In this document: in pieces, positions 1-64,000 of the stretch
How positions within the stretch are numbered: position 1 is the first letter of the stretch
How the letters are laid out: each line of letters opens with the position of its first letter
Assembly (NCBI RefSeq): GCF_024721175.1
Contig: NZ_CP099400.1
Coordinates: 338,073 to 402,072, forward strand
Origin: Rhizobium sp. Pop5
GTDB lineage: Bacteria > Pseudomonadota > Alphaproteobacteria > Rhizobiales > Rhizobiaceae
Length of the DNA: 64,000 nt
Direction of reading: 5' to 3'
Translations under genes and position numbers: made by a program
Notes under the pieces: model-generated
What the model saw: only the letters and a program-made list of their open reading frames with translations
What the model was told of the DNA's origin: nothing
The model's database searches: none

Positions 1-21
1 ATATAATCGGGATCGGATTTT

Positions 22-38
22 CGCAATTCATGATTGCG
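22..38. promoter_or_regulatory. Palindrome upstream of rsr, candidate activator site
   Basis: The arms CGCAAT and ATTGCG are perfect inverted repeats separated by five bases. The site lies about 85-100 bp upstream of the sigma54-like promoter, the usual distance for a bacterial enhancer-binding protein site. In enterobacteria the rsr/rtcBA operon is activated by RtcR with sigma54, so an RtcR-type site is a natural guess. No rtcR gene is visible in this window, so the assignment is inference. Confidence 0.35.
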
Positions 39-121
39 TTCGGCAAAGGCATAAAAATTTCTCTTTTAAAAGCAGATAGATGAAGGAAAATCTCGCGTAT
101 CTCCCGCTCTTTTCTCCAAAC

Positions 122-137
122 TGGCACGCGTCTTGAA
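122..137 (+). promoter_or_regulatory. sigma54-like promoter of rsr
   Basis: TGGCACGCGTCTTGA matches the -24/-12 consensus TGGCAC-N5-TTGC, with exact GG-to-GN spacing of ten bases. The only departure is GA instead of GC in the -12 element. A start about 12 bases further on would leave a leader of roughly 25 nt before the ATG at 173. A second TGGCACG lies at 144-150 but has no -12 partner. The known sigma54/RtcR control of RNA-repair operons supports the call. Confidence 0.55.
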
Positions 138-172
138 ATGTATCTGGCACGAACCAAACAACAGGTGCTGTC

Positions 173-1729
173 ATGGTCAACAAGGCAATCTTCAAAACCT
201 ACCTCGGGAAGCTGCTCCCGGGAACGGATACAAAAAATCATGAAGCGGCCCCGGCCTACCGGCTGACGCCGCGCGAGGCGCTGGCGCAATATGCTGTGAC
301 CGGCACCTTCAACGGCACCTTCTATGCTGAAGGAGCTGAGCAGCTCGACGCGATAAAGTCCCTTGCCCTTCAGGTCGAGCCGGAATTTCTCGCCAAGGTG
401 GCTGTTTATGCCGCTGAAAAAGGTCACATGAAGGACATGCCGGTGACGCTGCTCGCCATGCTCTCCGGACTTCAGAGCGATGCCTTCGCCCGCGCATTCC
501 CGCGGGCGGTAAAGAGCGGCAAGATGCTGCGCGGCTTCGTCCAGGTCATGCGCTCCGGCGCCACGGGTCGGAAGTCGCTCGGCACACGCCCGAAAAAGGT
601 GGTGCAGGCGTGGCTCGAACGGGCCAGCACCGAGCAGATCCTGCGTGCAATGGTCGGAAACGATCCCTCGCTCGCCGACGTCATCCGCATGGTGCATCCG
701 AAGCCGGCGACGGAGGAGCGCAAGGCGCTTTATGCCTGGGCGATCGGCAAGCCGTACGACTACGCGGCACTGCCTGAGCTCGTCAAGGTTTTGGAAGCGT
801 TCCGCCGTGACCAGAGGGCGCCGGTGCCCGATGTCCCGTTCCAGATGCTGACCTCGCTGCCGCTGACGCGGGAGCATTGGGTCGACATCGCCCGCAAGGG
901 CGGCTGGCAGATGGTGCGGCAGAACCTCAATACCTTTGCACGCAACGGCGTGTTCGAGGTTGAGGGTTTTGCCGAGGCGCTGGCGGCGCGGCTTGCCGAT
1001 CCGGACGAAATCCGCAAGGCAAAGGTCTTCCCCTATCAGTTGATGATGGCGTGGAAGATGGTCGATGGCCAGGTTCCGGATGTCGTGCGGGATGCGCTTC
1101 AGGACGCGATGGACATCGCCATCGCCAACGTACCGTCCCTGACGGGCAACGTGGTGCTGTGCCCCGACGTGTCGGGCTCCATGGGCTCGCCCGTGACCGG
1201 TTACCGGAAGGGGGCGACGTCCTCGGTTCGTTGCATTGATGTCGCCGGCCTGATGACCGCGGCATTCCTGCAGCGCAACCCCAAGGCGCGGGTGCTGCCG
1301 TTCGAGAATGACGTGGTGCGCGTCAGCCTCAACAAGCGGGATTCGGTGATGACCAATGCCGGTAAGCTGGCGAAAATCGGCGGCGGCGGAACCAACTGCT
1401 CCGCACCGCTGAAGAAGCTGGCAAACGAGAGGGCCAAGGTCGATCTGGTGGTGTTCATCTCGGACAATGAGTCCTGGGTGGATGCGCGCGGGAGCGGCCA
1501 GCCGACGGCCGTGATGACGGAATGGGCAAGGATCAAGCGGGTCAACCCGGCTGCAAAGCTGGTCTGCCTCGACATCCAGCCCCACGCGACGACGCAGGCG
1601 CCGACGCGGGAAGACGTGCTCAATATCGGTGGCTTCTCGGATGCCGTCTATGGGGTGATCACGGCTTTCGCGGCCAATAGCAAGGGAGCGGATGGCTGGG
1701 TCAAAGCGATCGAGGCAATCGAGCTCTGA
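173..1729 (+). CDS. rsr: TROVE/vWA RNA-binding protein, bacterial Ro60 (Rsr)
   Basis: A 518-aa protein of the Ro60/Rsr family. These ring-shaped HEAT-repeat proteins bind Y RNAs and, in bacteria, help exoribonucleases handle structured or damaged RNA. The N-terminal ~320 residues form the TROVE region. The C-terminal vWA domain has a complete MIDAS: DVSGS at 332-336, the conserved Thr near 407 in a glycine-rich GGGGTN stretch, and Asp near 431 in SDNES. The length matches known Rsr proteins. It is preceded by a sigma54-like promoter and followed within a few bases by a tRNA-mimicking RNA, with rtcB beyond an inserted IS. This is the rsr-yrl-rtcB gene order of enterobacteria. The ATG at 173 has only a weak ribosome site. 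Function is inferred from family and context, which agree closely. Confidence 0.92.
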   Translation: MVNKAIFKTYLGKLLPGTDTKNHEAAPAYRLTPREALAQYAVTGTFNGTFYAEGAEQLDAIKSLALQVEPEFLAKVAVYAAEKGHMKDMPVTLLAMLSGLQSDAFARAFPRAVKSGKMLRGFVQVMRSGATGRKSLGTRPKKVVQAWLERASTEQILRAMVGNDPSLADVIRMVHPKPATEERKALYAWAIGKPYDYAALPELVKVLEAFRRDQRAPVPDVPFQMLTSLPLTREHWVDIARKGGWQMVRQNLNTFARNGVFEVEGFAEALAARLADPDEIRKAKVFPYQLMMAWKMVDGQVPDVVRDALQDAMDIAIANVPSLTGNVVLCPDVSGSMGSPVTGYRKGATSSVRCIDVAGLMTAAFLQRNPKARVLPFENDVVRVSLNKRDSVMTNAGKLAKIGGGGTNCSAPLKKLANERAKVDLVVFISDNESWVDARGSGQPTAVMTEWARIKRVNPAAKLVCLDIQPHATTQAPTREDVLNIGGFSDAVYGVITAFAANSKGADGWVKAIEAIEL

Positions 1730-1730
1730 C

Positions 1731-1855
1731 GGGCTCACAGGAAGCAATATCCTCGCGCCGCCGTGAACGGCGCGGGGAGCCGTGACGAATGCCGGATGAA
1801 ACTACAGATCGTTAATCTCCTGGTCGCGGGTTCGAATCCCGTCGGGTCCTCCAGT
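1731..1855 (+). ncRNA. yrlA: Y RNA with tRNA-like module (YrlA-like)
   Basis: The segment starts at the rsr stop codon. It first shows a 10-bp hairpin (CCTCGCGCCG / CGGCGCGGGG, about 1751-1777). A tRNA-like 3' half follows: an anticodon-arm-like AGAT-CGTTA-ATCT, then a T arm (GCGGG, loop TTCGAAT, CCCGT) and a terminal CGGGTCCTCCA ending in CCA at 1853. No matching seven-base 5' acceptor strand or normal D arm precedes it, so it is not an ordinary tRNA. Bacterial YrlA RNAs are known to be encoded next to rsr and to mimic tRNA in just this way. Both ends are estimates. The 3' end may extend to the IS boundary at 1863. Confidence 0.75.
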
Positions 1856-1863
1856 TCATGGAC

Positions 1864-1906
1864 TGTCCAGCCCGGAGACATAGGTAACAGATCGTACCTA
1901 AGACAT
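1864..1906. repeat. Left terminal inverted repeat of the IS, with internal duplication
   Basis: Within the left end the motif GACATAGGTAACA recurs as GACATGGGTGACA about 25 bases further in, so each end carries two related transposase-binding-like boxes. The transposase stop codon lies inside this repeat. Confidence 0.7.
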
Positions 1907-3085
1907 GGGTGACAACCTCGTGCCGAACGGGTTGTCGATGGTTTGTAAGGTCCTCTGCTCCAGGTCGATATATCCGAGATCATAGTGCATGAAGCTGACG
2001 AGCCAAATACCGTCGTCGACTTCCTTGATGCCGAGTTTCTGTCCGGCCAGCACGGTGGAGATATTGATCTTCTTGCGGTGCATGCAGATGCGGCCGCAAT
2101 TGGTCACCAGTGCGTCACGGTCGTGGAACGGATAATCGATCTCCGGTAGCCCGTTATATCGGCGCGCCGATGGCGTGTAGAGATCGACCGGCACCTTCAT
2201 CGCCAGGGCTTCATGCGGCCGTTCGGTATTGAATTCGCTGACGAATGCATCGAAGCGGGCCTGCTGCTGTAGGATATTTTTGCCGGGTGGACGCGTCGCC
2301 TCTTTCTTCAGCGTCAGGTGCATGCGCTCATGCCGGCCATTCTCTTGCGGATGGCCCGGCCTGATGCGCTCGAGGCCGATGCCGAGCCGCAGCCACCAGA
2401 CCGACAGCTTCGACAGATTGTAGAGGCCGTTGGGACTGGCGAATGGCAGGCCGTTGTCGCTGCGGATGGCATCCGGCAGACCGCGTTCGGCAAACAATCG
2501 GCGGAACGCCTCGAACACACCCACCTCCTTTGTCGATTCGAAGGCCTCGCAGGCGAGCAGGAAGCGTGACATCTGGTCGGTGACCGTCAGCGGGTAACAG
2601 TATCGGCCGTCACCGAGCTTGAACTCGCCCTTGAAGTCGGCACACCACAGATCGTTCGGCAGCAATGCTTGCGATAGGGCCGTTCCCTCAGCCCGAAAGC
2701 GGTGTCGCCTGCGGGCATGAGCGACCAGCCCGTGCCGGTCGAGCACCGCGTGCACCGTGCTCTTGGCGGGAATGCGCACATCGCCGGCCAGGCGCTTGAC
2801 CAGCAGTTCTCTGATCTTCCTGGCACCCCAATGCGGCTTGTTCTTCTTGCACGAGATGATCATCGCCTCGACCGGCTCAGGCAGTTGATTGGCGTAACGC
2901 ACCGGCCGGCGAGACCGATCCGTCAGCGCCTCCAGGCCATCATCCTTGTAGCGGTTGAAGATCTTGTAACCGGTCTTGCGCGAGATGCCGAACTCCCGGC
3001 ACACATCGCTCATGCCTTCGCCCTCAAGCAGCCGGGCGACAAAACGTAGACGTTCCTCCATCACCGAAGTCTCTTTCCACGGCAT
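1898..3085 (-). CDS. IS481-family transposase (DDE)
   Basis: A protein of about 395 aa. It has an N-terminal helix-turn-helix (VCREFGISRKTGYKIFNRY) and a second HTH-like segment, then an rve/DDE integrase core with the first Asp in WCADFKGEF, the second in IRSDNG and the catalytic Glu in QENGRHERMH. A C-terminal beta-rich tail follows. The start at 3085 is chosen because GGGAGG lies seven bases upstream of that ATG; an in-frame extension upstream has no ribosome site. The frame is intact, so the element may still be active. The catalytic triad and IS ends make the family assignment firm; the exact IS name cannot be given without a database. Confidence 0.92.
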   Translation of the reverse strand: MPWKETSVMEERLRFVARLLEGEGMSDVCREFGISRKTGYKIFNRYKDDGLEALTDRSRRPVRYANQLPEPVEAMIISCKKNKPHWGARKIRELLVKRLAGDVRIPAKSTVHAVLDRHGLVAHARRRHRFRAEGTALSQALLPNDLWCADFKGEFKLGDGRYCYPLTVTDQMSRFLLACEAFESTKEVGVFEAFRRLFAERGLPDAIRSDNGLPFASPNGLYNLSKLSVWWLRLGIGLERIRPGHPQENGRHERMHLTLKKEATRPPGKNILQQQARFDAFVSEFNTERPHEALAMKVPVDLYTPSARRYNGLPEIDYPFHDRDALVTNCGRICMHRKKINISTVLAGQKLGIKEVDDGIWLVSFMHYDLGYIDLEQRTLQTIDNPFGTRLSPMS

Positions 3086-3121
3086 CAACACCTCCCGCCA
3101 AAACCGAAAAGTGTTACCCAT

Positions 3122-3163
3122 GTCTCCGGTACAAAACGTCACCTATGTCTCAGGTCGGGCACA
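3122..3163. repeat. Right terminal inverted repeat of the IS
   Basis: It is the reverse complement of the left end with a few changes, again carrying two copies of the GACATRGGTRAC box. The final bases GGGCACA mirror the TGT start of the left end. Confidence 0.7.
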
Positions 3164-3367
3164 CGTAGCTCAGTAAACTGTCCTGCCATGTCTCGTCGCC
3201 GGGATGATGAAGAAAGCCCTGGGCGAATGCCGCCGGTGACTACAGGGGCCGCATCGCGCCATGATCATGGAATGCGTGCGGTGAGATAGATCTCCGGCAA
3301 TGCTCGTCGCCCAGGCGGTGTGAAGAAAAGCAACTGAACAAGAAGGACTGCAGACGCAGAAAAGACA

Positions 3368-4786
3368 ATGATAGCGGTAATGAGCGGACAGGATTTGATC
3401 GACGCCGGAATGAGCCAGGGGAAATGGTTTCGCCCGGCTCTCGACGCGGCCAACGCGGTTTTGAGCAAGGGTGGCTCGGTAACGGATGCGCTGGAAGCGG
3501 CAAAAGCTTTCCAGCCCGGGCCGACGCTTGCCTTGAGGGCCGATAACGACATCGAGATCTATTCCAACATCCGTGCCGAGAATGCCTTTGAGCAGGATAA
3601 TGTCGAGAAGGTCAACGCGACGATGCGCGCGCTGGTGCGCACACCCGTCGTCCGGGCCGCTGCGATCATGCCGGACGCTTGCCCGGCAGGTCCTGTCGGA
3701 ACGATCCCGGTCGGTGGTGTGGTTGCGTCCGAAGCGATCCATCCGGGCATGCATTCGGCCGATATCTGCTGCTCCATGGCGATCTCGATCTTTCCCAGCG
3801 TGGATCCGAAGTCGCTTCTGGACGCTGTGCATGCCGTGACGCATTTCGGTCCCGGCGGCCGTCCGCGCGGCGCACAACTCAAGCCTTCTGAGGCAACGCT
3901 TTCGGCCTTCCAGCAGAATCCTTATCTGCGCGAGGGTGTGCTGAGCGCTGGGATCGAGCATTTCGCGACCCAGGGCGACGGCAATCATTTCGCCTATGTC
4001 GGGACGATGAAGTCGACCGGCGAAACCGCGCTTGTGACCCATCATGGATCGCGAGCACCGGGGGCACGGCTCTACGACAGGGGCATGAAGGTCGCCAACC
4101 GGTTTCGGGAACGCATCTCGCCTGAGACGCATAGGGAAAATGCCTGGATTCCAGCGGATACCGAGGAAGGTGACTTCTACTGGTCGGCGCTGCAGACGAT
4201 CCGCCAGTGGACCAGGGAAAACCACTATATCCTTCACGACATGGCGGCGGAAAAGCTCTCAGCCAAGGTCGCGGACCGCTTCTGGAACGAACACAATTTC
4301 GTCTTCCGGAAGTCGGATGGGCTGTTCTACCACGGAAAGGGTGCGACCCCTGCCTTCGACAACTGGGCGCATGACGCGACCGATCTGACCATCATTCCGC
4401 TCAATATGGCGGAACCGATCCTGATCGTTCGGGGCTCGAACGCTGCCCATGGTCTCGGCTTCTCGCCGCATGGTGCCGGTCGCAACTTTTCGCGCAGCGC
4501 GCATATGAGGCAGCTGTCTGCGGAGTATGGAGCGGATTCACGAGGGCTCAGCCCGAACAACATCGCGGCCATTATGGAGAAGGAAACAAGCGGTCTCGAC
4601 GCGCAGTTTTTCTCTGGTTTCGCCGATGTGTCGGAACTGCCGAGTGCCTACAAGAATGCTGCGAACGTGCGGGCACAGATCGAGCATTACGGCTTGGCCG
4701 AAGTGGTCGACGAAGTGATCCCCTACGGGAGCATCATGGCCGGCGACTGGCAGAAGAACGCACCCTGGCGCAAAAAGCGGCAGTAA
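3368..4786 (+). CDS. rtcB: RtcB-type RNA ligase
   Basis: A 472-aa RtcB family protein. RtcB joins RNA 2',3'-cyclic or 3'-phosphate ends to 5'-hydroxyl ends through a GMP-histidine intermediate with Mn2+. Visible hallmarks are the metal-binding DICC motif near residue 136, the GDGNHF motif, and SPHGAGRNFSRS, whose His (about 368) aligns with the guanylylated histidine. RtcB is a known partner of rsr and Y RNA in bacterial RNA-repair operons. Here the IS occupies the space between them, and the ~200 bp upstream must supply transcription. A second ATG four codons in (3380) is an alternative start; neither has a strong ribosome site. No rtcA cyclase follows. Confidence 0.93.
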   Translation: MIAVMSGQDLIDAGMSQGKWFRPALDAANAVLSKGGSVTDALEAAKAFQPGPTLALRADNDIEIYSNIRAENAFEQDNVEKVNATMRALVRTPVVRAAAIMPDACPAGPVGTIPVGGVVASEAIHPGMHSADICCSMAISIFPSVDPKSLLDAVHAVTHFGPGGRPRGAQLKPSEATLSAFQQNPYLREGVLSAGIEHFATQGDGNHFAYVGTMKSTGETALVTHHGSRAPGARLYDRGMKVANRFRERISPETHRENAWIPADTEEGDFYWSALQTIRQWTRENHYILHDMAAEKLSAKVADRFWNEHNFVFRKSDGLFYHGKGATPAFDNWAHDATDLTIIPLNMAEPILIVRGSNAAHGLGFSPHGAGRNFSRSAHMRQLSAEYGADSRGLSPNNIAAIMEKETSGLDAQFFSGFADVSELPSAYKNAANVRAQIEHYGLAEVVDEVIPYGSIMAGDWQKNAPWRKKRQ

Positions 4787-4791
4787 ACACG

Positions 4792-4817
4792 GGGAAGGCA
4801 ACTAGGCTTGCCTTCCC
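4792..4817 (+). terminator. Hairpin after rtcB
   Basis: GGGAAGGCAA and TTGCCTTCCC form a perfect 10-bp stem around a six-base loop just after the rtcB stop. There is no T tract, so termination would be weak or the hairpin may protect the 3' end. It also separates rtcB from the convergent pilus ATPase gene. Confidence 0.6.
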
Positions 4818-4866
4818 TCGAACCATGCCGGGCAGACAGTTCCCAGGCCGCGTCCGCCAACAGGTT

Positions 4867-6015
4867 TCAAGCCGTTGCCCGCGCGGCGGCTTCGGCCTTC
4901 ATCCACTCCGAGCGCTCGGCGCCTTGCAGCTCTTCGATGGCATCGGTGGCGAAGCTCGGCACGACACCAGTCCAGAGCAGAGCCCCATCGGAATTGGAAT
5001 GGCCGTCGCCTTCCAGCTTGTAGATGCTCTCGACGATATACTGGCCGTCGTCGTTCAGGCCCTTGATCTCGGAAATCTCGATCACCCGGCGTCTGCCAGT
5101 GCGCTTGAAGCGGGCGATCTGCACGACGACGTCGACGGCCGACGCGATCTGGGCGCGCAGCGGCCGGAGCGGCATGTCGATATCAGACATCAGCGCTAAG
5201 GTCTCCAGCCGGTGCAGAGCGTCGTAAGGCGTGTTCGCGTGCACCGTCGAGAGGCTGCCGCTATGGCCCGAGGTCATCGCCTGGATCATGTCGAGCGCCT
5301 CGCCGCCGCGGCACTCGCCGACGATGATGCGGTCTGGCCGCATACGCAGCGACGATCGGAACAGGTCGCGGATGCTGGCGCCGCCGCGGCCGAAGCGGTC
5401 GGGTTTGGTCACTTCGAGATAGACCACGTGCTCCTTACGGATCTGCAGTTCCGAGGTGTCTTCGATGACGATGATGCGCTCGTGATCGGCGAAGGCTTCC
5501 GATAGCGCGTTCAGCATCGTCGTCTTGCCGGTGCCGGTGCCGCCGGAGATGATGACGTTCTTCTGCAGCCCGACGGCCGCCTGCAGCAGCGACAGCGACT
5601 CCTCGGTCAGGCTGCCCTGAGTGACGAGATCGCGAATGCTGCGATGCTCTTTCAGAAAGCGGCGGATGGAGATGCAGAGCCCGGTGCGGGCGGCCGGCGG
5701 CTGGATCATCTGCACGCGCGAGCCATCCGGCAGACGGGCTTCCACGCTCGGCTCCTCCGGCGTCAGCCGCTTGCCTGAGAACTGCGCAATGCTGCGCGCA
5801 GCCGATTCCAGATCCTCGCGGCTGGCAAAACGCGTATCGGCGCGTTCGAGCTTTCCCCGCCTTTCGACGAAGATGTCGGAGGTTCCGTTGATCAGGATTT
5901 CGGAAACGCTCGGGTCCTCGAGAAGGAAACGGATCGGTCCCAAGAGTTTGTCCAGCGCCCGGGTCAGGACCTGGAAGGTCGCCTGTTCGGCGGCATCGTC
6001 GGAAACGGCCTTCAT
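4867..6015 (-). CDS. CpaF/TadA-type secretion ATPase (stand-alone copy)
   Basis: A 382-aa type II/IV secretion ATPase of the CpaF/TadA class, the motor of Tad pilus assembly. It shows the N-terminal domain, Walker A GGTGTGKTT around residue 160, the Walker B and Asp-box region and a His box (HSGSLSTVHANTP). The start at 6015 overlaps the stop of the upstream micro-ORF (TGATG), which implies translational coupling; longer in-frame starts would run through that ORF. It is divergent from the main pilus operon, which carries its own, larger ATPase. The two may act in different steps (extension versus retraction) or on different pilins; that is inference. Confidence 0.88.
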   Translation of the reverse strand: MKAVSDDAAEQATFQVLTRALDKLLGPIRFLLEDPSVSEILINGTSDIFVERRGKLERADTRFASREDLESAARSIAQFSGKRLTPEEPSVEARLPDGSRVQMIQPPAARTGLCISIRRFLKEHRSIRDLVTQGSLTEESLSLLQAAVGLQKNVIISGGTGTGKTTMLNALSEAFADHERIIVIEDTSELQIRKEHVVYLEVTKPDRFGRGGASIRDLFRSSLRMRPDRIIVGECRGGEALDMIQAMTSGHSGSLSTVHANTPYDALHRLETLALMSDIDMPLRPLRAQIASAVDVVVQIARFKRTGRRRVIEISEIKGLNDDGQYIVESIYKLEGDGHSNSDGALLWTGVVPSFATDAIEELQGAERSEWMKAEAAARATA

Positions 6016-6146
6016 CAGAGCGGCATCCCGACAAGAACAGTGCTCATGCCGAACAGCGTTACCATCATCTGAACCGCCGTCGGGAAGAACATCATCAGTG
6101 GAATGAGGACCAATGCAAGTATCAAGACGCTGCTCATCGTTTCCAT
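6015..6146 (-). CDS. 43-aa hydrophobic Flp-pilin-like protein
   Basis: A micro-ORF starting METMSSVLILALVLIPLMMF and ending VGMPL. It has a good ribosome site (GGAGAAAG, six bases before the ATG) and its stop overlaps the ATPase start. The core ALVLIPLMM closely resembles ALIVIPLML of the small pilin encoded divergently at 6655, so it looks like a shortened paralogue made of the pilin's hydrophobic helix. It lacks the charged N-terminal leader expected for prepilin peptidase. It may be a pseudopilin or a membrane adaptor for the ATPase. No function is proven. Confidence 0.6.
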   Translation of the reverse strand: METMSSVLILALVLIPLMMFFPTAVQMMVTLFGMSTVLVGMPL

Positions 6147-6654
6147 GGCTCTTTCTCCGGAACGACTGAAGGGTCATGCCCAATGTGTCGGATAAGCTTA
6201 ATCCAGATCGCCAAGCAACGCTATGGGTGCGGCCCGCACGGGCGAGCGATATGGCTGCGTCGATCCGGATATTCTATCGCTTTGAAAGGATTGGCCAATT
6301 ATGGGGCAGTAGACAATTCCGGACCAGCTCGTGGCGCAGCGCATCTTCAAGGTAAAAATTCAGCGATTTCATAATGTTGTCCGGAAATTGCCCTGATCGA
6401 TTCCGGCTCAACGGGCGACGCCTCCAAAGCAATTGGAACCCTTCGTTTCGTTTGCTTGACGGAGGGCTGGCCTTGGGCGCACTCTTGGGTCTTAATGGTG
6501 TTGCTCAACAAGCGTTGGCCGCCGGGGAAGATAAACCGAAGCAGAAAATATCGTTGAAACGAGCAACGTGCCGGTTCGAAACGATATCGTATTCTTGCTT
6601 CATCTTCACCAAGGTCTTCGATCCGAAACAAACCTAGGAACGAGGAATACGCAG
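6147..6654. other. Divergent intergenic region of the pilus locus
   Basis: About 500 bp between the leftward micro-ORF/ATPase pair and the rightward pilin operon, presumably holding both promoters. Open frames here show no recognisable domain, codon bias or ribosome site. I see no clear promoter or RNA. Confidence 0.5.
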
Positions 6655-6858
6655 ATGTTTGAAAAACTCAAGACTCTCGCAATTGCACTTCACAAGGACG
6701 AGCGCGGCGACATGGCCCAGATCGTCCTGGCCGTCGCGCTGATCGTCATTCCGCTGATGCTGCTCCTGCTCGCATTCGGCAAACAGATCGGCGAATGGTT
6801 CAACGAAAAGAACACGGCTCTCTCGGACGCCGAGAGAATTCCTGAGCCGGGCCAATAA
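6655..6858 (+). CDS. Small Flp-type pilin subunit
   Basis: A 67-aa protein with a short charged N-terminus (LHKDERGDMAQ), one hydrophobic helix (IVLAVALIVIPLMLLLLAF) and a polar tail. The Gly-Asp-Met/Ala step before the helix resembles a Flp prepilin cleavage site, but the usual G-x(4)-EY motif is not clear. The start is taken at 6655, where AGGAACGAGG precedes an ATG; longer in-frame starts lack this. It is the first gene of the rightward pilus operon, 13 bp before the prepilin peptidase. It is probably the major pilin or an atypical one. Confidence 0.75.
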   Translation: MFEKLKTLAIALHKDERGDMAQIVLAVALIVIPLMLLLLAFGKQIGEWFNEKNTALSDAERIPEPGQ

Positions 6859-6871
6859 GCGGATCCGTGTC

Positions 6872-7435
6872 ATGGATACGACCTACGATCTGACCCAGAT
6901 GCCTGCGGCGGCGGCTCTTGCCGTCGCCTGCGCCACGACCGCGGCGGTGCTTGATCACCGCCATGGTCACATCCCGAACGCCGTGACCTATCCCTGCTTG
7001 CTTACCGGCTTCATGCTGGCAGCCATCAGCGGCGGTTTGGCGGGGATCGGCCTGGCTTTCGCCGGCCTGCTTGCTTCAGGCCTAATCTTCATCATCGCCT
7101 TCGCAGCCGGAGGCTGCGGCGGCGGTGATGTCAAGCTGATGGCGGCGCTCGGCGCCATTCTCGGCCTCTGGCCCGCCATCGACGTCACCCTTGCATCGCT
7201 GATGGTCGGCGGCATGATCGCCGTCTTCTCGATGGCGCGGCGGGTTCAGTGGAGCGTGCTGGCACGCACGGTCGGACTGTTCGCCCTGCTCCTGCCTGCA
7301 GGTTTCCGCGACGCCGCTTCGGTGCTGAAACCACGCGAAACTCACCATACCGTCCGCTTCGGCGTTGCCGCCGCTCTCGGACTTCTGTGGTGCCTATTCA
7401 TACCGGATTTCACCCCTCTTGCCCTCGTGAGGTAA
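6872..7435 (+). CDS. cpaA: Prepilin peptidase (CpaA/TadV type)
   Basis: A 187-aa polytopic membrane protein of the type IV prepilin peptidase family A24, which cuts the leader of Flp pilins at the cytoplasmic face. The two catalytic aspartates are visible in VLDHRHGHIPN (near residue 28) and GGGDVKLM (near residue 87). The shorter length without an N-terminal methylase domain is typical of TadV/CpaA. It follows the pilin gene closely and ends five bases before the next gene, with the TadE-like gene's ribosome site inside its last codons. Confidence 0.9.
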   Translation: MDTTYDLTQMPAAAALAVACATTAAVLDHRHGHIPNAVTYPCLLTGFMLAAISGGLAGIGLAFAGLLASGLIFIIAFAAGGCGGGDVKLMAALGAILGLWPAIDVTLASLMVGGMIAVFSMARRVQWSVLARTVGLFALLLPAGFRDAASVLKPRETHHTVRFGVAAALGLLWCLFIPDFTPLALVR

Positions 7436-7440
7436 CGGCA

Positions 7441-8238
7441 ATGCGCCCCGAACTCGAACGCCCCACTTTCGACGGTGCCTTCTGGAGTTCAATCCTGCAC
7501 TCGCGGACCTTCTGGATCCCGCAGGATCATGGCGCTCTTCTCGGTACCTTTACCATCGCCCTCATTCTCTTCGCCTCGATGCTGCTGCTGCCGCGGCTTT
7601 CTGCCCGCCGACGCCGGATATCGGAACTGCACGGCGATAGCTCGGGCAGCACCACGATGATGGATTTCGTGCTCGTCACACCGGTCTTCGTCTTCTTCAT
7701 GTTCGTGGTCTTCCAGTTCACGATCCTGGCGAAAAACCATCTCTTCACCCATTATGCCGCCTATGCGGCGGCGCGCAGCGCCCGCGTCTATTTTTGCCCG
7801 GCCCTGCCGATCACCATCCGGAGCCTCATCGACGCCAAGACTTGCGATGACGATGCAGCCGCCGGCAAGGCCGATCTTGCCGCCCGCCTGGCGCTGATCC
7901 CGGCCGCACCCTACGACCAGCTGAAATGCGTCGGCGCCTGCCAGCCGCCGGAAGAGGCGCTGAAGGCGCTTGCCGATGCCTCGGGGCTCTCGAAGAACTG
8001 GCGCGCGATGCGCAACCAGGCCCGCTACATGTTCGACCCACAGAACGTCACCGTCACCGTCGATCGCGCGCCGATGGCGCTCTACGCCGCCATCAACCGC
8101 ACGCCGCACGTGCCCGTCACCGCCAAGGTGGAAGCGCGTTTCCTGCTGCTCGAATATGCCGGCTGGGTCTTTGCCCGCGGCCAGAGGAAGGACGGACGCT
8201 ACTACACGATTTCGACGGCGGAGGTGAACCTGCTATGA
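7441..8238 (+). CDS. TadE-like pilus assembly protein
   Basis: A 265-aa protein. After a first hydrophobic stretch (residues ~30-50) and a polar segment, it has a TadE-type motif: MMDFVLVTPVFVFFMFVVFQF, a pseudopilin-like helix preceded by SSGST. The rest is extracytoplasmic. TadE/F pseudopilins are minor components of Tad machines. The start at 7441 sits immediately after cpaA, with GAGG in the cpaA stop region. The end overlaps the next gene by four bases (ATGA). Confidence 0.75.
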   Translation: MRPELERPTFDGAFWSSILHSRTFWIPQDHGALLGTFTIALILFASMLLLPRLSARRRRISELHGDSSGSTTMMDFVLVTPVFVFFMFVVFQFTILAKNHLFTHYAAYAAARSARVYFCPALPITIRSLIDAKTCDDDAAAGKADLAARLALIPAAPYDQLKCVGACQPPEEALKALADASGLSKNWRAMRNQARYMFDPQNVTVTVDRAPMALYAAINRTPHVPVTAKVEARFLLLEYAGWVFARGQRKDGRYYTISTAEVNLL

Positions 8239-9878
8239 CCCCGACCTTCATCAAGCGCCTGCATCGCGACCAGCGCGGCTTTCTTTCGCCGATCATCCTC
8301 TACATGACGATCGCGCTCGCGCTGATGATCGTCTGGATCCTGAACACCGGACAGATGATCTATGACAAGCAGCGCACGCAGGACACTGCCGACGCCGCCG
8401 CTCTCGTCCATGCCGACTGGGAAGCACGCTATCTCAACATCATGGCGATGAACAACGTCGCCTCGTCCCAGGCCACCGTGGTCATGGCAACCTCGGTCGC
8501 CTACCAGCTCACGACGGCGGAACTGGCCCTGCGCTCGGGTGTCATTCTGGCGAAACTCGCCGAATATTCCTTCACGGAAGGCTTCGGGCCGGCATCTCTG
8601 CTGCCGCCGCTTCCGCCGATGCCCTATTGCCCCGGCTGGCAAAAGGTCCCGATCGTCGGCGGCATCATCTATGGCGCTTGCCTGGCGTTTCAGGGGTTCC
8701 GCGCGACTGAAGCCACCAAAGCGATCGCATATACCGTGGCGGCGCAAATCAAATACGATCCCTGGGGGCTCATCAACAAGTCCAGTGACATCATCGATGC
8801 GATGAACGACCTGAACGATTACCTCGTGGAAAGCTTCCCCGAGCGCGTCGGCAACGAGGCCCTGCATCTGGTGCGTCTCAATAAATCGGACCACGTCATT
8901 TTCCATCCGCCGTGCGAATCCTGCGGCCAGGCTGGAGAAGGTGCCGGCGGCAACCTGCCGGTGGACCGGGATGGCGTCAATCCAGCCGCTGCCTATACCG
9001 AAATGTGCCTCGCCATGACCTATGGCACCCAGGGGCAGGACCCGCTCCTCATGCGCGGCGAGTTCGCCAATCGCGGCTTCCCCAACGGCAAAGGTCCGCT
9101 GACGGCGGGCGGCGTCGACGGCAGCCATATCCGCGACTGGGTCAATCACGAGAGCGGCATCGACAATCAGCTGGTGGAATTCTACATCTTCTATGAAGCC
9201 TTCGGCCCGGCCTATCTGAGCAAGGTTCCATTCAAGGCGATCGTCGAGCAGTATGCCGGCGATCTGAGTTGGTGGCAGGAGCTGGCGCTCGATGCCAGCT
9301 TCTGGATCGCGGACAAGGTCTTCGGCGTCGGCTTCGGCATCACCAACCCCTTCCAGCTGCCAATCGACGTGCCGCCACGCTATTCCGACTCGCAGACGAA
9401 GAACAAAAACGACTTCACTCGCAAGTTCGACATGATCTGGAACCAGGTCTGCGGCCCGGCGGGCGGTGCGATCTCCGTGGCCGGTGCGAGCCTGCCCGTC
9501 GTCTCTTTCCCGAAGCCCTACTGGCTGAAAGGGCGCATCCCCTTCAACTTCACGCCCTTCGGTGGCGATCAACTCACCGATTACCAGACGCTGGCGATCG
9601 TTTCGCGTGCGCCTCGCGCCAGGCTCCAGGTCCGCCTGTTCAAGGACAAGACGCCGTCCGCCTATGCGCTGGCCCAGAGCTGGGTCCATAACTACACGGC
9701 CTTCGATCTCTACACGCAGGATTGGCTCGCATCGCTTGCGCCCGCGACCCTTGCCGACGATATCGGCGCGGTTTCCAACACCATCAAGCAAAGCCCGGCC
9801 GCCGATAGTTTCACCGGCCTGACGCGCGTCTTCGACCAGGGAGGGGCCAATGCCTGGGCTGCCGTCAACACACACTGA
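8235..9878 (+). CDS. TadG-like pilus protein (Tad N-terminal helix)
   Basis: A 547-aa protein starting with the TadG/Flp-type segment: a charged stretch ending DQRGF, then a hydrophobic helix (LSPIILYMTIALALMIVWIL) and a polar repeat region with QRTQDTADAAAL, the signature of the TadG N-terminus. The long C-terminal part has several aromatic and proline-rich segments and no vWA MIDAS that I can see. The overlap with the upstream gene fixes the start. It is probably envelope-anchored and exposed to the periplasm or outside. Confidence 0.75.
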   Translation: MTPTFIKRLHRDQRGFLSPIILYMTIALALMIVWILNTGQMIYDKQRTQDTADAAALVHADWEARYLNIMAMNNVASSQATVVMATSVAYQLTTAELALRSGVILAKLAEYSFTEGFGPASLLPPLPPMPYCPGWQKVPIVGGIIYGACLAFQGFRATEATKAIAYTVAAQIKYDPWGLINKSSDIIDAMNDLNDYLVESFPERVGNEALHLVRLNKSDHVIFHPPCESCGQAGEGAGGNLPVDRDGVNPAAAYTEMCLAMTYGTQGQDPLLMRGEFANRGFPNGKGPLTAGGVDGSHIRDWVNHESGIDNQLVEFYIFYEAFGPAYLSKVPFKAIVEQYAGDLSWWQELALDASFWIADKVFGVGFGITNPFQLPIDVPPRYSDSQTKNKNDFTRKFDMIWNQVCGPAGGAISVAGASLPVVSFPKPYWLKGRIPFNFTPFGGDQLTDYQTLAIVSRAPRARLQVRLFKDKTPSAYALAQSWVHNYTAFDLYTQDWLASLAPATLADDIGAVSNTIKQSPAADSFTGLTRVFDQGGANAWAAVNTH

Positions 9879-10530
9879 ACATGCAGGCCGCGCTCCGGCT
9901 GGCGGGCTGTTGATGCGGCTGCACCGCGACAGACGCGGTCTTGCCTCGATCGAATTCGTGCTCGCCGCGCCTGTTATCCTGCTGATCGTGATTTTCGTCA
10001 TTCACGCGAACCGGATTTCCACCAAGAAGGTCGCAACCATGCTCGCCATGCGCAACGCCGCCTTTGCCGAAGCCAATGGGCTCAACTGCACCTCCGACTT
10101 CTCGAACGTCTTTCCGATCCCGGCCTTGCCAGCCCTGCCGGGGGGCGACGCCATGAACTGCTCGCGCACGCCGTCGCATGAAGGCGATGGCGATCCGCAG
10201 CGCACCTTTGTCTGGGACGATGTGCAGAACACTCTCAAGAGCAATGGCCGCGACTTCGGCGACATGGTCGGCGACCTCGCCAACGAGAAGCCGCAGTTGG
10301 TCACCGCAACGGCCGACCGCGTCTACAAGTTCAGGGATTCCGACGATCTCGATACCATCCGGAGCATCCGCTGGAAGGATGCATTCACGGTGAACGACTC
10401 GACGCTCTTTGCCTCCCACAACAACGACACCACCCGCCGAGGCTACGATCCGACGCTCCGCCGGGAGATCCGCGACGTGGCCAGCGATTCCGGCGATCTC
10501 TTCGACGGCGTCTTTCCGGGAGCGAAATAA
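9850..10530 (+). CDS. TadE-like minor pseudopilin
   Basis: A 226-aa protein whose helix begins DRRGLASIEFVLAAPVILLI. This is a classical TadE motif with Gly-Leu-Ala-Ser-Ile-Glu, where the +5-like Glu is conserved in type IV pilins. The start at 9850 has a strong ribosome site (GGGAGGGG) and overlaps the end of the preceding gene; an internal ATG at 9913, just before the charged leader, is an alternative. The C-terminal 170 residues are soluble and unassigned. Confidence 0.8.
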   Translation: MPGLPSTHTEHAGRAPAGGLLMRLHRDRRGLASIEFVLAAPVILLIVIFVIHANRISTKKVATMLAMRNAAFAEANGLNCTSDFSNVFPIPALPALPGGDAMNCSRTPSHEGDGDPQRTFVWDDVQNTLKSNGRDFGDMVGDLANEKPQLVTATADRVYKFRDSDDLDTIRSIRWKDAFTVNDSTLFASHNNDTTRRGYDPTLRREIRDVASDSGDLFDGVFPGAK

Positions 10531-10531
10531 G

Positions 10532-11461
10532 ATGGGAAAAGGTGCGCGCATCTCTCTTCGCCTCATCGGCCATCTCGTCGGCTTGATTTTGGTTGTCGGG
10601 TGCGCGGCCGCGATCATGGCCAAACCCGGCCATGCCGAGGTCTACAAGGATTTCAAGGCGACGCTGAATTCAATGTTGGCAGGCATTCTCGGCGCACCCG
10701 AACGCTCGCCGCGCGACCTCATCATCAACGGCCAGCCGTTGCAGTTCACGCCCTATCAGAGCGATCGCAGCATTTCCGACATTACCGACGAATGGCTGCG
10801 GGTGCTGGCTGCCAATACCCGGCCCGCCATGCCGAGGAGCAACGACAAGGAAGAACTGACCGCCGTCATCGCCGCCAACATGCTGATTGTTCCGAAGACG
10901 AGCCGCATCCGCGACGATCTCGCCGTGGTCGTGCGTTTCTTCGATGGCGATGGTGAGGCCGCGCTTGACTATCTCAGACGGCAGGACCCTGCGAACCCGT
11001 CGGCACGGGCGCCCATTCCCGGCGTGTCGATCATGATCCGCCGGGCCACCGATGCGCCGACGACCGAGGTGCTGATGACCCGCTTTGACGACGTCGCTGC
11101 GACATTGCCGGCATTCGCGGCTCCCGCCGATGTCAGTAAACTGCCGATGTCGCTGCGCCCGCCGGCCGGCGTAGAGGTGCTGAGCGATATCGGCGACCAT
11201 GACGAGGGCCACATGTCGCGCACGGTTGTGTCGAAGGGCACGCTGTCTGCGGCGCGCTGGTCGGATACGCGGGCCGATCTTCTCACCCGCGACGGCTTCA
11301 CCATCGAGACCCCACCGGCGCAGCGCGGCGGCGTCACCGCCCTTTATGGTCGGCGCGGCAGCGTCGAGGCCAATGTTCTCTACACCAGAAGCAAGAGCGA
11401 CGGCAGGACCGTCGAGGTCGTTCAAATCAGGCAACCCTTCGTCGAAGGAACTACACCATGA
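10532..11461 (+). CDS. Secreted protein of the Tad locus, unknown function
   Basis: A 309-aa protein with an N-terminal signal or anchor (residues ~10-33, ending KPGHAE) and a soluble remainder. I do not recognise a domain. Its place between the TadE-like protein and CpaB, with a one-base gap upstream and a four-base ATGA overlap with cpaB, makes it part of the pilus operon. It could be a periplasmic chaperone or pilotin for this variant machine, but nothing in the sequence decides that. Confidence 0.7.
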   Translation: MGKGARISLRLIGHLVGLILVVGCAAAIMAKPGHAEVYKDFKATLNSMLAGILGAPERSPRDLIINGQPLQFTPYQSDRSISDITDEWLRVLAANTRPAMPRSNDKEELTAVIAANMLIVPKTSRIRDDLAVVVRFFDGDGEAALDYLRRQDPANPSARAPIPGVSIMIRRATDAPTTEVLMTRFDDVAATLPAFAAPADVSKLPMSLRPPAGVEVLSDIGDHDEGHMSRTVVSKGTLSAARWSDTRADLLTRDGFTIETPPAQRGGVTALYGRRGSVEANVLYTRSKSDGRTVEVVQIRQPFVEGTTP

Positions 11462-12396
11462 ACTGGAAGCTCATCGCGGCAGTCATCGTCGGGCTCATCA
11501 CGGGCGTTCTGCTTTACTTCTGGACCGAGAGCGTCAAGAACGAGCAGGTGGCCTATGCCTTCATGCGCCTCCAGCCCGACCGGAAGGTGACGAGAGGACA
11601 GGCGATCACGCCCGACATGCTCGCCGAACCGGTCATGCTGCCGGAAAGCTTCGGGGCCTTGGCCAAGCTCGCCGTGCCTGCGGCGAGCGCCTATCAGGAA
11701 TGGCTGAAGGACCGGACGGCGGCGGCCGACATTCCCGCAGGCTCGGTGCTGCTCTTTCAATATTTCGACGATACCGACGGCGGACGCCTGACGACCATGA
11801 TCGCGCCCGGCAAGCGTGCGTTGACCCTTCCCGTCAATGCGGCCGCGGCGGTCGGCCACTTCGTCGAGCCGGGCAGCTATGTCGATATCCTCGGCACGGT
11901 CGATGAGCCGGTCGAGCCCGTGGCGCCTGTCGCCGCGACCCAGCCTGGAGCTCCCGGCCAGCCTCCCGCCGCTCCCGGACAAGCGCCCGTTGCAGCCGGG
12001 CAGCCGCAGGCTCCGGCCCAGCCGCAGTCGCCGGTCGAGCAGATGCTGAAGAACTATCTGACCCAATATCCCGGGGCCGATGAGAATGACGTCAACGCTT
12101 ACCGCAAACAGGCGCAGGATTATAAGCTCGGTATCAGTTCGCGCACGCGCGTCGTCACCCGCACCTTCCTGCAGAACGTCAAAGTGCTGGCCGTCGGCGC
12201 GGCAACGACGGCCGAGGGTGCCGTTACCAAGGCCAATAGCACCTACAACAACGTGACCGTCGAAGTGACGCCGGCGGAAGCCGAAATGCTGATTTTCGCC
12301 ATGGGCCAGTCGAACGGCAGCCTCAACCTCGTGCTGCGCAATCCCGCCGACAATACGGTTCAGGATCTGCCGAGCATCAACTGGACGCGCATGTGA
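11458..12396 (+). CDS. cpaB: CpaB/RcpC-like pilus assembly protein
   Basis: A 312-aa protein with an N-terminal membrane helix (IAAVIVGLITGVLLYFW), then an SAF-like domain (QAITPDMLAEPVMLPES) and an RcpC/CpaB region (ALTLPVNAAAAVGHFVEPGSYVDIL is split by a Pro/Gln/Ala-rich insert around residues 150-195). CpaB bridges the inner membrane and the outer-membrane secretin. That is notable because no secretin gene (cpaC/rcpA) is seen in this window. The start overlaps the preceding stop. Confidence 0.85.
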   Translation: MNWKLIAAVIVGLITGVLLYFWTESVKNEQVAYAFMRLQPDRKVTRGQAITPDMLAEPVMLPESFGALAKLAVPAASAYQEWLKDRTAAADIPAGSVLLFQYFDDTDGGRLTTMIAPGKRALTLPVNAAAAVGHFVEPGSYVDILGTVDEPVEPVAPVAATQPGAPGQPPAAPGQAPVAAGQPQAPAQPQSPVEQMLKNYLTQYPGADENDVNAYRKQAQDYKLGISSRTRVVTRTFLQNVKVLAVGAATTAEGAVTKANSTYNNVTVEVTPAEAEMLIFAMGQSNGSLNLVLRNPADNTVQDLPSINWTRM

Positions 12397-12417
12397 CGAT
12401 CGCCGAGGGAGTGAGCC

Positions 12418-14316
12418 ATGCTGTTGAAGATTTCCTATGAGGACGGCAGCGGGCGGGAGGTAATCCCGCTTTCTTCGAACGAGACCTATTTCGTCGGCGA
12501 AAGCAGTACGCTTTCGCTTCCCGCCGGCGCCGGCGTCGTGCGACTGCGCGGCAGCCATGTCTCCTCGCCGCAATTCGTGCTGCGCAAGTCCGGCCAGGGA
12601 TGGTCGGTGCAGCATCACGGCCGCAACCCGACGCGCGTCGACGACCAGCCGCTTCGCGCCGGCACGCCGGTCGCGGTATCGGCCGGCATGTCGATCTGGG
12701 TGCCGAACGTCACGATCGAACTGGTCGAGCCGACCGCCGCTCCCGAGGCCGTCACGCAGTTTCCCGATCAGGAACGCGTGCTCGCCCTGCAGATGGAAAT
12801 CCACGAGCGGCTGCTGAAGGATACGCAATATGACCGGTTGGTGAAATCCTCCGATTTCGGTCGCGAGGAGACGCGAAGCCGCATTCGCGAACGCCTCGAC
12901 ATGTTCATCAAGGAAGCGCTCGACGCCGCGCCGCAGGACCTCGTCATCCTCGTCATCAGAAACGCTGTCTATCGTTGGCTCGCAAAACGCATCGCCCGCA
13001 CGACGCGGCGCGACGCCTCGTCGAATGCGGCGGCGCTGATCCGCGAAGAGCAGGAGAACCGCCGCCTCTTCGATGTCGGCAAGGCGCTGATCTCGGCCCT
13101 GCAATTGAAGCTCAATTTCGAATCCACCCGCTCCGATTTCGCCCAGCTCGACTCGCGTTTCAGCGCTGCCTTCCAGGCGAGGCAGGCCCTGTTCAACGCC
13201 GGCGACCGGTACGAGATTGCCCATGCGCACCTGCGCTCCAATATCGAGGAGCTGATGTACCGCTGGGGCACGATTTCCGAACTCATGGATCTCGATGTCA
13301 TCTCGGAAATCATGGTGACGCGCTACGACGAGATCTATGTGGAAAAATTCGGCCTGCTGGAGCGCTATCCCTTCGCCTTCGCCAATGAGCGGCAGTTGAT
13401 GAAGGTGATCGAGCGCATCGCCGTCGATTCCAACCGCTCGATCAACGAGAGCGAGGCGATGGCCGACTTCCGCATGCCTGACGGCTCGCGCGTCAACGCC
13501 GTCATTCCGCCGCTGGCGGTGAGAGGCGCCTGCCTGACCATCCGCAAATTCGGCGGCAAGTCGCGGCTCGACATCAGCAAGTTGGTCACCGCAGGCGCGC
13601 TCAGCGAACCGATGCGCGCCTTCCTGGAGGCTGCCGTTCGGGCTCGCAAGAACATCGTCGTTTCTGGCGGCACCGGCTCCGGCAAGACGACGCTGCTGAA
13701 CAGCCTCTCGCAGTTCATCCCCGTCGGCGAGCGCGTCGTCGCCGTCGAAGATACATCCGAACTGCAGCTCGACGGCATCCATGTCGTCTATCTGCAATCG
13801 CGGCCGAAGACGGCGGAGTCGGAAACAAGCGTCACCATCCGCGACCTCGTGCGCAATGCGCTGCGCATGCGCCCCGACCGCATCATTGTCGGCGAATGCC
13901 GCGGTGCCGAGGCGATCGACATGCTGCAGGCGATGAACACCGGCCACGCCGGCTCGATGACGACGGCGCATGCGAACACGCCGCAGGATATGATGACCCG
14001 TCTGGAAGTGATGGTGCTGCAGGGTCAGAGCTCACTGCCCGTCATGGCGATCCGCCAGCAGATCGTCGCCGCCGTCGAGCTCGTCGTGCAATTGAACCGC
14101 CTGGAGAACGGCCGGCGCGCCGTCACCGAAATCTCGGAGGTGATCGGCATCGATCCGGATACCGGCCTCGTCATCGTCGAGCCGATCTTCAATCTCGTCG
14201 GCCGCGCCGGCGGACAGGCGGTGCATGCCTTTACCGGTTATCTGCCGAGCTTCGTCGCCGAACTCGTGGAGTTCGGCGAAGACGGCGAGATCGAGAAACT
14301 CGATATGTTCGTTTAG
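12418..14316 (+). CDS. FHA-like domain fused to CpaF/TadA secretion ATPase
   Basis: A 632-aa protein. Residues ~1-105 resemble an FHA fold (LRGSHVSSPQFVLR, then WSVQHHGRNPTRVDD), a module that usually reads phosphothreonine. The rest is a full CpaF/TadA ATPase: Walker A GGTGSGKTT near residue 420, Asp/Walker B region, and MTTAHANTP His box. Most CpaF proteins lack an N-terminal FHA. A second FHA protein is encoded at 16147, so phospho-dependent or FHA-FHA interaction may control this machine. A strong ribosome site (GAGGGAGTGA) precedes the ATG. The pilus motor role is secure; the FHA function is inference. Confidence 0.85.
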   Translation: MLLKISYEDGSGREVIPLSSNETYFVGESSTLSLPAGAGVVRLRGSHVSSPQFVLRKSGQGWSVQHHGRNPTRVDDQPLRAGTPVAVSAGMSIWVPNVTIELVEPTAAPEAVTQFPDQERVLALQMEIHERLLKDTQYDRLVKSSDFGREETRSRIRERLDMFIKEALDAAPQDLVILVIRNAVYRWLAKRIARTTRRDASSNAAALIREEQENRRLFDVGKALISALQLKLNFESTRSDFAQLDSRFSAAFQARQALFNAGDRYEIAHAHLRSNIEELMYRWGTISELMDLDVISEIMVTRYDEIYVEKFGLLERYPFAFANERQLMKVIERIAVDSNRSINESEAMADFRMPDGSRVNAVIPPLAVRGACLTIRKFGGKSRLDISKLVTAGALSEPMRAFLEAAVRARKNIVVSGGTGSGKTTLLNSLSQFIPVGERVVAVEDTSELQLDGIHVVYLQSRPKTAESETSVTIRDLVRNALRMRPDRIIVGECRGAEAIDMLQAMNTGHAGSMTTAHANTPQDMMTRLEVMVLQGQSSLPVMAIRQQIVAAVELVVQLNRLENGRRAVTEISEVIGIDPDTGLVIVEPIFNLVGRAGGQAVHAFTGYLPSFVAELVEFGEDGEIEKLDMFV

Positions 14317-14353
14317 AGCGGCTCAGGTTTTCGCTGAAGCGCAGAACCGCTCT
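14315..14353 (+). repeat. AGAGCGG/CCGCTCT hairpin between ATPase and tadB genes
   Basis: An inverted repeat with 7-bp arms and a nested CGCT/AGCG stem, followed by a T-rich stretch (AAGCTTTTGTTTTT). It overlaps the stop codon of the ATPase gene. Palindromes of this kind are common between rhizobial genes. It may act as a partial terminator that lowers expression of tadB and tadC relative to upstream genes. Confidence 0.55.
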
Positions 14354-14378
14354 AAGCTTTTGTTTTTAGGGGGAAGCC

Positions 14379-15242
14379 ATGAATATCAGCATCCTGCAGA
14401 TCTTTACGGTCGTCCTCGGCGCGGCGACGGCGGGGCTGCTCGTCTGGGGAGCGCCGGTGCGCTGGCCGGCGCCGCTGCTGCGGGCGACCGAGCGGGATAT
14501 CGCGCTCGCCAGCGAGGCGGCACAGGTCTTCGGGCGCGACGCCGTTCCGCCCTATACGATGATCCTCGCCTACCTCATCACGGCGGTCGTCGTCTTCCTG
14601 ATCATTTGGCTGATCTTCGGCCCGATCTTCGGCATCGTCGTCGCAATCCCGGTCGCGTTCTTCCTGCCGAAGGCGACGATCCGCTATTTCCTGCAGCGCC
14701 GCTGGCTGCAAATCGAATCCCAGCTCCCCTATGCGGTCGACCAGATCGTCTCGGCGGTGCGCACAGGTAAACCGCTCGCCGTCGCCGTCAATGCGGTGGC
14801 CGATACCGGCCAGATGCCGGCCTCGCGCGAGTTCGAGCGCATCGCCCGCGAACAGAAGCTTGGCATCGGACTGGTCGAGGCGCTGGACCGGCACGGCCGC
14901 AACGTGCCGAGCCTGCACTTCAAGATGGTTGATGCGGCCCTTGGCCTCTTTGCCCGCCAGGGCGGTGACATTTCCGAGCCGCTGACGGAAATGTCGAAAT
15001 CCTTCAAGGAAATATGGAAGCTCGACCAGAAGATCACGACCTCGTCGTCTCAGGCGCGTATGAATTTCCGAGTCGTCAACGGCGGCGCGCTCTTCATGAT
15101 CCTGATGATCTTCTTCGGCCAGCCGGAGCTGATCGACAAGGTGTTCGGCAATGCCATCGGCATCGTCATCGCGATCGTTGGCGCCATCCTTTATGCCACC
15201 GGCTTCTTCTGGATGCGCTCGATGATGAAGGTGTCGGTATGA
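14379..15242 (+). CDS. tadB: TadB-like pilus platform protein
   Basis: A 287-aa inner-membrane protein of the GspF/T2SSF family. It has an N-terminal helix, a second pair around residues 55-90, a soluble GspF domain (PYAVDQIVSAVRTGKPL...), and two C-terminal helices. With TadC it forms the platform on which the ATPase acts. The ATG has a strong GGGGGGAAG ribosome site. Its stop overlaps the start of tadC. Confidence 0.88.
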   Translation: MNISILQIFTVVLGAATAGLLVWGAPVRWPAPLLRATERDIALASEAAQVFGRDAVPPYTMILAYLITAVVVFLIIWLIFGPIFGIVVAIPVAFFLPKATIRYFLQRRWLQIESQLPYAVDQIVSAVRTGKPLAVAVNAVADTGQMPASREFERIAREQKLGIGLVEALDRHGRNVPSLHFKMVDAALGLFARQGGDISEPLTEMSKSFKEIWKLDQKITTSSSQARMNFRVVNGGALFMILMIFFGQPELIDKVFGNAIGIVIAIVGAILYATGFFWMRSMMKVSV

Positions 15243-16144
15243 TGTCCGAGATCCCTCTTGGCCCCATCGTCATCGTCCTTGCCGGCATCACCGCGGCGCT
15301 GTTCGTCTGGTGGATCGGCGATCTCCTCGGCAGCATCCAGGTCGTTCGCCGCACGGCAGGCGGCGACGGGCCGCCGCCGAATGTCGTCGACAGCATCGGG
15401 ATGCGCACGCCGGTTGAATTCGTGCTGCGGCATTTCGAGCCGCTTCTCGCCGATTTCGGCGCGCAGCTCGAGCAGAAGCTGATCTATGGCGGCCGGCCCT
15501 TCGGTGGCGTGACGGGCCGGGAATATATCGCGCTTCTCGTCGTTCTCAGCCTCTTCGGCTTCGTGCTGCTCGGCGTGCTGTTCGGCATTGCGAGCGGCAG
15601 CGCGTTCGGCGGGCTCGCGGCGGGCCTGATCCTCGGCTTTATTCCCGCCATCTATTTTTGGGTCGTCGCCGACGACAAGATGCAGGACCGCAAGGAGCGC
15701 ATCTCCCGCGAATTTCCCTACTTTCTCGATCTTGTCGTCATGACGCAGCAGGCGCAGGCGACCTTGCCGGAAAGCCTGAGGCTTTATGCCGAGGCCGCGC
15801 CCGGCACCGTCATGAGCGAGGAGATCGAACAGACGCTGAAGGACGTGGCGCTCGGCACCGGCATGATCGAGGCGCTTCAGCGCCTGGAGCGGCGCATGAC
15901 CGCCGAGGAGGTCGTGCGCGTCATCCGCGCTGTCATCCAGGGCGAGGTCGAAGGCAGTAACCGCGTCGAGTTGCTGCGCGAACATGCGCGCGATCTGCGC
16001 TTCCGCCGCTGGGAAAAGGCGGACAGGGCGAGTGAAAAGCTGAAAGCCAAGATCGTCATGCCGGCGATGATGATCGTCGTGTCGATCCTGCTTCTGGTGC
16101 TGGCGCCGGCAATTGTCGAGATGATGTCGAGTGGGATGTTCTGA
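15239..16144 (+). CDS. tadC: TadC-like pilus platform protein
   Basis: A 301-aa GspF-family membrane protein paralogous to TadB. It has an N-terminal helix, a central pair of helices (residues ~95-145), a soluble domain containing FPYFLDLVVMTQQAQATLPESL, and a C-terminal helix (MPAMMIVVSILLLVLAPAI). The start at 15239 overlaps the tadB stop (ATGA); an ATG one codon later is equally possible. Only two bases separate it from the next gene. Confidence 0.88.
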   Translation: MMSEIPLGPIVIVLAGITAALFVWWIGDLLGSIQVVRRTAGGDGPPPNVVDSIGMRTPVEFVLRHFEPLLADFGAQLEQKLIYGGRPFGGVTGREYIALLVVLSLFGFVLLGVLFGIASGSAFGGLAAGLILGFIPAIYFWVVADDKMQDRKERISREFPYFLDLVVMTQQAQATLPESLRLYAEAAPGTVMSEEIEQTLKDVALGTGMIEALQRLERRMTAEEVVRVIRAVIQGEVEGSNRVELLREHARDLRFRRWEKADRASEKLKAKIVMPAMMIVVSILLLVLAPAIVEMMSSGMF

Positions 16145-16146
16145 CC

Positions 16147-17022
16147 ATGGCCTTTTCCTTTTTTCGCGGAAACAAACCAAGCCTTCTGCAGACCGGTCCC
16201 GGCGGCCAGAGCCGCAGCCACGTGCTCGACCGCCCCGAAATGTCGATCGGGCGGGCGGCCAATGCCGACATCGTCGTCGACGATCCCTTTCTGGCGCCGA
16301 TCCATGCGCGCATCGAAAAGCAGAGCGACGGCGGTTTCATCATCCGCCGCATGGGGCTGAACCCGATCATGCTGCGCGGCGAGGCGCTGCTGCAGACGGC
16401 TTCGCTGAAGGCTGGCGACAGCTTTCGCCTCGGCAAGGATGTCGAATTCCAATTCGTCGAGAAGGCGCCTGCCAAGGAGGTGCCGAAAAAGGAGGCGTCC
16501 AAGACAAGCGGCGAGAAGCCGAAAAAGCCTCTCTTCAAGCAGCCGGCCTTCCTCGCCGGCATGGGCGTCGTCTATCTCGCCATCGTCGGCATCATCGGTT
16601 ACGTGATCCTCTCCGGCGGCGGGAGCGCTGAGAGCGGCCCGACGGCGGAGCGCATCAATGCGGAAGCCGCCCGCATCCCGACATGCATCAAGAACGCAAG
16701 GCGCATGCGCCAGGTTTCCGAGCAAAGCTTCAACGGTGCCGTCGGCGGCCGTGTCGGGCGGGACGGCGACGTGACCTATGCCGCCCTTTCTCTGGCGACG
16801 GAGCCTTCCGATGACGCCGCGCTGGCAAAAGCCGCCGAGCCGATCGTCGAGGCCTATAAGCGCACGGCGCTCGCAGCACTCACCTCGGAAAACCGCGGCA
16901 ACAAGACGCTGGCGCTGAGCCTCTACCAGCAGACCTACGACCTCGTTCCCGACGTCAACTGCTCCGCGGCGCGTTTCGCTCTGCAGCGGCGGGCAGCCAT
17001 GAAGCCCCCGGCCCGTCGGTGA
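16147..17022 (+). CDS. FHA-domain membrane protein of the Tad locus
   Basis: A 291-aa protein. Residues ~20-105 form an FHA domain with the usual core (MSIGRAANADIVVDDP, then PIHARIEK). A Lys-rich linker follows, then one membrane helix at ~135-155 (MGVVYLAIVGIIGYVIL) and a periplasmic C-terminal domain of ~130 residues with conserved Cys. The FHA end is cytosolic. It is the last gene of the pilus operon and a likely partner of the FHA-fused ATPase. No active Ser/Thr kinase is seen nearby; the kinase-like protein at 20081 lacks catalytic residues. Confidence 0.8.
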   Translation: MAFSFFRGNKPSLLQTGPGGQSRSHVLDRPEMSIGRAANADIVVDDPFLAPIHARIEKQSDGGFIIRRMGLNPIMLRGEALLQTASLKAGDSFRLGKDVEFQFVEKAPAKEVPKKEASKTSGEKPKKPLFKQPAFLAGMGVVYLAIVGIIGYVILSGGGSAESGPTAERINAEAARIPTCIKNARRMRQVSEQSFNGAVGGRVGRDGDVTYAALSLATEPSDDAALAKAAEPIVEAYKRTALAALTSENRGNKTLALSLYQQTYDLVPDVNCSAARFALQRRAAMKPPARR

Positions 17023-17166
17023 TCGAAGGTCTGGAGAAAGGCTCGCGTGTCCGGGCGAGCCGCTCGGAGTTGCACCGGGCTATGGTTGCCCGAGAGGCTT
17101 CCCTGCCTCGCACTCCGGCAGTCGCACAGTTGTCGAGGTCTAATTGAGGTTCATAAAGGAGGCACC

Positions 17167-17940
17167 ATGATGCAGAGGAATGCGCCGGACTTCAGCCTTG
17201 AGGGCAAAGTGACTCTGGTAACAGGAGCGAGCCGTGGCATCGGGCGAGCTTGCGCGCTTGCCTGTGCTGCGGCAGGCTCCGATATTGTCTTGGGAGTCCG
17301 CAATATCGCAGCGTCGGCGGATCTGATCGCCGAACTCGAGGGCGCGGGACGAAAAGTCCTCGCTGTTGAACTGGACATTCCCAATAAAGCCCAAATCGCA
17401 CAAGCCGTCGACACAGCGTTGACGACATTTGGCCGGATCGACGTCCTCGTCAACAACGTCGGCGTGGCCCCAGGCAATCTCGCGGAACTCGTCGAGGAGA
17501 AGGACCTTGATGAGATCCTGGATGTCAACATCAAGGGCACCTTCTTGATGACGCAGGCAGTCGGGCGTCACATGATCAAGCGCAATGGCGGCCGGATCAT
17601 CAGCATCAGCTCACAGGCCGGCACCGTGGCCCTGCGCGGCGAGGCAATCTATTGCATGAGCAAGGCGGCAATCAATCACCTGACGCGCTGCCTTGCAGCC
17701 GAATGGGCGCCCTATAATGTCACCGTAAACACCGTATCGCCGACTTTCATCCACACGGATGGTACAGCCCCCTTTCTATCCGACGCCGCCAATCGCAAAG
17801 CGACGCTCGATCACATTCCCCTCGGCCGGATCGGTGAAACCGATGATGTGGTGGGCGCCGTCGTCTTCCTGGCATCGCCGGCTGCCAGCCTGATCACCGG
17901 CACGAACCTGCTGGTGGACGGTGGATGGTCCGTCGCCTGA
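17167..17940 (+). CDS. Short-chain dehydrogenase/reductase
   Basis: A 257-aa classical SDR. Visible are the nucleotide motif TGASRGIG near residue 20, NNVG near 95, catalytic Ser in SISSQAG, and the Tyr-x3-Lys pair in YCMSK. Length and motifs fit FabG-like oxidoreductases, probably NADP or NAD dependent; the substrate is not evident. The start has a near-perfect ribosome site (AAAGGAGG) seven bases upstream. It converges with the LysR gene at 17994. Confidence 0.88.
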   Translation: MMQRNAPDFSLEGKVTLVTGASRGIGRACALACAAAGSDIVLGVRNIAASADLIAELEGAGRKVLAVELDIPNKAQIAQAVDTALTTFGRIDVLVNNVGVAPGNLAELVEEKDLDEILDVNIKGTFLMTQAVGRHMIKRNGGRIISISSQAGTVALRGEAIYCMSKAAINHLTRCLAAEWAPYNVTVNTVSPTFIHTDGTAPFLSDAANRKATLDHIPLGRIGETDDVVGAVVFLASPAASLITGTNLLVDGGWSVA

Positions 17941-17993
17941 GATCGAGGCCAGATCATCGGTAAGGGCGATCCGATGCGACGTGCCTGGCGGCG

Positions 17994-18878
17994 TCAACCA
18001 AACCGTTCTATCAGGTAGTCGATCACCGTTCGCAGCATCGCGGTCGGCCGCCGGTTCGGCGGGTAGATGAGGAACATCGGAACGGGCCGGTAGGACCATT
18101 CGGGCAGCACCTGTTCAAGCCGTCCTTCGGCGATATCGGCGGCAAGCAGCAGTTCCGGCTGAAGCACGATTCCCGCGCCGCTGAGGGCTGCCATGCGCAG
18201 CGCCGCTCCCTGGTTGGTCGAGAATTTTCCGGAAATCGATACCTCGCGCATTTCGCCCTCCGGCCCGACCAGGTGCCAGCGGTCCCGCAGACGCCAATAG
18301 GAGTGGCCGAGGCAGAGATGATTGGTCAGGGCCTCAGGCGAGGCCGGTCGGCCATGGCGGGCAAGATAGTCCGGCGAGGCGGCAAGAATCCGCCGATAGG
18401 GTGTGAGCGGGCGGGCGACCAGGCTGCTGTCCGAGAGCGGGCCGATGTGAATACCGAGCTCGAAACCCTCGCCGACGAGGTCATGGACGTTGTTGTCGAG
18501 CGATAGCTCGATGCTGACGTCGGGATGGGTGTTCTGGTAGTCGATCAGCGCTGGCACCAGAACTTGCGTGCCGAAGCTGACCGGCGCCACCAATCGAAGC
18601 CGGCCGCGGGGCGCTGACCGCAGCTCGTTTGCTGAAGCCTCGGCCAGCGCCACTTCGGAAAGTGCGCGCTTGCAGCGCTCGTAATAGAGCTGGCCCACCT
18701 CTGTCAGTTGATGGCGTCGCGTGGTGCGATGGATCAGTTTTGCCCCGAGCCGGCTCTCGATCGTCTTGATGTGCTTGGCAACCATGGCCGGCGACACCTG
18801 CGCGATCTCCGCGGCCGCCGCGAAACTGCCATTGTCGATGACCCTGACGAACATCGCCATGCCGGCCAGCTTATCCAC
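17994..18878 (-). CDS. LysR-family transcriptional regulator
   Basis: A 294-aa LTTR. The N-terminal winged HTH is clear (GSFAAAAEIAQVSPAMVAKH, IESRLGAKLIHRTTR), followed by a two-lobed substrate-binding domain. The start codon is GTG with AGGTAGG upstream; an ATG six codons later is possible. It is divergent from the tautomerase gene, with which it shares a 126-bp promoter region containing a TTGGT...ACCAA repeat. It is likely autoregulated and controls the tautomerase and perhaps the nearby SDR. Confidence 0.88.
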   Translation of the reverse strand: MDKLAGMAMFVRVIDNGSFAAAAEIAQVSPAMVAKHIKTIESRLGAKLIHRTTRRHQLTEVGQLYYERCKRALSEVALAEASANELRSAPRGRLRLVAPVSFGTQVLVPALIDYQNTHPDVSIELSLDNNVHDLVGEGFELGIHIGPLSDSSLVARPLTPYRRILAASPDYLARHGRPASPEALTNHLCLGHSYWRLRDRWHLVGPEGEMREVSISGKFSTNQGAALRMAALSGAGIVLQPELLLAADIAEGRLEQVLPEWSYRPVPMFLIYPPNRRPTAMLRTVIDYLIERFG

Positions 18879-18891
18879 GATTGCCTACCTA

Positions 18892-18914
18892 TTGGTTTCG
18901 AATGACGATACCAA
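18892..18914. promoter_or_regulatory. Candidate LysR operator
   Basis: TTGGT and ACCAA form an inverted repeat with a 13-base spacer, just upstream of the LysR start and about 90 bp before the tautomerase start. LTTR sites usually show dyad symmetry in such divergent regions. Arms this short could arise by chance. Confidence 0.35.
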
Positions 18915-19004
18915 CAGCTTATTTATCAACCAAGAGATTTACAACACAGTCATTATGCCCGGCGCCAAGACGACGGACATCACCAAATTGAACCAGGAGT
19001 AAAC

Positions 19005-19190
19005 ATGCCCATTCTTCACCTGCAGATGCATCCCGGCCGCACCTACGATCAGAAACGCGCCTTCGTGCGCGAAGCGACCAAGGCCGCCGTGGAAACTCTG
19101 GCGTGCCCGCCCGAGTCGGTGGAAATTCTGATAACGGAGATCAACAAGGATTCCTGGGCGGTCGGCGGCAAGCTGAAGTCCGAGGCCTGA
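19005..19190 (+). CDS. 4-oxalocrotonate tautomerase-like enzyme
   Basis: A 61-aa tautomerase-superfamily protein. After Met removal the N-terminal Pro (MPILHLQMHPGR) is the catalytic base, and the length is exactly that of 4-OT subunits, which form hexamers. Such enzymes move double bonds in 2-hydroxymuconate-like acids. It has an AGGAG ribosome site and is divergent from a LysR regulator. The natural substrate is unknown. Confidence 0.85.
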   Translation: MPILHLQMHPGRTYDQKRAFVREATKAAVETLACPPESVEILITEINKDSWAVGGKLKSEA

Positions 19191-19504
19191 GAGACGACCG
19201 GCGGCATCCAAGGCTCGATATGCGGGAGAGGCCTCCGCATGGTCTGGGCAGGGAGCCGGCACTCGGCTTCCGTGCCGACCGGGGGCGGGCGACCGTTGAC
19301 CTTGCTGGCTGCCGCATCTTCACCGCCCGCGAGCCTGCAGGCGGCCCACTTCGCCGGGGAATTTGCCTTTGGTGCACCTGACCGGAGTTCGGCGCTAAGC
19401 GGGCCTATCGTTGCCGGAGGATAAGGCTGCTTTCCGCCCCATACCGGTCGTTCGCTCTGGATTGCCTGTCCACAAACGGTCGCAGATGGCCCTGGAAATA
19501 AGCC
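19191..19504. other. Intergenic stretch without recognised gene
   Basis: About 310 bp between the tautomerase and DUF982 genes. Open frames exist on both strands, but none shows a domain, a ribosome site or a codon pattern like its neighbours. Confidence 0.5.
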
Positions 19505-19816
19505 CTATCTTCGCATCGTCGGAGGAAGGTCCGGTCGTCGCTCTGCCATTCCTTGCGGGACGAGCGACAGAGTTGCGATACCCGCCTCATCGGCCGCGCG
19601 CAAAAGTGCTTCCCGGAATTGTTCCGGGCCAATTTTCCCGCTCAATGCGTCGACGCAGGCTTTGACGGCGGCCACATATTCCTCGCCGTCATCGCAAGGC
19701 CAGTCGTTCATCAGGAGACGCGCCGCGTCGCCCAGTGTCCACACAATCTTGCGAGGAGCACGACCTCGCAAAGCAAACCCGACAGGCGTGAATGCTGATG
19801 ATGTATTCCAGCACAT
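19505..19816 (-). CDS. DUF982 protein
   Basis: A 103-aa protein with the DUF982 pattern seen in many small rhizobial proteins: VWTLGDAARLLMNDWPCDDGEEY followed about 10 residues on by ACVDALSG and EQFREALLRAADEAGI. Family function is unknown; many rhizobia carry dozens of copies, often on plasmids. The ATG at 19816 follows a G-rich stretch. It appears to be monocistronic. Confidence 0.75.
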   Translation of the reverse strand: MCWNTSSAFTPVGFALRGRAPRKIVWTLGDAARLLMNDWPCDDGEEYVAAVKACVDALSGKIGPEQFREALLRAADEAGIATLSLVPQGMAERRPDLPPTMRR

Positions 19817-20080
19817 TATCCCCGACCCCTCAACGCACGGATACTGCAGTCCCCACGTTCAATGTACGCGCGTATTTAGAAATTTGGAATTGAAATTTTT
19901 GGATGGGCGCTGCTTAAGCGGGAGGATTCCGAAATGAACGAAAAGGGGTGCTCCGCACCTTGTCAGAGCGCCCTGCGCTGCAGCGTCAAGCCTTGCGCCG
20001 ACGGACCTGTTCCGCCTTTCGCCAACCACCGCAGGGCCCTCAGCCGCGCGCGCTTCCCTTTCCGGTCCAGCCCCTTCGCC

Positions 20081-22486
20081 TCACCTCAACTCAGCGGTAA
20101 CGCGGAAAATGCCGCCGGCCGACGCGTCGGAGCAGACGACGAAGGTCGAGCCTTCCTGCGCCATGAAGGCGACATTGCCGCCGGCCTCGCAGGGGGTTGC
20201 GCTCCATTGCAGGATGATATCGCCGTTATCGGGCAGCTTTTCCGCAGGGATCTTCACGGCACTTGCCATCCACTCCGTCGCCGACGGCAGGTGGACAGGG
20301 GCGTTCAGTTGCTTTGACAGCCAGGCGGTATAGTTCTGCGCCACGGCAAGCGGCACGTCGTCGGCCGGCTGCTGCGGATTGTCGGCATAGGCCTGTGCTG
20401 CGGCGGGGTCGGAATTGGCGGTGTAATATTCCGCCATCTCGGCGCGGGTGACGGCCTTCGTCTGCATACAGAAGGACTTGTCGATCTTCACGGCACCGTT
20501 CGCGACGCCGAGCATGCCGCCGAGCTCCTTCATCGAGGAGGTCATCAACCGGACATTCTCCAGCGAATAGCTTCCCGCCGGAACGGTCTCGAAGGCGAGA
20601 GTCTGCGAAACCGGGCAGAAGCCGCGTGCCGACAGCGCTTCGAGATCGGCAAGGATCGGCTGGTAGCCGACGATCGCAAGTTTGTAGGCCTCCGCGGCGT
20701 AGCGGCCGTCGGCCTCGCTGAGCTTCGGCTGGATGGCCGCAAGCGTCGGATCGGCGGCACCGGCGCGGTTCGCGATCGAAGCATAGAGATCGGCGACCTT
20801 CTGCTTCAGCGCCGTCGCTCCGTCCTTCGCCGCCATGACATCGGCGATCAAGGCGTCGAAGAGCTTGGTCGCGTCGCCATAGCCTGTCATGGCCGCCGGT
20901 ATCTGCCATTGCTCGCCCTTGGTCTTGGCGTCCGCCATCAACCCCTTCGCCTTGGTGAAATCGGGACTGTCGCCGGCACCGACACGGTTGGCGGTGTCGC
21001 GCTTGGTCGCCGCGTCCTTTTCAGCCGCCGTGAGCGCGGTGAGCGCCTTGGCGAGATCATCAAAAGCGGCCTTCGCGCCATCGTAACCGTCGACCGCGCC
21101 GTGCATCTGTTGGGCGGCGGCGCTGTCGGCGGCAGCTTTCATCTTCGTGTCCGCTTCAGCAAAGGCGGGAGCCTTGTCGCCGCCTGCGGCGGAGGCGGCG
21201 GCTTTCGCCTTCTCGGCATTTTCTTTCGAAATGGCGATCAGCGCCTTGCCGAGGCTGATGGCGGCCTTCTGGTAACCTGGAAGAGCTTTTTTATAGTCTT
21301 CGTCCTTGAGCAGGGCATTGGCCTCGGTCAGCGCCGAGGCACCGGTATCATAGGAAAGCTTTGCCTCGTCACTGGCCGGGCGTTCCGGCGCCCTGGCGGC
21401 GATCGCCTTTTCCTTGCGGCTTTCGGCCTCTTTCTTCCACGTGCCGACATCGGCGACGAGTTTCGGATCGGGCGCCAGCAGTTTCGGAATGGTAACGACA
21501 CCGACCCCGATGCAGATCAGGATCAGCCCGCCGATCATCACGAACTTGGCAGGCGTCCACTTTCTCGGTTTCGGCGCTTCCGGCTGCTGCGGCATGCCGC
21601 CGCGCGGATCCCACGTCATCGGCTGGATGCCCGTCGTCACGCGGGAATATTCGCCGAGCGCATCGGCGCCCATGCGCGGGCGTTGCGCTGGGTCGCGGCT
21701 CAGCATTCTTTCAATCAGGCTTGCGAGCCCCTCGGGAAAGCCGGGGATCAGCACGTCGAGGCGCGGGAAGATATTGGAAGGGTCGAGATGGATGTTCTTC
21801 CAGCTCTGCTCGCGCTGGTGTTCGTCCTCCCAGACCATGACGCTATCGAAAACGCTGGCATAGGTCTGGCGCGGCAGGAAGAGCTTGTAGGCGATCATGC
21901 CCATCGCATAGATGTCGAGGGCTGATGAGGCGGAGAAGGTGCCGCTCGCGTAAATCTCCGGCGCGCCGAATTCCGGCGCATAGGGCGGGATGATGTGCTC
22001 GCCGATCTTCGAGATCAGATGCAGGTTGCCGATCCTGACCGAGAGGCCGGAATAATCCTCCGAGACGTAGATGCACTGGTCCGTCAGCGCATTGTGGGCG
22101 TAACCGGCACCATGCAGCGTCGCCAGCCCTTCGAGAATGTGGCGGCCGATTTCGACGGCGCGTTCGTAGGCCACCATCTCCGTTTCGTCGAGATATTGAT
22201 GCAGCGTCTTCGACGGCCGCTTTTCGACGATGTAGAAATTGTCATCTTCCGGCGACGGCGGGATGAGATCCTCGATTTCGACGAACCGCCGGGCCGTGAG
22301 CGACTTGGCTTCGTTGATCGATGTCCAGACGCGCTCGAAACGGGCTTTGTCCAGCTTCAGCGCCACATCCGGCGCGACGATGAAGACCGAACGGTCCATC
22401 CGCTTGTCCTCAGCGGGATAGACGATGAACTCGTTCTCGTAGATCGGCTCGCCGATCGTGTAGCGGGCGATCAGATCACTTCTCAT
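20081..22486 (-). CDS. Membrane pseudokinase with periplasmic FGE/SUMF-like domain
   Basis: An 801-aa protein, last gene of the protease operon. Residues ~1-280 have a Ser/Thr kinase fold with GAPEIY and DIYAMGMIAYKL (the APE and DxWxxG motifs). However, the glycine loop is absent, the HRD...N motif reads HNALTDQC, and DFG is replaced by IGNL, so it should be catalytically dead. One membrane helix follows at ~315-340 (FVMIGGLILICIGVGVV). An Ala/Lys-rich, coiled-coil or TPR-like periplasmic stretch comes next, then from about 630 an FGE/sulfatase-modifying-like domain (VPAGSYSL, AVTRAEMAEYY, LPSATEWM). It could transmit a signal between periplasm and cytosol. It has an AGGGGGA ribosome site. 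Confidence 0.8.
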   Translation of the reverse strand: MRSDLIARYTIGEPIYENEFIVYPAEDKRMDRSVFIVAPDVALKLDKARFERVWTSINEAKSLTARRFVEIEDLIPPSPEDDNFYIVEKRPSKTLHQYLDETEMVAYERAVEIGRHILEGLATLHGAGYAHNALTDQCIYVSEDYSGLSVRIGNLHLISKIGEHIIPPYAPEFGAPEIYASGTFSASSALDIYAMGMIAYKLFLPRQTYASVFDSVMVWEDEHQREQSWKNIHLDPSNIFPRLDVLIPGFPEGLASLIERMLSRDPAQRPRMGADALGEYSRVTTGIQPMTWDPRGGMPQQPEAPKPRKWTPAKFVMIGGLILICIGVGVVTIPKLLAPDPKLVADVGTWKKEAESRKEKAIAARAPERPASDEAKLSYDTGASALTEANALLKDEDYKKALPGYQKAAISLGKALIAISKENAEKAKAAASAAGGDKAPAFAEADTKMKAAADSAAAQQMHGAVDGYDGAKAAFDDLAKALTALTAAEKDAATKRDTANRVGAGDSPDFTKAKGLMADAKTKGEQWQIPAAMTGYGDATKLFDALIADVMAAKDGATALKQKVADLYASIANRAGAADPTLAAIQPKLSEADGRYAAEAYKLAIVGYQPILADLEALSARGFCPVSQTLAFETVPAGSYSLENVRLMTSSMKELGGMLGVANGAVKIDKSFCMQTKAVTRAEMAEYYTANSDPAAAQAYADNPQQPADDVPLAVAQNYTAWLSKQLNAPVHLPSATEWMASAVKIPAEKLPDNGDIILQWSATPCEAGGNVAFMAQEGSTFVVCSDASAGGIFRVTAELR

Positions 22487-22528
22487 GCACTTGTCCCCCT
22501 GCCATCATTATGTCAATGAAACCGAATT

Positions 22529-23710
22529 CTATTCGCCGGCCAGAAGCGGATCTCCGATCAGGCCCGCGGCCAGGAGCAGGCCGGTCTTGGTATCCCGGAG
22601 CGCAAAGGCGAAACGTGCATCGGCTGTGACGCGGACGAGTTTCGGATCGATGCTTCGCTCGGTGATAGCAGTTGTTGCCGCTGCCGCTTCCGTGCCGTTT
22701 TCGTCGACCTTGATCATCGTCTTCTGCAGGACGCGCGACAAGCTGATGTTTTCCTTGGTAAACCCTGGAAAAGCCGCATCCTTGGCCTTTTCAGGCGCCA
22801 CTCCCATCGCACTGAGTATCGGCATCAAATCACGCCCGTCGTTCAGCGAAAAGCGGGGAAGGAAAATTTCGCCTGCAGCGGGTTCGAATTTTTCGCCCTG
22901 AAGCCAGGAGGCAAGCGCCTTCAGGTCGGACCCGCCGACGCCTTTGCCCGATCGCGCTGCGATCACCACCATGCGATAGGCTTCGCCGGTATAGGCGAGA
23001 TCGACGGCGGCGAAATTGTCATCAAAGCGGAATTTCTGTCCATCGCTGGCAAGATGCATCATCGGCACGGAGACTGTGGAGCCGTCCGGCCGCCGGAAGG
23101 GTGTTGCCGGGCTTTCCTTATCGAAGGAGGTCTTCCATCGAGCCTTGAAGGAGAGCGCGCCGAGGCTGACGAAGCCGCCGCCGGGCGGTGTATCGAGAAT
23201 TGCCGGAATAGCACCTCTTGTGGCGTCCTTGACCCAGCCATTGATGCGCTCGACCGATTTCGGCCCGTCGAGATCCTCGACCGAGGGCGTGATGCGATGG
23301 CCGGCGAGCATGGAGAGGGCATCGGGGACGAGCGCCAGCTTATCGTCGAAGACGATCGCCGCTCCCGCTGCCAGCGGCGCATCGGTTGCTGCGGGCTTCT
23401 CAGGCGTCATCTCGTCGAGCACCTTCTCCGGCCCTTTCACAGCGCCGGCAAAGCCGAGGCTCTTGGCGATTGCCGCCTTGCCTTCGTTTGACGCGCCGAG
23501 GCTCGCCAGACCGAGAGCGGCGGCGAGGCTCGCCGGCGACACCATGACGTTTGCTGCTCCCTCTTTCGCCAGCGTGCGGTCGATGAGGTCGATTGCAAGC
23601 CCCGCCTGCGCGGCAAGGATCGCCTTGCTGTCGATCGCATCGCCGGCACGGGCCGGGACAATTCCCATCAGGGAAACGGCAAGGCCTGCCAGCAGAATGG
23701 ATTTCGACAT
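22529..23710 (-). CDS. Secreted serpin (serine protease inhibitor)
   Basis: A 393-aa serpin with a signal peptide (residues 1-22, ending PARA). Family signatures include NVMVSPASLAAALGLASLGA, INGWVKDATRGAI, and a breach region FALRDTKTGLLLAAG. The hinge DENGTEAAAATT (336-347) has the small residues needed for loop insertion, so it should be inhibitory. The reactive loop continues ITERSIDPK. Aligned on the S-[IL]-x-P pattern the scissile bond is Arg352-Ser353, as in antithrombin. Strict loop-length counting would place P1 one residue later at Ser353. It lies directly downstream (13 bp) of a gene for a trypsin-like protease, its likely target. It has an AGAGGAG ribosome site. Confidence 0.92.
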   Translation of the reverse strand: MSKSILLAGLAVSLMGIVPARAGDAIDSKAILAAQAGLAIDLIDRTLAKEGAANVMVSPASLAAALGLASLGASNEGKAAIAKSLGFAGAVKGPEKVLDEMTPEKPAATDAPLAAGAAIVFDDKLALVPDALSMLAGHRITPSVEDLDGPKSVERINGWVKDATRGAIPAILDTPPGGGFVSLGALSFKARWKTSFDKESPATPFRRPDGSTVSVPMMHLASDGQKFRFDDNFAAVDLAYTGEAYRMVVIAARSGKGVGGSDLKALASWLQGEKFEPAAGEIFLPRFSLNDGRDLMPILSAMGVAPEKAKDAAFPGFTKENISLSRVLQKTMIKVDENGTEAAAATTAITERSIDPKLVRVTADARFAFALRDTKTGLLLAAGLIGDPLLAGE

Positions 23711-23723
23711 GGTTCGCTCCTCT

Positions 23724-26261
23724 TTAGCGGATGCGATAGAATTTGGAATCGAAGGACCACTTGCCCTGGGCGCCGGTCTCGTCGTCGCCGACGATCCTCA
23801 GGCTTCGGGCTAGGTCATAGACATAGTTGAAGGCAGCGCGCTGGCCGACGAGCGGTGTCGGCACATCAGGCAGGTCGAGCACCTCGATCGGCTTGTCGCT
23901 GAGGATGGCGACGACCATGCCGACGCCGGCCGGCCCCTCCACCTGATATTCGAAGCCGATATAAGGATTGCGTGCGTCCGGCACGACCACGGGCCTAGCC
24001 GGATCAAGCCGGTTGTCGCCGCCCTTGGCATTCGGCTTCAGGCCCATCGAGCGCTTGTTCGGGTAAAGCTGCGTCAGCTTGCCCGAGGCGTCGATATCGA
24101 CCAGGATCAGATAGCCGGCCTTCTTGGTGGAGACGCGCATCGCCACTTTGTCGCCGATGCTGACCGAGGTGCCGGGCAGCACGTCGACGGCAACGCCCGC
24201 TTCATTGTCGGTCTTCAGCGTATTTTCGACGGCGGCGACCGGGGTCTTCGCCTCCTCACCCGTGACGACATCGCGTCCGAGCGCGTCCGGCAGGCCGTAG
24301 AATTGCGGTACCGGCGTGAAGCGGCAGTCCTCGGCATGCGCCCGGCAATATTCGCCCGATTTGCGCCTGACGTAGTCGAGCAAAGCTGCGTTGCTGACAT
24401 TCGGCTTGTCGGCAGCGCGCGCCACCCCTTCCTGCACCCCCTCGATGAAGCGGCGGGTGAAGACGCCGAGCGGCGGCTTGGCTTCCTTGTCGACGAGCGC
24501 CCACTGCCCGGAATTGACGGCCGACCAGACCATTGCCGTCTCACCGCCGAATGAGAATTTCGCTTCCTTGCCGGAGCGGTTCGGCGGTTCCAGCGATGCC
24601 AATGCCGGGCCGAGGCAGCGCACCGTGCCGCCGGCCGGTGCCGCGACGGCGCTGCGGCTGCCGGGGCCGACATGACAGGCGTCGATCAGCAGCGTGACAT
24701 GGCGATCCTTGAGGCTGTTCAGTCGCGCGGCGATTTCGGTCTCGCGGATCTGGTTGGTGACGGTCACTTTGCCGCCGTCGCGCACCAGCTTCGCATCGGC
24801 CGCAACGAGCGTCGGGCTCGTCGTCGCCTCGGCGCCCATTTCTTCCGAACCCTGGCCGCTGAAATAGAGGAAGATGCGGCTGCCGGATTGTGATTGGCGC
24901 ACAAGCCAGTCATCGATTTCGGCCAGGATCGCTTCACGGCTCGCCTTGCGGTTCGTCAAAGTATGAATCTGTTCCGGGCGGTAGGAGAGCGTCTTGACGA
25001 GGAAGAGCTGCATCGCCTTCACATCGTCGGCCGAGCCCGTCAGCTTCGCCTCGCGCATTTCGTAGTCGTCGATGCCGATCAGAAGCGCGCGGTCGCCGGG
25101 AGAGCTTTCGACGGCGGGCGTCTCGACGGTTGGTGCCTGAACCTCGGGCTGATTGACGGTGGGTGCATCGGCGGCCGGCGTCTTATCCGGTGTGGTAGTG
25201 TTACCGGGCGGAGTGGTGATCGAAAGATTGGATTCCAGCTGACCGGCCGGCTGCTGTTTCTGCTTCGGCCCGACGGTAATGTCGCTTCCAAGAGGCTTGC
25301 GCTTGGTATCGATCGCTGCGACCTGGTCGCTCGCGGCCGGCCCCGACGTGTCGGGCGCATTCGGCACGTCGCCATCGGTCTTTGTGGCGATCCAGTCGCG
25401 GAAGGCGGCGACGCGGGTATAGACGCCATAATGCTCCGCCTCGGCGCAGCCGGCGCCCCAACTGACGATGCCCAGCTGGATCCAGCGCTTGTCGGGACGC
25501 TGGGCAACGAGCGGCCCGCCGCTATCGCCCTGGCAGGCGTCCTTGCCGCCCTCTGCATAACCGGCGCAGACATTGCGCTCATCGATCGGGTTCATGCGCA
25601 TCGAGCTCTCGCGATAGGCGGCGCGGCAGTCTTCCCGCGAGACGATCGGCAGCTCGACTTCCTGCAGCTCGGTCGGCAGGTATTTGTCATCCCAGCCGTG
25701 ATCGGCCTTGGTGTAACCCCAGCCGGTGACGACGGCGGTGTGGCCGGCGGCCTCCACCGCATCATCCGAGGCGGAGGCCAGGATTGCAGGCTTCGAGACA
25801 GCGGGTTCGGCGAGCTTGATGAGGGCGATGTCGTTGGCGAAGACCTTGCGATCGAAATCCTCATGGATGATCACGTCTTCTACCGCGAGGCCCGGTTTGT
25901 CGGGGCCGTCGACGGAGATCACCTTGTCGATCTTCGACTTTCCTTCGACGATCAAAAGATCTCGGGCGAAGAGGTCCTGCTTGCCGGAACGGCCGCTGGT
26001 GACGCAATGGGCGGCCGTCAATATCCAGCGCGGCGCGATCAGCGAGCCGCCGCAATGGCCGCCAAAGCGGCCGCGCTGTTCGGGATCGGGCGCCAGGATC
26101 TTCACCTGCCAGGGCCATTCACCCTTTTTCGCCGCCTGGCCGCCGATGACGCGCCCGCCATCCTCGCCGGCAAAATCCGTATCCTGCTGCGCAAGCACCG
26201 GAGAGGCCAGAAGCAGAAGGACGGCCGCAATGTTGAGGACCCTGCTGATTGGCGTGCTCAT
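23724..26261 (-). CDS. Secreted trypsin-caspase-DUF4384 fusion protein
   Basis: An 845-aa exported protein. A signal peptide (1-24) and a short propeptide end at Arg37-Val38 (R|VIGG), the classical zymogen cleavage site. The trypsin domain follows (38-295) with His85 (TAAHC), Asp144 (NDIAL), Ser247 (GDSGGP), Asp241 at the S1 base (trypsin specificity), and six Cys placed as in trypsin. A Pro/Thr-rich linker (~300-388) leads to a caspase-fold domain (~390-660) with Cys529 (LIDACH), but the catalytic His is Gln470 (FSGQGS). The C-terminus is a DUF4384 module (~680-800). The start overlaps the stop of the upstream caspase gene by four bases. The caspase half is probably a pseudo-enzyme or receptor, while the trypsin half looks fully active. 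Confidence 0.93.
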   Translation of the reverse strand: MSTPISRVLNIAAVLLLLASPVLAQQDTDFAGEDGGRVIGGQAAKKGEWPWQVKILAPDPEQRGRFGGHCGGSLIAPRWILTAAHCVTSGRSGKQDLFARDLLIVEGKSKIDKVISVDGPDKPGLAVEDVIIHEDFDRKVFANDIALIKLAEPAVSKPAILASASDDAVEAAGHTAVVTGWGYTKADHGWDDKYLPTELQEVELPIVSREDCRAAYRESSMRMNPIDERNVCAGYAEGGKDACQGDSGGPLVAQRPDKRWIQLGIVSWGAGCAEAEHYGVYTRVAAFRDWIATKTDGDVPNAPDTSGPAASDQVAAIDTKRKPLGSDITVGPKQKQQPAGQLESNLSITTPPGNTTTPDKTPAADAPTVNQPEVQAPTVETPAVESSPGDRALLIGIDDYEMREAKLTGSADDVKAMQLFLVKTLSYRPEQIHTLTNRKASREAILAEIDDWLVRQSQSGSRIFLYFSGQGSEEMGAEATTSPTLVAADAKLVRDGGKVTVTNQIRETEIAARLNSLKDRHVTLLIDACHVGPGSRSAVAAPAGGTVRCLGPALASLEPPNRSGKEAKFSFGGETAMVWSAVNSGQWALVDKEAKPPLGVFTRRFIEGVQEGVARAADKPNVSNAALLDYVRRKSGEYCRAHAEDCRFTPVPQFYGLPDALGRDVVTGEEAKTPVAAVENTLKTDNEAGVAVDVLPGTSVSIGDKVAMRVSTKKAGYLILVDIDASGKLTQLYPNKRSMGLKPNAKGGDNRLDPARPVVVPDARNPYIGFEYQVEGPAGVGMVVAILSDKPIEVLDLPDVPTPLVGQRAAFNYVYDLARSLRIVGDDETGAQGKWSFDSKFYRIR

Positions 26262-27877
26262 AGCTTGGCTCCGGCGGAGGTATAGAGAACCGTAAATCCG
26301 ACGCGCGCCTCTTCGGGCAGGAGTTCGCCGAGGCGTTTGGCGATATTGCCGGCGGTGCGGCGCCTGTCGTTCTGCTTGAGGAATTCTATGAGATCAGGCA
26401 TCGGCGTTGCAGAGGTGACGGCAACGAGCAGGTCCGTGCCGAAGGGGGCTACGACGGAAAGATCGAGATCGAAGCTCGCCGACATCTCTGCATCGACCTC
26501 TCTCTCGCCGGGATAGAGGAACTGCACGGTTCCATCACCGGTGATATCGAAGAGCACGAGCTTGCGGCCTGATAAATCCGAAACCGTGACGCCGACCCGC
26601 TCGCCTTCGCGATGAACTGCATCGGAAGGCGTGACGCGCACGGTCTGCGGGTTTGCCTCTGACAGTCGCTTCAGCGTGTCGAGCGCGGCCATCCGGTCGA
26701 CGACGAAAGGCATATCACCGGCGCCGATGCTGGAGGAGACGACATCGCCACCAGCGATCGCCTCGTGCTTTTCGGGGTCGAAGACGAGTTCGGCATTGGC
26801 ACCGTCCGTCAGCTTGAACGGCGTGATGGCCGGATCGATTCCTTGCAGCACCGGATCGGTGCCGAGGGCGGCGATACTGATCGGCGCGCGCGCGGCCGGT
26901 GGCGGCGGAACGTTCGATTTCTCCGATCCCGTTGTGGTGCCTGCACCGTCGTAGTTATAGACGACGGCGTGGTCGAGATCGGTTCCGGGCGGGCTCTCCG
27001 TGAAGATGTTCTGCCGCTGGTCGGTGAACTGATAGACCGACTGGCGCACATATTCGAAGAGTTCGCGGCGGCTGACGGCACCGTCGCCGTTGCGGTCGGC
27101 GGCGCCTTCGAAGGCGCGGGCCGTCGCATAACTCAGTGCGCCGCGTTTCTGCGGAATGCCGGGAATTGATATCTCAGGCGATTTGGTGTTCTCGTCGACG
27201 GCGGCGAGGAAGGTCAGCCGTCTGTAATCGAAGCCGGTGGAGAGCGCATCCGCCGTGGTCGAAATCGGCGCGAGGTCGTCCTCCTCGATCGTATAGGAAG
27301 GCGCTTGACGCCAGGTGATGTCAGCACCGCGCGGATCGACATCCCGAGTCATGCCGCCAGCATGGCAGGTGTCGGCGATGAAGAGGACATCGGCACCCTT
27401 GGCCTCCAGCTTGTGGATCAGCACCTTGAATTCGTCGCCGAAGATGCGCTCGCGCGATCCGGGCAGGCGCGTGTCGAAGCCGGCAAGCACATAGACCTCG
27501 TCGCGGCCGCTCGGTTTGGAGCCCCGGACGCGCTCCGGTTCGCTTGATCCGTGGCCGGCGATGCCGAGCACGACGAGATCGCCGGAGCCGGCCCTTTCCG
27601 TGACGGCCTCGATCGCATGGAAGATACCTTCGCGGTCGGCCTCGCCGTTTTTCAGGAGCGTCATGTCTTCGACGCCGACCGAGCGCAGCGATAGGGAAAG
27701 GTCCTCGGCGTCGGCGACCGCGCCGTGCAGCGGCGGAACATTGCGATAGAGGTCGATGCCGATCAGGACTGCCCTGACCGTGCCGCGTTCGGGCGCCTCG
27801 ATCGTTCTTGCCAGGCTGTCGGTGGCCGTCATCGCCAAGAGGGCGAGTGCTGCGGCCATGGAAACGGATGCGGACAT
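26258..27877 (-). CDS. Secreted caspase-like protease with EF-hand and DUF4384-like domain
   Basis: A 539-aa protein. An N-terminal signal (about 1-23) leads into a peptidase C14 domain starting RAVLIGIDLY. The catalytic dyad is intact: His109 (IAGHGS) and Cys171 (ADTCHAGG). Residues 261-272 (DRNGDGAVSRRE) form a canonical EF-hand loop, suggesting Ca2+ binding near or inside the caspase region, as calcium activates many metacaspases. A Pro-rich linker follows, then a DUF4384-like domain (~390-500). ATG 27877 is chosen because GGGGAGG lies seven bases upstream; a TTG two codons earlier is possible. It is second in the operon and overlaps the trypsin-caspase gene. Confidence 0.9.
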   Translation of the reverse strand: MSASVSMAAALALLAMTATDSLARTIEAPERGTVRAVLIGIDLYRNVPPLHGAVADAEDLSLSLRSVGVEDMTLLKNGEADREGIFHAIEAVTERAGSGDLVVLGIAGHGSSEPERVRGSKPSGRDEVYVLAGFDTRLPGSRERIFGDEFKVLIHKLEAKGADVLFIADTCHAGGMTRDVDPRGADITWRQAPSYTIEEDDLAPISTTADALSTGFDYRRLTFLAAVDENTKSPEISIPGIPQKRGALSYATARAFEGAADRNGDGAVSRRELFEYVRQSVYQFTDQRQNIFTESPPGTDLDHAVVYNYDGAGTTTGSEKSNVPPPPAARAPISIAALGTDPVLQGIDPAITPFKLTDGANAELVFDPEKHEAIAGGDVVSSSIGAGDMPFVVDRMAALDTLKRLSEANPQTVRVTPSDAVHREGERVGVTVSDLSGRKLVLFDITGDGTVQFLYPGEREVDAEMSASFDLDLSVVAPFGTDLLVAVTSATPMPDLIEFLKQNDRRRTAGNIAKRLGELLPEEARVGFTVLYTSAGAKL

Positions 27878-27899
27878 GGCCAAACCTCCCCTCGCCCGG

Positions 27900-29840
27900 C
27901 TATTCGCGCCGCCATTCGACGCGGCGGTTCAGCGCGTCGATATCGTCTTCGGTAAGGTTCGCCGTCGCCGTGACGTCGACCGGCTCGGAGGCTCCGCGGC
28001 CTTCGGCGTCAATTGTCGCATCGATGCCTTTGCTCTTCAGGAAATCGGCGACGGCCTTGGCGCGGCGCTCGGAGAGCTTCTGGTTATAATCGTCGCCGCC
28101 TCGCCGGTCAGTATGGCCGATCAGGATAACACGGCCGGGCTTCTGCTCCTTCAGCGCTTCCAGCAATTCCTGCGCCGCCTCCGTGCCGATCGAGGTAAAG
28201 GTCGACTTGTCGAAATCGAAGGTGATCGGAACCGGGATCGAGACCGGCACGATGCCGCGGACGTTTTCCGAATAGATGCCGCCAAGCACGCCGCTGCGGT
28301 GATCCTTCTCGGCTGGCACGAAGCTACCTTGCGGGTTGTCGCTCGTCGGATTGGCGGCAAGGATGCGGGCCTGGGCGGCGCGCTGGATGAGATCGGAGAT
28401 CGTCTCGGCCGGCGGCGCTTTCGGCGTGCGGGTCTCGTTCTTGATGATCTCGATCGCTTGCTGGTAATCGGCGGCGGCATCGGCGAAGCGGCGGCCGGAG
28501 AAATAGATCTCGCCGAGTGTGGCGGAGGCCTGCCAGAGCACTTGCGGGCTGTCGGCAGCGACGAGCAGCGGCTCGTAATCGGCGACCGGCTTGTCGGCGG
28601 CCATCATTTCCTGGGCTGCGGCGAGCCGGAGTGCAGCGACGCGGCGTTGGGCATTGATCTGGAATTGCCCGCAATCGGCGCTGACGGCGATTGCATCGGC
28701 CTCCGTCGCGGCAGCGTTGATATCCTTTGCGGCGACGGCGGTGTTCAGCTTGTCGAGAAGGGCGTTGCAGGCGGGCGTATCGGCATTCGCCATCTCGATC
28801 TCTTCGCCTTGGCCGGCAGCCTCCGGCTCGGCCGAGCGGCCGAGGTTTATCTGCGGCATCTTGATGCCGAAGCCGCCGGGCAACTTGAATTGCGGCATCT
28901 TGATCTGCGGCATCGGCAGTTTCGGCATCTTCATCTGTGAAGACTGCGACGACTGGTACGATTGCGACGACTGCATGGGCCGGTTGGACGTGCTGCCGGT
29001 GGCGGGGCCGATCAGCTCCAGCTCATCGGCGGAAAGCTCCTGGCCGGGCGCCAGATTGGTGACGATCTTGTATTTCTTCGGCGGCTGCGACGTGGCCTGT
29101 TCGACAGGCTGGGGAGCAGGCTTCTTCGGCTTTTCGATCGCCGGTTCCGGCTTCTTGGCGACTTCCTGTTTCACGACAGGCTTCGGCTTCGCAGCAGCCG
29201 GAGGTTTCGGCGGCTCAACGGGCGGCTTTGCAGCCTGTTCGACCGGCGCGGGCTTTGCCGCGGGGGCGGCTGCGACGGGCGGGGCGGCGGGCATGCTATC
29301 GACCGTCGTCAGCATCAGCGTCTTGCTGCTGATCTTCGTGCCGAGGCTGCGGGCTTCTTCGAGGCTGCGGGAAACGGCGTCCATTCCGCCGTCGATCGAG
29401 CGGAACATGCCGCTGCCGCTGCCGCCGAGATCGGCAAAAATGGTCAGCGGCTTGGAGGAATAGAAGACCTTGATCTGTTCCTGGCCGACCGGGCCGGAAA
29501 CCTGCAGTCTGGCGCCGCTCGCCGGATCCGGCACCTGCACGCGCTTGCCGGCGCTAACGAGAGCGTCGGTCTGATATTTGTTCGGGAAAAGCTTCACGAC
29601 GGAGCCGTTCGGCGAGACGTTCAGCACCGTCACATAGGAATTCTCAGTCGACTGGATGAAGAGGCCGACGACTTCGCCGATGGCGTATTTCGCCTCAGCG
29701 CGATCGAAGGTAATGCTGACGGGTCCGGCCTGGGCGGGCGCTTCGGTCAAGGTGCGTTCGTTCTGCGCCTCGACGGCGGGAGCCATCGGGAAAAGCGAAA
29801 GAAATGTGGCTGCGGCTAGGATGGCTTTGCGGGTCAGCAT
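27900..29840 (-). CDS. OmpA-domain protein with N-terminal DUF4384
   Basis: A 646-aa protein, first gene of the protease operon. It has a signal peptide (1-25, ending AVEA), then a DUF4384 domain (~38-130; VGLFIQSTENSYVTVLNVSPNG), and a long Pro/Lys/Ala linker (~190-265). A Gln/Ser/Met-rich segment with repeated MPQIKMPQ-type units comes next, then a TPR-like helical part. The C-terminal OmpA domain (~535-646; TFDFDKSTF, GHTDRRGGDDYN, LSERRAKAVADFL) binds peptidoglycan. It would anchor the system to the cell wall and may recruit the caspase proteins through the shared DUF4384. The start at 29840 follows AGGGAGG; 16 bp separate it from the next gene. Confidence 0.88.
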   Translation of the reverse strand: MLTRKAILAAATFLSLFPMAPAVEAQNERTLTEAPAQAGPVSITFDRAEAKYAIGEVVGLFIQSTENSYVTVLNVSPNGSVVKLFPNKYQTDALVSAGKRVQVPDPASGARLQVSGPVGQEQIKVFYSSKPLTIFADLGGSGSGMFRSIDGGMDAVSRSLEEARSLGTKISSKTLMLTTVDSMPAAPPVAAAPAAKPAPVEQAAKPPVEPPKPPAAAKPKPVVKQEVAKKPEPAIEKPKKPAPQPVEQATSQPPKKYKIVTNLAPGQELSADELELIGPATGSTSNRPMQSSQSYQSSQSSQMKMPKLPMPQIKMPQFKLPGGFGIKMPQINLGRSAEPEAAGQGEEIEMANADTPACNALLDKLNTAVAAKDINAAATEADAIAVSADCGQFQINAQRRVAALRLAAAQEMMAADKPVADYEPLLVAADSPQVLWQASATLGEIYFSGRRFADAAADYQQAIEIIKNETRTPKAPPAETISDLIQRAAQARILAANPTSDNPQGSFVPAEKDHRSGVLGGIYSENVRGIVPVSIPVPITFDFDKSTFTSIGTEAAQELLEALKEQKPGRVILIGHTDRRGGDDYNQKLSERRAKAVADFLKSKGIDATIDAEGRGASEPVDVTATANLTEDDIDALNRRVEWRRE

Positions 29841-30050
29841 TGGAAACCTCCCTCTTCGAACAATCTCACACTGTGCTGAAGATGAGAATAGCACTGACCG
29901 GCGAAATTGGGATGGCTGTGCCTGTCTTGCTTGAGGGAGGGTTACAAATTATTTGGAACCTCGAAGAACCGGTAAGGCGAAGACGTGAGCAAGACTCGCG
30001 ATCGGTAATATCCGCCGCCTGATATATTCGGTTCGACTGCCAGGAGAGGG

Positions 30051-30428
30051 TTAGTTCTTGGGCTTCTGGCCGGCCGATTTCAGGATCGAGATCAGGTCGC
30101 TCATTCCCTCGGGCGAGGAATTGTAGAGCCAAAGGATATCCGGATTGTCTGTGGTGAATTCCTTGCCGGGGGCTGAGCCCATGTCGCGGCCGGGCGAGGT
30201 CGCATCCGGCAGCTTGCTTTCGCCCGGCGTCAGTCCCTTGGCCTGTTCGTGTTCGGCAATGATCGCGGCAGCGGCGGCAAACGCCTTTTCGTCATGTTGG
30301 CGGAGTGCCGAAAGCGAGGGATTTCGCTTGGCCAGCGCATCCTCGACTGGCCCGGAATAGGCAAGCTCAGGTAGCTGCAGCGCCAGCAGAAGGCCGATCG
30401 ACAAGGTTACGAGCCGGAATTTCGTCAT
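30051..30428 (-). CDS. Small secreted protein, unknown
   Basis: A 125-aa protein with a clear signal peptide (MTKFRLVTLSIGLLLALQLP, ending AYS) and a short acidic mature part. I recognise no domain. Gene order and direction match the protease operon, but a 210-bp gap separates it from the OmpA gene, so it may be transcribed separately. The mature protein contains no Cys. A role as substrate or regulator of the neighbouring proteases is possible but unsupported. Confidence 0.65.
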   Translation of the reverse strand: MTKFRLVTLSIGLLLALQLPELAYSGPVEDALAKRNPSLSALRQHDEKAFAAAAAIIAEHEQAKGLTPGESKLPDATSPGRDMGSAPGKEFTTDNPDILWLYNSSPEGMSDLISILKSAGQKPKN

Positions 30429-30624
30429 CGTCGTCAAATCCGTTATCAACCCGATGCGCCGCGCTATGGCTGGCAGCACGACAATAGGGAGAGGCCGGAA
30501 GGAAGGCAACGGCGCTCAGTGCCAATCGATTGGGAGGGTTGAAATCGACTGGCAGCGGCGCTTTGGCTCTTTGTTTTATGTATGTCGTTGACCTCGCACT
30601 GCTGCAATTTCGGGGCGGCATACA

Positions 30625-31215
30625 TCAGAGGATCTTCAATTCCTGCAGGCCGAGGCGGAGATTGCGCAGCATTTCCCCGAAGATTTCCTCGATCTTGCCA
30701 GTCGACCAGACGACCATGGTGCCGTAGGGCGAGCGGGTGCGCTGCATGAAGCCCGCCGTCTCGAAATCGATCAGCGTCTTGCGACAGGTCTCGCTCGACA
30801 TCACCGCGACAAGGAAACGGGCGAGATTGGACTGGTCGATCGCGCCTGATTTATCGGCCCAGTTCTGGATCAGCCGCGGCTTGGTGTCGGCGGTGAACAT
30901 CGAGGCCAGCGCGCGGTCCTGTGAAAGTCCGAGGCGCTGGAGCTTGGCGGGATCGCGGGTGAGCGAGACCACGTAATCATTATGCAGGTCGGCGAAGCGT
31001 TCGATATCTTCCGCCGTGCTGATGCCAAAGACCTTCATCGAATAAAGGAACTCTGCCATCAGATAGGTCGGCTCAGAACGCAGCTGCGCCAGATGCTTTT
31101 CATCCTTGCTGGCCGAGGCCGCGCAGACGCGATCGGAGAAGCCTATCCGCGCCGCGCGGACCTGCTCCAGCAGGCTTACGTCGAGCGCCAGTTCGTCACC
31201 GTTCCATTCCAGCAT
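30625..31215 (-). CDS. Putative winged-helix regulator
   Basis: A 196-aa cytosolic protein with no signal. The C-terminal third (ETCRKTLIDFETAGFMQRTR, then SPYGTMVVWSTG) looks like a recognition helix plus wing of a MarR-type fold; the N-terminal part is helical. The start at 31215 is preferred because AGGGA lies six bases upstream; another ATG is two codons earlier. It is divergent from the propeller-NlpC gene and could control the protease region. DNA binding is inferred from pattern only. Confidence 0.6.
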   Translation of the reverse strand: MLEWNGDELALDVSLLEQVRAARIGFSDRVCAASASKDEKHLAQLRSEPTYLMAEFLYSMKVFGISTAEDIERFADLHNDYVVSLTRDPAKLQRLGLSQDRALASMFTADTKPRLIQNWADKSGAIDQSNLARFLVAVMSSETCRKTLIDFETAGFMQRTRSPYGTMVVWSTGKIEEIFGEMLRNLRLGLQELKIL

Positions 31216-31364
31216 AAGCATTCCCTGCCAGCAAATCTTCGAGACGATGATCTTGTACTATCGCAGAGGCAGATCTCCAAATCGTTTGGAAAGCAACGGC
31301 TTGCTGGCGAGGCGCATCTAGCCTACCATTTTAAAGACTTGGCAGCCTTTTTGAGGTCGAGGCA

Positions 31365-32969
31365 ATGCGTAGTTTGGGGTCGCATATTCTGTTTGCCGCG
31401 GCACTTGCGGTCGCCTCGCCAGGTTTTGCCAAAGACACCGTGATGATCGAGCTTCGCAGTGGCGACGGCGGCCGTTCTGTCGGCATCGTTTCCTCGAGCG
31501 AGGAAGTGGAGGCATCGGGGCCTGCGGCGATCACTGTCGGCGATGACGGTACCATCTACATCCTCGACCAGAACAACGGCCGCGTGCTCGCCGTCGATGC
31601 CGAACGCTCGCAGGCCGATCCCGAAATTCTGCCGCTGCCGGAAAACGCGGCGCCGGAGGATCTCGCCGTCGTCCATAACGAACTCTACCTCTGGTCGGAT
31701 GGCGTCGTGCCGCTCGAGCGCTCCACCGATGCCGACGGCCGGTCGCAGACGTTGCGCGCCGTCGACGGCGGCGATGCCGACGATTACACCCGCTCCGTCT
31801 TCGCCTCCATGGGCTCGGTGCCGCCAGGTCCCTTGAACAGCATCATCGATGAGATCGGCCGCAGTACCAGCCGGCCGGAAGCCCGCCCACCGATCGTCCA
31901 ATACGTGCCGAGCCGCGGGCTCGGCGATATCGTCGCGGAGGTCTCGGCGGCAAACGACAAGGCGGAAATCCTGCTGCGGCGCAGCAGCTCGGAAGAGAAT
32001 TTCCTGTCGCTGTCGCTGACATCGGAAGGGCGGATCGGGACCGTCGAACTTCTCGATATCGACACGACAGGCAGGCCCTACGCGCTGGTCGAGCTCGTGC
32101 CCGCCGACCAGCCTGATCGCACCGGGATGCTGGTGGTTCGCTTCACGCCGAACGGGGCGATGGACCGTGTCTACGACCTGCCGATCGATGCCGGCACGGT
32201 GTTCTCGAGGCGTTTCGTCGCGATCGGTCCGCGCGGCGACGTGCTCTATTTAAGATCACAGGAGAGCCGGGCGCAGGTGCTGAAACTCGACGGCAGGGAG
32301 CCCGGCCGCAAGCTCGCCGTCGCCAAGCCTGCCAAGCCGTTGAACACAGGCAAGCCAGGCAAGACGCCGAAGGTCGCGATCGTACCGAAATCGCGCAGCG
32401 ACGTCATCGAGCGGGCGATCGGCTTCGAAACGCTGAACTGGCTTGTGACGCCGACCGCCTATGGCGGCGATCCCGGGCCGGGCTGCGCCAACATGAACCG
32501 GTTGCGCCGGCCGATCTACCTGATCGGCAAACGCGGGCAGACGGTGAAGGGTGTTCCCTACTGCTGGGGCTGCAAGACGCCGCTGGAGGATTTCGTCGAG
32601 GGTGTGGAGAAAGGCCAGACCGCAGGCAATGTCTGCACCAAGAGCTTGCCGCAATCCAATATCCTCGGCGTCGACTGCTCCGGGTTCGTCAGCGATGCCT
32701 GGGGCCTGAAGATGCACGTATCGACCCGCGCCATTCCGGGCATCGCCAAGCGACTCTCCGACCCCTGGTCGATGCAGCCGGGCGACGCTCTGAACAAGCC
32801 GGGCTCGCACGTGCTCCTGTTCATGCGCTTCACCGACGACCGCAAAGTGGAGGTGATGGAAGCCTCGCCCAACGCCTGCAAAGGCCGCGTCTGCCGCAAT
32901 ACCTACTCGCTCGGCAGCCTGTTGATGCGCGGATACCAGCCGGTGCGTTTCAAGGGGCTGGATGGCTGA
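31365..32969 (+). CDS. Secreted beta-propeller / NlpC-P60 hydrolase
   Basis: A 534-aa protein with a signal peptide (1-22, ending GFA). Residues ~35-330 contain NHL-like beta-propeller repeats (AAITVGDDGTIYILDQNNGR). The C-terminal ~150 residues fit NlpC/P60: Cys438 in GVDCSGFVSDAW and His482 in GSHVLLF, the catalytic pair of peptidoglycan endopeptidases or amidases. Several extra Cys nearby could form disulfides. It is the only rightward gene in this block and could remodel the wall around the OmpA-anchored protease system. Confidence 0.78.
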   Translation: MRSLGSHILFAAALAVASPGFAKDTVMIELRSGDGGRSVGIVSSSEEVEASGPAAITVGDDGTIYILDQNNGRVLAVDAERSQADPEILPLPENAAPEDLAVVHNELYLWSDGVVPLERSTDADGRSQTLRAVDGGDADDYTRSVFASMGSVPPGPLNSIIDEIGRSTSRPEARPPIVQYVPSRGLGDIVAEVSAANDKAEILLRRSSSEENFLSLSLTSEGRIGTVELLDIDTTGRPYALVELVPADQPDRTGMLVVRFTPNGAMDRVYDLPIDAGTVFSRRFVAIGPRGDVLYLRSQESRAQVLKLDGREPGRKLAVAKPAKPLNTGKPGKTPKVAIVPKSRSDVIERAIGFETLNWLVTPTAYGGDPGPGCANMNRLRRPIYLIGKRGQTVKGVPYCWGCKTPLEDFVEGVEKGQTAGNVCTKSLPQSNILGVDCSGFVSDAWGLKMHVSTRAIPGIAKRLSDPWSMQPGDALNKPGSHVLLFMRFTDDRKVEVMEASPNACKGRVCRNTYSLGSLLMRGYQPVRFKGLDG

Positions 32970-33213
32970 AGAGGATCGTCTCACGCCCGATTGGGAATGT
33001 TCTTCGAAATATGGGCTGGATATTTGAAGAGGTGTAAGGCGCTATCGTGATAGGCGAGCTTAGAAGTGGCCACTGTTGACAGATGACGTACATTGCTCCA
33101 CCGGCAGCACTCTGAGCGATACGCCGCCTCGATGGTAAGCGCTGCCCATACGCAAGCTCAAACATCTTGAGGTCGCGTACAGAAACCTCCCCATCACGAT
33201 GCCCATTGAAGCG

Positions 33214-33873
33214 TTAAATCGCCGAAACGACGGATCGAGCTTGTGCGGACCCCGAGGCCAGGGCGAGCGCAACGGCCGCCGACACTGCTTCTGCGGTGGT
33301 CAGTGAGACCTCCGCGCTGAGAGAAGTCATGTCGATATCCAACTTGCCGTAGTCCACCATATAATAACCTGATCGAGTTTCGATAACGGCATCAGGCCTG
33401 ATCGAAAGGAGATCCTGTGCCATTGTCCCAACGAAAACAGGCCCTCCCCAGACGTAACGGAAGGAGTAGATTGGAATGCCAGTCGGCGATATGCCGAGAC
33501 GACGAATATGAGTTTTGAGGCGGCGATCAGACCAACCCGGATCGCTGGAAGGCCCGCCAGTATCTCCGGAAGAGGAACTACTCGATGAGGAACTGCTGGA
33601 TGAGGAACCACCGCCCATTCCGGAAGAACCGCCGGAGCTCGAAGAGCTACCTGAGCTGGAACCCTTGTCGGAACTGGCGAAAGTCCTCTGATCGCTTCTT
33701 GCGACGTTCCCGGCTGATACTCTTGTGACGGTCGGCGGATTCTTTCTAACCGGCTCTTTGGTGGCAAATAACGTTTGCGCTCCTGGATCAAAAATACAGC
33801 TCTGCAAGATGGCGCCCGAGCCGGCGATGAAGGTAGAGCAAAGGAGTACACGGATGGTGATTTTGCTGGTCAT
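33214..33873 (-). CDS. Probable lipoprotein with Ser-rich stalk and S74-like chaperone domain
   Basis: A 219-aa protein. A signal with a lipobox-like LQSC near residue 30 is followed by a low-complexity Ser/Gly stretch (~75-110). Next comes a tail-fibre-type C-terminal domain (SDRRLKTHIRRLG, IPIYSFRYVWGG, VGTMAQDLL, RPDAV, VDYGKL), the intramolecular chaperone / peptidase S74 family, which trimerises and in phage proteins cleaves itself at the Ser of SDRRLK. In rhizobia similar free-standing proteins exist. ATG 33873 is taken over an upstream GTG (33888). It lies nine bases after the stop-side neighbour, the caspase-Sel1 gene, on the same strand. Confidence 0.75.
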   Translation of the reverse strand: MTSKITIRVLLCSTFIAGSGAILQSCIFDPGAQTLFATKEPVRKNPPTVTRVSAGNVARSDQRTFASSDKGSSSGSSSSSGGSSGMGGGSSSSSSSSSSSSSGDTGGPSSDPGWSDRRLKTHIRRLGISPTGIPIYSFRYVWGGPVFVGTMAQDLLSIRPDAVIETRSGYYMVDYGKLDIDMTSLSAEVSLTTAEAVSAAVALALASGSAQARSVVSAI

Positions 33874-33897
33874 ATAGAGCGTCCCCACGATCGCCAG

Positions 33898-36477
33898 TTA
33901 AAAGAGATCATACCTCGGATTTCGCTTCACCCACGTCGCTTTCGCGAGAAGCACCAGCCTCTCGTTCAACGATTTAGTCTTCGGAAGAGCTTTGAGTTCT
34001 TGCGAAGTTAGTTCGCCCGAAAAAGCTTCTGCTGCCTTCTTTTTTGCGGCATCAGCTAAAGATGCGAGTTCCTTGTCCGACTGTTTTTTAGGGTCGCCGG
34101 TTCCGGGCCGGTTGAGTGCGCTTGCAAGTGAGAAATAGTGTGCAGCGGTGACTAGGCTTTCGGAGTTCGAGCCGTCGCCCTTAGCCATTTTTGCTCGTTC
34201 GAACGCACTCCAGTAGTCGCCGCGCTCCGCGCCCATCTCCAGCCATCTGATGGCTTCAGTCTCGTCTTTGGGCACTCCCAAGCCATCTCTGTACATAAGG
34301 CCTATATTTCGCGGCGCATAAGGCTGGCCGCCTTCTGCTGCCCTTTTAAAAAGCTCAAGGGCCTTCTCAAGATCCTGCGGTACACCTTTGCCCGCGCGAT
34401 AAATCATCCCAAGGCTGTTCATCGAATATATGTCGTCTCGCTTGAGACCTGACTCGTAAAAGCGAACGCCACGTTCTACATCGGCTGTGACATTGACGCC
34501 GTTTAAGAAGATGTAGCCAAGTTCGTTCATTGCGTAGGTATGGCCCAAGTCGGCGGCCTGCAGCATTAGCTTCAGGCCTTCTTGGGTATCGGCTTTGGCA
34601 CCTCTGCCATAGTAGAGGCTTTTCCCGTAGGCGTAGAGCGCAAAAGGATCTCCCTTCTTCGCGCCCATGGCGGCTATCTCGCTCGACTTTTCTAGGTTCG
34701 TCGGTACAGACGCTCCGATGAGATAGAGGGCAGAGATCTCAGAAATTGCCCTTACATGTCCGGCATCCATCGCCTTCTTGATCGTCTCAAAGGCCGTCTT
34801 CGTGTCGCGGTTGGCAAGCTGGGCGCGGCCGAGCTGGTAGATGAAGCGCGCGACCTCGGGATAGGTCTTCATCGCCTCGGTGCAGGCACGCACGGCAACG
34901 GCTGGGTCGATTTCGTTCGGTAGTTTGCCTGCTGTCACTCCCTGCAGGTCGAGGGGCGCTGCGGCTGCGGTATCACAAGCGTCGAGCGTCGGCTTGAAGC
35001 TGACGGTCGCGGGCGGCAGGTCGTCGTTTGCGGCTTGCAGCGTCACGGCGAAGGTCTGGTTTTCCGTACCGATCTGCGGCTCGTAGGAAAGGGCGGGAAT
35101 ATCGGCTGCCTCAAGCACATGGCCGAGCCCGATCACCCGGTCTCCGGCACGCAGCGTGCCTTTATCAGGCAGGGCGGCGACCTTGAAGGTCATTTCTCCC
35201 GCCGAAGCGGGTACTACGGGCAGGCTGGCCTTGACGGGGCCGACGCCGATCGTTGCGTCGATATCGCGCGGCAGTTCCTTCAGATAGGCGCCGGCATCGG
35301 CAAGCCGTGTCTGTTTCTCCTGTTCCAGCTGGGCGAGCTTGGCGCCGGCATCGGCCGAGACGGTGATCGCGACCACCCCCTGGGTCGCCTGGCCGTAAGG
35401 GTCGCTGACGGTATAGCCGATCAGGCCGACGGTTCCGGCGGCAACGCCCGTGGAATCGTAGGTCAGCGCCGTCAGCGCCGCGGCGGGAAGTTTTGCGCCC
35501 TGCTCGACCGGCTTGCCGTCGAAGGTAAGCTTGCCGGTTTGCGGAAGCTGATTAAGGGTGACGATAAGAGCCGAGCCTGTCTTGTCATGCGGCGGGGCAA
35601 TGGAAAGTTTCGTGGCGGCAGCACCTTCCGGCACGCTCGCCTGCTGCATTGGTTCGACGCTCGGCGGCGGCGGCGCCGGAATGAAATAGAAGCTGTCGGT
35701 CAGCGAGGAGTTTTCCCAGGGGACCTGCTTGCCGTCGGTCATCGCGATCACGTCGCGACGCACATCAGTCAGGACCTGGCGGATTTCCTTGTTGGGCTCG
35801 CTGGCGCGTTTGATGAAGGATTCTGAATATGGGCTGAGCGCCCCGCTGCCGTCGAGCGCCACCTGGCCGGGTTCGGTGGAAAAGGCGATCAGGCTGCCAA
35901 GATCGCTATCGATGCGCGCAAGTCCGCGTGTCGCGCCGACCGGTTCCAGCTTTTCGGCCATCCAGAATTTCTGCGCGTTGAACGGATTGTTGCGGCAGGC
36001 ATCGAGGAAGATCAGCTGCACGCGCGAATTCTGTTTGAGGTGGTTCAGGATCAAGTCGAGCGGCATGGTCTGCGTCTCGACGTCGTAGGGTGTCTCAAGC
36101 GTCGCATCGACCGGCACGATGAAGTTCTGCCCCCCCACCTGGATGCCATGGCCCGCGTAATAAATAAGGCCGGCTTCGGCATTGTTGGTCGAACGCAGGA
36201 AGCGACGCACGGTATCTTCGAGACCGATGCGGTCGACATTAACGCCGATCGTCACGTCGAAACCGGCCGCGCGCAACGTATTGGCGACCTCTTCGACATC
36301 ATTGGCGGGATTGGGAAGCGAGGGTAGCGTCTTGTAGACCGAATTGCCGATGACGAGGGCCACGCGGCGTCCGCTCTCCTCGGTAATGGCGGCATGGGCC
36401 GTGCCGAGCGACAGCAGTATTGCCGCGGCAATCAGCAGATAGGCATACAGTCTCCTGACGGCGTGAAACTTGGGCAT
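33898..36477 (-). CDS. Secreted caspase-like protease with Sel1 repeats
   Basis: An 859-aa protein. A signal peptide (1-29, ending AHA) is followed by a caspase/peptidase C14 domain (RRVALVIGNSVY) with intact His110 (YYAGHG) and Cys161 (LDACRNNPF). The middle part (~280-520) has cadherin-like or Ig-like repeats (LTYDSTGVAAGTVGLIGYTV). The C-terminal half carries about five Sel1/TPR-type repeats (GMIYRAGKGVPQDLEKALEL, GLGVPKDETEAIRWLE). Rhizobia often have such caspase-Sel1 proteins singly; here it is next to two further caspase-fold genes. The ribosome site is weak. The substrate is unknown; the related orthocaspases cut after Arg or Lys. Confidence 0.88.
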   Translation of the reverse strand: MPKFHAVRRLYAYLLIAAAILLSLGTAHAAITEESGRRVALVIGNSVYKTLPSLPNPANDVEEVANTLRAAGFDVTIGVNVDRIGLEDTVRRFLRSTNNAEAGLIYYAGHGIQVGGQNFIVPVDATLETPYDVETQTMPLDLILNHLKQNSRVQLIFLDACRNNPFNAQKFWMAEKLEPVGATRGLARIDSDLGSLIAFSTEPGQVALDGSGALSPYSESFIKRASEPNKEIRQVLTDVRRDVIAMTDGKQVPWENSSLTDSFYFIPAPPPPSVEPMQQASVPEGAAATKLSIAPPHDKTGSALIVTLNQLPQTGKLTFDGKPVEQGAKLPAAALTALTYDSTGVAAGTVGLIGYTVSDPYGQATQGVVAITVSADAGAKLAQLEQEKQTRLADAGAYLKELPRDIDATIGVGPVKASLPVVPASAGEMTFKVAALPDKGTLRAGDRVIGLGHVLEAADIPALSYEPQIGTENQTFAVTLQAANDDLPPATVSFKPTLDACDTAAAAPLDLQGVTAGKLPNEIDPAVAVRACTEAMKTYPEVARFIYQLGRAQLANRDTKTAFETIKKAMDAGHVRAISEISALYLIGASVPTNLEKSSEIAAMGAKKGDPFALYAYGKSLYYGRGAKADTQEGLKLMLQAADLGHTYAMNELGYIFLNGVNVTADVERGVRFYESGLKRDDIYSMNSLGMIYRAGKGVPQDLEKALELFKRAAEGGQPYAPRNIGLMYRDGLGVPKDETEAIRWLEMGAERGDYWSAFERAKMAKGDGSNSESLVTAAHYFSLASALNRPGTGDPKKQSDKELASLADAAKKKAAEAFSGELTSQELKALPKTKSLNERLVLLAKATWVKRNPRYDLF

Positions 36478-36723
36478 GGCTGGATCGCAAACATTCTATT
36501 GTTTCTGTTCAATAAAATTTGCTGGCCTGCTGGTGCTTGGCCCCCTCCGCATTCACGTTTCAAAAATATTCCTCGGCGGTCTAAAAAGCAAGCTTCGCCG
36601 CCTCCAACAGAATTGGAGCGGCTCCGCCAGATTGGAAGCTCTGCCGCAGGCAAGAAAGACTGTAAAAAGTCCGAAAATCTTCCTGCGGTCGTTCTGGGAT
36701 ACGTCAGCTTCGATGACGTTTTC

Positions 36724-38001
36724 TTAGCGCCGAAACGTATAGTTGCTGATTGAGGCCGGTTTCATCTCGATAGAGAAGCCCGGGAGGGTCGGCGGCATGT
36801 AGGCGGCATCCTCGATGCGGCAGGGGTCGAGGAAGTGTTCGTGCAGATGGTCGACATATTCGATGACGCGGCCGTCCTTGGTCCCCGAGACCGCGACATA
36901 GTCGATCATCGACAGATGCTGCACATATTCGCAGAGGCCGACGCCGCCGGCATGCGGCCAGACCGGTCGGCCGAATTTGGCGGCGATCAGGAGCACGGCG
37001 AGCACTTCGTTCAGACCGCCCATGCGGCAGGAATCGATCTGAACGATATCGATCGCGCCTTCGGCGATGAACTGCTTGAACATGATGCGGTTCTGGCACA
37101 TCTCGCCGGTCGCGACTTTCACCGGCGCGATCGCCTGGCGGATCTTGCGGTGACCGGCGACGTCGTCGGGGCTGGTGGGCTCTTCGATGAAGAAGGGCTT
37201 GGCGAAGGAGAGCGCCTTGACCCAGTCGATCGCCTGGCCGACATCCCAGACCTGGTTGGCGTCGATCATCAGATAGCGATCGGGACCGATCACCTCGCGG
37301 GCGATCCTGAGGCGGCGGATATCGTCTTCCAGGTCGCGGCCGACCTTCATCTTGATATGGTTGAAGCCGGCGTCGATCGCTTCCTGGCAGAGGCGCCGCA
37401 GCTTTTCGTCTTCATATCCCAGCCAGCCGGCCGAGGTCGTGTAGCAGGCATAGCCCTCCTTTTCGAGGGTGGCGATGCGTTCCGCCTTGCCCGCCTCAGC
37501 GCGCTTCAGGATCTCGATTGCCTCGTCGCGCGTCAGCACATCGGTGAGGTAGCGGTAATCGACGATATCGGCGATCTCTTCCGGCGACATTTCGGCAACG
37601 AGCCGCCAGACGGGCTTGCCGGCCTGTTTGGCGAGCAGATCCCAGACGGCGTTGACGACGGCGCCGGTCGCCAGATGAATGGCGCCCTTCTCCGGGCCGA
37701 TCCAGCGCAGCTGGCTGTCGCTCGTGAGATGCCGCCAGAACTTGCCGGGATGGGCGAGAACATCGGCAAGCTCAGTGCCGACGACGAGGTGGCGCATCGC
37801 TTCGATCGCCATGCAGCAAATGTCGTTGCCGCGGCCGATGGTGAAGGTCAGGCCGTGGCCGGCAAGATCAGGCGCATCCGTATCGAGAATGACGTAGGCG
37901 GCCGAATAGTCCGGATCGGGGTTCATCGCATCGGAGCCGTCCAGGCTTTGCGACGTGGGGAAACGAAGGTCGAAGACGCGAAGGTCGGTGATGCGGGTCA
38001 T
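36724..38001 (-). CDS. L-fuconate dehydratase (enolase superfamily)
   Basis: A 425-aa mandelate-racemase/enolase-type acid-sugar dehydratase. It has the KxK base (HIKMKVG), metal ligands Asp (MIDANQ), Glu (FIEEP) and Glu (ATGEMCQN), and the His base in WPHAGGVGL. The N-terminal segment ([21 protein letters not shown]) is typical of FucD, which turns L-fuconate into 2-keto-3-deoxy-L-fuconate. It sits beside the matching dehydrogenase, lactonase and an IclR regulator. It has a GGGAGG ribosome site. Confidence 0.9.
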
Positions 38002-38122
38002 GATTGTTCCTCCCGATTGTAATTGTATTGGGCCGGTGGCGGTGGCCGAACCGGCCGGCAGGCTGCCGGCCGCTGCATGTCGTCATCGCAACCGCTGCAC
38101 GGTTTTGCGCGATATGCTCCGA

Positions 38123-38857
38123 TCAGATCGTCCAGCCGCCGTCGATGGCGATCGCCTGGCCCGACGTGTAGGTCGCCCCGGCGAGATACACGGCGAGATC
38201 GGCGATCTCCTCCGGCGTGCCGAGCCGGCCCATCGGCTGGCGAGCGATGAAGGCGGCGCGCGCCGCATCATAATCGCCTTGCGCGCGCATGCGGTCCTGC
38301 AGCGACGGGCTTTCCACCGTGCCGGGGCAGATGGCGTTGCAGCGGATGCCTTGAGCGACGTAATCGGCGGCGACGGCTTTAGTGAGGCCGATGACCGCCG
38401 CTTTGGTAACGCCGTAGGCGAAGCGGTTCGGCACGCCCTTGATGCTGGAGGCGACGGAGGCCATGTTGATGATCGCCCCATCCTTGCGTTCGAGCATGCC
38501 GGGCAGCACCGCGCGGATCGTCCGGATCATCGCCTTGACGTTGAGATCGAAGGCGAATTCGAGATCGGAATCCGGCATTTCGAGGATCGAGCCCGCATGC
38601 ACAAAGCCGGCGCAGTTGAAGAGCACGTCGACGGCGCCGATCTCGGCGACGAGGGCCGTGACCGCATCACCGTCGAGCACATTCAGTTTATGGGTGGAAA
38701 CGCCGGTTTCGGCGGCGAGCGTTGCCAGAGCATCGGTGTTGATGTCGGTCGCGTGGACCTTGGCCCCGGCCGCGGCAAAGGCCATTGCCGTCGCCCGGCC
38801 AATGCCCTGACCGGCGGCGGTGATGAGAACGGTCTTGCCGGAAAGTCTGTTTGTCAT
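38123..38857 (-). CDS. SDR, probably 2-keto-3-deoxy-L-fuconate dehydrogenase
   Basis: A 244-aa SDR with cofactor motif TAAGQGIGRAT, catalytic Ser (MASVASS) and YGVTK. The pattern NCAGFVHAGSILE plus VASSIKGVPNRFAYG and CNAICPGTVESPSL is characteristic of the DHRS6-like group that includes 2-keto-3-deoxy-L-fuconate 4-dehydrogenase. It lies upstream of, and is probably co-transcribed with, the L-fuconate dehydratase gene (121-bp gap). It could instead act on L-fucose itself, since no other fucose dehydrogenase is seen. Confidence 0.85.
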   Translation of the reverse strand: MTNRLSGKTVLITAAGQGIGRATAMAFAAAGAKVHATDINTDALATLAAETGVSTHKLNVLDGDAVTALVAEIGAVDVLFNCAGFVHAGSILEMPDSDLEFAFDLNVKAMIRTIRAVLPGMLERKDGAIINMASVASSIKGVPNRFAYGVTKAAVIGLTKAVAADYVAQGIRCNAICPGTVESPSLQDRMRAQGDYDAARAAFIARQPMGRLGTPEEIADLAVYLAGATYTSGQAIAIDGGWTI

Positions 38858-39144
38858 ATCACGGACCTTTTCTTGATTTGATTGCGCTGAACGATGTGCG
38901 GCTCTGTCTCAGGTAAGGCGCAGCCATGAAGCTCGCCCGTCACCGTCTGTCATTTACTTTCTTTGCGCGCTTCGACCGGGTTCTGGCAAGATGTGTGCAC
39001 AGCACGTCGGCATGCTTCCGGCCAACGCCGGGGCGATAGCCGTTCCCATGGACCGCATGGTCTTCCTCCCTTTGTCCTCAGCCCGCTGATCTCCCGGTTC
39101 GGGGATCTTGGGTCTTTGTCTTCCCATCATGTCTTCAGGTATGA

Positions 39145-39169
39145 TTTGTCTGTTTATAGACAAACAGAC
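39145..39169. promoter_or_regulatory. Overlapping inverted repeats, candidate IclR operator
   Basis: In the 396-bp divergent region between the SDR and the IclR gene, GTCTGTTT (39148-39155) and AAACAGAC (39162-39169) form a perfect 8-bp repeat with a 6-bp spacer. TTTGTCT/AGACAAA forms a second, overlapping dyad. It is 85 bp before the IclR start. IclR proteins commonly bind such palindromes to control divergent catabolic genes. The rest of the 396 bp shows nothing else I can assign. Confidence 0.6.
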
Positions 39170-39253
39170 GATTGGCCAAGGGTCAAGTGCGAAGTTTTCC
39201 TTTTCCGGCTGCGGTTCTGCGTATATGCAGGACGATATTCACAGGAGGAAGGA

Positions 39254-40045
39254 ATGGAGATCGACGAGTCAGACCGCTACCGCGCTCCCGCTCTCGACAA
39301 GGGCCTCGATATTCTGGAGCTGCTTGCCGGCGTTGACAGCGGCCTCACCCAGGCGGAGATCGCCAAGCGGCTCGACCGCAGCCCCAATGAATTCTATCGC
39401 ATGCTCGACCGTCTGGTTCGCCGCGGTTACGTCACCCGGCTGGATGGCGATCGCTACTCGCTGACGCTGAAGCTCTTCGGCCTCGCCCAGCTGCACGCGC
39501 CGGTGCGCCGCCTTGCCTCCTATGCCACGCCCCTGATGCGCGATCTTGCCCAGCGTACGCGGCAGGCCAATCACCTCGCCGTCTTCGACCGCGGCGCGGC
39601 TGTCGTCATCGCCCAGCAGGAAGCGCCGGACTACTGGGGATTTTCGATCCGCGTCGGTGCTCATATCAGCCTCTTCGACACCGGTTCGGGTCATGTGCTG
39701 CTGGCCTTCCGCAGCGAGGAGGAACGGGAGATGATGATCTCGGAACATGTGCGCAGCCGCGCCGACATCGAGCTTGGCGCCGAATTTTACGATCGCCTCG
39801 ACCAGATCCGCGAACGTGGCTACGAGATGATGGCGAGCGCACAGACATCAGGGGTCTACAATCTTTCCGCTCCCGTTCTCGGGCCGGATCGGCGCTGCAT
39901 CGCAGCCCTGACCTGTCCCTTCATCGCTCTCGTGAATGCGCCTTCGTCACCCGATATCAGCCAGACAGTTCTGCTGGTGCAGAAGGCCGCGGCCCAGCTT
40001 TCGCTGCTGGCCGGAGCCGACGTCGCCAACCCTGCTGACGGCTGA
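39254..40045 (+). CDS. IclR-family regulator of fucose catabolism
   Basis: A 263-aa IclR protein. The N-terminal winged HTH (LTQAEIAKRLDRSPNEFYRM, LVRRGYVTR) is followed by an effector-binding GAF-like domain. The start is fixed by AGGAGGAAGGA six bases before the ATG; earlier in-frame starts lie inside the operator region. It is divergent from the SDR/dehydratase genes and upstream of the lactonase gene, so it probably represses all of them until L-fuconate or a derivative appears. The effector is not known. Confidence 0.88.
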   Translation: MEIDESDRYRAPALDKGLDILELLAGVDSGLTQAEIAKRLDRSPNEFYRMLDRLVRRGYVTRLDGDRYSLTLKLFGLAQLHAPVRRLASYATPLMRDLAQRTRQANHLAVFDRGAAVVIAQQEAPDYWGFSIRVGAHISLFDTGSGHVLLAFRSEEEREMMISEHVRSRADIELGAEFYDRLDQIRERGYEMMASAQTSGVYNLSAPVLGPDRRCIAALTCPFIALVNAPSSPDISQTVLLVQKAAAQLSLLAGADVANPADG

Positions 40046-40114
40046 TAATTTTTATTTGAACAATCCATTCACCAAAGTTAGGTTGCCGGAAAGCCACTCC
40101 TGGAGGAAAAGAGC

Positions 40115-40951
40115 GTGCTCATCGATACCCATCTGCATATCGTCGACCGGTCGGCGCTGCGCTATCCCTGGCTTTCGGCCGAACCCGACCTCGATCACGA
40201 TTTCCTCTACGAGACTTATGCGGCCGAGGCCCGACGCTGCGGCATCACGAAGGTGCTGCATATGGAGGTCGACGTTGATCCCGCCGTCATGCAGGCCGAG
40301 ACCGACCACGTCGCCGGCATTGCTAAAAGAGAAGGCAGCATGCTTGCCGGCGCCATCGTTTCCTGCCGGCCGGAAGAGGAAGGTTTTGCCGCCTATCTCG
40401 AGAGGCAAAAGGCCGATCCATTCGTCAAGGGATTCCGCCGCGTGCTCCATGTCGTGCCCGACAATGTGTCTGAAGGCGCGCTGTTCCGCGAAAACATCCG
40501 GCGGATCGGCGGCAGCGGCCTGACCTTCGATCTCTGCACGCTGCCGCATCAGGCAGGCCGCGTGACCGCCCTTCTCGATCTTGCTCCCGATGTGCAGTTC
40601 GTGCTCGACCATTGCGGCGTGCCCGATATCCGTTCGAATGCCTTCAAGCCCTGGAAGGCCGGCGTATCGGAGATAGCCCGGCGGCCGAACGTCATCTGCA
40701 AGGTCTCCGGCGTCGTCGCCTATGCCGATGCCGAAAGATGGACGGCTGAGACGCTGAGGCCCTATATCGAACATGTCACAGCAAGTTTCGGCTGGGATCG
40801 TGTCGTCTGGGGCAGCGACTGGCCCGTCTGCACGCGCGGCGGCGGGCTTTCCACCTGGGTAGCGGCGACCCATGCCGTGCTTTCCTCCAGCAGCGATGCG
40901 GAGCGTTCCAGGCTGCTTTTCGCCAATGCGCAGCGCATCTGGTCGCTCTGA
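40115..40951 (+). CDS. Amidohydrolase-2 family L-fuconolactonase-like enzyme
   Basis: A 278-aa TIM-barrel metal hydrolase starting with GTG (GGAGG ten bases upstream). It has the N-terminal DTHLHI metal motif, the FVLDHCG strand, and the C-terminal Asp in WGSDWPVC. COG3618 lactonases with this layout open L-fucono-1,5-lactone. It stands directly behind the IclR gene and completes three steps (lactone to acid, dehydration, oxidation) of oxidative L-fucose breakdown in this block. Related sugar lactones are possible substrates. Confidence 0.85.
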   Translation: MLIDTHLHIVDRSALRYPWLSAEPDLDHDFLYETYAAEARRCGITKVLHMEVDVDPAVMQAETDHVAGIAKREGSMLAGAIVSCRPEEEGFAAYLERQKADPFVKGFRRVLHVVPDNVSEGALFRENIRRIGGSGLTFDLCTLPHQAGRVTALLDLAPDVQFVLDHCGVPDIRSNAFKPWKAGVSEIARRPNVICKVSGVVAYADAERWTAETLRPYIEHVTASFGWDRVVWGSDWPVCTRGGGLSTWVAATHAVLSSSSDAERSRLLFANAQRIWSL

Positions 40952-41207
40952 TCCGCTTTACGCAATTCCTGACGGGAAGCACCGCAATTTTGCGGGAACG
41001 CTACGATATCGCGAAAAAAGTGATGTGCCTTACAAAAGTGCTACTTTGGCATGTTTTTTGCTGCTTCCTAAATGAAGCGACGCGATGTTTCGGTTTGAAA
41101 CGACTTACAACCAAACAATTGCTAGCTTTATTCATCTCGGGTAAAAGTTGTCAGGCAGGGATATGGCGAATAACATCATGTCCACTGGCCTCAGGAGGGA
41201 AAATAAA

Positions 41208-41612
41208 ATGAAAGAAGAACCGCATGCAGTGGATGTTCACGTCGGGAAGACCATCCGTATACAACGTCTGCTGAGGAAAGTTTCCCAGACGGAATTGGGC
41301 GATCGCGTCGGCGTGACGTTCCAGCAAATCCAGAAATATGAAAAGGGCTCAAACCGCGTTTCGGCCAGCATGCTGGTTGAAATCGCAGGCGCATTGAAGG
41401 TCGACGTCAGGACGTTCTTCGACGATCTATCGACGCCCGATACGGCTAACGACAACCCCGCTCCCAGCGAGGAATTCGTGATTTCGCGTGAGGGCGTCCT
41501 TCTCAATGCTGCGTTCTTCTCGATCAAGAACGAAGCACTTCGCAAGAAGATCCTGAAGCTCGTTCAGGCGATCGCCCACACCGAACAGTTGGAAGCTGAC
41601 GCGGCCGAATAA
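41208..41612 (+). CDS. XRE-family HTH regulator
   Basis: A 134-aa protein with an N-terminal lambda-repressor-like HTH (SQTELGDRVGVTFQQIQKYE, then KGSNRVSASMLVEIAGAL) and a C-terminal helical part. The ATG at 41208 has AGGAGGGA nine bases upstream; an in-frame extension to 41148 is less likely. Proteins of this length with this HTH are abundant in rhizobia; some influence stress or symbiosis. The 256 bp upstream is AT-rich compared with neighbours and probably contains its promoter. Confidence 0.88.
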   Translation: MKEEPHAVDVHVGKTIRIQRLLRKVSQTELGDRVGVTFQQIQKYEKGSNRVSASMLVEIAGALKVDVRTFFDDLSTPDTANDNPAPSEEFVISREGVLLNAAFFSIKNEALRKKILKLVQAIAHTEQLEADAAE

Positions 41613-41662
41613 ACCGGTTATCCGTCACGCGATCCCAACGGGCCGCATGAGGATCAATAGCG

Positions 41663-41678
41663 ATTGATCGCGATCAAT
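41663..41678. repeat. 16-bp palindrome in a GATC-rich cluster
   Basis: ATTGATCGCGATCAAT is a perfect palindrome inside a 50-bp stretch with six GATC tetramers. It lies at the 3' ends of two convergent genes and slightly overlaps the second. It could act as a bidirectional transcription stop or a protein-binding site. Confidence 0.5.
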
Positions 41679-41940
41679 GGCGATCGATCAGGATCAGATT
41701 CTCGCTGGCATCCTTCATTGCGATCTTGGCCTTGCTGCCGAGCAGCTTCTCGAGATTGACGTCTAGTTCCCTGTCGGGATCTATGCCGTCCCAATCGATG
41801 ACGACCTGCAGCAGCGCCATGTTCGTCAGGTGCATCAGATTACGCAGCTGAAGCTTTTCAGCCTCCTCCTTGGCTGCCGACAGCAGCCGGAAGATCCTTG
41901 CGTATTCACTGCCTGTACCTTCGGCATGTTGTTCAAACAT
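41674..41940 (-). CDS. 88-aa protein of unknown function
   Basis: A small acidic/basic mixed helical protein with no signal or membrane segment (start MFEQHAEGTGSEYARIFRLL). I do not recognise a domain. Codon use and GC match neighbouring genes, and the frame fills the space between the XRE and TfuA genes. A segment like KEEAEKLQLRNLMHLTNMAL suggests a helical bundle or dimer. It may be the first or a separate unit relative to the downstream RiPP genes, whose direction it shares. Confidence 0.6.
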   Translation of the reverse strand: MFEQHAEGTGSEYARIFRLLSAAKEEAEKLQLRNLMHLTNMALLQVVIDWDGIDPDRELDVNLEKLLGSKAKIAMKDASENLILIDRH

Positions 41941-42006
41941 CGTTCCCGCCCTCTTGGTCGTGAAACCCTACGATTCCATCACCAGTGCATCTTTCTGCCG
42001 CGACCG

Positions 42007-42753
42007 TTATTCTAGCGTTACAGGTGTCACGCTGCGCGTGACTTCGGCATGCAGAAGCTCCCAATGGGAAGTCGCGGCAAAGTGCCAGTCACGGTTGACG
42101 GGAAGGAATTCGTCCCGGCGCAGCCACTCCAGCACCAGCCGCGCATCGTTGCGCTTGCGCTCGACACGGTACTTGCGGATGGCTGCGAGAATGTGGTCGC
42201 GGCGCGGTTTACGGGCGAAGTGGCACTCGTCGACCACCTTCGCATAGGTACGCTCCGAAAAATGCAGAAAGCGGCCGGCAAGCAGCAATTTCTTGCGCTC
42301 GCCGGGCGAAATCTCGCCATTGGCATGAAGCGCATCGATCGTCGGCTCGAAATCGACCCAGGGCACGGACAGCGGCAGCCAGCCAAGTTCCTGCGGCGCA
42401 TGCACCAGCGCGACGGCCTCGTCGTCGATAATCCGTCCGGTCTCGTAATCTTCGAAGATCGAGCCGAGGCCGATCATCCCGAAAGGAGCGCATTCGGCTG
42501 CCCGCAGCGCTCCCATGCTGGCGCCGCCGGCAACCGCGACGTCGCGTTCGAGGGCGAAGAGGATTTCCTTGTGCCAGACCGAAGGCAGATCGCCGAAATA
42601 ACCGTCGACGAGGCCGATCGCCGTTGCGCCGTCCCGGACTGCCTTGAGGATGTCGCCGCAGGCGGCCGGCGGGCGGAAATCGATGCGGGGGGATCTCGCT
42701 CTTGCCGCGGCGAGATCGCTGCCGAGGCTGGGGCCGACGAACATCACCTTCAT
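42007..42753 (-). CDS. TfuA-like RiPP maturation protein
   Basis: A 248-aa TfuA-family protein (VMFVGPSLG at the start, IGLVDGYFGDLPSVWHKEI, then GASMGALRAAEC and GMIGLGSIFEDYETG). TfuA proteins work with YcaO enzymes; in known cases (thioviridamide, thiovarsolin, methyl-CoM reductase glycine) the pair installs backbone thioamides, with TfuA supplying or activating sulfur. The start overlaps the YcaO stop (ATGA), so the two are translationally coupled. Length and motifs are typical. Confidence 0.88.
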   Translation of the reverse strand: MKVMFVGPSLGSDLAAARARSPRIDFRPPAACGDILKAVRDGATAIGLVDGYFGDLPSVWHKEILFALERDVAVAGGASMGALRAAECAPFGMIGLGSIFEDYETGRIIDDEAVALVHAPQELGWLPLSVPWVDFEPTIDALHANGEISPGERKKLLLAGRFLHFSERTYAKVVDECHFARKPRRDHILAAIRKYRVERKRNDARLVLEWLRRDEFLPVNRDWHFAATSHWELLHAEVTRSVTPVTLE

Positions 42754-44012
42754 GACTGGGCTCCTCTCAACGTGTTGACCGCACGCATGCCGAGCTGGAT
42801 GTACTGGCCTGAAATATCGACTTCCAGGCCGGGCACGATCACCCTGACGACCGAGGCCGGCAGTGCCGCATGCGCAAACGGCACGACGACGATCTGCTCG
42901 ATGCCGTTCGCCGTCAGCCGGTCGGCTACATGGCGGATGGAGTCCTGTATCGTCGCCGGGCGGCGATGGTGGGCCTGGAAGGCGCGCATCCGGCCGTCGC
43001 CCTCGCAGAGCTCGACAACCTGCTGCATCGCCGCACTTTGGTCGAGCCGCTGATAGATCCGCGGCGAGAAATCGTCGCGGCTGCCGGCAATCGCGGTCAG
43101 CCGGCTCTGCGCCGCTTCGGTGATGGCGCGCAGCGCGGCGCGAACGGGATCGGGATGGCAGCCGCAGCCGCCGCAAACATACGACCAGCGCGCATCGACA
43201 CGGTCGGAAAGATTTCCAGGCATGATCACTGCGAGAAAAGCGGGAATGCCGATATCCGTCGTCATGTCGAGGAGCAGCAGCCGCATGCCGGCGCGCGCGA
43301 TCCGATCGATCATGATGTCGATGACCGCATCGTCGAAGGAGGCGGGGTCGATGCGACTCTCCTTCAGGCTTTCAGGCGATTTCAATTGGGTCAAGGCCCA
43401 GGCGTCGCGCTCCACCAGTTCGCAAAGCCCATGCAACACCGCCTCGGAGGGCGTGTTGCCGGAGGCAAGCCCGTCGCTCGACTGCTCGAAGCCCGGCGGC
43501 CTCTCGCCGCGATGGTCGAGACCGACGAGCCACCAGGGCACGAAAACGCTGTTGCCGGAAAGGATGTCGAGGCCGGAGCACCAGGGGATAGGGTGACTGC
43601 CGATCTCGTCCGGCGCGCAGCGTGCCACACTGTCCAGATCGATCATGGCAGCGCGCTCCGCCCGCATGCTCTCAACCGTCGCCAGCGTCAGGTCGGACGG
43701 CGGAATTTCCGCGATCCGTGTCTCGATTGCCTCCATGGCCGCCGAGGTCATGGCGGCATCATTGTCGATGCCTTTGCCCTGAAAGACCGAGAGCGTATGG
43801 CTGTTCGGCCGCGTCGCGAAGGCGACCGGAATGTTCAGGACATCGAGCGCGGTCAGCAGGCCGACGCGCGTAACGCCGAATTCACGCAGGTGCGGCCTGA
43901 TCGCTGCCAAGGTCTGAGCCGGCGTGACCGCGCGGTCATGATATTCGCTGACGCCGGCCGATGATCGTTTGAGGTCACCGGCAAGCGTCTCAAGATCGGC
44001 GAAAGCGGACAT
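42750..44012 (-). CDS. YcaO-domain ATP-dependent cyclodehydratase/thioamidase
   Basis: A 420-aa YcaO protein. The family's ATP-binding elements are visible (SAAMEAIETR, then SGNTPSEAVLHGLCELVERDAW and RAALRAITEAAQSRL). YcaO enzymes phosphorylate a peptide backbone amide oxygen, leading to azolines or, with TfuA and sulfide, thioamides. There is no E1-like or dehydrogenase gene nearby, which favours thioamidation over azole formation. It lies 12 bp downstream of a 47-aa peptide gene. AAGGACGAG is its ribosome site. Confidence 0.92.
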   Translation of the reverse strand: MSAFADLETLAGDLKRSSAGVSEYHDRAVTPAQTLAAIRPHLREFGVTRVGLLTALDVLNIPVAFATRPNSHTLSVFQGKGIDNDAAMTSAAMEAIETRIAEIPPSDLTLATVESMRAERAAMIDLDSVARCAPDEIGSHPIPWCSGLDILSGNSVFVPWWLVGLDHRGERPPGFEQSSDGLASGNTPSEAVLHGLCELVERDAWALTQLKSPESLKESRIDPASFDDAVIDIMIDRIARAGMRLLLLDMTTDIGIPAFLAVIMPGNLSDRVDARWSYVCGGCGCHPDPVRAALRAITEAAQSRLTAIAGSRDDFSPRIYQRLDQSAAMQQVVELCEGDGRMRAFQAHHRRPATIQDSIRHVADRLTANGIEQIVVVPFAHAALPASVVRVIVPGLEVDISGQYIQLGMRAVNTLRGAQS

Positions 44013-44024
44013 GCAATCTCGTCC

Positions 44025-44168
44025 TTAGCGGAATTTCAGAGCATGCGTCAGGTTTTCGAGGGCGTTAGGAGCGATGCTCAGTTCGTCCTGCTTCATTGCC
44101 GCCTTGGCTGCGGCCGAGAAGCGCGGCTGGGAGAGAATTGCTGCGTTGGTTTCAACACTGGTCTTCAT
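44025..44168 (-). CDS. 47-aa candidate RiPP precursor peptide
   Basis: A short ORF immediately upstream of ycaO, beginning MKTSVETNAAILSQPRFSAA and ending ENLTHALKFR. It has a good ribosome site (GGAGATGG, four to five bases before the ATG), and codon use matches its neighbours. It contains no Cys, so azole chemistry on Cys is excluded; Ser, Thr or backbone thioamide chemistry remain possible. Its size and place directly before YcaO-TfuA are what one expects of a precursor. An Ala/Lys-rich helical middle (FSAAAKAAMKQDEL) may be the leader and the C-terminal ~17 residues the core. Confidence 0.7.
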   Translation of the reverse strand: MKTSVETNAAILSQPRFSAAAKAAMKQDELSIAPNALENLTHALKFR

Positions 44169-44187
44169 TTTCCATCTCCAATAGACA

Positions 44188-44204
44188 GGCGGCGGGACGC
44201 CGCC
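44188..44204. promoter_or_regulatory. GC-rich hairpin ahead of the precursor gene
   Basis: GGCGGCG and CGCCGCC form a 7-bp stem around a three-base loop, about 20 bp upstream of the candidate precursor start. No T tract follows on the gene strand, so it may serve as a 5' stabiliser or processing site that lets the precursor transcript outnumber the regulator transcript. Confidence 0.45.
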
Positions 44205-44272
44205 GTTAGCCGTTGGAGAGGATCATCCCCTGCGTCATTTAAGCGTTACAGGCTTAGTTAAAATGCAATGGA

Positions 44273-46225
44273 TCAAGGAAGTCCGGCCAGTTGCAGGCCA
44301 TGAATCAGCGCTTCCGTGTACCGGGGATGGCGATCCGGGACGAAATGCCGAATATCCTCACTGCGGAAATCGGGGAAGTTTTCCAGAACGATCTTCGTGT
44401 AGCTTTCCGCCTTTTTCATATCCCCTGCCATGGCATGGGCGGCGGCGAGCAATCGAGCGGTCGCCTGCTTGGACTTTACCGGCTCAAGCGCCTCGATCGT
44501 TTTTCCATAGTCTTCGCGGTCGAAATGAATGCCGCCCAGATTCCAGTAGTAATAGTCTGGCGGCAGCGGATTCAATCTGAAAGCGGCTTGGTTCAGCTCA
44601 AGCGCCTTGTCGAAATCGCCATTGTGGCACAGAGCGTCGGCATAGTCCGCAAGGATATCCGCATCGTTGGGGTTGAGGTCCTGAGCCTGCTGAAAATATT
44701 CCAGGCTTTCGTCGAAACGGCGGCGGTAAAGCGCGACGAAGCCGAGCTCGCGATAGGCCCGGCCACTGTTCGGATCAGTTTGCTGTGCCAGCCGAGCAGC
44801 CCCATTCGCCTCCTGGAGCAACTCCGTATCCTGCATGCCGCGGATCAGCCATTCCATGCCGAGCGCGCGTGAGACTCCGGCATGGGCCGCCGAGAAATGC
44901 TCATAACGGTTGAGCGAGGATTTGAACCATTTGCGTGCCTGACGCAGGTGCTGCAGATCTGTCCGGGAGATCAGCCGCTTGCCTTCCAGGTAGAGACGAT
45001 AGGCTGAGGCCGGCGCATCACCGATCGGCATCGCCAGCTCGTGGCGCTCGATCGTATCGGCGAGCGAGGAGACGATCCGCCGCGTCAGATGCGCAAAGGA
45101 TTCGCTGATCTTCTGCATCACCAGCGGCAATTCCAGCGCCCAGATCACCTCCGAGGTTGTCGTCCGTGTCAGGCGGCAGGTCGCATAGACATCCTCGTCG
45201 CGACCCTGAATGGTGACGTAGACTGCGTAGTCGAAGCTGAGATCCAGCGGGCCGGGTACGGCGCGCGAGGGATCGACCGAGCGGCTGAGGATCTCCAAGC
45301 TCGTATGCGCCGCAATCACCTTGAAGCCGCGCTGCTGGCTCAACCCGATGGTGACGTCTTCGAGAAGCGCTCTGCCGACGCGCTCCATCAGCGGATCGGT
45401 GAAGATGCTTTCTGGCGGCAGGATGATGATGCGCGGCTGGCCGAGCATGTCGGCGAACATGCCGGGCGCCGCGGGACGCTCCGCAGCGGCAGCCTGCGCA
45501 GCCGGGATCAGGCCGAGTTCGCGGGCGAGCGCCGTGGTGCTTTCTTCCGGCTCGGTATCGAAATCGTCCTTGAGCTGGCTCTTGCACTTCAGATACGCCT
45601 GACGCGCCGCAGCCGGGTCGTGCATCCTGACATGAAGGCGCATCAAGGCGCGATAGGCGGTCTCGCTGGCGGGGTCGAGTTCCAGCAGACGCTTTGCAAG
45701 CGCGACCTGCTCTTCATCCGACCTGTCTTCCGATGTCTCGACCAGTCGGGTGAGATGGGTCGAGCGTAACTCGTCGATACGCTGACGCTCGAAGGTCAGC
45801 CAGTCCTCCGCACCCTGCGTCGGCGACTTGGCGCCTTCCAGCAATTCGCCGTTGAGGATTTCGCTGTCTTCGGGCGCGAGCGGCCCTTTCTGCTTCAGGA
45901 TGCGGACGTCGACTTCCCAGCCGTCCGCAAGCCCGATATGGGTTCTGGTGGTGGCGAGGAGCGGCGGAAGGTCGGCGGGGATGCTCTGTTCGATGCGCGC
46001 GAGCAGCTGGCGGAGGCTCCCTGCCCGCTTTTCCGGAAGCTCCGATTGCCAGAGCTGCCGCCTGATCGTTTCGCGGTCGAGTTCGAGATTGGCTTCTGCG
46101 GCGAGCATGGCGAGGAGAAAATAAGACTTCTCCGGCAAGGGGAGCTCTCTCCCTGCCGCCATCAATCGCGGTCTTCCGAGCAGGCAGAGCCTGTTCGTCG
46201 ATACCTCTCCCGATGTCCCTTGCAT
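44273..46225 (-). CDS. SARP/BTAD-type regulator with TPR repeats
   Basis: A protein of about 650 aa. An OmpR-like winged DNA-binding part (residues ~8-90; KSYFLLAMLAAEANLELDRE) is followed by a bacterial transcriptional activator domain (~95-235; RLLELDPASETAYRALMRLH), a TolB-N-like domain (~250-390; LLEDVTIGLSQQRGFKVIAAH), and TPR repeats to the end (LGFVALYRRRFDESLEYFQ). SARP-type proteins often switch on secondary metabolite clusters. It precedes the precursor-YcaO-TfuA genes on the same strand with ~100 bp between. ATG 46225 is preferred to an upstream GTG. Confidence 0.8.
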   Translation of the reverse strand: MQGTSGEVSTNRLCLLGRPRLMAAGRELPLPEKSYFLLAMLAAEANLELDRETIRRQLWQSELPEKRAGSLRQLLARIEQSIPADLPPLLATTRTHIGLADGWEVDVRILKQKGPLAPEDSEILNGELLEGAKSPTQGAEDWLTFERQRIDELRSTHLTRLVETSEDRSDEEQVALAKRLLELDPASETAYRALMRLHVRMHDPAAARQAYLKCKSQLKDDFDTEPEESTTALARELGLIPAAQAAAAERPAAPGMFADMLGQPRIIILPPESIFTDPLMERVGRALLEDVTIGLSQQRGFKVIAAHTSLEILSRSVDPSRAVPGPLDLSFDYAVYVTIQGRDEDVYATCRLTRTTTSEVIWALELPLVMQKISESFAHLTRRIVSSLADTIERHELAMPIGDAPASAYRLYLEGKRLISRTDLQHLRQARKWFKSSLNRYEHFSAAHAGVSRALGMEWLIRGMQDTELLQEANGAARLAQQTDPNSGRAYRELGFVALYRRRFDESLEYFQQAQDLNPNDADILADYADALCHNGDFDKALELNQAAFRLNPLPPDYYYWNLGGIHFDREDYGKTIEALEPVKSKQATARLLAAAHAMAGDMKKAESYTKIVLENFPDFRSEDIRHFVPDRHPRYTEALIHGLQLAGLP

Positions 46226-46494
46226 CTCGCTTCTCACCCCTGAAGCCACGGCGCGCTGACGCGCCGGCCGGTTAATAGCATGTTAGAGCTATAAGAGCGT
46301 CTCGCATAGCGGCTTTGCTATAAAAATGAGAAATTTCATCGAATAATTGCATCTTCTCATGCCATCTGTGGAGGAAAATGCTTTATCGACACTTGATGCG
46401 CGCTGTGCGAGGTGCCTCATTCTGGCGCATTACTTCTCTTCAAGCCGGCGATCGCCGTCGGCGAAGGTCGAAAATCAGTTCGGCAGCCAAGGCA

Positions 46495-47394
46495 TCATAG
46501 CGCCTGGGCGATCCGTTTTGCGCTTGCTTCCATTGTGATCGCAGCCTCGACGAAATCCAATCCGATATCGAGCACCGGCGCGCTGTGCGTCAGCCAGCCG
46601 ACAGAAATGAGGTCGACGCCTGATGCCGCGATCGCGGTGGCGGTTGTTGGGGTGACACGGCCGGATGCTTCGGTGATGGCGCGGCCGGCGACAATCGCAA
46701 CGGCTTCGCGAAGCTGGTCCGGCGTCATGTTGTCGAGCAGGACGGCATCGACGCCGACCTCCATCGCCTCACGCAACTGATCGAGCGTATCGACCTCGAC
46801 CTCGATCTTTACCATATGGCCGACGCCGGCCCGCGCCCGGCGGATTGCCTCGGCGATGCCACCGGCGATAGCGACGTGGTTGTCCTTGATCAGCACCGCG
46901 TCATAGAGCGCGAAACGGTGGTTCATGCCGCCGCCGGCCCGCACCGCATATTTTTCCAGCGCCCTGAGCCCCGGTGTCGTTTTGCGCGTGCAGGCGACGG
47001 ACGCTTTGGTGCCACTGATGGTGGCCGCAATCTCAGACGTAACGGTTGCAATGCCCGAGAGGTGGCCGAGAAAATTCAGCGCGGTGCGCTCGGCGGTAAG
47101 CAGCCCGCGCGAGGGACCTTCGATGGTGGCGATCACATCGCCAGGCTTGACTGCATCGCCGTCCTTGAGATGGCGGCGCATGACGATTTCGGGATCGACG
47201 AGGGAAAAGGCGAGTTGGGCCGCATCGAGGCCGGCGATCACCCCCGGCTGCCGGGCGGCCATCACTACTGTCGAGCGATGATGCTCCGGAATGACCGATG
47301 CCGAGGTAATGTCGCCGGCAAGGCCGAGATCTTCGAGAAGGGCTGCGCGCACCAGAGGTTCGACGATCAGGCGCGGAAGAGGGACGAGGTTCAT
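46495..47394 (-). CDS. nadC: Nicotinate-nucleotide pyrophosphorylase (carboxylating)
   Basis: A 299-aa quinolinate phosphoribosyltransferase, which makes nicotinate mononucleotide from quinolinate and PRPP. Motifs include ACTRKTTPGLRALEKYAVRAGGG (the last part split here as KYAVRAGGG), HRFALYDAVLIKDNH and VEVEVDTLDQLREA. The ATG at 47394 lies one base beyond the nadB stop, with AAGGAG inside nadB, so coupling is expected. It is third gene of nadA-nadB-nadC. Confidence 0.93.
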   Translation of the reverse strand: MNLVPLPRLIVEPLVRAALLEDLGLAGDITSASVIPEHHRSTVVMAARQPGVIAGLDAAQLAFSLVDPEIVMRRHLKDGDAVKPGDVIATIEGPSRGLLTAERTALNFLGHLSGIATVTSEIAATISGTKASVACTRKTTPGLRALEKYAVRAGGGMNHRFALYDAVLIKDNHVAIAGGIAEAIRRARAGVGHMVKIEVEVDTLDQLREAMEVGVDAVLLDNMTPDQLREAVAIVAGRAITEASGRVTPTTATAIAASGVDLISVGWLTHSAPVLDIGLDFVEAAITMEASAKRIAQAL

Positions 47395-47395
47395 C

Positions 47396-48937
47396 TCAGG
47401 CACTCCTTGCAAGCGAATAGGGAGATGTTGCGCGGGCGATCTCCAGCGCTTGGGAAAGGTTCATCTGTCGCCGGCCTGCATTGGCAAGTTTCAGCGGGAA
47501 ATCGGTGCGGGCATGGGCACCACGCGATTCCATCCGCAAGCTGGCAAAAACGGCGATCAGCAGCGCGACGATGGCAGGATCGGCGGCGGCACCGTCGCCT
47601 TCGGCAAGCGGCAACAGTGAGGCGATCGCTCCCTGCAAGGCGCCGGCGTTGCGCAGCACGCCGAGATGGCGCGAGACGATTGGCCGGATGAGTGATGCAT
47701 CGGCCGGCGCCGGCAGCTTCCCGGCGATAGTGCAGCCGGCACCACTTGCCGGCGCGCCGGAGATGTCGCGCGCCGCCCGCATGCCCATTACGGCCGCTTC
47801 CAGCAGCGAGTTGCTCGCGAGCCGATTTGCACCGTGCAGACCCGTCGACGCCGCTTCCCCGGCCACCCAGAGACCGGGCACCGAGCTGCGGCCGTTCGCA
47901 TCCGTCGCAACACCGCCCATGTGGTAATGAACGGCCGGGCGCACAGGGATGAGGTCTGTCGCCGGATCGATGCCCGCCTCGCCGCACAGGGCAGCGATGA
48001 CGGGGAAGCGCGCAGCGAACCGACTACCGAGAGCGTCGCGGGCATCGAGGAAGACCTTGCCGCCACGGGCGATCTCGGCGCTGATCGCCCGCGCCACCAC
48101 GTCACGCGGCGCAAGTTCGGCGCCTGTTATGCGGGCCATGAAGCGTTCGCCCTTTTCGTTGAGGAGGAAAGCCCCCTCCCCGCGCACCGCCTCGCTGACG
48201 AGCGCCAGCGGCCGGCGGCGTGAATCGAGCGCTGTCGGATGGAACTGCACAAACTCCATATCGGCGAGAACGGCACCCGCTCTTGCCGCAAGCGCGATCC
48301 CCTGGCCGAAATTGCCCATCGGATTGGTGGTCGCATCATAAAGCCCGCCGATGCCGCCGGTGGCGAGCACCACCCTCGATGTCCGAAGGACGGCGGCGCC
48401 GCTCGCGGTCGCGCAATGCAGGCCCGCCACACGCTTGCCGTTCATCAGAATCCGCCGGGCCTCGAAGCCTTCGAGAACGGTGATCGAAGGCGTTTGTATC
48501 ACCGCCCGCACGAGTGCGGCGATGATCGCCGCGCCGGAGCCGTCGCCTTCGGCATGGACGATGCGGTGGCGGCTATGGGCGGCTTCAAGCCCGAGCGAAA
48601 GCTCGCCCGCGGCATTCCTGTCGAAACGCACGCCGGCCTGTTCGAGCGCGGCAATCGCCGCCGGTGCTTCGGCGATAATGCCGGCGGCGACCGCCGGGTC
48701 GCAGAGACCGTCGCCGGCGGCAAGCGTGTCGGCAAGATGCAGTTCGGCGCGGTCGTCCACGCCCATGCTGGCGGCGATGCCGCCTTGTGCCCATGCGCTC
48801 GACGTTTCCGCGCCGAGTGCTGCGCGGGTCACGATGACGGAAGGCTCGGGCGCGAGTGTCAGGGCGGTCATAAGTCCGGCGAGGCCGCTGCCGACGATGA
48901 CGGTGCGCCCTGCCAACTGTTCGAGGATCTCGGTCAT
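47396..48937 (-). CDS. nadB: L-aspartate oxidase
   Basis: A 513-aa flavoprotein that oxidises L-aspartate to iminoaspartate for NAD synthesis. It shows the FAD motif VIVGSGLAGL near residue 13, AWAQGGIAASMG, the HRIVHAEGDGSGAAI region, and FVQFHPTAL with MGGVATDANGRSSVPGLWVA near the active site. The start overlaps the nadA stop (ATGA). Upstream in-frame extension lies inside nadA and is rejected. Confidence 0.94.
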   Translation of the reverse strand: MTEILEQLAGRTVIVGSGLAGLMTALTLAPEPSVIVTRAALGAETSSAWAQGGIAASMGVDDRAELHLADTLAAGDGLCDPAVAAGIIAEAPAAIAALEQAGVRFDRNAAGELSLGLEAAHSRHRIVHAEGDGSGAAIIAALVRAVIQTPSITVLEGFEARRILMNGKRVAGLHCATASGAAVLRTSRVVLATGGIGGLYDATTNPMGNFGQGIALAARAGAVLADMEFVQFHPTALDSRRRPLALVSEAVRGEGAFLLNEKGERFMARITGAELAPRDVVARAISAEIARGGKVFLDARDALGSRFAARFPVIAALCGEAGIDPATDLIPVRPAVHYHMGGVATDANGRSSVPGLWVAGEAASTGLHGANRLASNSLLEAAVMGMRAARDISGAPASGAGCTIAGKLPAPADASLIRPIVSRHLGVLRNAGALQGAIASLLPLAEGDGAAADPAIVALLIAVFASLRMESRGAHARTDFPLKLANAGRRQMNLSQALEIARATSPYSLARSA

Positions 48938-49905
48938 ATCGCGAGCATCCTTTCGACAGCGCGGCGTGCGGCAACGGCGATCGCGGGGTCGACAGTGACC
49001 TCGTGACGGTTTTCTTCGAGCGCGGCACGGATATTGGCGAGCGTAATCCGCTTCATATGCGGGCAGAGATTGCAGGGCCGAATGAACTCGACCTCGGGAT
49101 GGTGCACGGCGACATTGTCGCTCATCGAACACTCAGTGAGCAGCACGACCCGCGCCGGCTTTTGCTTGCCGACGTAGTCGGACATTACGGCGGTCGAGCC
49201 GGCGAAATCGGCTTCCGCCACCACGTCAGGCGGACATTCCGGATGCGCGAGCACCGTCACGCCGGGATGGTTTTCGCGCAGCTGGCGCACATCGTCTGCG
49301 GTGAAGAGTTCATGCACCTCGCAATGTCCATGCCAGGCGATGATCTCGACATCGGTTTCGCGGGCGACGTTGCGCGCCAGATATTCGTCCGGGATCATCA
49401 GTACTTTCGGGACACCAAGCGATTCAACAACCTGCTTGGCATTACCCGAGGTGCAGCAGATGTCGGAGGCAGCCTTCACCGCGGCTGACGTATTGACGTA
49501 GGTGATGACGGGTACGCCGGGATGGGCCTGGCGCAACAGCGCTATGTCTTCAGGCGTGATCAGATCCGCCAGCGAGCAGCCGGCGCCGAGATCGGGGATC
49601 AGCACCGTCTTCTCGGGGTTCAGAAGTTTGGCTGTCTCTGCCATGAAATGCACCCCGGCAAGCACGATCACATCGGCGTCGACTTCGATCGCCTTGCGGG
49701 CGAGCGCCAGACTGTCGCCGACGATATCGGCCACGCCATGGAAGATCTCCGGCGTCTGGTAGTTATGCGCGAGAATGACAGCATTGCGGCGACGCTTAAG
49801 CTCGAGGATCGCATCGACGTCGTTCGCGAACATCATCCATTCGGCTTTCGGGATGACGCGGCTGACGCGGTCGTAGAGCGAGGATGCGGAAACAGCGTGA
49901 TTCAT
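48934..49905 (-). CDS. nadA: Quinolinate synthase A
   Basis: A 323-aa protein that condenses iminoaspartate with dihydroxyacetone phosphate. Three Cys that hold the 4Fe-4S cluster are seen in GAGCSLADL, DICCTSGNA and RPCNLCPHMK. ILAHNYQTPEIF and HPECPPDV are family motifs. ATG 49905 is chosen because AAGGAG lies eight bases upstream; a longer in-frame start would place the coding region over the promoter and operator. It is the first gene of the operon, controlled by the adjacent NrtR. Confidence 0.94.
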   Translation of the reverse strand: MNHAVSASSLYDRVSRVIPKAEWMMFANDVDAILELKRRRNAVILAHNYQTPEIFHGVADIVGDSLALARKAIEVDADVIVLAGVHFMAETAKLLNPEKTVLIPDLGAGCSLADLITPEDIALLRQAHPGVPVITYVNTSAAVKAASDICCTSGNAKQVVESLGVPKVLMIPDEYLARNVARETDVEIIAWHGHCEVHELFTADDVRQLRENHPGVTVLAHPECPPDVVAEADFAGSTAVMSDYVGKQKPARVVLLTECSMSDNVAVHHPEVEFIRPCNLCPHMKRITLANIRAALEENRHEVTVDPAIAVAARRAVERMLAI

Positions 49906-49919
49906 GACCGGCTCCTTAT

Positions 49920-49938
49920 TATGCTCGATTTGAGCATA
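49920..49938. promoter_or_regulatory. NrtR operator 1 (downstream of start site)
   Basis: TATGCTC and GAGCATA form a perfect 7-bp dyad with a 5-bp spacer, located between the -10 box and the nadA ribosome site. It shares the half-site GAGCATA(T) with operator 2. Confidence 0.65.
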
Positions 49939-49949
49939 TCGTGTGCAAA

Positions 49950-49978
49950 GAGATATTCTCATGGTGAGCATATGTCAA
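49950..49978 (-). promoter_or_regulatory. nadA promoter overlapping NrtR operator 2
   Basis: On the minus strand TTGACA, 17 bases, then TATCTC gives a good sigma70-type promoter for nadABC. The spacer contains ATATTCTC-N5-GAGCATAT (49953-49973), a dyad with one mismatch and the same half-site as operator 1. A regulator bound here would block RNA polymerase. NrtR is encoded immediately upstream and binds palindromes in nad promoters in other bacteria. Confidence 0.65.
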
Positions 49979-50871
49979 TTGCGAGAGAGCGGTAATTTCG
50001 TTCCTGCGAGCGCGCGTTCTTCGAGCACCGTGTGGCGGAAGCGGAAGAGCTTGGCCGGCCGGCCGCCGGTTTCACTTTCCGTTCCGCCAGTTTCCTCGAC
50101 CAGCTCCTGCTGTTCGATCAGGCGGCGGAAATTCTGCTTGTGCAATGTCAGCCCGGCGAGTGCTTCTATGGTGCGCTGGAGCCTCAGCAGCGTGAAACTG
50201 TCAGGCATCAGTTCGAAGACCACGGGACGATATTTGATCTTGGCGCGCAGCCTTGCAATGCCGGTTGCCAGAATACGGCGGTGATCGGCAAACATGGCGC
50301 GGCCGAGATTGGCTTCCGCTGCGCATCCCGCTTCGGCCACGAGCCTTGCTTCGTAGAGCAGTTCATAGCGTTGCAGCGCCAGATCCTCGTTCCAGCCACC
50401 GCCGTCGAGGCCGAAGGTGAAATCCGCCCGGCGATGCCGGTGGTCGCGCCGCGCCGGATCGGCATCGGCCCAGTTCCTGAGGCGCGTCATGACCTCCTCG
50501 AGCACAGCCGGCCGGCCCTCCCGATGATCTTCCCAGGGGAAATATTCGTACCAGCCGTGCCATCCCGGCCGGCCGGCGCCCGACTGCTCGTTGACGAGGC
50601 CGAGATAGCTGATCGAGATCGTCCGCCCGCCTGGGATGTCGTTGTTTCGGTCGCGGTCGGCGAAGGTATAGAGCTGTTCGAGATAGCCGACCGGATGCTC
50701 GGTCTGCTCCTGCACCCATTCGCGCAGGCCGGATTGCAGCGTGCGATGCCCCATTTCGAAGGGGCCTGATGGCAGCGCATCGCCGGACCGAATGGTCATG
50801 ACACGCGGCTCATCACCCGTCACCGCGACGAGCACCGCAATCAATTCCGCATGCGCAAAGCCGATTGTCAC
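49975..50871 (-). CDS. nrtR: NrtR, Nudix-related regulator of NAD synthesis
   Basis: A protein of about 298 aa. The N-terminal Nudix-like domain (AVLVAVTGDEPRVMT, EQTEHPVGYLEQLYTFADRD) binds ADP-ribose in the family but usually lacks the full Nudix catalytic box, as here. The C-terminal winged helix (DSFTLLRLQRTIEALAGLTL, KQNFRRLIEQ) binds DNA. GTG 50871 is favoured; the frame stays open to 50976. It lies directly upstream of the nad promoter with operator 2 touching its 3' end, so it likely represses nadABC when NAD is plentiful. Confidence 0.85.
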   Translation of the reverse strand: MTIGFAHAELIAVLVAVTGDEPRVMTIRSGDALPSGPFEMGHRTLQSGLREWVQEQTEHPVGYLEQLYTFADRDRNNDIPGGRTISISYLGLVNEQSGAGRPGWHGWYEYFPWEDHREGRPAVLEEVMTRLRNWADADPARRDHRHRRADFTFGLDGGGWNEDLALQRYELLYEARLVAEAGCAAEANLGRAMFADHRRILATGIARLRAKIKYRPVVFELMPDSFTLLRLQRTIEALAGLTLHKQNFRRLIEQQELVEETGGTESETGGRPAKLFRFRHTVLEERALAGTKLPLSRN

Positions 50872-51002
50872 AGGGGGGCCGAATACTCCGTTTCGAATGA
50901 ATCGAGCAGAGTCATTCCTGACACAGGCCTGGGCGGAATCAATGGAGGAGAAGCGCCAACGCGGCGCTTCCCACATGATGGAGGCACTCAGCGTAGTTGC
51001 GC

Positions 51003-51809
51003 TCAGCTATTGCCCGTCTTCAACTGCTCCAGAAATATCTTCAATTCCGCCTCATCGATGCCGACGAGATGGCGCTTTTCCGGATAAGCGCCACTCCGGA
51101 CATCGTCTGCGAACTCCGTAAAGGCGGCGATGCGCTCGCGCTGCAGCCTGTCGTATTCGGCGGCGAAGTTGCGGTAGACCTTGGCGTGGCGCGGATAGTG
51201 GTCGCGATTGGCGCCGAGCACGTCGTCGGCGAAGAGGTATTGGGCATCGCAGCCTGTGCCCGCGCCCATGGAGATCATCAGCATCGACGTGTTGACGCTG
51301 ATGGCGGCAGCGACTTCCCCCGGCACCACTTCGATTTCGGCGGCGAAGGCGCCGGCCTCTTCCAGCGCCTTGGTCTGGCGCCAGATCTCGGCCGCACTCG
51401 CCGCCGTCTTGCCGACCGCGCGGAAGCCGCCTGTCCAGGTCGCCTTCGAAGGGATCAGCCCGAGATGACCGCAGACGGGAATGCCCTCGTCGCGCAAGCG
51501 CCGGATCGTTTGCAGGCTTGCGGCGCAATAGACCGCATCACCTCCAGACTTGAGTGCCGCGAAAGCGGCGCGAAGATAGTCTTCCGCCGAGACATGGTCA
51601 CCATATTCGAGCCCCGGAATGGCAAAGGGCGTGGGCGCGATCTCGCGAAAGACCGGGCCAAGCAGAGAGGGCGGCACCGAGACCATGTCGATCCCCGCCT
51701 TTTCGGCGGCTTCCGCCTCCTCCAGAGTGGTGACGCGCAACATGGTGAGCGGGCGCTTGCCCTTTTCCGCCAGCAGATCGGCGACGGTCGCGCGCTTGTG
51801 TTTCTTCAT
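51003..51809 (-). CDS. Divergent PanB-like hydroxymethyltransferase family protein
   Basis: A 268-aa TIM-barrel protein. The C-terminal half matches ketopantoate hydroxymethyltransferase (IPVCGHLGLIPSKA, GGFRAVGKTA, ALEEAGAFAAEIEVVP, SMGAGTGCDAQYLFADD). In the N-terminal half the usual metal-binding GDSLGM motif is replaced by VSVPPSLLG. No panC is adjacent; instead it follows the mocF-like reductase gene by 26 bp on the same strand. It may add or remove a one-carbon unit, perhaps handling formaldehyde released by the neighbouring oxygenase. That is inference. ATG 51809 is taken from family length. Confidence 0.75.
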   Translation of the reverse strand: MKKHKRATVADLLAEKGKRPLTMLRVTTLEEAEAAEKAGIDMVSVPPSLLGPVFREIAPTPFAIPGLEYGDHVSAEDYLRAAFAALKSGGDAVYCAASLQTIRRLRDEGIPVCGHLGLIPSKATWTGGFRAVGKTAASAAEIWRQTKALEEAGAFAAEIEVVPGEVAAAISVNTSMLMISMGAGTGCDAQYLFADDVLGANRDHYPRHAKVYRNFAAEYDRLQRERIAAFTEFADDVRSGAYPEKRHLVGIDEAELKIFLEQLKTGNS

Positions 51810-51835
51810 CGTCAAGTCCTTAAAAGAGAGGCGGC

Positions 51836-53062
51836 TCAGGGGGCCAAGAGGGATTTCAGCTTGATGTCGCTTGATGTCAGCGCGCCCGGATCGGGACGGG
51901 CGCGGGCTGCGATCAGCATTTCCGCGAGCCTGATGTCGCGCGCTACGACATTGCCCGGCCCGATGCCGCTCGCGGCGATCAGCCGGCCATGGGCGTCGAG
52001 GTGGAAGAGAATGAAGGCGCCTGGGCCGAGGTCGCGGCGCAGATGCAGGACGGCCCCTTCGGCAAGGCCTGATATCTGCAGCGTCATGTCGTATTGATCC
52101 GACCAGAACCACGGCACTGATGAAACGGCTTCGTCGAGGCCGAGCATATTGGCCGCGGCCAATGTGCCCTGCTCCTGGGCGTTCCGCCAGGATTCGAGCC
52201 GCACCCGCCGGCGGCCATAGATCGGCAGCGGAAAGGAGCAGCAGTCGCCAGCTGCAAAAACGTCAGCTGCTGAAGTCCGGAGATAGGTGTCGACGGCAAT
52301 GCCGTTGTCGATTGCGAGCCCGGCCTTTTCGGCGAGTTCGACATTCGGCCGCGCACCGATGCCGACGAGGGCGAGATCGGCTTCCATGACCTCGCCAGTC
52401 GACAATCTGATCACGGCCTTTCCGCCTTCCTCGGTCAGCGCTGCTATAGAGACGCCGCAGCGGATATCGACGCCTTCGGCGCGATGGCGCTTTGTGAGGA
52501 GATGGGCGATTTCTTCAGGTACGCCGCGCTTTAGCACGCGTTCTAGCCCTTCGACGACTGTGACCTCGGCGCCGAGCAGCCGTGCGGTTGCCGCAAGTTC
52601 CAGTCCGATAAAGCCGCCGCCGATGATGGCGATATGCCGTTCGGGCTTCATCGCATCGCGTAGCGCTGCCGCATCGTGATGCGTTCTCAGCGAGCGGATA
52701 TGCGGGCTGTCAGTCGGAGCGCCCGGAAACGAACGAGCGCTCGCGCCCGTCGCAAGCAGAAGTTTGTCATAGGAGAGCGTCGTGCCGCCGGACAGCGAGA
52801 CGGTCCTGGATGCGGTGTTGAGATCCCTCGCCTCGACGCCGGTCAGCAACCGTATGCCGCTGTCGACGTATTTTTCCAACGTGGCGATGAATTTCGGATC
52901 GGACGCATCGGCGGATACCGCCTTCGAAAGCGGCGGCCGCTCATAAGGATGGAGAGGCTCGGCACCGACAAGCGTTATCTCGCCGGCAAAACCCTTTTCC
53001 CGCAAGGCGAAGGCGGCGCGTGCACCGCATTCGCCGGCTCCGATGATGACGAAATGAGCCAC
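51836..53062 (-). CDS. mocF: Ferredoxin reductase, MocF-like
   Basis: A 408-aa FAD/NAD-dependent reductase of the oxygenase-coupled class. It has an N-terminal FAD motif (FVIIGAGECGARAAFALREK), an NAD motif (IIGGGFIGLELAA) near residue 150 and a C-terminal FAD site (DVFAAGDC). It passes electrons from NADH to a Rieske ferredoxin. It lies 11 bp downstream of the ferredoxin gene and in the same unit as a membrane desaturase-type oxygenase, the arrangement described for mocDEF in rhizopine breakdown. Confidence 0.82.
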   Translation of the reverse strand: MAHFVIIGAGECGARAAFALREKGFAGEITLVGAEPLHPYERPPLSKAVSADASDPKFIATLEKYVDSGIRLLTGVEARDLNTASRTVSLSGGTTLSYDKLLLATGASARSFPGAPTDSPHIRSLRTHHDAAALRDAMKPERHIAIIGGGFIGLELAATARLLGAEVTVVEGLERVLKRGVPEEIAHLLTKRHRAEGVDIRCGVSIAALTEEGGKAVIRLSTGEVMEADLALVGIGARPNVELAEKAGLAIDNGIAVDTYLRTSAADVFAAGDCCSFPLPIYGRRRVRLESWRNAQEQGTLAAANMLGLDEAVSSVPWFWSDQYDMTLQISGLAEGAVLHLRRDLGPGAFILFHLDAHGRLIAASGIGPGNVVARDIRLAEMLIAARARPDPGALTSSDIKLKSLLAP

Positions 53063-53073
53063 ATCAGCCTCCT

Positions 53074-53388
53074 TCAGACCGAGATGAAGACACTGCCGCC
53101 TTCGATCTTTACCGGGTAGGTCTTGAGATTGACGCAGACCGGCGCACCCTTGGCTTCGCCCGTCTTATAGTTGAAGCGGCCATTATGTTTCGGACACTCG
53201 ATGATCTCATCCATGACAAGCCCGTCGGCGAGGTGGATATGTTCGTGCGTGCAAAGCCCGTCGGTGGCGAAGAATTCGTCATCCGGGCTGCGGTAGACCG
53301 CAAAGGTGCGCCCGCCATGATCGAAGCGGATGACATCCTCTTCGTCGATCTCGTCCTTGCCGCAGACTTCGATCCAGTTTCCGCTCAT
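53074..53388 (-). CDS. mocE: Rieske ferredoxin, MocE-like
   Basis: A 104-aa Rieske-type ferredoxin. The 2Fe-2S ligands are Cys and His in LCTHEHIHL and Cys and His in ECPKHNG, spaced as in oxygenase ferredoxins. It carries electrons from the MocF-like reductase to the MocD-like oxygenase encoded on either side, with gaps of 11 and 21 bp. The GC-rich downstream half is typical of small Rieske ferredoxins. Confidence 0.85.
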   Translation of the reverse strand: MSGNWIEVCGKDEIDEEDVIRFDHGGRTFAVYRSPDDEFFATDGLCTHEHIHLADGLVMDEIIECPKHNGRFNYKTGEAKGAPVCVNLKTYPVKIEGGSVFISV

Positions 53389-53409
53389 CTTATCCTCCCT
53401 CGATCGTGA

Positions 53410-54498
53410 TTATTGTGCCGCCGGGGCCAGTTCGTTGTGGAATTCTTCGCGATAGGGCCGTGCCGTCGCCGGCAGTTCGCGTCTCAGAAAATAGTCCTCA
53501 TTGCGCAACTGACGAAGGAAGGCCGGGATCATCTCGCGATAGCCGGACCAGATCGACGGGTTCGGCGCCGGCAAGTCATGCTTGATCATCGCATGCAGCC
53601 TGGGCAGCGCGTGGTAGGGCACCATCGGAAACATGTGATGTTCTACGTGGTAGTTCATGTTCCAGTAGATGAAGCGGCTGACCGGGTTCATATAGACCGT
53701 GCGGCTGTTCAGCCGGTGGTCGATCACATTGTCGGCAAGGCCGCCATGCTGCAGCAGCCCGGTGAGCACATGGTGCCAGGCGCCATAGAGGCGCGGTAGA
53801 CCGATCAGCATCAGCGGCAGGATGGAACCAGTGGCGATCGCTATTGCGATCGTGACGACATAGATGGCGAGCCAGATGCGGGCGAAGCGGATCGCCTTCG
53901 GCTGCTCCATCTCAGGAATGAAGGTCTTCTCCGCGGCGCTGATGACGCCGAAGGCATTGCGCAGCATGTCGACGACCGCGTGCCATACGTCGAGAACGCC
54001 GAAGAAATTGAGGATCAGCCGGAGGAGATCCGGCGGCCGCATCACGGCGATCTCAGGATCACGGCCCACAATGACGGTATCGGTATGATGGCGCGTGTGA
54101 CTCCAGCGCCAGGTCACCGGATTGCGCATGATCATGAAGCAGGCGATCTGATAGACGGCGTCGTTCATCCAGCGCGTCTTGAAGGCGGTGCCGTGACCGC
54201 ATTCGTGCCAGCGGCTGTCGGAGGCCGAGCCGTAGAGCACGCCATAAGCGAGGAAGAAGGGCAGCGCGATCCAGGAACCCCAGAAATAAATGCCGAGCCC
54301 GGCAAGGACCACCATGCTGCCGAGCCAGATGATGGTGTCACGGATCGCCGGTGCATCGGAACGCTGCATCAGCGTCTTCATCTCCTTGCGCGGAATATCG
54401 GTGTGATACCATTCGGCTGCCGCCAGCCCCGTCTCGACGGCGGTGCGGCCGCTTTCGCCGAGCAGGTCGTAGTCACGTTTCGTCGTCTGGATCGCCAT
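53410..54498 (-). CDS. mocD: Membrane di-iron oxygenase/desaturase, MocD-like
   Basis: A 362-aa fatty-acid-desaturase-type protein with paired membrane helices around residues 55-95 and 190-225. It has three His boxes: HECGHG, HTRHH and HVEHH, which bind the di-iron centre. MocD is thought to demethylate or oxidise the rhizopine L-3-O-methyl-scyllo-inosamine together with MocE and MocF. ATG 54498 has GGGAGG nine bases upstream; a longer reading frame would cross the LacI operator. It is divergent from a LacI regulator. Confidence 0.82.
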   Translation of the reverse strand: MAIQTTKRDYDLLGESGRTAVETGLAAAEWYHTDIPRKEMKTLMQRSDAPAIRDTIIWLGSMVVLAGLGIYFWGSWIALPFFLAYGVLYGSASDSRWHECGHGTAFKTRWMNDAVYQIACFMIMRNPVTWRWSHTRHHTDTVIVGRDPEIAVMRPPDLLRLILNFFGVLDVWHAVVDMLRNAFGVISAAEKTFIPEMEQPKAIRFARIWLAIYVVTIAIAIATGSILPLMLIGLPRLYGAWHHVLTGLLQHGGLADNVIDHRLNSRTVYMNPVSRFIYWNMNYHVEHHMFPMVPYHALPRLHAMIKHDLPAPNPSIWSGYREMIPAFLRQLRNEDYFLRRELPATARPYREEFHNELAPAAQ

Positions 54499-54564
54499 CA
54501 ACCGCCTCCCGCTATGCTGTTGCCGAGGAGAATAAGTTGACTTTCGAGGGCGCTCAATGCAGGC

Positions 54565-54581
54565 TTGATATATTCTATCAA
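54565..54581. promoter_or_regulatory. Candidate LacI operator, mocD-lacI divergent region
   Basis: TTGATATATTCTATCAA contains TTGATA/TATCAA as a perfect dyad with a 5-bp spacer. It lies 26 bp before the LacI start and 66 bp before mocD, so one site could control both. A closely related palindrome lies before the downstream isomerase gene. Confidence 0.6.
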
Positions 54582-54606
54582 AAACCATCAGGAATGGCTT
54601 GCATCA

Positions 54607-55659
54607 ATGATTGAATCCATCAGGAAAGCCATGCGCCGCCCCACCATATCCGATCTCGCCCGCGCCTCAGGCGTCAGCGTCGCCACCGTCGACCGCGTTC
54701 TCAATGCCCGCCACCGGGTGCGGGAGGAGACGGCGCGGCGGGTCTATGATGCGGCGCAGGCGATCGGTTATCATGCCGTCGGGCTTATCCGGCAACGCGT
54801 GTTCGAGGATCTGCCGCAATATAGGCTCGCCTTTCTGCTGCAGAAGCCGATGCAGCCCTTCTATCAGGCTTTCGCCCGCGAGATCGAAGCGGCGGCGCGC
54901 GCCGTGACCACCGCCCGTCTCCAGATCCAGATCGACTATCCCTCCGCTTCGACACCGGCGGCGATCGTCGAGAAGCTCAAGGCTCTCGGCGCCCGCAATC
55001 AGGCTATCGCTCTCGTCGCTCCAGACTATCCTGCGGTGACGGCGGCAATCGAGGAACTGAGGGAAAGAGACATTCCCGTCTTTTCGCTGCTTTCCGACTT
55101 CGCCTCAGGGGTGCGCAATGCCTATATTGGCGTCAACAACCGCAAGGTCGGCCGCACAGCAGCCTGGGTGATCGCCAAGACTGCCCGTGTGCCGGGCAAG
55201 GTCGCCTGTTTCGTCGGCAGCCACCGTTTTCACGGACATGAGCTGCGCGAAATCGGTTTTCGTTCCTATTTTCGTGAAAACGCGCCGGAATTCGACGTCA
55301 TCGATACATTGATCAACCTGGATACTCCAGAGATCACCCATGAGGCGACGCTGACGCTGCTGCAGAAGCATCCCGATCTTGTCGGCCTTTATGTCTGCGG
55401 CGGTGGCATGGAGGGCGCGATCTCGGCGATCCGTGAGGAAAATCTCGGCGGCAAGATCGTTCTTGTGGTCAACGAGCTGACGCCCGACAGCAAAGCCGGG
55501 CTTGCCGACGATATCGTAGCCATGGCGATCGGCACCCCCCTGCCCGCACTGTGCAAGGAACTGATGGCACTGATGACGAGTGCGATCGAAAACAGCGAAA
55601 CGGCCGTTCCCGGCCAGTTCTTCCTGCCCTTCGATATTCATATCTCAGAGAACATCTGA
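54607..55659 (+). CDS. LacI-family transcriptional regulator
   Basis: A protein of about 350 aa. The N-terminal HTH (TISDLARASGVSVATVDRVL, NARHRVREET) is typical of LacI, followed by a periplasmic-binding-like sugar domain (LAFLLQKPMQPFYQAFAREI). ATG 54607 is chosen; ATG 54631 just before the HTH is an alternative. It is divergent from mocD and upstream of an IolI-like gene, so an inositol or inosamine derivative is the likely effector. Confidence 0.87.
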   Translation: MIESIRKAMRRPTISDLARASGVSVATVDRVLNARHRVREETARRVYDAAQAIGYHAVGLIRQRVFEDLPQYRLAFLLQKPMQPFYQAFAREIEAAARAVTTARLQIQIDYPSASTPAAIVEKLKALGARNQAIALVAPDYPAVTAAIEELRERDIPVFSLLSDFASGVRNAYIGVNNRKVGRTAAWVIAKTARVPGKVACFVGSHRFHGHELREIGFRSYFRENAPEFDVIDTLINLDTPEITHEATLTLLQKHPDLVGLYVCGGGMEGAISAIREENLGGKIVLVVNELTPDSKAGLADDIVAMAIGTPLPALCKELMALMTSAIENSETAVPGQFFLPFDIHISENI

Positions 55660-55661
55660 GA

Positions 55662-55700
55662 AATGATGGAATACTATCATTATTGCTGAAATTCTTTCAG
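55662..55700. promoter_or_regulatory. Second LacI-like operator plus adjacent dyad
   Basis: AATGATGGAATACTATCATT (55662-55681) resembles the operator at 54565 (shared TGAT-GAATA-TATCA with one extra base). It is followed by a separate dyad CTGAAATTCTTTCAG (55686-55700). Both lie directly after the LacI stop and 120-160 bp before the isomerase start, where a promoter is expected. Confidence 0.5.
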
Positions 55701-55820
55701 AAATGAGAGCCGGCGCGGGCGATGACGGATGGATTGCCGGGCGAATTCCGATAGAGATTCCCACGCCCATTCACGAGGACTGCTCCGCCGTGGCGCGGAG
55801 ATCAGGAGGAGATATTCGTC

Positions 55821-56633
55821 ATGACTTCGATCCGCTTTGCGCTCAACCATATGGCCGCCCCGTCGCTTGCCATTGGTGATTTCTTCGCACTGGCAAAGGC
55901 GCTCGGCATCGACTCCGTCGAGATCCGCAACGACCTTCCCGGCAATGCAATTCTCGACGGCACCAAGCCGGAAGCGATCAGACAAGCAGCCGCCCGCCAT
56001 GGTCTGACGATCATTTCGATCAACGCCCTGCAGCGTTTCAACGAATGGAACGACACGCGCGCCAAGGAAGCGCAAGAATTGATCGACTATGCCCGCGCAT
56101 CCGGCGCCAAGGCGCTCGTCCTCGTTCCCAAGAACGACGGCACCGGCTGCGCCGATGGCGAACGGCAGGCCAACCTACGCGAGGCTCTGTCTGCGCTGAA
56201 GCCGATGCTCGATAAGGCCGGCATTGTCGGTCTCGTCGAGCCGCTCGGTTTCGAGATCTGCTCGCTGCGGTCGAAGACCGAGGCGGCCGAAGCGATTAAG
56301 GAGCTTGGGGCGCAATCGACGTTCAAGCTCGTCTATGACACCTTCCATCATCACCTTGCCGGCGAGGCGGCGACCTTCCCTGATCTCGTCGGTCTCGTGC
56401 ACATCTCAGGCGTCAGCGATCCTTCCGTGTCCGTTGCCGACATGCGCGATTCCCATCGTGTGCTCGTGGATGATGACGACCGGCTCGACAATGCCGGGCA
56501 GATCAAGGCGCTGCTGCAGGCGGGCTATCAGGGGCCGTTCTCCTTCGAACCCTTCGCGGCAGAAGTCCATGCGGTCAAGGATCCGGCCGGTGCGCTTCGC
56601 GCCAGCATGGATTATCTGGGAGCGCGGGTTTGA
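55821..56633 (+). CDS. IolI-like sugar/inosose isomerase
   Basis: A 270-aa AP-endonuclease-2-type TIM barrel. Putative metal ligands are Glu in LVEPLGFE, Asp in YDTFHHH, His and Glu in FSFEPF. The segments VEIRNDLPG and SINALQRFNEWND resemble 2-keto-myo-inositol isomerase (IolI). Such an enzyme would act on inositol-type ketones, which fits the rhizopine-like oxygenase genes next door. The start has AGGAGGAG upstream. A strong terminator follows. Confidence 0.78.
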   Translation: MTSIRFALNHMAAPSLAIGDFFALAKALGIDSVEIRNDLPGNAILDGTKPEAIRQAAARHGLTIISINALQRFNEWNDTRAKEAQELIDYARASGAKALVLVPKNDGTGCADGERQANLREALSALKPMLDKAGIVGLVEPLGFEICSLRSKTEAAEAIKELGAQSTFKLVYDTFHHHLAGEAATFPDLVGLVHISGVSDPSVSVADMRDSHRVLVDDDDRLDNAGQIKALLQAGYQGPFSFEPFAAEVHAVKDPAGALRASMDYLGARV

Positions 56634-56668
56634 AGCAGAGCAAGCTCGCTTACTGTTGCCATCCAAGC

Positions 56669-56698
56669 GGCCGCGCCACCAGCGCGGCCAATCTTTTT
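56669..56698 (+). terminator. Rho-independent terminator
   Basis: GGCCGCGC and GCGCGGCC form an 8-bp stem around CACCA, followed by AATCTTTTT. It stops the isomerase transcript and separates it from the convergent cobM. Confidence 0.85.
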
Positions 56699-56702
56699 GA
56701 AG

Positions 56703-57461
56703 CTATTCCCTGCCCCTGAACCGGCGCTGATAGGCCGGATCATAGAGCGAACTCTCGCGGAAATCTTCCGCCGCGAGCGACGGGCCGACGAAGATGATTG
56801 CCGTGCGTTCGATCGGTTCGGCCGCAACCTTTGCCCGGATATCGGAAAGCGTGCCGCGCAGGATGCGTTCGTCCGCCCAGGAGGCCTTGACGACGATGAC
56901 GACCGGGCAGTCGGCGCCGTAAAGCGGCGTCAATTCCGTGACTACCTCTTTCAGTGCATGGATCGCCAGATGGATCGCCAGCGTGGCGCCAGTCGCGCCG
57001 AATTTGGCGAGCGTCTCTTCGTTCGGCATCGGTGAAGCCCGGCCGGAAACGCGGGTGAGGACCAGGCTTTGGGCTACGGCAGGGATTGTCAGTTCACGTC
57101 CTAGTGCTGCGGCCGCTGCAGCAAAGGCCGGAACGCCGGGTGTCATCGTATAGGCGATCCCGTGCTTTTGCAGCCGGCGCACCTGCTCGGCAACCGCGCT
57201 CCAGACGGAGAGATCGCCGGAGTGCAGCCGGGCGACATCCTGGCCGGCGGCAGCAGCGCGAAGATATTCCGCCTCGATCTCATCGAGCGACATAGGGGCA
57301 GTATCGATGATGCGTGCACCAGGCGGGCAATATTGCAGCAGTTCAGGCGAGACGATCGAGCCGGCATAGAGGCAGACCGGGCACCGGGCGATCAGATCGC
57401 GGCCGCGCACCGTGATCAGATCCGCTGCCCCGGGCCCCGCGCCGATAAAATGCACCGTCAT
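56703..57461 (-). CDS. cobM: Precorrin-4 C11-methyltransferase
   Basis: A 252-aa SAM-dependent tetrapyrrole methylase. It shows the N-terminal [18 protein letters not shown], the glycine-rich [10 protein letters not shown] and the [12 protein letters not shown] motif typical of CobM/CbiF. It methylates precorrin-4 at C11 in aerobic cobalamin synthesis. Four bases separate it from cobL; the two form a leftward unit. Confidence 0.93.
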
Positions 57462-57465
57462 CCCT

Positions 57466-58698
57466 TTATCCTTTCGTCCAGCGCCACTGCATCACCGGCA
57501 TCGCCGGCCGCCAGCCGCCCATGCGCCCCACGGGCCCCGCGCGCGATATTTCGATCCGTGTCAGCGAGCCGCCGCGTTTTGCGTGTTCTGAGAGCAGCAC
57601 TGCTTCCATCTCCAGCGTCACGGCATTGGCAACAAGCCGCCCTCCCCGCTTCAGCGCGGCAATCGCGGCGTCCATCACGCCAGGTTCGCTGCCACCGCCG
57701 CCGAGGAAGACCGCATCCGGTTCAGGCAAACCGTGCAGCGCATCGGGGGCTGACCCTTCGACGATGGCGAGATGCGGCACGCCGAAGGCGGATGCATTGC
57801 GGGCGACACGCGCCGCCCGCTCCGGCGATTGCTCGACGGCGATCGTCTTCAGGCTGGGATCGGCCAGCATCCATTCGATGCCGATCGATCCGGAGCCCGC
57901 GCCGATATCCCACAGCAGTTCGCCGTGACGCGGTGCAAGCGCCGAAAGCGTCATCGCCCTGATTTCGCGTTTGGTAATTTGGCCGTCGTGCTCGAACAGA
58001 TCATCCTCGAGACCCGCGACAAAAGGCAGGATGCGAGCCCCCTCCCCTGCCGAAATCTCAAGCGCGCAAACGTTCAGGGGATCGATGTCAACGAGATCGA
58101 AAGCCGTTGGGATGGTCCGCCTCTGCCGTTCCCGCGGACCACCCAGCGCCTCGAGCACCGTAAGCTGCGACTGACCGAAACCGGCAGCGGCAAGCAGGGC
58201 GGCGAGCTCGCCAGGTCCCTTTTCATCCGAGGTCAGCGCAATGATCCGCCGTCCGGGGTGCAGGTGCGGCCGGATCAGCTCGATCGGCCTTCCATGCAGC
58301 GAGATCGTCGTCGCGTCCTGCAATGGCCATCCGAGGTGGGAGGCGGCAAGGCTGAAGGCGGACGGCGCGGGAATGGTGTGCATCTCCTCCTCCGCCACAT
58401 AGCGCGAGAGCGTCGCGCCGACGCCGTAGAGAAACGGATCGCCTGAAGCAAGCACGACGACCGGCGTGCCGCGTCTTTCGAGGATGGCCTCGACCGAGCG
58501 TTCGAACGGGCTCTGCCAGGGGAGCTTTTTGCCTGATATCAGCGAGGCGGCGAGCGCATGGTGCCGCGCTCCCCCGAAGACGGCGGGTGCGGCCGCAATC
58601 AGCCTCTTCGCTTCCTCGCCCAGCCCTGCTGGACCATCTTCGCCGATGCCGATAATAGTCAGCCAGCGCTGGCCGGAAGGGGGAGAAAGATCAGACAT
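57466..58698 (-). CDS. cobL: Precorrin-6Y C5,15-methyltransferase (decarboxylating)
   Basis: A 410-aa fusion of CbiE-type methylase ([20 protein letters not shown], residues ~12-200) and CbiT-type methyltransferase ([16 protein letters not shown], ~230-400). It methylates C5 and C15 and decarboxylates the C12 acetate. Its start codon overlaps head-to-head with that of cobK on the other strand, so its promoter must lie within cobK. Confidence 0.93.
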
Positions 58699-59467
58699 GG
58701 GAAGACCCCCGCATCCTCATTCTCGGCGGCACCAGCGAGGCGCGTCTGCTCGCCGAAGCGCTCGCGGTGCGGGACGATTGCGATGTTCTTCTCTCGCTTG
58801 CAGGCCGCACTGAAAAACCGGCCGCACAGCCGGTTCCGGTCCGCATCGGCGGTTTCGGCGGTGCTGCGGCGCTGGCCGACTTCCTGGAAATCGGCGAATA
58901 TGGGCTGCTGATCGACGCCACGCACCCTTTCGCTGAACGAATTTCGGCCAATGCCGCCATCGCGGCCGAGACCGCCTCCATTCCTGCGATCGCTCTGCGG
59001 CGTCCTGAATGGCAACGCCAGCCGGGCGATCGCTGGCAGGAGGTGAAAAGCATTCTGGCTGCCATCGCAGCGCTCGGCCCCCCCCCCGCCGTGTCTTCCT
59101 GGCGACGGGCCGGCAGGGAGCCCATCACGCGGAATCCGCGCCGCAACACTACTATCTCATCCGCAGCGTCGATCCCGTCGAACCGCGGCTTGTGCTTGCC
59201 AATGTCGACTACGTGCTTGATCGCGGCCCGTTCACCCTGGAGCGCGAGTGCACCTTGCTCAAACAACACCATATCGACGTCATCATTGCCAAGAACAGCG
59301 GCGGCGCTGCCATCTACGCGAAGATCGAGGCCGCTCGCTTGCTCGGCATCGAAGTGATGATGGTCGTTCGGGCATCGGCCCCGGCCGTCACCGTTGTCGA
59401 AACTGTCGAGGCGGCGCTTGTGGCGATCGATCACCTCTTTTCTCCCGCCATGAAACGCGGCGTATAA
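58698..59467 (+). pseudogene. cobK: cobK, precorrin-6A reductase, with two frame breaks
   Basis: The protein can be read only by joining two frames. Frame one gives ILILGGTSEARLLAEAL and DATHPFAERISANAA as far as a run of ten C at 59078-59087. Beyond it another frame continues RRVFLATGRQG, HYYLIRSVDP, DVIIAKNSGG to the stop at 59467. One more C (or two fewer) restores continuity. At the 5' end the ATG at 58697 is also out of frame: ATGGGAAGAC has one G too many to give MEDPRILILGG. Either cobK is inactive, or these homopolymers hold sequencing errors. Precorrin-6A reductase is essential to the pathway and all other cob genes look intact, so errors or slippage are plausible. Its 3' end overlaps cobJ by 37 bp. 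Confidence 0.8.
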
Positions 59468-60195
59468 ACGAGGTCCAGCTTGCCGGGCCGCTCGACGATC
59501 CGCGTTTCAGCGGAGCCGATGATGATGCAGGTCGCCATATCGGCTATCGACGCATCCGCCTCCGACAGCGGTTGCACCGCGATGCGCTCGTTTTCCCTCC
59601 CGGCTGCGCGGCCGAAAATGACGGGGGTTTTTGCCGGCAGATGGTGGCGCAACAGCTTGAAGGCCTCGCCGAGTTGCCAGGGCCGCGCCCGGCTGATCGG
59701 GTTATAGAGGGCAATGACAAAGCCCGCTTTCGCCGCCAGTTCAAGACGGTTTTCAATGATATTCCAAGGCTTTAGGTTGTCCGAAAGCGATATTGCGCAG
59801 AAATCGTGGCCAAGCGGCGCACCGGCTCTTGCCGCCACCGCCAGCATCGCCGTGACACCGGGGAGCACGGTGACGTCGACCGCACGCCAGGCGGCCGGCC
59901 CATTCTCGATTGCTTCACAGACGGCGGCGGCCATGGCGAAGACACCGGGATCGCCGCCGGAAACGACGCAGACTTTCGCGCCATCCGCTGCCATCGCGAG
60001 AGCGGCCCCTGCCCTATCGAGCTCCTCGCGATTATCCGAAGCATGCCGCAGCTGATCGGGGCGGAGCTGCAGCCTATCGAGATAAGGCCCATAGCCGAAG
60101 AAATCCGTCGCTGCCTCGACGGCCGCCAGCGCCTCCGGCGTCATCTGCTCGGGATTTCCAGGCCCAGTGCCGATCACGAAAAGCCTGCCACTCAT
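59431..60195 (-). CDS. cobJ: Precorrin-3B C17-methyltransferase
   Basis: A 254-aa methylase that also drives ring contraction. Motifs are LFVIGTGPGNPEQMTPEA, VVSGGDPGVFAMA, LPGVTAMLAVAA and IALYNPISRAR. The ATG at 60195 overlaps the cobI stop (ATGA). Its 3' end overlaps that of cobK on the opposite strand. Confidence 0.94.
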   Translation of the reverse strand: MSGRLFVIGTGPGNPEQMTPEALAAVEAATDFFGYGPYLDRLQLRPDQLRHASDNREELDRAGAALAMAADGAKVCVVSGGDPGVFAMAAAVCEAIENGPAAWRAVDVTVLPGVTAMLAVAARAGAPLGHDFCAISLSDNLKPWNIIENRLELAAKAGFVIALYNPISRARPWQLGEAFKLLRHHLPAKTPVIFGRAAGRENERIAVQPLSEADASIADMATCIIIGSAETRIVERPGKLDLVYTPRFMAGEKR

Positions 60196-60923
60196 CGGCT
60201 GCTCTCCCAACCCGGCACCAGCACAAGCGAAAAATATGGCGCATCGCCTTCGGATCTGTCGGCAAGCTTTTCCATCGCCGCATTCGCCATGGTGCCGCGC
60301 TCGACATAGACGGCCTCCGCAAGACGGCCGGCTGTCGCCAGCGCCCGGCGGATCTTCGGGAGATTGCGACCGACCTTCATGATGACGGCGGCCTGCGTAT
60401 CGGCGAGGCGCCGGGTCAATTCGGTCTCGGCCATCGTACCGGGCAGTACGGAAAGCACGTCGTCGCCCTGGACGAGCGGCATGCCGGCCAGCGACCAGCA
60501 GCCTGACATGGCGCTGATGCCGGGGATCACTTCCGTGGGATAGCGGGTGGAAAGTCTGACATGCAGATGCATGTAAGAGCCGTAGAAAAGCGGATCGCCT
60601 TCGCTGAGAACCGCAACGGTCCGTCCGGCATCGAGATACCCGGCGACTGATTTGGCAGACTGGTCGTAGAACTCCGTGATCAGGCGCTGATAGCGCTCGT
60701 CGTTCTTGTCGATCTCGGTGGTCACGGGATAGTAGAGCGGCAGCAGTGTCACGCCCGGCTTCAGCAGCGGTTCGACAATCGCCTTGCCGTTGCCTCCCCT
60801 GCCCTGCTTGGCGAAATAAGCGACGACATCAGCGCCTTCGATAGCGCGGACTGCCTTGAGGGTCAGAAGCTCGGGATCGCCGGGACCCGTGCCGACGCCG
60901 ATGAGGCGGCCTGATGTCGTCAT
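60192..60923 (-). CDS. cobI: Precorrin-2 C20-methyltransferase
   Basis: A 243-aa methylase with LIGVGTGPGDPELLTLKAV, VLSEGDPLFYGSYMHL, and VIPGISAMSGCWSLAG, diagnostic of CobI/CbiL. It commits precorrin-2 to the corrin pathway. Four-base ATGA overlaps with cobH upstream and cobJ downstream indicate one operon. Confidence 0.94.
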   Translation of the reverse strand: MTTSGRLIGVGTGPGDPELLTLKAVRAIEGADVVAYFAKQGRGGNGKAIVEPLLKPGVTLLPLYYPVTTEIDKNDERYQRLITEFYDQSAKSVAGYLDAGRTVAVLSEGDPLFYGSYMHLHVRLSTRYPTEVIPGISAMSGCWSLAGMPLVQGDDVLSVLPGTMAETELTRRLADTQAAVIMKVGRNLPKIRRALATAGRLAEAVYVERGTMANAAMEKLADRSEGDAPYFSLVLVPGWESSR

Positions 60924-61552
60924 AGGCCCGGCCTCGCCAGCGCGTTGATGGCAGCAGCCGTCATGGCGCTACCGCCGAGCCGTCCGCGCACGATGGCGAA
61001 GGGGACGCCATAAGAATTTTCCGCCAGCGCATCCTTCGATTCCGCCGCTCCGACAAAACCGACGGGCATGCCGAGGATTGCAGCCGGTTTCGGGGCACCA
61101 TCGCGCAGGAGTTCGAGCAGATGGAAGAGCGCGGTCGGCGCATTGCCGATCGCGACAATGCTTCCGCCAAGCCGATCGAGCCAGAGATGCATGGCGGCGG
61201 CAGAGCGCGTATTGCCGATCTCACGCGCAAGCTCCGGCGTCTCAGGATCTCGTAGCGTGCAGACGACGTCGTTCAGCGCCGGCAACCGAGCGCGTGTGAC
61301 GCCATGGGATACCATTTCCGCGTCGCAAAAGATCGGTGCCCCGGCCTTCAGCGCATCGCGCGCGGTACCGACGAAATCGGCGGAAAAAACAAAATGCTGC
61401 GCTGCTTCCACCAGTCCGCAGGCATGGATCATGCGCACGGCAATTTCGGCCTGATCTTCGGTGAAACGCGAAAGATCGGCTTCGGCGCGGATGATGGCGA
61501 AAGAACGCTCATAGATCGCGTCGCCGCTGCGGATATAATCGTAGTCTGGCAT
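60920..61552 (-). CDS. cobH: Precorrin-8X methylmutase
   Basis: A 210-aa protein that moves the C11 methyl to C12 to give hydrogenobyrinate. The catalytic His lies in VRMIHACGLVE (near residue 43). FCDAEMVSHGVTR and LGMPVGFVGAAESK are family signatures. It starts two bases after the cobG stop. Confidence 0.94.
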   Translation of the reverse strand: MPDYDYIRSGDAIYERSFAIIRAEADLSRFTEDQAEIAVRMIHACGLVEAAQHFVFSADFVGTARDALKAGAPIFCDAEMVSHGVTRARLPALNDVVCTLRDPETPELAREIGNTRSAAAMHLWLDRLGGSIVAIGNAPTALFHLLELLRDGAPKPAAILGMPVGFVGAAESKDALAENSYGVPFAIVRGRLGGSAMTAAAINALARPGL

Positions 61553-61554
61553 TC

Positions 61555-62937
61555 CTATTCCTGTCGCAGCGCCTTCGAAACGCCGGTTGCGCCAAGCCGT
61601 GTAAGGCAGGCGGCAGCCGATTCGCCAGCGCCTCTGTTGTCTTCGATGGACCGGGCGAGCCTCTCTATAGCGAAATCGATCCGACCGCCAGCGATCCGTT
61701 CATCGGGCTGATCATACGCAAGCCCGTTGAGGATGAGACCGTAACCTTCAGCCGAGCCCGTCAGGGTCAGCGCCGGCCGGGCATGGGCGCAGCCCTTGGG
61801 ACAGCCGGAGAGATGTAGCGTCAGTGAACCATCAAAGAGGGCAGGCGCTGCTGCGATGATGCGGCGCGCCAGGGTTCTCGTTTCGTAGAAAGCGGAGCCG
61901 CAGGCGCCTGCGCCGGCGCAGGCGGCGATATGCTCGCTGTTTTCGTCGGGTTGCGCGCTGAAGCCGTACCGGGCGGCCGCGATCTGTATGGCCGCCACGG
62001 TCTCTTCTGGAAGCCCGATCAAGAAGAAACCACGACCGGGCGCAAGCCGGATCGCCGTTGCACCAGCGGTCTTTGCCAAATCGAGTAGCGCGATCAGATC
62101 GGGTGCCCTCATTTGTCCGAATTCCGGTCTGACACCGAGCACTGTCTTGCCGTCCGCAAGCGTGTGCAGGCCGCAAAGCGGCATCTTTGCTGCTCGTGAC
62201 GGAATGAAATGGGTGCCGTCCATATTGGGAAAACGCGCCCGCAGAAGCGCCAGGTCGATGCACCGCGCCCGCCCACCCTGCCCGAGGTCTACCAGCAGGC
62301 TCAGAATTTCGCCGACGGCCGCGATTGCCGCCTCGGCCGGACCGATCGCGATTGGCATTGCAGTCTCGCCGTCGCCATTGATTGCGACAAGCCAATGAGC
62401 GCGAGGTTGCGCGATGACACGGATATCGGCGGAAAGTGCCGACAAGCTGAATACTCCGCCGCCGTCAACGATAAGCGAGAGTTTTGGCGCGAGCCGCGGC
62501 GAGGCGATGAGATCGCCTAGCTTGGTGCGCAATGCAGTTTCCATGATCGCCGGATCGCTCGTCTCTTCCGGGTCGATGCCGTGCAATGGTGAGGTCTCGA
62601 TCGCCGGCCCGTTTGGCACGATGATCCCGGCGGCATCGATATCGGCAGCGAGCGGCCCTACGGTTTCGGCTCGCAGCCCGCGGATCTGCAGATTGCCGCG
62701 CGCGGTGATCTCGAGAATACCGTTTCCGTTTGCTGCGGCGGAGTGAGCAAGGGCCGCGAATTGGGAAACCGTCAGCACGCCGCCTGCCGGTCGCAGCCGC
62801 ACGAGCAATCCGTCGCCGGTCGACATGGGCGCTGACAGGGCCGGGCAGGCGCCGCGGGCGCGGATCTTCTGAGCCGGGCGACCGTTCGGATCCGCCTCAC
62901 CACCTTTGTCGATCGCCGTTGCGGCCTCAATGCCCAT
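61555..62937 (-). CDS. cobG: Precorrin-3B synthase
   Basis: A 460-aa sulfite/nitrite-reductase-like protein that hydroxylates precorrin-3A with O2; its presence marks the aerobic route. The 4Fe-4S ligands appear in CAGAGACGSAF and SGCPKGCAH. The start at 62937 has AGAGGG upstream; an ATG six codons earlier is possible. It is first of the cobG-H-I-J unit, or co-transcribed with cobF (67-bp gap). Confidence 0.92.
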   Translation of the reverse strand: MGIEAATAIDKGGEADPNGRPAQKIRARGACPALSAPMSTGDGLLVRLRPAGGVLTVSQFAALAHSAAANGNGILEITARGNLQIRGLRAETVGPLAADIDAAGIIVPNGPAIETSPLHGIDPEETSDPAIMETALRTKLGDLIASPRLAPKLSLIVDGGGVFSLSALSADIRVIAQPRAHWLVAINGDGETAMPIAIGPAEAAIAAVGEILSLLVDLGQGGRARCIDLALLRARFPNMDGTHFIPSRAAKMPLCGLHTLADGKTVLGVRPEFGQMRAPDLIALLDLAKTAGATAIRLAPGRGFFLIGLPEETVAAIQIAAARYGFSAQPDENSEHIAACAGAGACGSAFYETRTLARRIIAAAPALFDGSLTLHLSGCPKGCAHARPALTLTGSAEGYGLILNGLAYDQPDERIAGGRIDFAIERLARSIEDNRGAGESAAACLTRLGATGVSKALRQE

Positions 62938-63004
62938 TCTCAACCCTCTGAGCATTTCTTACATGATCGTCGCCGGCGCGGCAAAGCATGATGGAACGGC
63001 CCGG

Positions 63005-63790
63005 CTATTCCTCGAAATCCTGGCCCTTGCGCAGGAGATAGATGTCCATGATCCAGCCATGCCGCTGCCTGGCCTCGCTTCGGAGCGCCTGAATCTCGGC
63101 TGCGACATCGCCGAGCCGTCCCGATCGGATGATTTCGTCCTTGGTGCCGAGATAAGCGCCCCAGAAGATCTCGGCTTCAGGATCCTCGATCTTCGCAAAT
63201 GCCTGTTCGCCATCGAGCATGACGATCGTGCTGTCGCCTTGAAGTCCATCCCGCGCGAGCCGGCGTCCCGTGGTGATCTCGACCGGCTTGCCGACGAGGT
63301 TGACCGGGATTTTGTGGCTGGCCGCCAATGCCTGGATGCTGGTGATCCCGGGAACGACGCCGTACTCGAAATCCAGCCCGGTTTCCTGCCGCGCGCGCTC
63401 GATGATCCGGATCGTGCTGTCGTAAAGGCTGGGATCGCCCCAAACGAGAAAGGCGCCGCGGCCGTCATAGGCAAGGGCCGAGATCAGCTCTCCATAGATG
63501 CGGGCGATCTCGCCGTGCCAGGTATCGACGCTTTGCACATAGGTTCCGTCTGCCGTCTGTCTCTGCGGGACATCGAACTCGACGATCCTGACATTCGGCC
63601 GCGTGATGTACCGCGCGCAGATCTCGCGCCTTATCTCGGCAAGGTCCTCCTTGCCGGCGCCTTTGCGGGGCAGGAAGACAACCTCGGCCGCGTTCATGGC
63701 GTTGATCGCCTGTATGGTGACGTGCTCCGGGTTGCCCGTGCCGATGCCGATGATATTGACGTATTTCAAGCGGATGCTCCCGTGAGTCAT
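63005..63790 (-). CDS. cobF: Precorrin-6A synthase (deacetylating)
   Basis: A 261-aa methylase of the aerobic pathway that methylates C1 and releases acetate. Motifs are VNIIGIGTGNPEHVTIQAI, FLVWGDPSLYDSTIRI and VVPGITSIQALAA. ATG 63790 gives the length typical of CobF; the frame is open further upstream, across a palindrome, but that part has no similarity. It is the most upstream cob gene seen. Confidence 0.92.
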   Translation of the reverse strand: MTHGSIRLKYVNIIGIGTGNPEHVTIQAINAMNAAEVVFLPRKGAGKEDLAEIRREICARYITRPNVRIVEFDVPQRQTADGTYVQSVDTWHGEIARIYGELISALAYDGRGAFLVWGDPSLYDSTIRIIERARQETGLDFEYGVVPGITSIQALAASHKIPVNLVGKPVEITTGRRLARDGLQGDSTIVMLDGEQAFAKIEDPEAEIFWGAYLGTKDEIIRSGRLGDVAAEIQALRSEARQRHGWIMDIYLLRKGQDFEE

Positions 63791-63834
63791 GCCGGTCTTG
63801 CCGAAAAAACTGCGGCGCTGCAAGGGTGAGGGGG

Positions 63835-63852
63835 AGTTGGCCGCGGCCAACT
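63835..63852. promoter_or_regulatory. 18-bp perfect palindrome upstream of cobF
   Basis: AGTTGGCCGCGGCCAACT lies 45 bp before the cobF start. It could be a regulator site or a 5'-UTR hairpin. I searched by eye for a B12 box of a cobalamin riboswitch and did not find one. Confidence 0.45.
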
Positions 63853-63910
63853 GGCCCGAAGAGAAGGCGCCCGGGCCCCCATTGTTGCCGCAAATACCGA
63901 ATCGTGTCAT

Positions 63911-63959
63911 TTTCGATACGCTTTTTGACGCTATGTTGACAGAAAAGCGCATCGAAAAG
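63911..63959. promoter_or_regulatory. 16-bp inverted repeat between cobF and the next gene
   Basis: TTTTCGATACGCTTTT and AAAAGCGCATCGAAAA match with one mismatch around a 17-base spacer. The spacer holds TTGAC-type elements on the plus strand. Its position between divergent genes suggests an operator acting on both. Confidence 0.5.
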
Positions 63960-63970
63960 GATTGGGTGTT

Positions 63971-64000
63971 TTGGACAACATTAGCGTATCGACGACAGAT
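63971..64000 (+). CDS. Possible start of a divergent gene, cut by the window end
   Basis: A TTG codon preceded by AAAGGATTGGG opens a frame reading (M)DNISVSTTD to the last base. Only ten codons are visible, so the product cannot be named. The strong inverted repeat just upstream hints at a regulated gene. Confidence 0.3.
   Translation, partial: MDNISVSTTD

Follow-up and report, generated by a model that had tools for sequence, protein, structure and literature searches.

The locus analysed here raises the question of whether Rhizobium encodes an exported protease system together with its own inhibitor, as a first-pass annotation made from the sequence proposed, and what such a system would serve. 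The window, that is, the whole stretch of 64,000 nucleotides that was analysed, lies on contig C3 (402 kb) of a Rhizobium genome of 6.7 Mb, and the closest named relatives of its proteins belong to the R. leguminosarum/etli/pisi group.

Gene content of the protease operon and the adjoining Tad-like locus

The ten genes of the first-pass annotation were all confirmed as ORFs with unchanged coordinates, and the five-gene leftward operon showed gaps of exactly 16, -4, 13 and 42 bp, as had been described. The features of the region are as follows.

6872..10530, + strand: prepilin peptidase (6872-7435) and TadE/TadG-like pseudopilin genes; one TadE match below cut-off
11458..12396, + strand: RcpC/CpaB (2.9e-23)
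12418..14316, + strand: TadA-type ATPase (T2SSE 1.4e-55)
14379..16144, + strand: TadB and TadC, overlapping ORFs 14379-15242 and 15014-16144 (T2SSF)
16147..17022, + strand: FHA-domain gene, end of the Tad-like locus (FHA 5.3e-11)
20081..22486, - strand: transmembrane pseudokinase with N-terminal kinase fold, one TM stretch (by eye) and C-terminal FGE-like domain (Pkinase 4.4e-12)
22529..23710, - strand: serpin, probably exported, hinge GTEAAAAT, reactive site E-R|S (Serpin 3.7e-55)
23724..26261, - strand: trypsin zymogen fused to a pseudo-caspase and DUF4384, probably exported (R|VIGG, triad, Asp189)
26258..27883, - strand: orthocaspase, probably exported, His and Cys intact, EF-hand-like loop (C14 4e-12)
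27900..29894, - strand: DUF4384-OmpA protein, probably exported (DUF4384 1.1e-20, OmpA 3.2e-16)
30051..30509, - strand: small protein with signal-like N-terminus (no Pfam match at 1e-3)
30625..31221, - strand: winged-helix, MarR-like protein without signal, probable regulator
31365..32969, + strand: NHL-propeller protein with signal-like N-terminus and possible NlpC/P60 C-terminus (propeller matches; NLPC_P60 E 0.24)
33214..33888, - strand: possible lipoprotein with sub-threshold S74 domain
33898..36477, - strand: orthocaspase with Sel1 repeats, dyad intact, probably exported (C14 3.1e-39, Sel1 1.2e-31)

Pfam matches above cut-off were obtained for Trypsin, Peptidase_C14 and DUF4384 within one protein, for Serpin, for Peptidase_C14 at 26258-27883, for DUF4384 with OmpA, for Pkinase and for Peptidase_C14 with Sel1, in agreement with the earlier labels. 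Other labels held in part. The protein called an S74 lipoprotein may be a lipoprotein, but its S74 match scored 20.9 bits against a cut-off of 22; its place is occupied by other genes in strain 3841. The protein called an NlpC/P60 propeller has the propeller and a visible DCSGF motif, but its NlpC/P60 match is below cut-off, and a PDB sequence search with the alignment of this protein returned mainly propellers and no NlpC/P60 chain. The FGE label is below threshold in the window protein (E = 0.012, 15.7 bits) and exceeds it only in the Neorhizobium ortholog (36.4 bits against a cut-off of 23.3). The EF-hand motif is visible but has no Pfam match and is missing from some relatives. A PDB search with the winged-helix alignment gave no match at E up to 1. 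The DUF4384-OmpA protein and the small protein probably start at internal positions (about 29840 and about 30428, respectively), as judged from their signal sequences and from shorter annotated orthologs. The small protein is retained at L051, L061, L064 and L085.

The first-pass annotation regarded nearly all of the products as exported. Signal-like N-termini, judged by eye, agree with this for most of the set, but the kinase and winged-helix proteins show none. The description of the system as wall-anchored narrows to a single protein, the one with a wall-binding (OmpA) domain.

A Tad-like/FHA locus genetically tied to the operon had been overlooked in the earlier annotation. To the left of the protease genes, all on the + strand and convergent with the protease operon, are genes for a prepilin peptidase, TadE/G-like proteins, RcpC, TadA, TadB, TadC and an FHA protein. 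The locus shares TadA, B, C, RcpC, TadE/G and prepilin peptidase with Tad/Flp pilus loci, and it differs from them in its FHA gene, in the convergent protease operon and in having no secretin on the contig. The search for secretins (PF00263) found none on contig C3 and two on contig C2, and a secretin encoded elsewhere could serve the Tad-like locus.

Conserved residues of the proteases, the kinase and the serpin

Residues of the trypsin domain were read from fetched relatives (rows with E under 1e-30, in which at least two loci are present twice, L012/L032 and L023/L061). The His-Asp-Ser triad was intact in 46/46 rows and Asp189 was present in 45/46, and the activation site carried Arg or Lys in all 45 readable rows. 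The window trypsin reads R|VIGG and KDACQGDSGG, and the trypsins of L054 and L055 have ILDG after the basic activation residue. Asp189 gives trypsins a preference for Arg/Lys. In nine aligned sequences of the linker between the trypsin and caspase domains, no Arg/Lys cleavage site was conserved beyond the closest relative.

The three caspase folds claimed earlier are all present, but the trypsin-fused one lacks the catalytic His while the other two keep His and Cys; the idea of three active caspases was rejected on this ground. The fused domain reads SGQG in the window, with Gln in place of His. Among 39 rows, one of which (L059) is a caspase-DUF4384 protein without trypsin, His was absent in 37 and Cys in six, all six from family f27; the fused caspase keeps both residues in G614 and G805. 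The separate orthocaspases show AGHG/DTCH (26258-27883) and AGHG/DACR (33898-36477), and in the family of the former both residues were kept in all 37 rows with readable motifs, five further rows aligning C-terminally only. The situation is reversed in G805, a genome from another order, in which the fused caspase is intact and the separate caspase has Ala and Gly for His and Cys. Speculatively, this swap may hint that one active and one dead caspase are paired as a general principle. The kinase domain carries HNA at the HRD position in 32/32 rows, and so lacks the catalytic Asp, and GNL/GDL at DFG, bearing out the earlier view of a pseudokinase.

Pfam PF00079 covers the serpin end to end (positions 2-370 of 370, 188 bits). 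The small-residue hinge of inhibitory serpins (P15-P9) was found as GTEAAAAT, invariant except at two positions in 10 sequences. The reactive site Glu-Arg-Ser was present in 10/10 cluster-family sequences; mean identity among them was 61%, and the conservation of the E-R-S stretch exceeds that of 97% of five-residue windows in the serpin. In the HMMER alignment the Arg stands opposite the P1 Met of the antitrypsin-like loop of conserpin-AATRCL. Bait and pocket therefore agree, since the Asp189 trypsin prefers Arg/Lys and the serpin offers Arg at P1. The idea that the P1 Arg by itself proves trypsin to be the target was rejected, because it also occurs in serpins without trypsin neighbours (8 of 11 such rows). 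In this reading of fetched serpin rows, protein P0072 stood in for the L064 row, which was unreadable at the loop. The AlphaFold model of the serpin (pLDDT 86.5) shows a strand where the loop region lies (339-352), and its top PDB matches are protease-cleaved miropin, which is consistent with loop insertion but no proof of it.

The nearest PDB chains to the window trypsin are plasma kallikrein and factor XI. Coagulation is an animal zymogen–serpin cascade; the window has an Arg-P1 serpin too, but it is bacterial, contains one trypsin, and its sequential activation is only putative. Among prokaryotic serpins, miropin and its relatives share with the window serpin the serpin fold, the inhibitory hinge and a signal sequence, as far as they are described in PMC8233489, but the window serpin adjoins a conserved S1A protease gene of matching specificity. 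An endogenous target for a prokaryotic serpin is not new. The archaeal serpins Pnserpin and Tkserpin likewise act on a protease of their own organism, although that target is a subtilisin (PMC8233489).

The first-pass annotation knew of no description of this gene set, a statement that needs correcting for one of its parts. The trypsin–pseudo-orthocaspase–DUF4384 architecture with a Gln-Cys (QC) dyad was published in 2019 (PMC6426788), and the window protein is a member of this group of Rhizobiales proteins, having the same architecture, dyad and intact trypsin triad. In its accessible text, that article treats the protein alone, with no serpin, operon or Tad linkage. A literature search by title and abstract found nothing describing the operon or its Tad linkage.

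Linkage of the serpin, the trypsin and the Tad-like locus across genomes

The distribution of the genes was determined in 148 Rhizobium genomes. The serpin (orthologs at 60% identity or more), the trypsin-caspase and the FHA gene were each found in 44, and the three sets are identical. The serpin lay directly 3' of the trypsin gene, on the same strand and 14-104 bp apart, in 44/44 of these genomes; the scattering that would have refuted the first-pass annotation was not seen. Not counted were serpin matches in G336 (32% identity) and G288 (E 9e-4), partial matches to the trypsin-caspase query P0003 in G211, G213, G249, G297, G325 and G342, and FHA matches at E about 1e-3 in G213, G238 and G289. 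Within the 44, the trypsin-caspase gene matches in two pieces in G215, G223 and G232. The FHA gene of G232 is broken. The 26 named loci retrieved were all from Rhizobium. Of 199 genomes sampled from the family, four had the serpin, two of them at 31% identity.

Outside Rhizobium, the serpin gene immediately follows that of the trypsin in Neorhizobium galegae pNgVX (L064), Chthonobacter rhizosphaerae (G614, L051), G445 and G410 (L054, L055), G478 (L058) and also G805 (L108), which belongs to another order, so that the adjacency spans six genera, five families and two orders. The order OmpA–caspase–trypsin–serpin is common to families f1, f11, f30 and f133, and the order and orientation of this four-gene core are kept in G805. 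An artefact or a chance cluster was rejected on account of the gene order kept across families. In G624 and G586 the serpin and trypsin genes are within 10 kb of each other but not adjacent.

In a sample of 397 genomes of the order, the serpin was present in 17, a trypsin-domain match (E <= 1e-20) in 47 and both in ten, nine of which have the two within 10 kb. Trypsin matches occurred in 10/17 genomes with a serpin and in 37/380 others (Fisher p 2e-6), and in 8/10 genera with a serpin against 24/131 without (p 1e-4), p values that are inflated by relatedness, the Rhizobium set being one plasmid lineage. The serpin was found in four of 119 genomes sampled from the class, and apart from the window's own, the trypsin core adjoins it only in G805 (1/3). 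On a tree of 27 chosen rows (L107 and L109 left out), four changes of the linked state are needed, which weighs against the reading preferred below.

The FHA gene and the serpin gene were on one contig in 40 of the 44 Rhizobium genomes, the FHA gene on the opposite strand and 3' of the operon at 2.6-41 kb from the serpin, with unrelated genes in between. The FHA gene adjoins the pseudokinase gene at L051, L061, L064 and L085; the genomes with this neighbourhood are the R. lusitanum-like G240, N. galegae (L064), G614 (L051) and G494, so that in three further lineages the Tad-like locus ends beside the pseudokinase. In a check of 19 genomes FHA was found in five, all with a pseudokinase-bearing cluster, and the pseudokinase was found in 6/397 genomes of the order, five with a Tad-linked cluster (G494 without serpin) and the sixth as a weak match. 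What is new here is the Tad-like/FHA locus opposite the operon and its identical 44-genome distribution. The gene combination suggests that the pseudokinase and the FHA protein may link the products of the protease operon to the Tad-like machinery.

The association also has counter-cases. The cluster in G494, from the same genus as G614, includes the Tad part and an intact trypsin, and no serpin was detected in this genome. Six f27 genomes carry the trypsin–pseudo-caspase gene, usually beside another caspase, with no serpin adjoining; among these, G645 does encode a serpin, but on a different contig and lacking the Arg. Four Rhizobium genomes (G213, G249, G297 and G325) gave a trypsin-domain match, two with internal stops, with no cluster or serpin. 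The serpin is therefore not obligatory for the trypsin. Conversely, in 8 of the 17 genomes of the order sample that have a serpin, no strong trypsin lies near it. In five f50 genomes the serpin carries the Arg although there is no strong trypsin match, and G679 has the order caspase–serpin–winged-helix, again without a strong trypsin match, implying that the serpin may have other targets.

Interpretation of the locus and its probable role

The proposed system of exported proteases and a matching inhibitor was supported by the gene linkage and by the match between the serpin P1 Arg and the trypsin Asp189. Starting from gene content, linkage, motif conservation and Tad-FHA co-occurrence, all of which were observed directly, we infer export, activation, inhibition, partner contacts and purpose as follows. 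With moderate confidence, we interpret the operon as encoding an Arg-specific protease module that is exported and includes its own suicide inhibitor, most likely acting on surface structures in attachment and root colonisation. The trypsin would leave the cell interior as a zymogen, and a cut after Arg, which it may make itself, would activate it. Through the fused pseudo-caspase and DUF4384 domains it would be tied to partner envelope proteins, namely the active orthocaspase and the OmpA-DUF4384 protein, the latter being expected to bind peptidoglycan. The serpin would offer Arg-Ser in its reactive loop and trap the trypsin, perhaps also the orthocaspase, thereby setting a threshold for periplasmic proteolysis. 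The MarR-like protein probably controls expression, and the pseudokinase, predicted to cross the inner membrane, probably works with the FHA protein of the linked Tad-like apparatus to signal the state across that membrane, between cytosol and periplasm. The module would then most likely process or quality-control surface structures for attachment and root colonisation.

A more specific version, which we offer tentatively and place on the unlikely side, adds a cascade and coupling to the Tad-like locus. It is an envelope protease relay following a eukaryotic logic, made up of self-activating trypsin, pseudo-caspase scaffold, active orthocaspase and dedicated serpin, tuned from the cytosol by the pseudokinase and FHA protein, which would license or remodel a secretin-less Tad-like apparatus for root attachment. 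If true, a prokaryote would have a protease cascade that includes a serpin of its own.

The roles of bacterial serpins are largely unknown, and the Rhizobium serpin has a likely, testable target. Gene order in five families and two orders ties this serpin to the protease it should fit, so that the question can be tested directly in the laboratory strain Rhizobium leguminosarum (johnstonii) 3841. The trypsin–pseudo-caspase–DUF4384 proteins would thereby gain a biological context.

The serpin may inhibit the active caspase instead of, or besides, the trypsin. That its main target is the active orthocaspase, an Arg/Lys-specific cysteine protease, the trypsin perhaps serving to activate the caspase, is unlikely but the most serious of the alternatives. 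Metacaspases are inhibited by plant and algal serpins (AtSerpin1 with AtMC9 and AtMC1, and CrSERPIN), and the Arabidopsis pairs likewise join a serpin and a caspase-fold protease of one organism, although they are from a plant and no trypsin partner appears in the accessible text (PMC10609998). Orthocaspases cut after basic residues (PMC6426788). The serpin of G679 stands directly behind an intact-dyad caspase, PF00089 matches being only weak there (best 1.3e-21), and in 3/5 f50 genomes, which lack a strong trypsin match, serpin and caspase are separated by about 8 kb. However, it is the trypsin gene and not the caspase gene that immediately precedes the serpin in six genera, and caspases are common in the class, so that nearness to a serpin says little about its target. 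Moreover, G805 has kept the serpin although its separate caspase is without His and Cys, even if the trypsin-fused caspase is intact.

A serpin that defends against foreign proteases of plants, protozoa or other bacteria, beside a trypsin and caspases that are exported but have nothing to do with it, appears improbable. Gut-bacterial serpins do inhibit host proteases (PMC8233489), and relatives of the present cluster originate from roots and nodules, but the nearly invariant reactive site would not be expected from an arms race, and a matching protease adjoins the serpin in five families. We rank just behind this a stable neighbourhood without functional coupling, in which Tad, protease and serpin genes travel together in an old plasmid block. 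The variable FHA–serpin distance in Rhizobium and the unrelated genes in that interval would fit such a block; the gene arrangement conserved in order and strand in other families, and for the four-gene core beyond the taxonomic order, together with a Tad-FHA presence identical to that of the operon across 148 genomes argue against it. In a last alternative, the system would serve programmed lysis or defence against phages or predators, the trypsin releasing a caspase effector restrained by the serpin. Bacterial conflict systems are known to use caspase and trypsin domains as effectors, and the PADLOC caspase model matches. We consider this alternative quite improbable, given that the PADLOC matches are single-protein only, that the proteins look exported by eye and that colonisation is the only published phenotype found.

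The module for surface structures that we prefer can be compared with data from strain 3841, which carries the cluster on pRL11. No papers were found for the R. etli locus tags in the literature search. Counting genes on pRL11 from pRL110598, the L-fuconate dehydratase gene (PMC7105596), identifies the OmpA-DUF4384 gene as pRL110591. The gene pRL110591 was reported in a barcoded-transposon study to encode an outer membrane protein specifically required for lentil colonisation; the main text of the study names no caspase, protease, peptidase, serpin, tad or pilus (PMC11103875). By the same count, the next gene downstream of the operon is pRL110586 (DUF982), which was 2.3-fold up in a praR mutant, a strain with enhanced root biofilms (PMC4149787). 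The data on pRL110591 and pRL110586 fit a surface or attachment role.

Caspase pair in G805

Comparison of the two caspases in G805, a genome from an order other than that of Rhizobium, showed that the trypsin-fused caspase is intact and the separate caspase is dead (locus L108, 4971-9274), the reverse of what is seen in Rhizobium.

Gene content and reading frames at related loci

Directly behind the trypsin gene of genome G586 lies a gene (locus L052, 2182-5823) whose product contains at least 11 WD40 repeats. In strain 3841 (locus L032, 7519-9078), an isoprenylcysteine methyltransferase gene and a small gene occupy the place of the window's candidate S74 gene. The Neorhizobium pNgVX record (locus L064) showed broken frames in several cluster genes, among them that of the serpin; protein P0072 is an intact serpin.

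Other genes in the window

Further genes in or near the Tad-like locus are as follows.
4867-6183, -, first of two TadA/T2SSE-type ATPases
6568-6858, +, small ORF, Flp pilin precursor-like by eye
12418-14316, +, second TadA/T2SSE-type ATPase, N-terminal stretch FHA-like by eye

The two ATPase genes lie about 6 kb apart, and the pilin-like ORF sits upstream of the prepilin peptidase gene.

Genes downstream of the pseudokinase and at the window's left end are as follows.
19505-19816, -, DUF982 gene, following the pseudokinase gene
173-1729, +, TROVE/Ro60-like vWA protein
1898-3142, -, transposase/integrase-core protein, IS481-like

By gene count, the DUF982 gene was assigned pRL110586 as its strain 3841 counterpart, which PMC4149787 reports as upregulated in a praR mutant.
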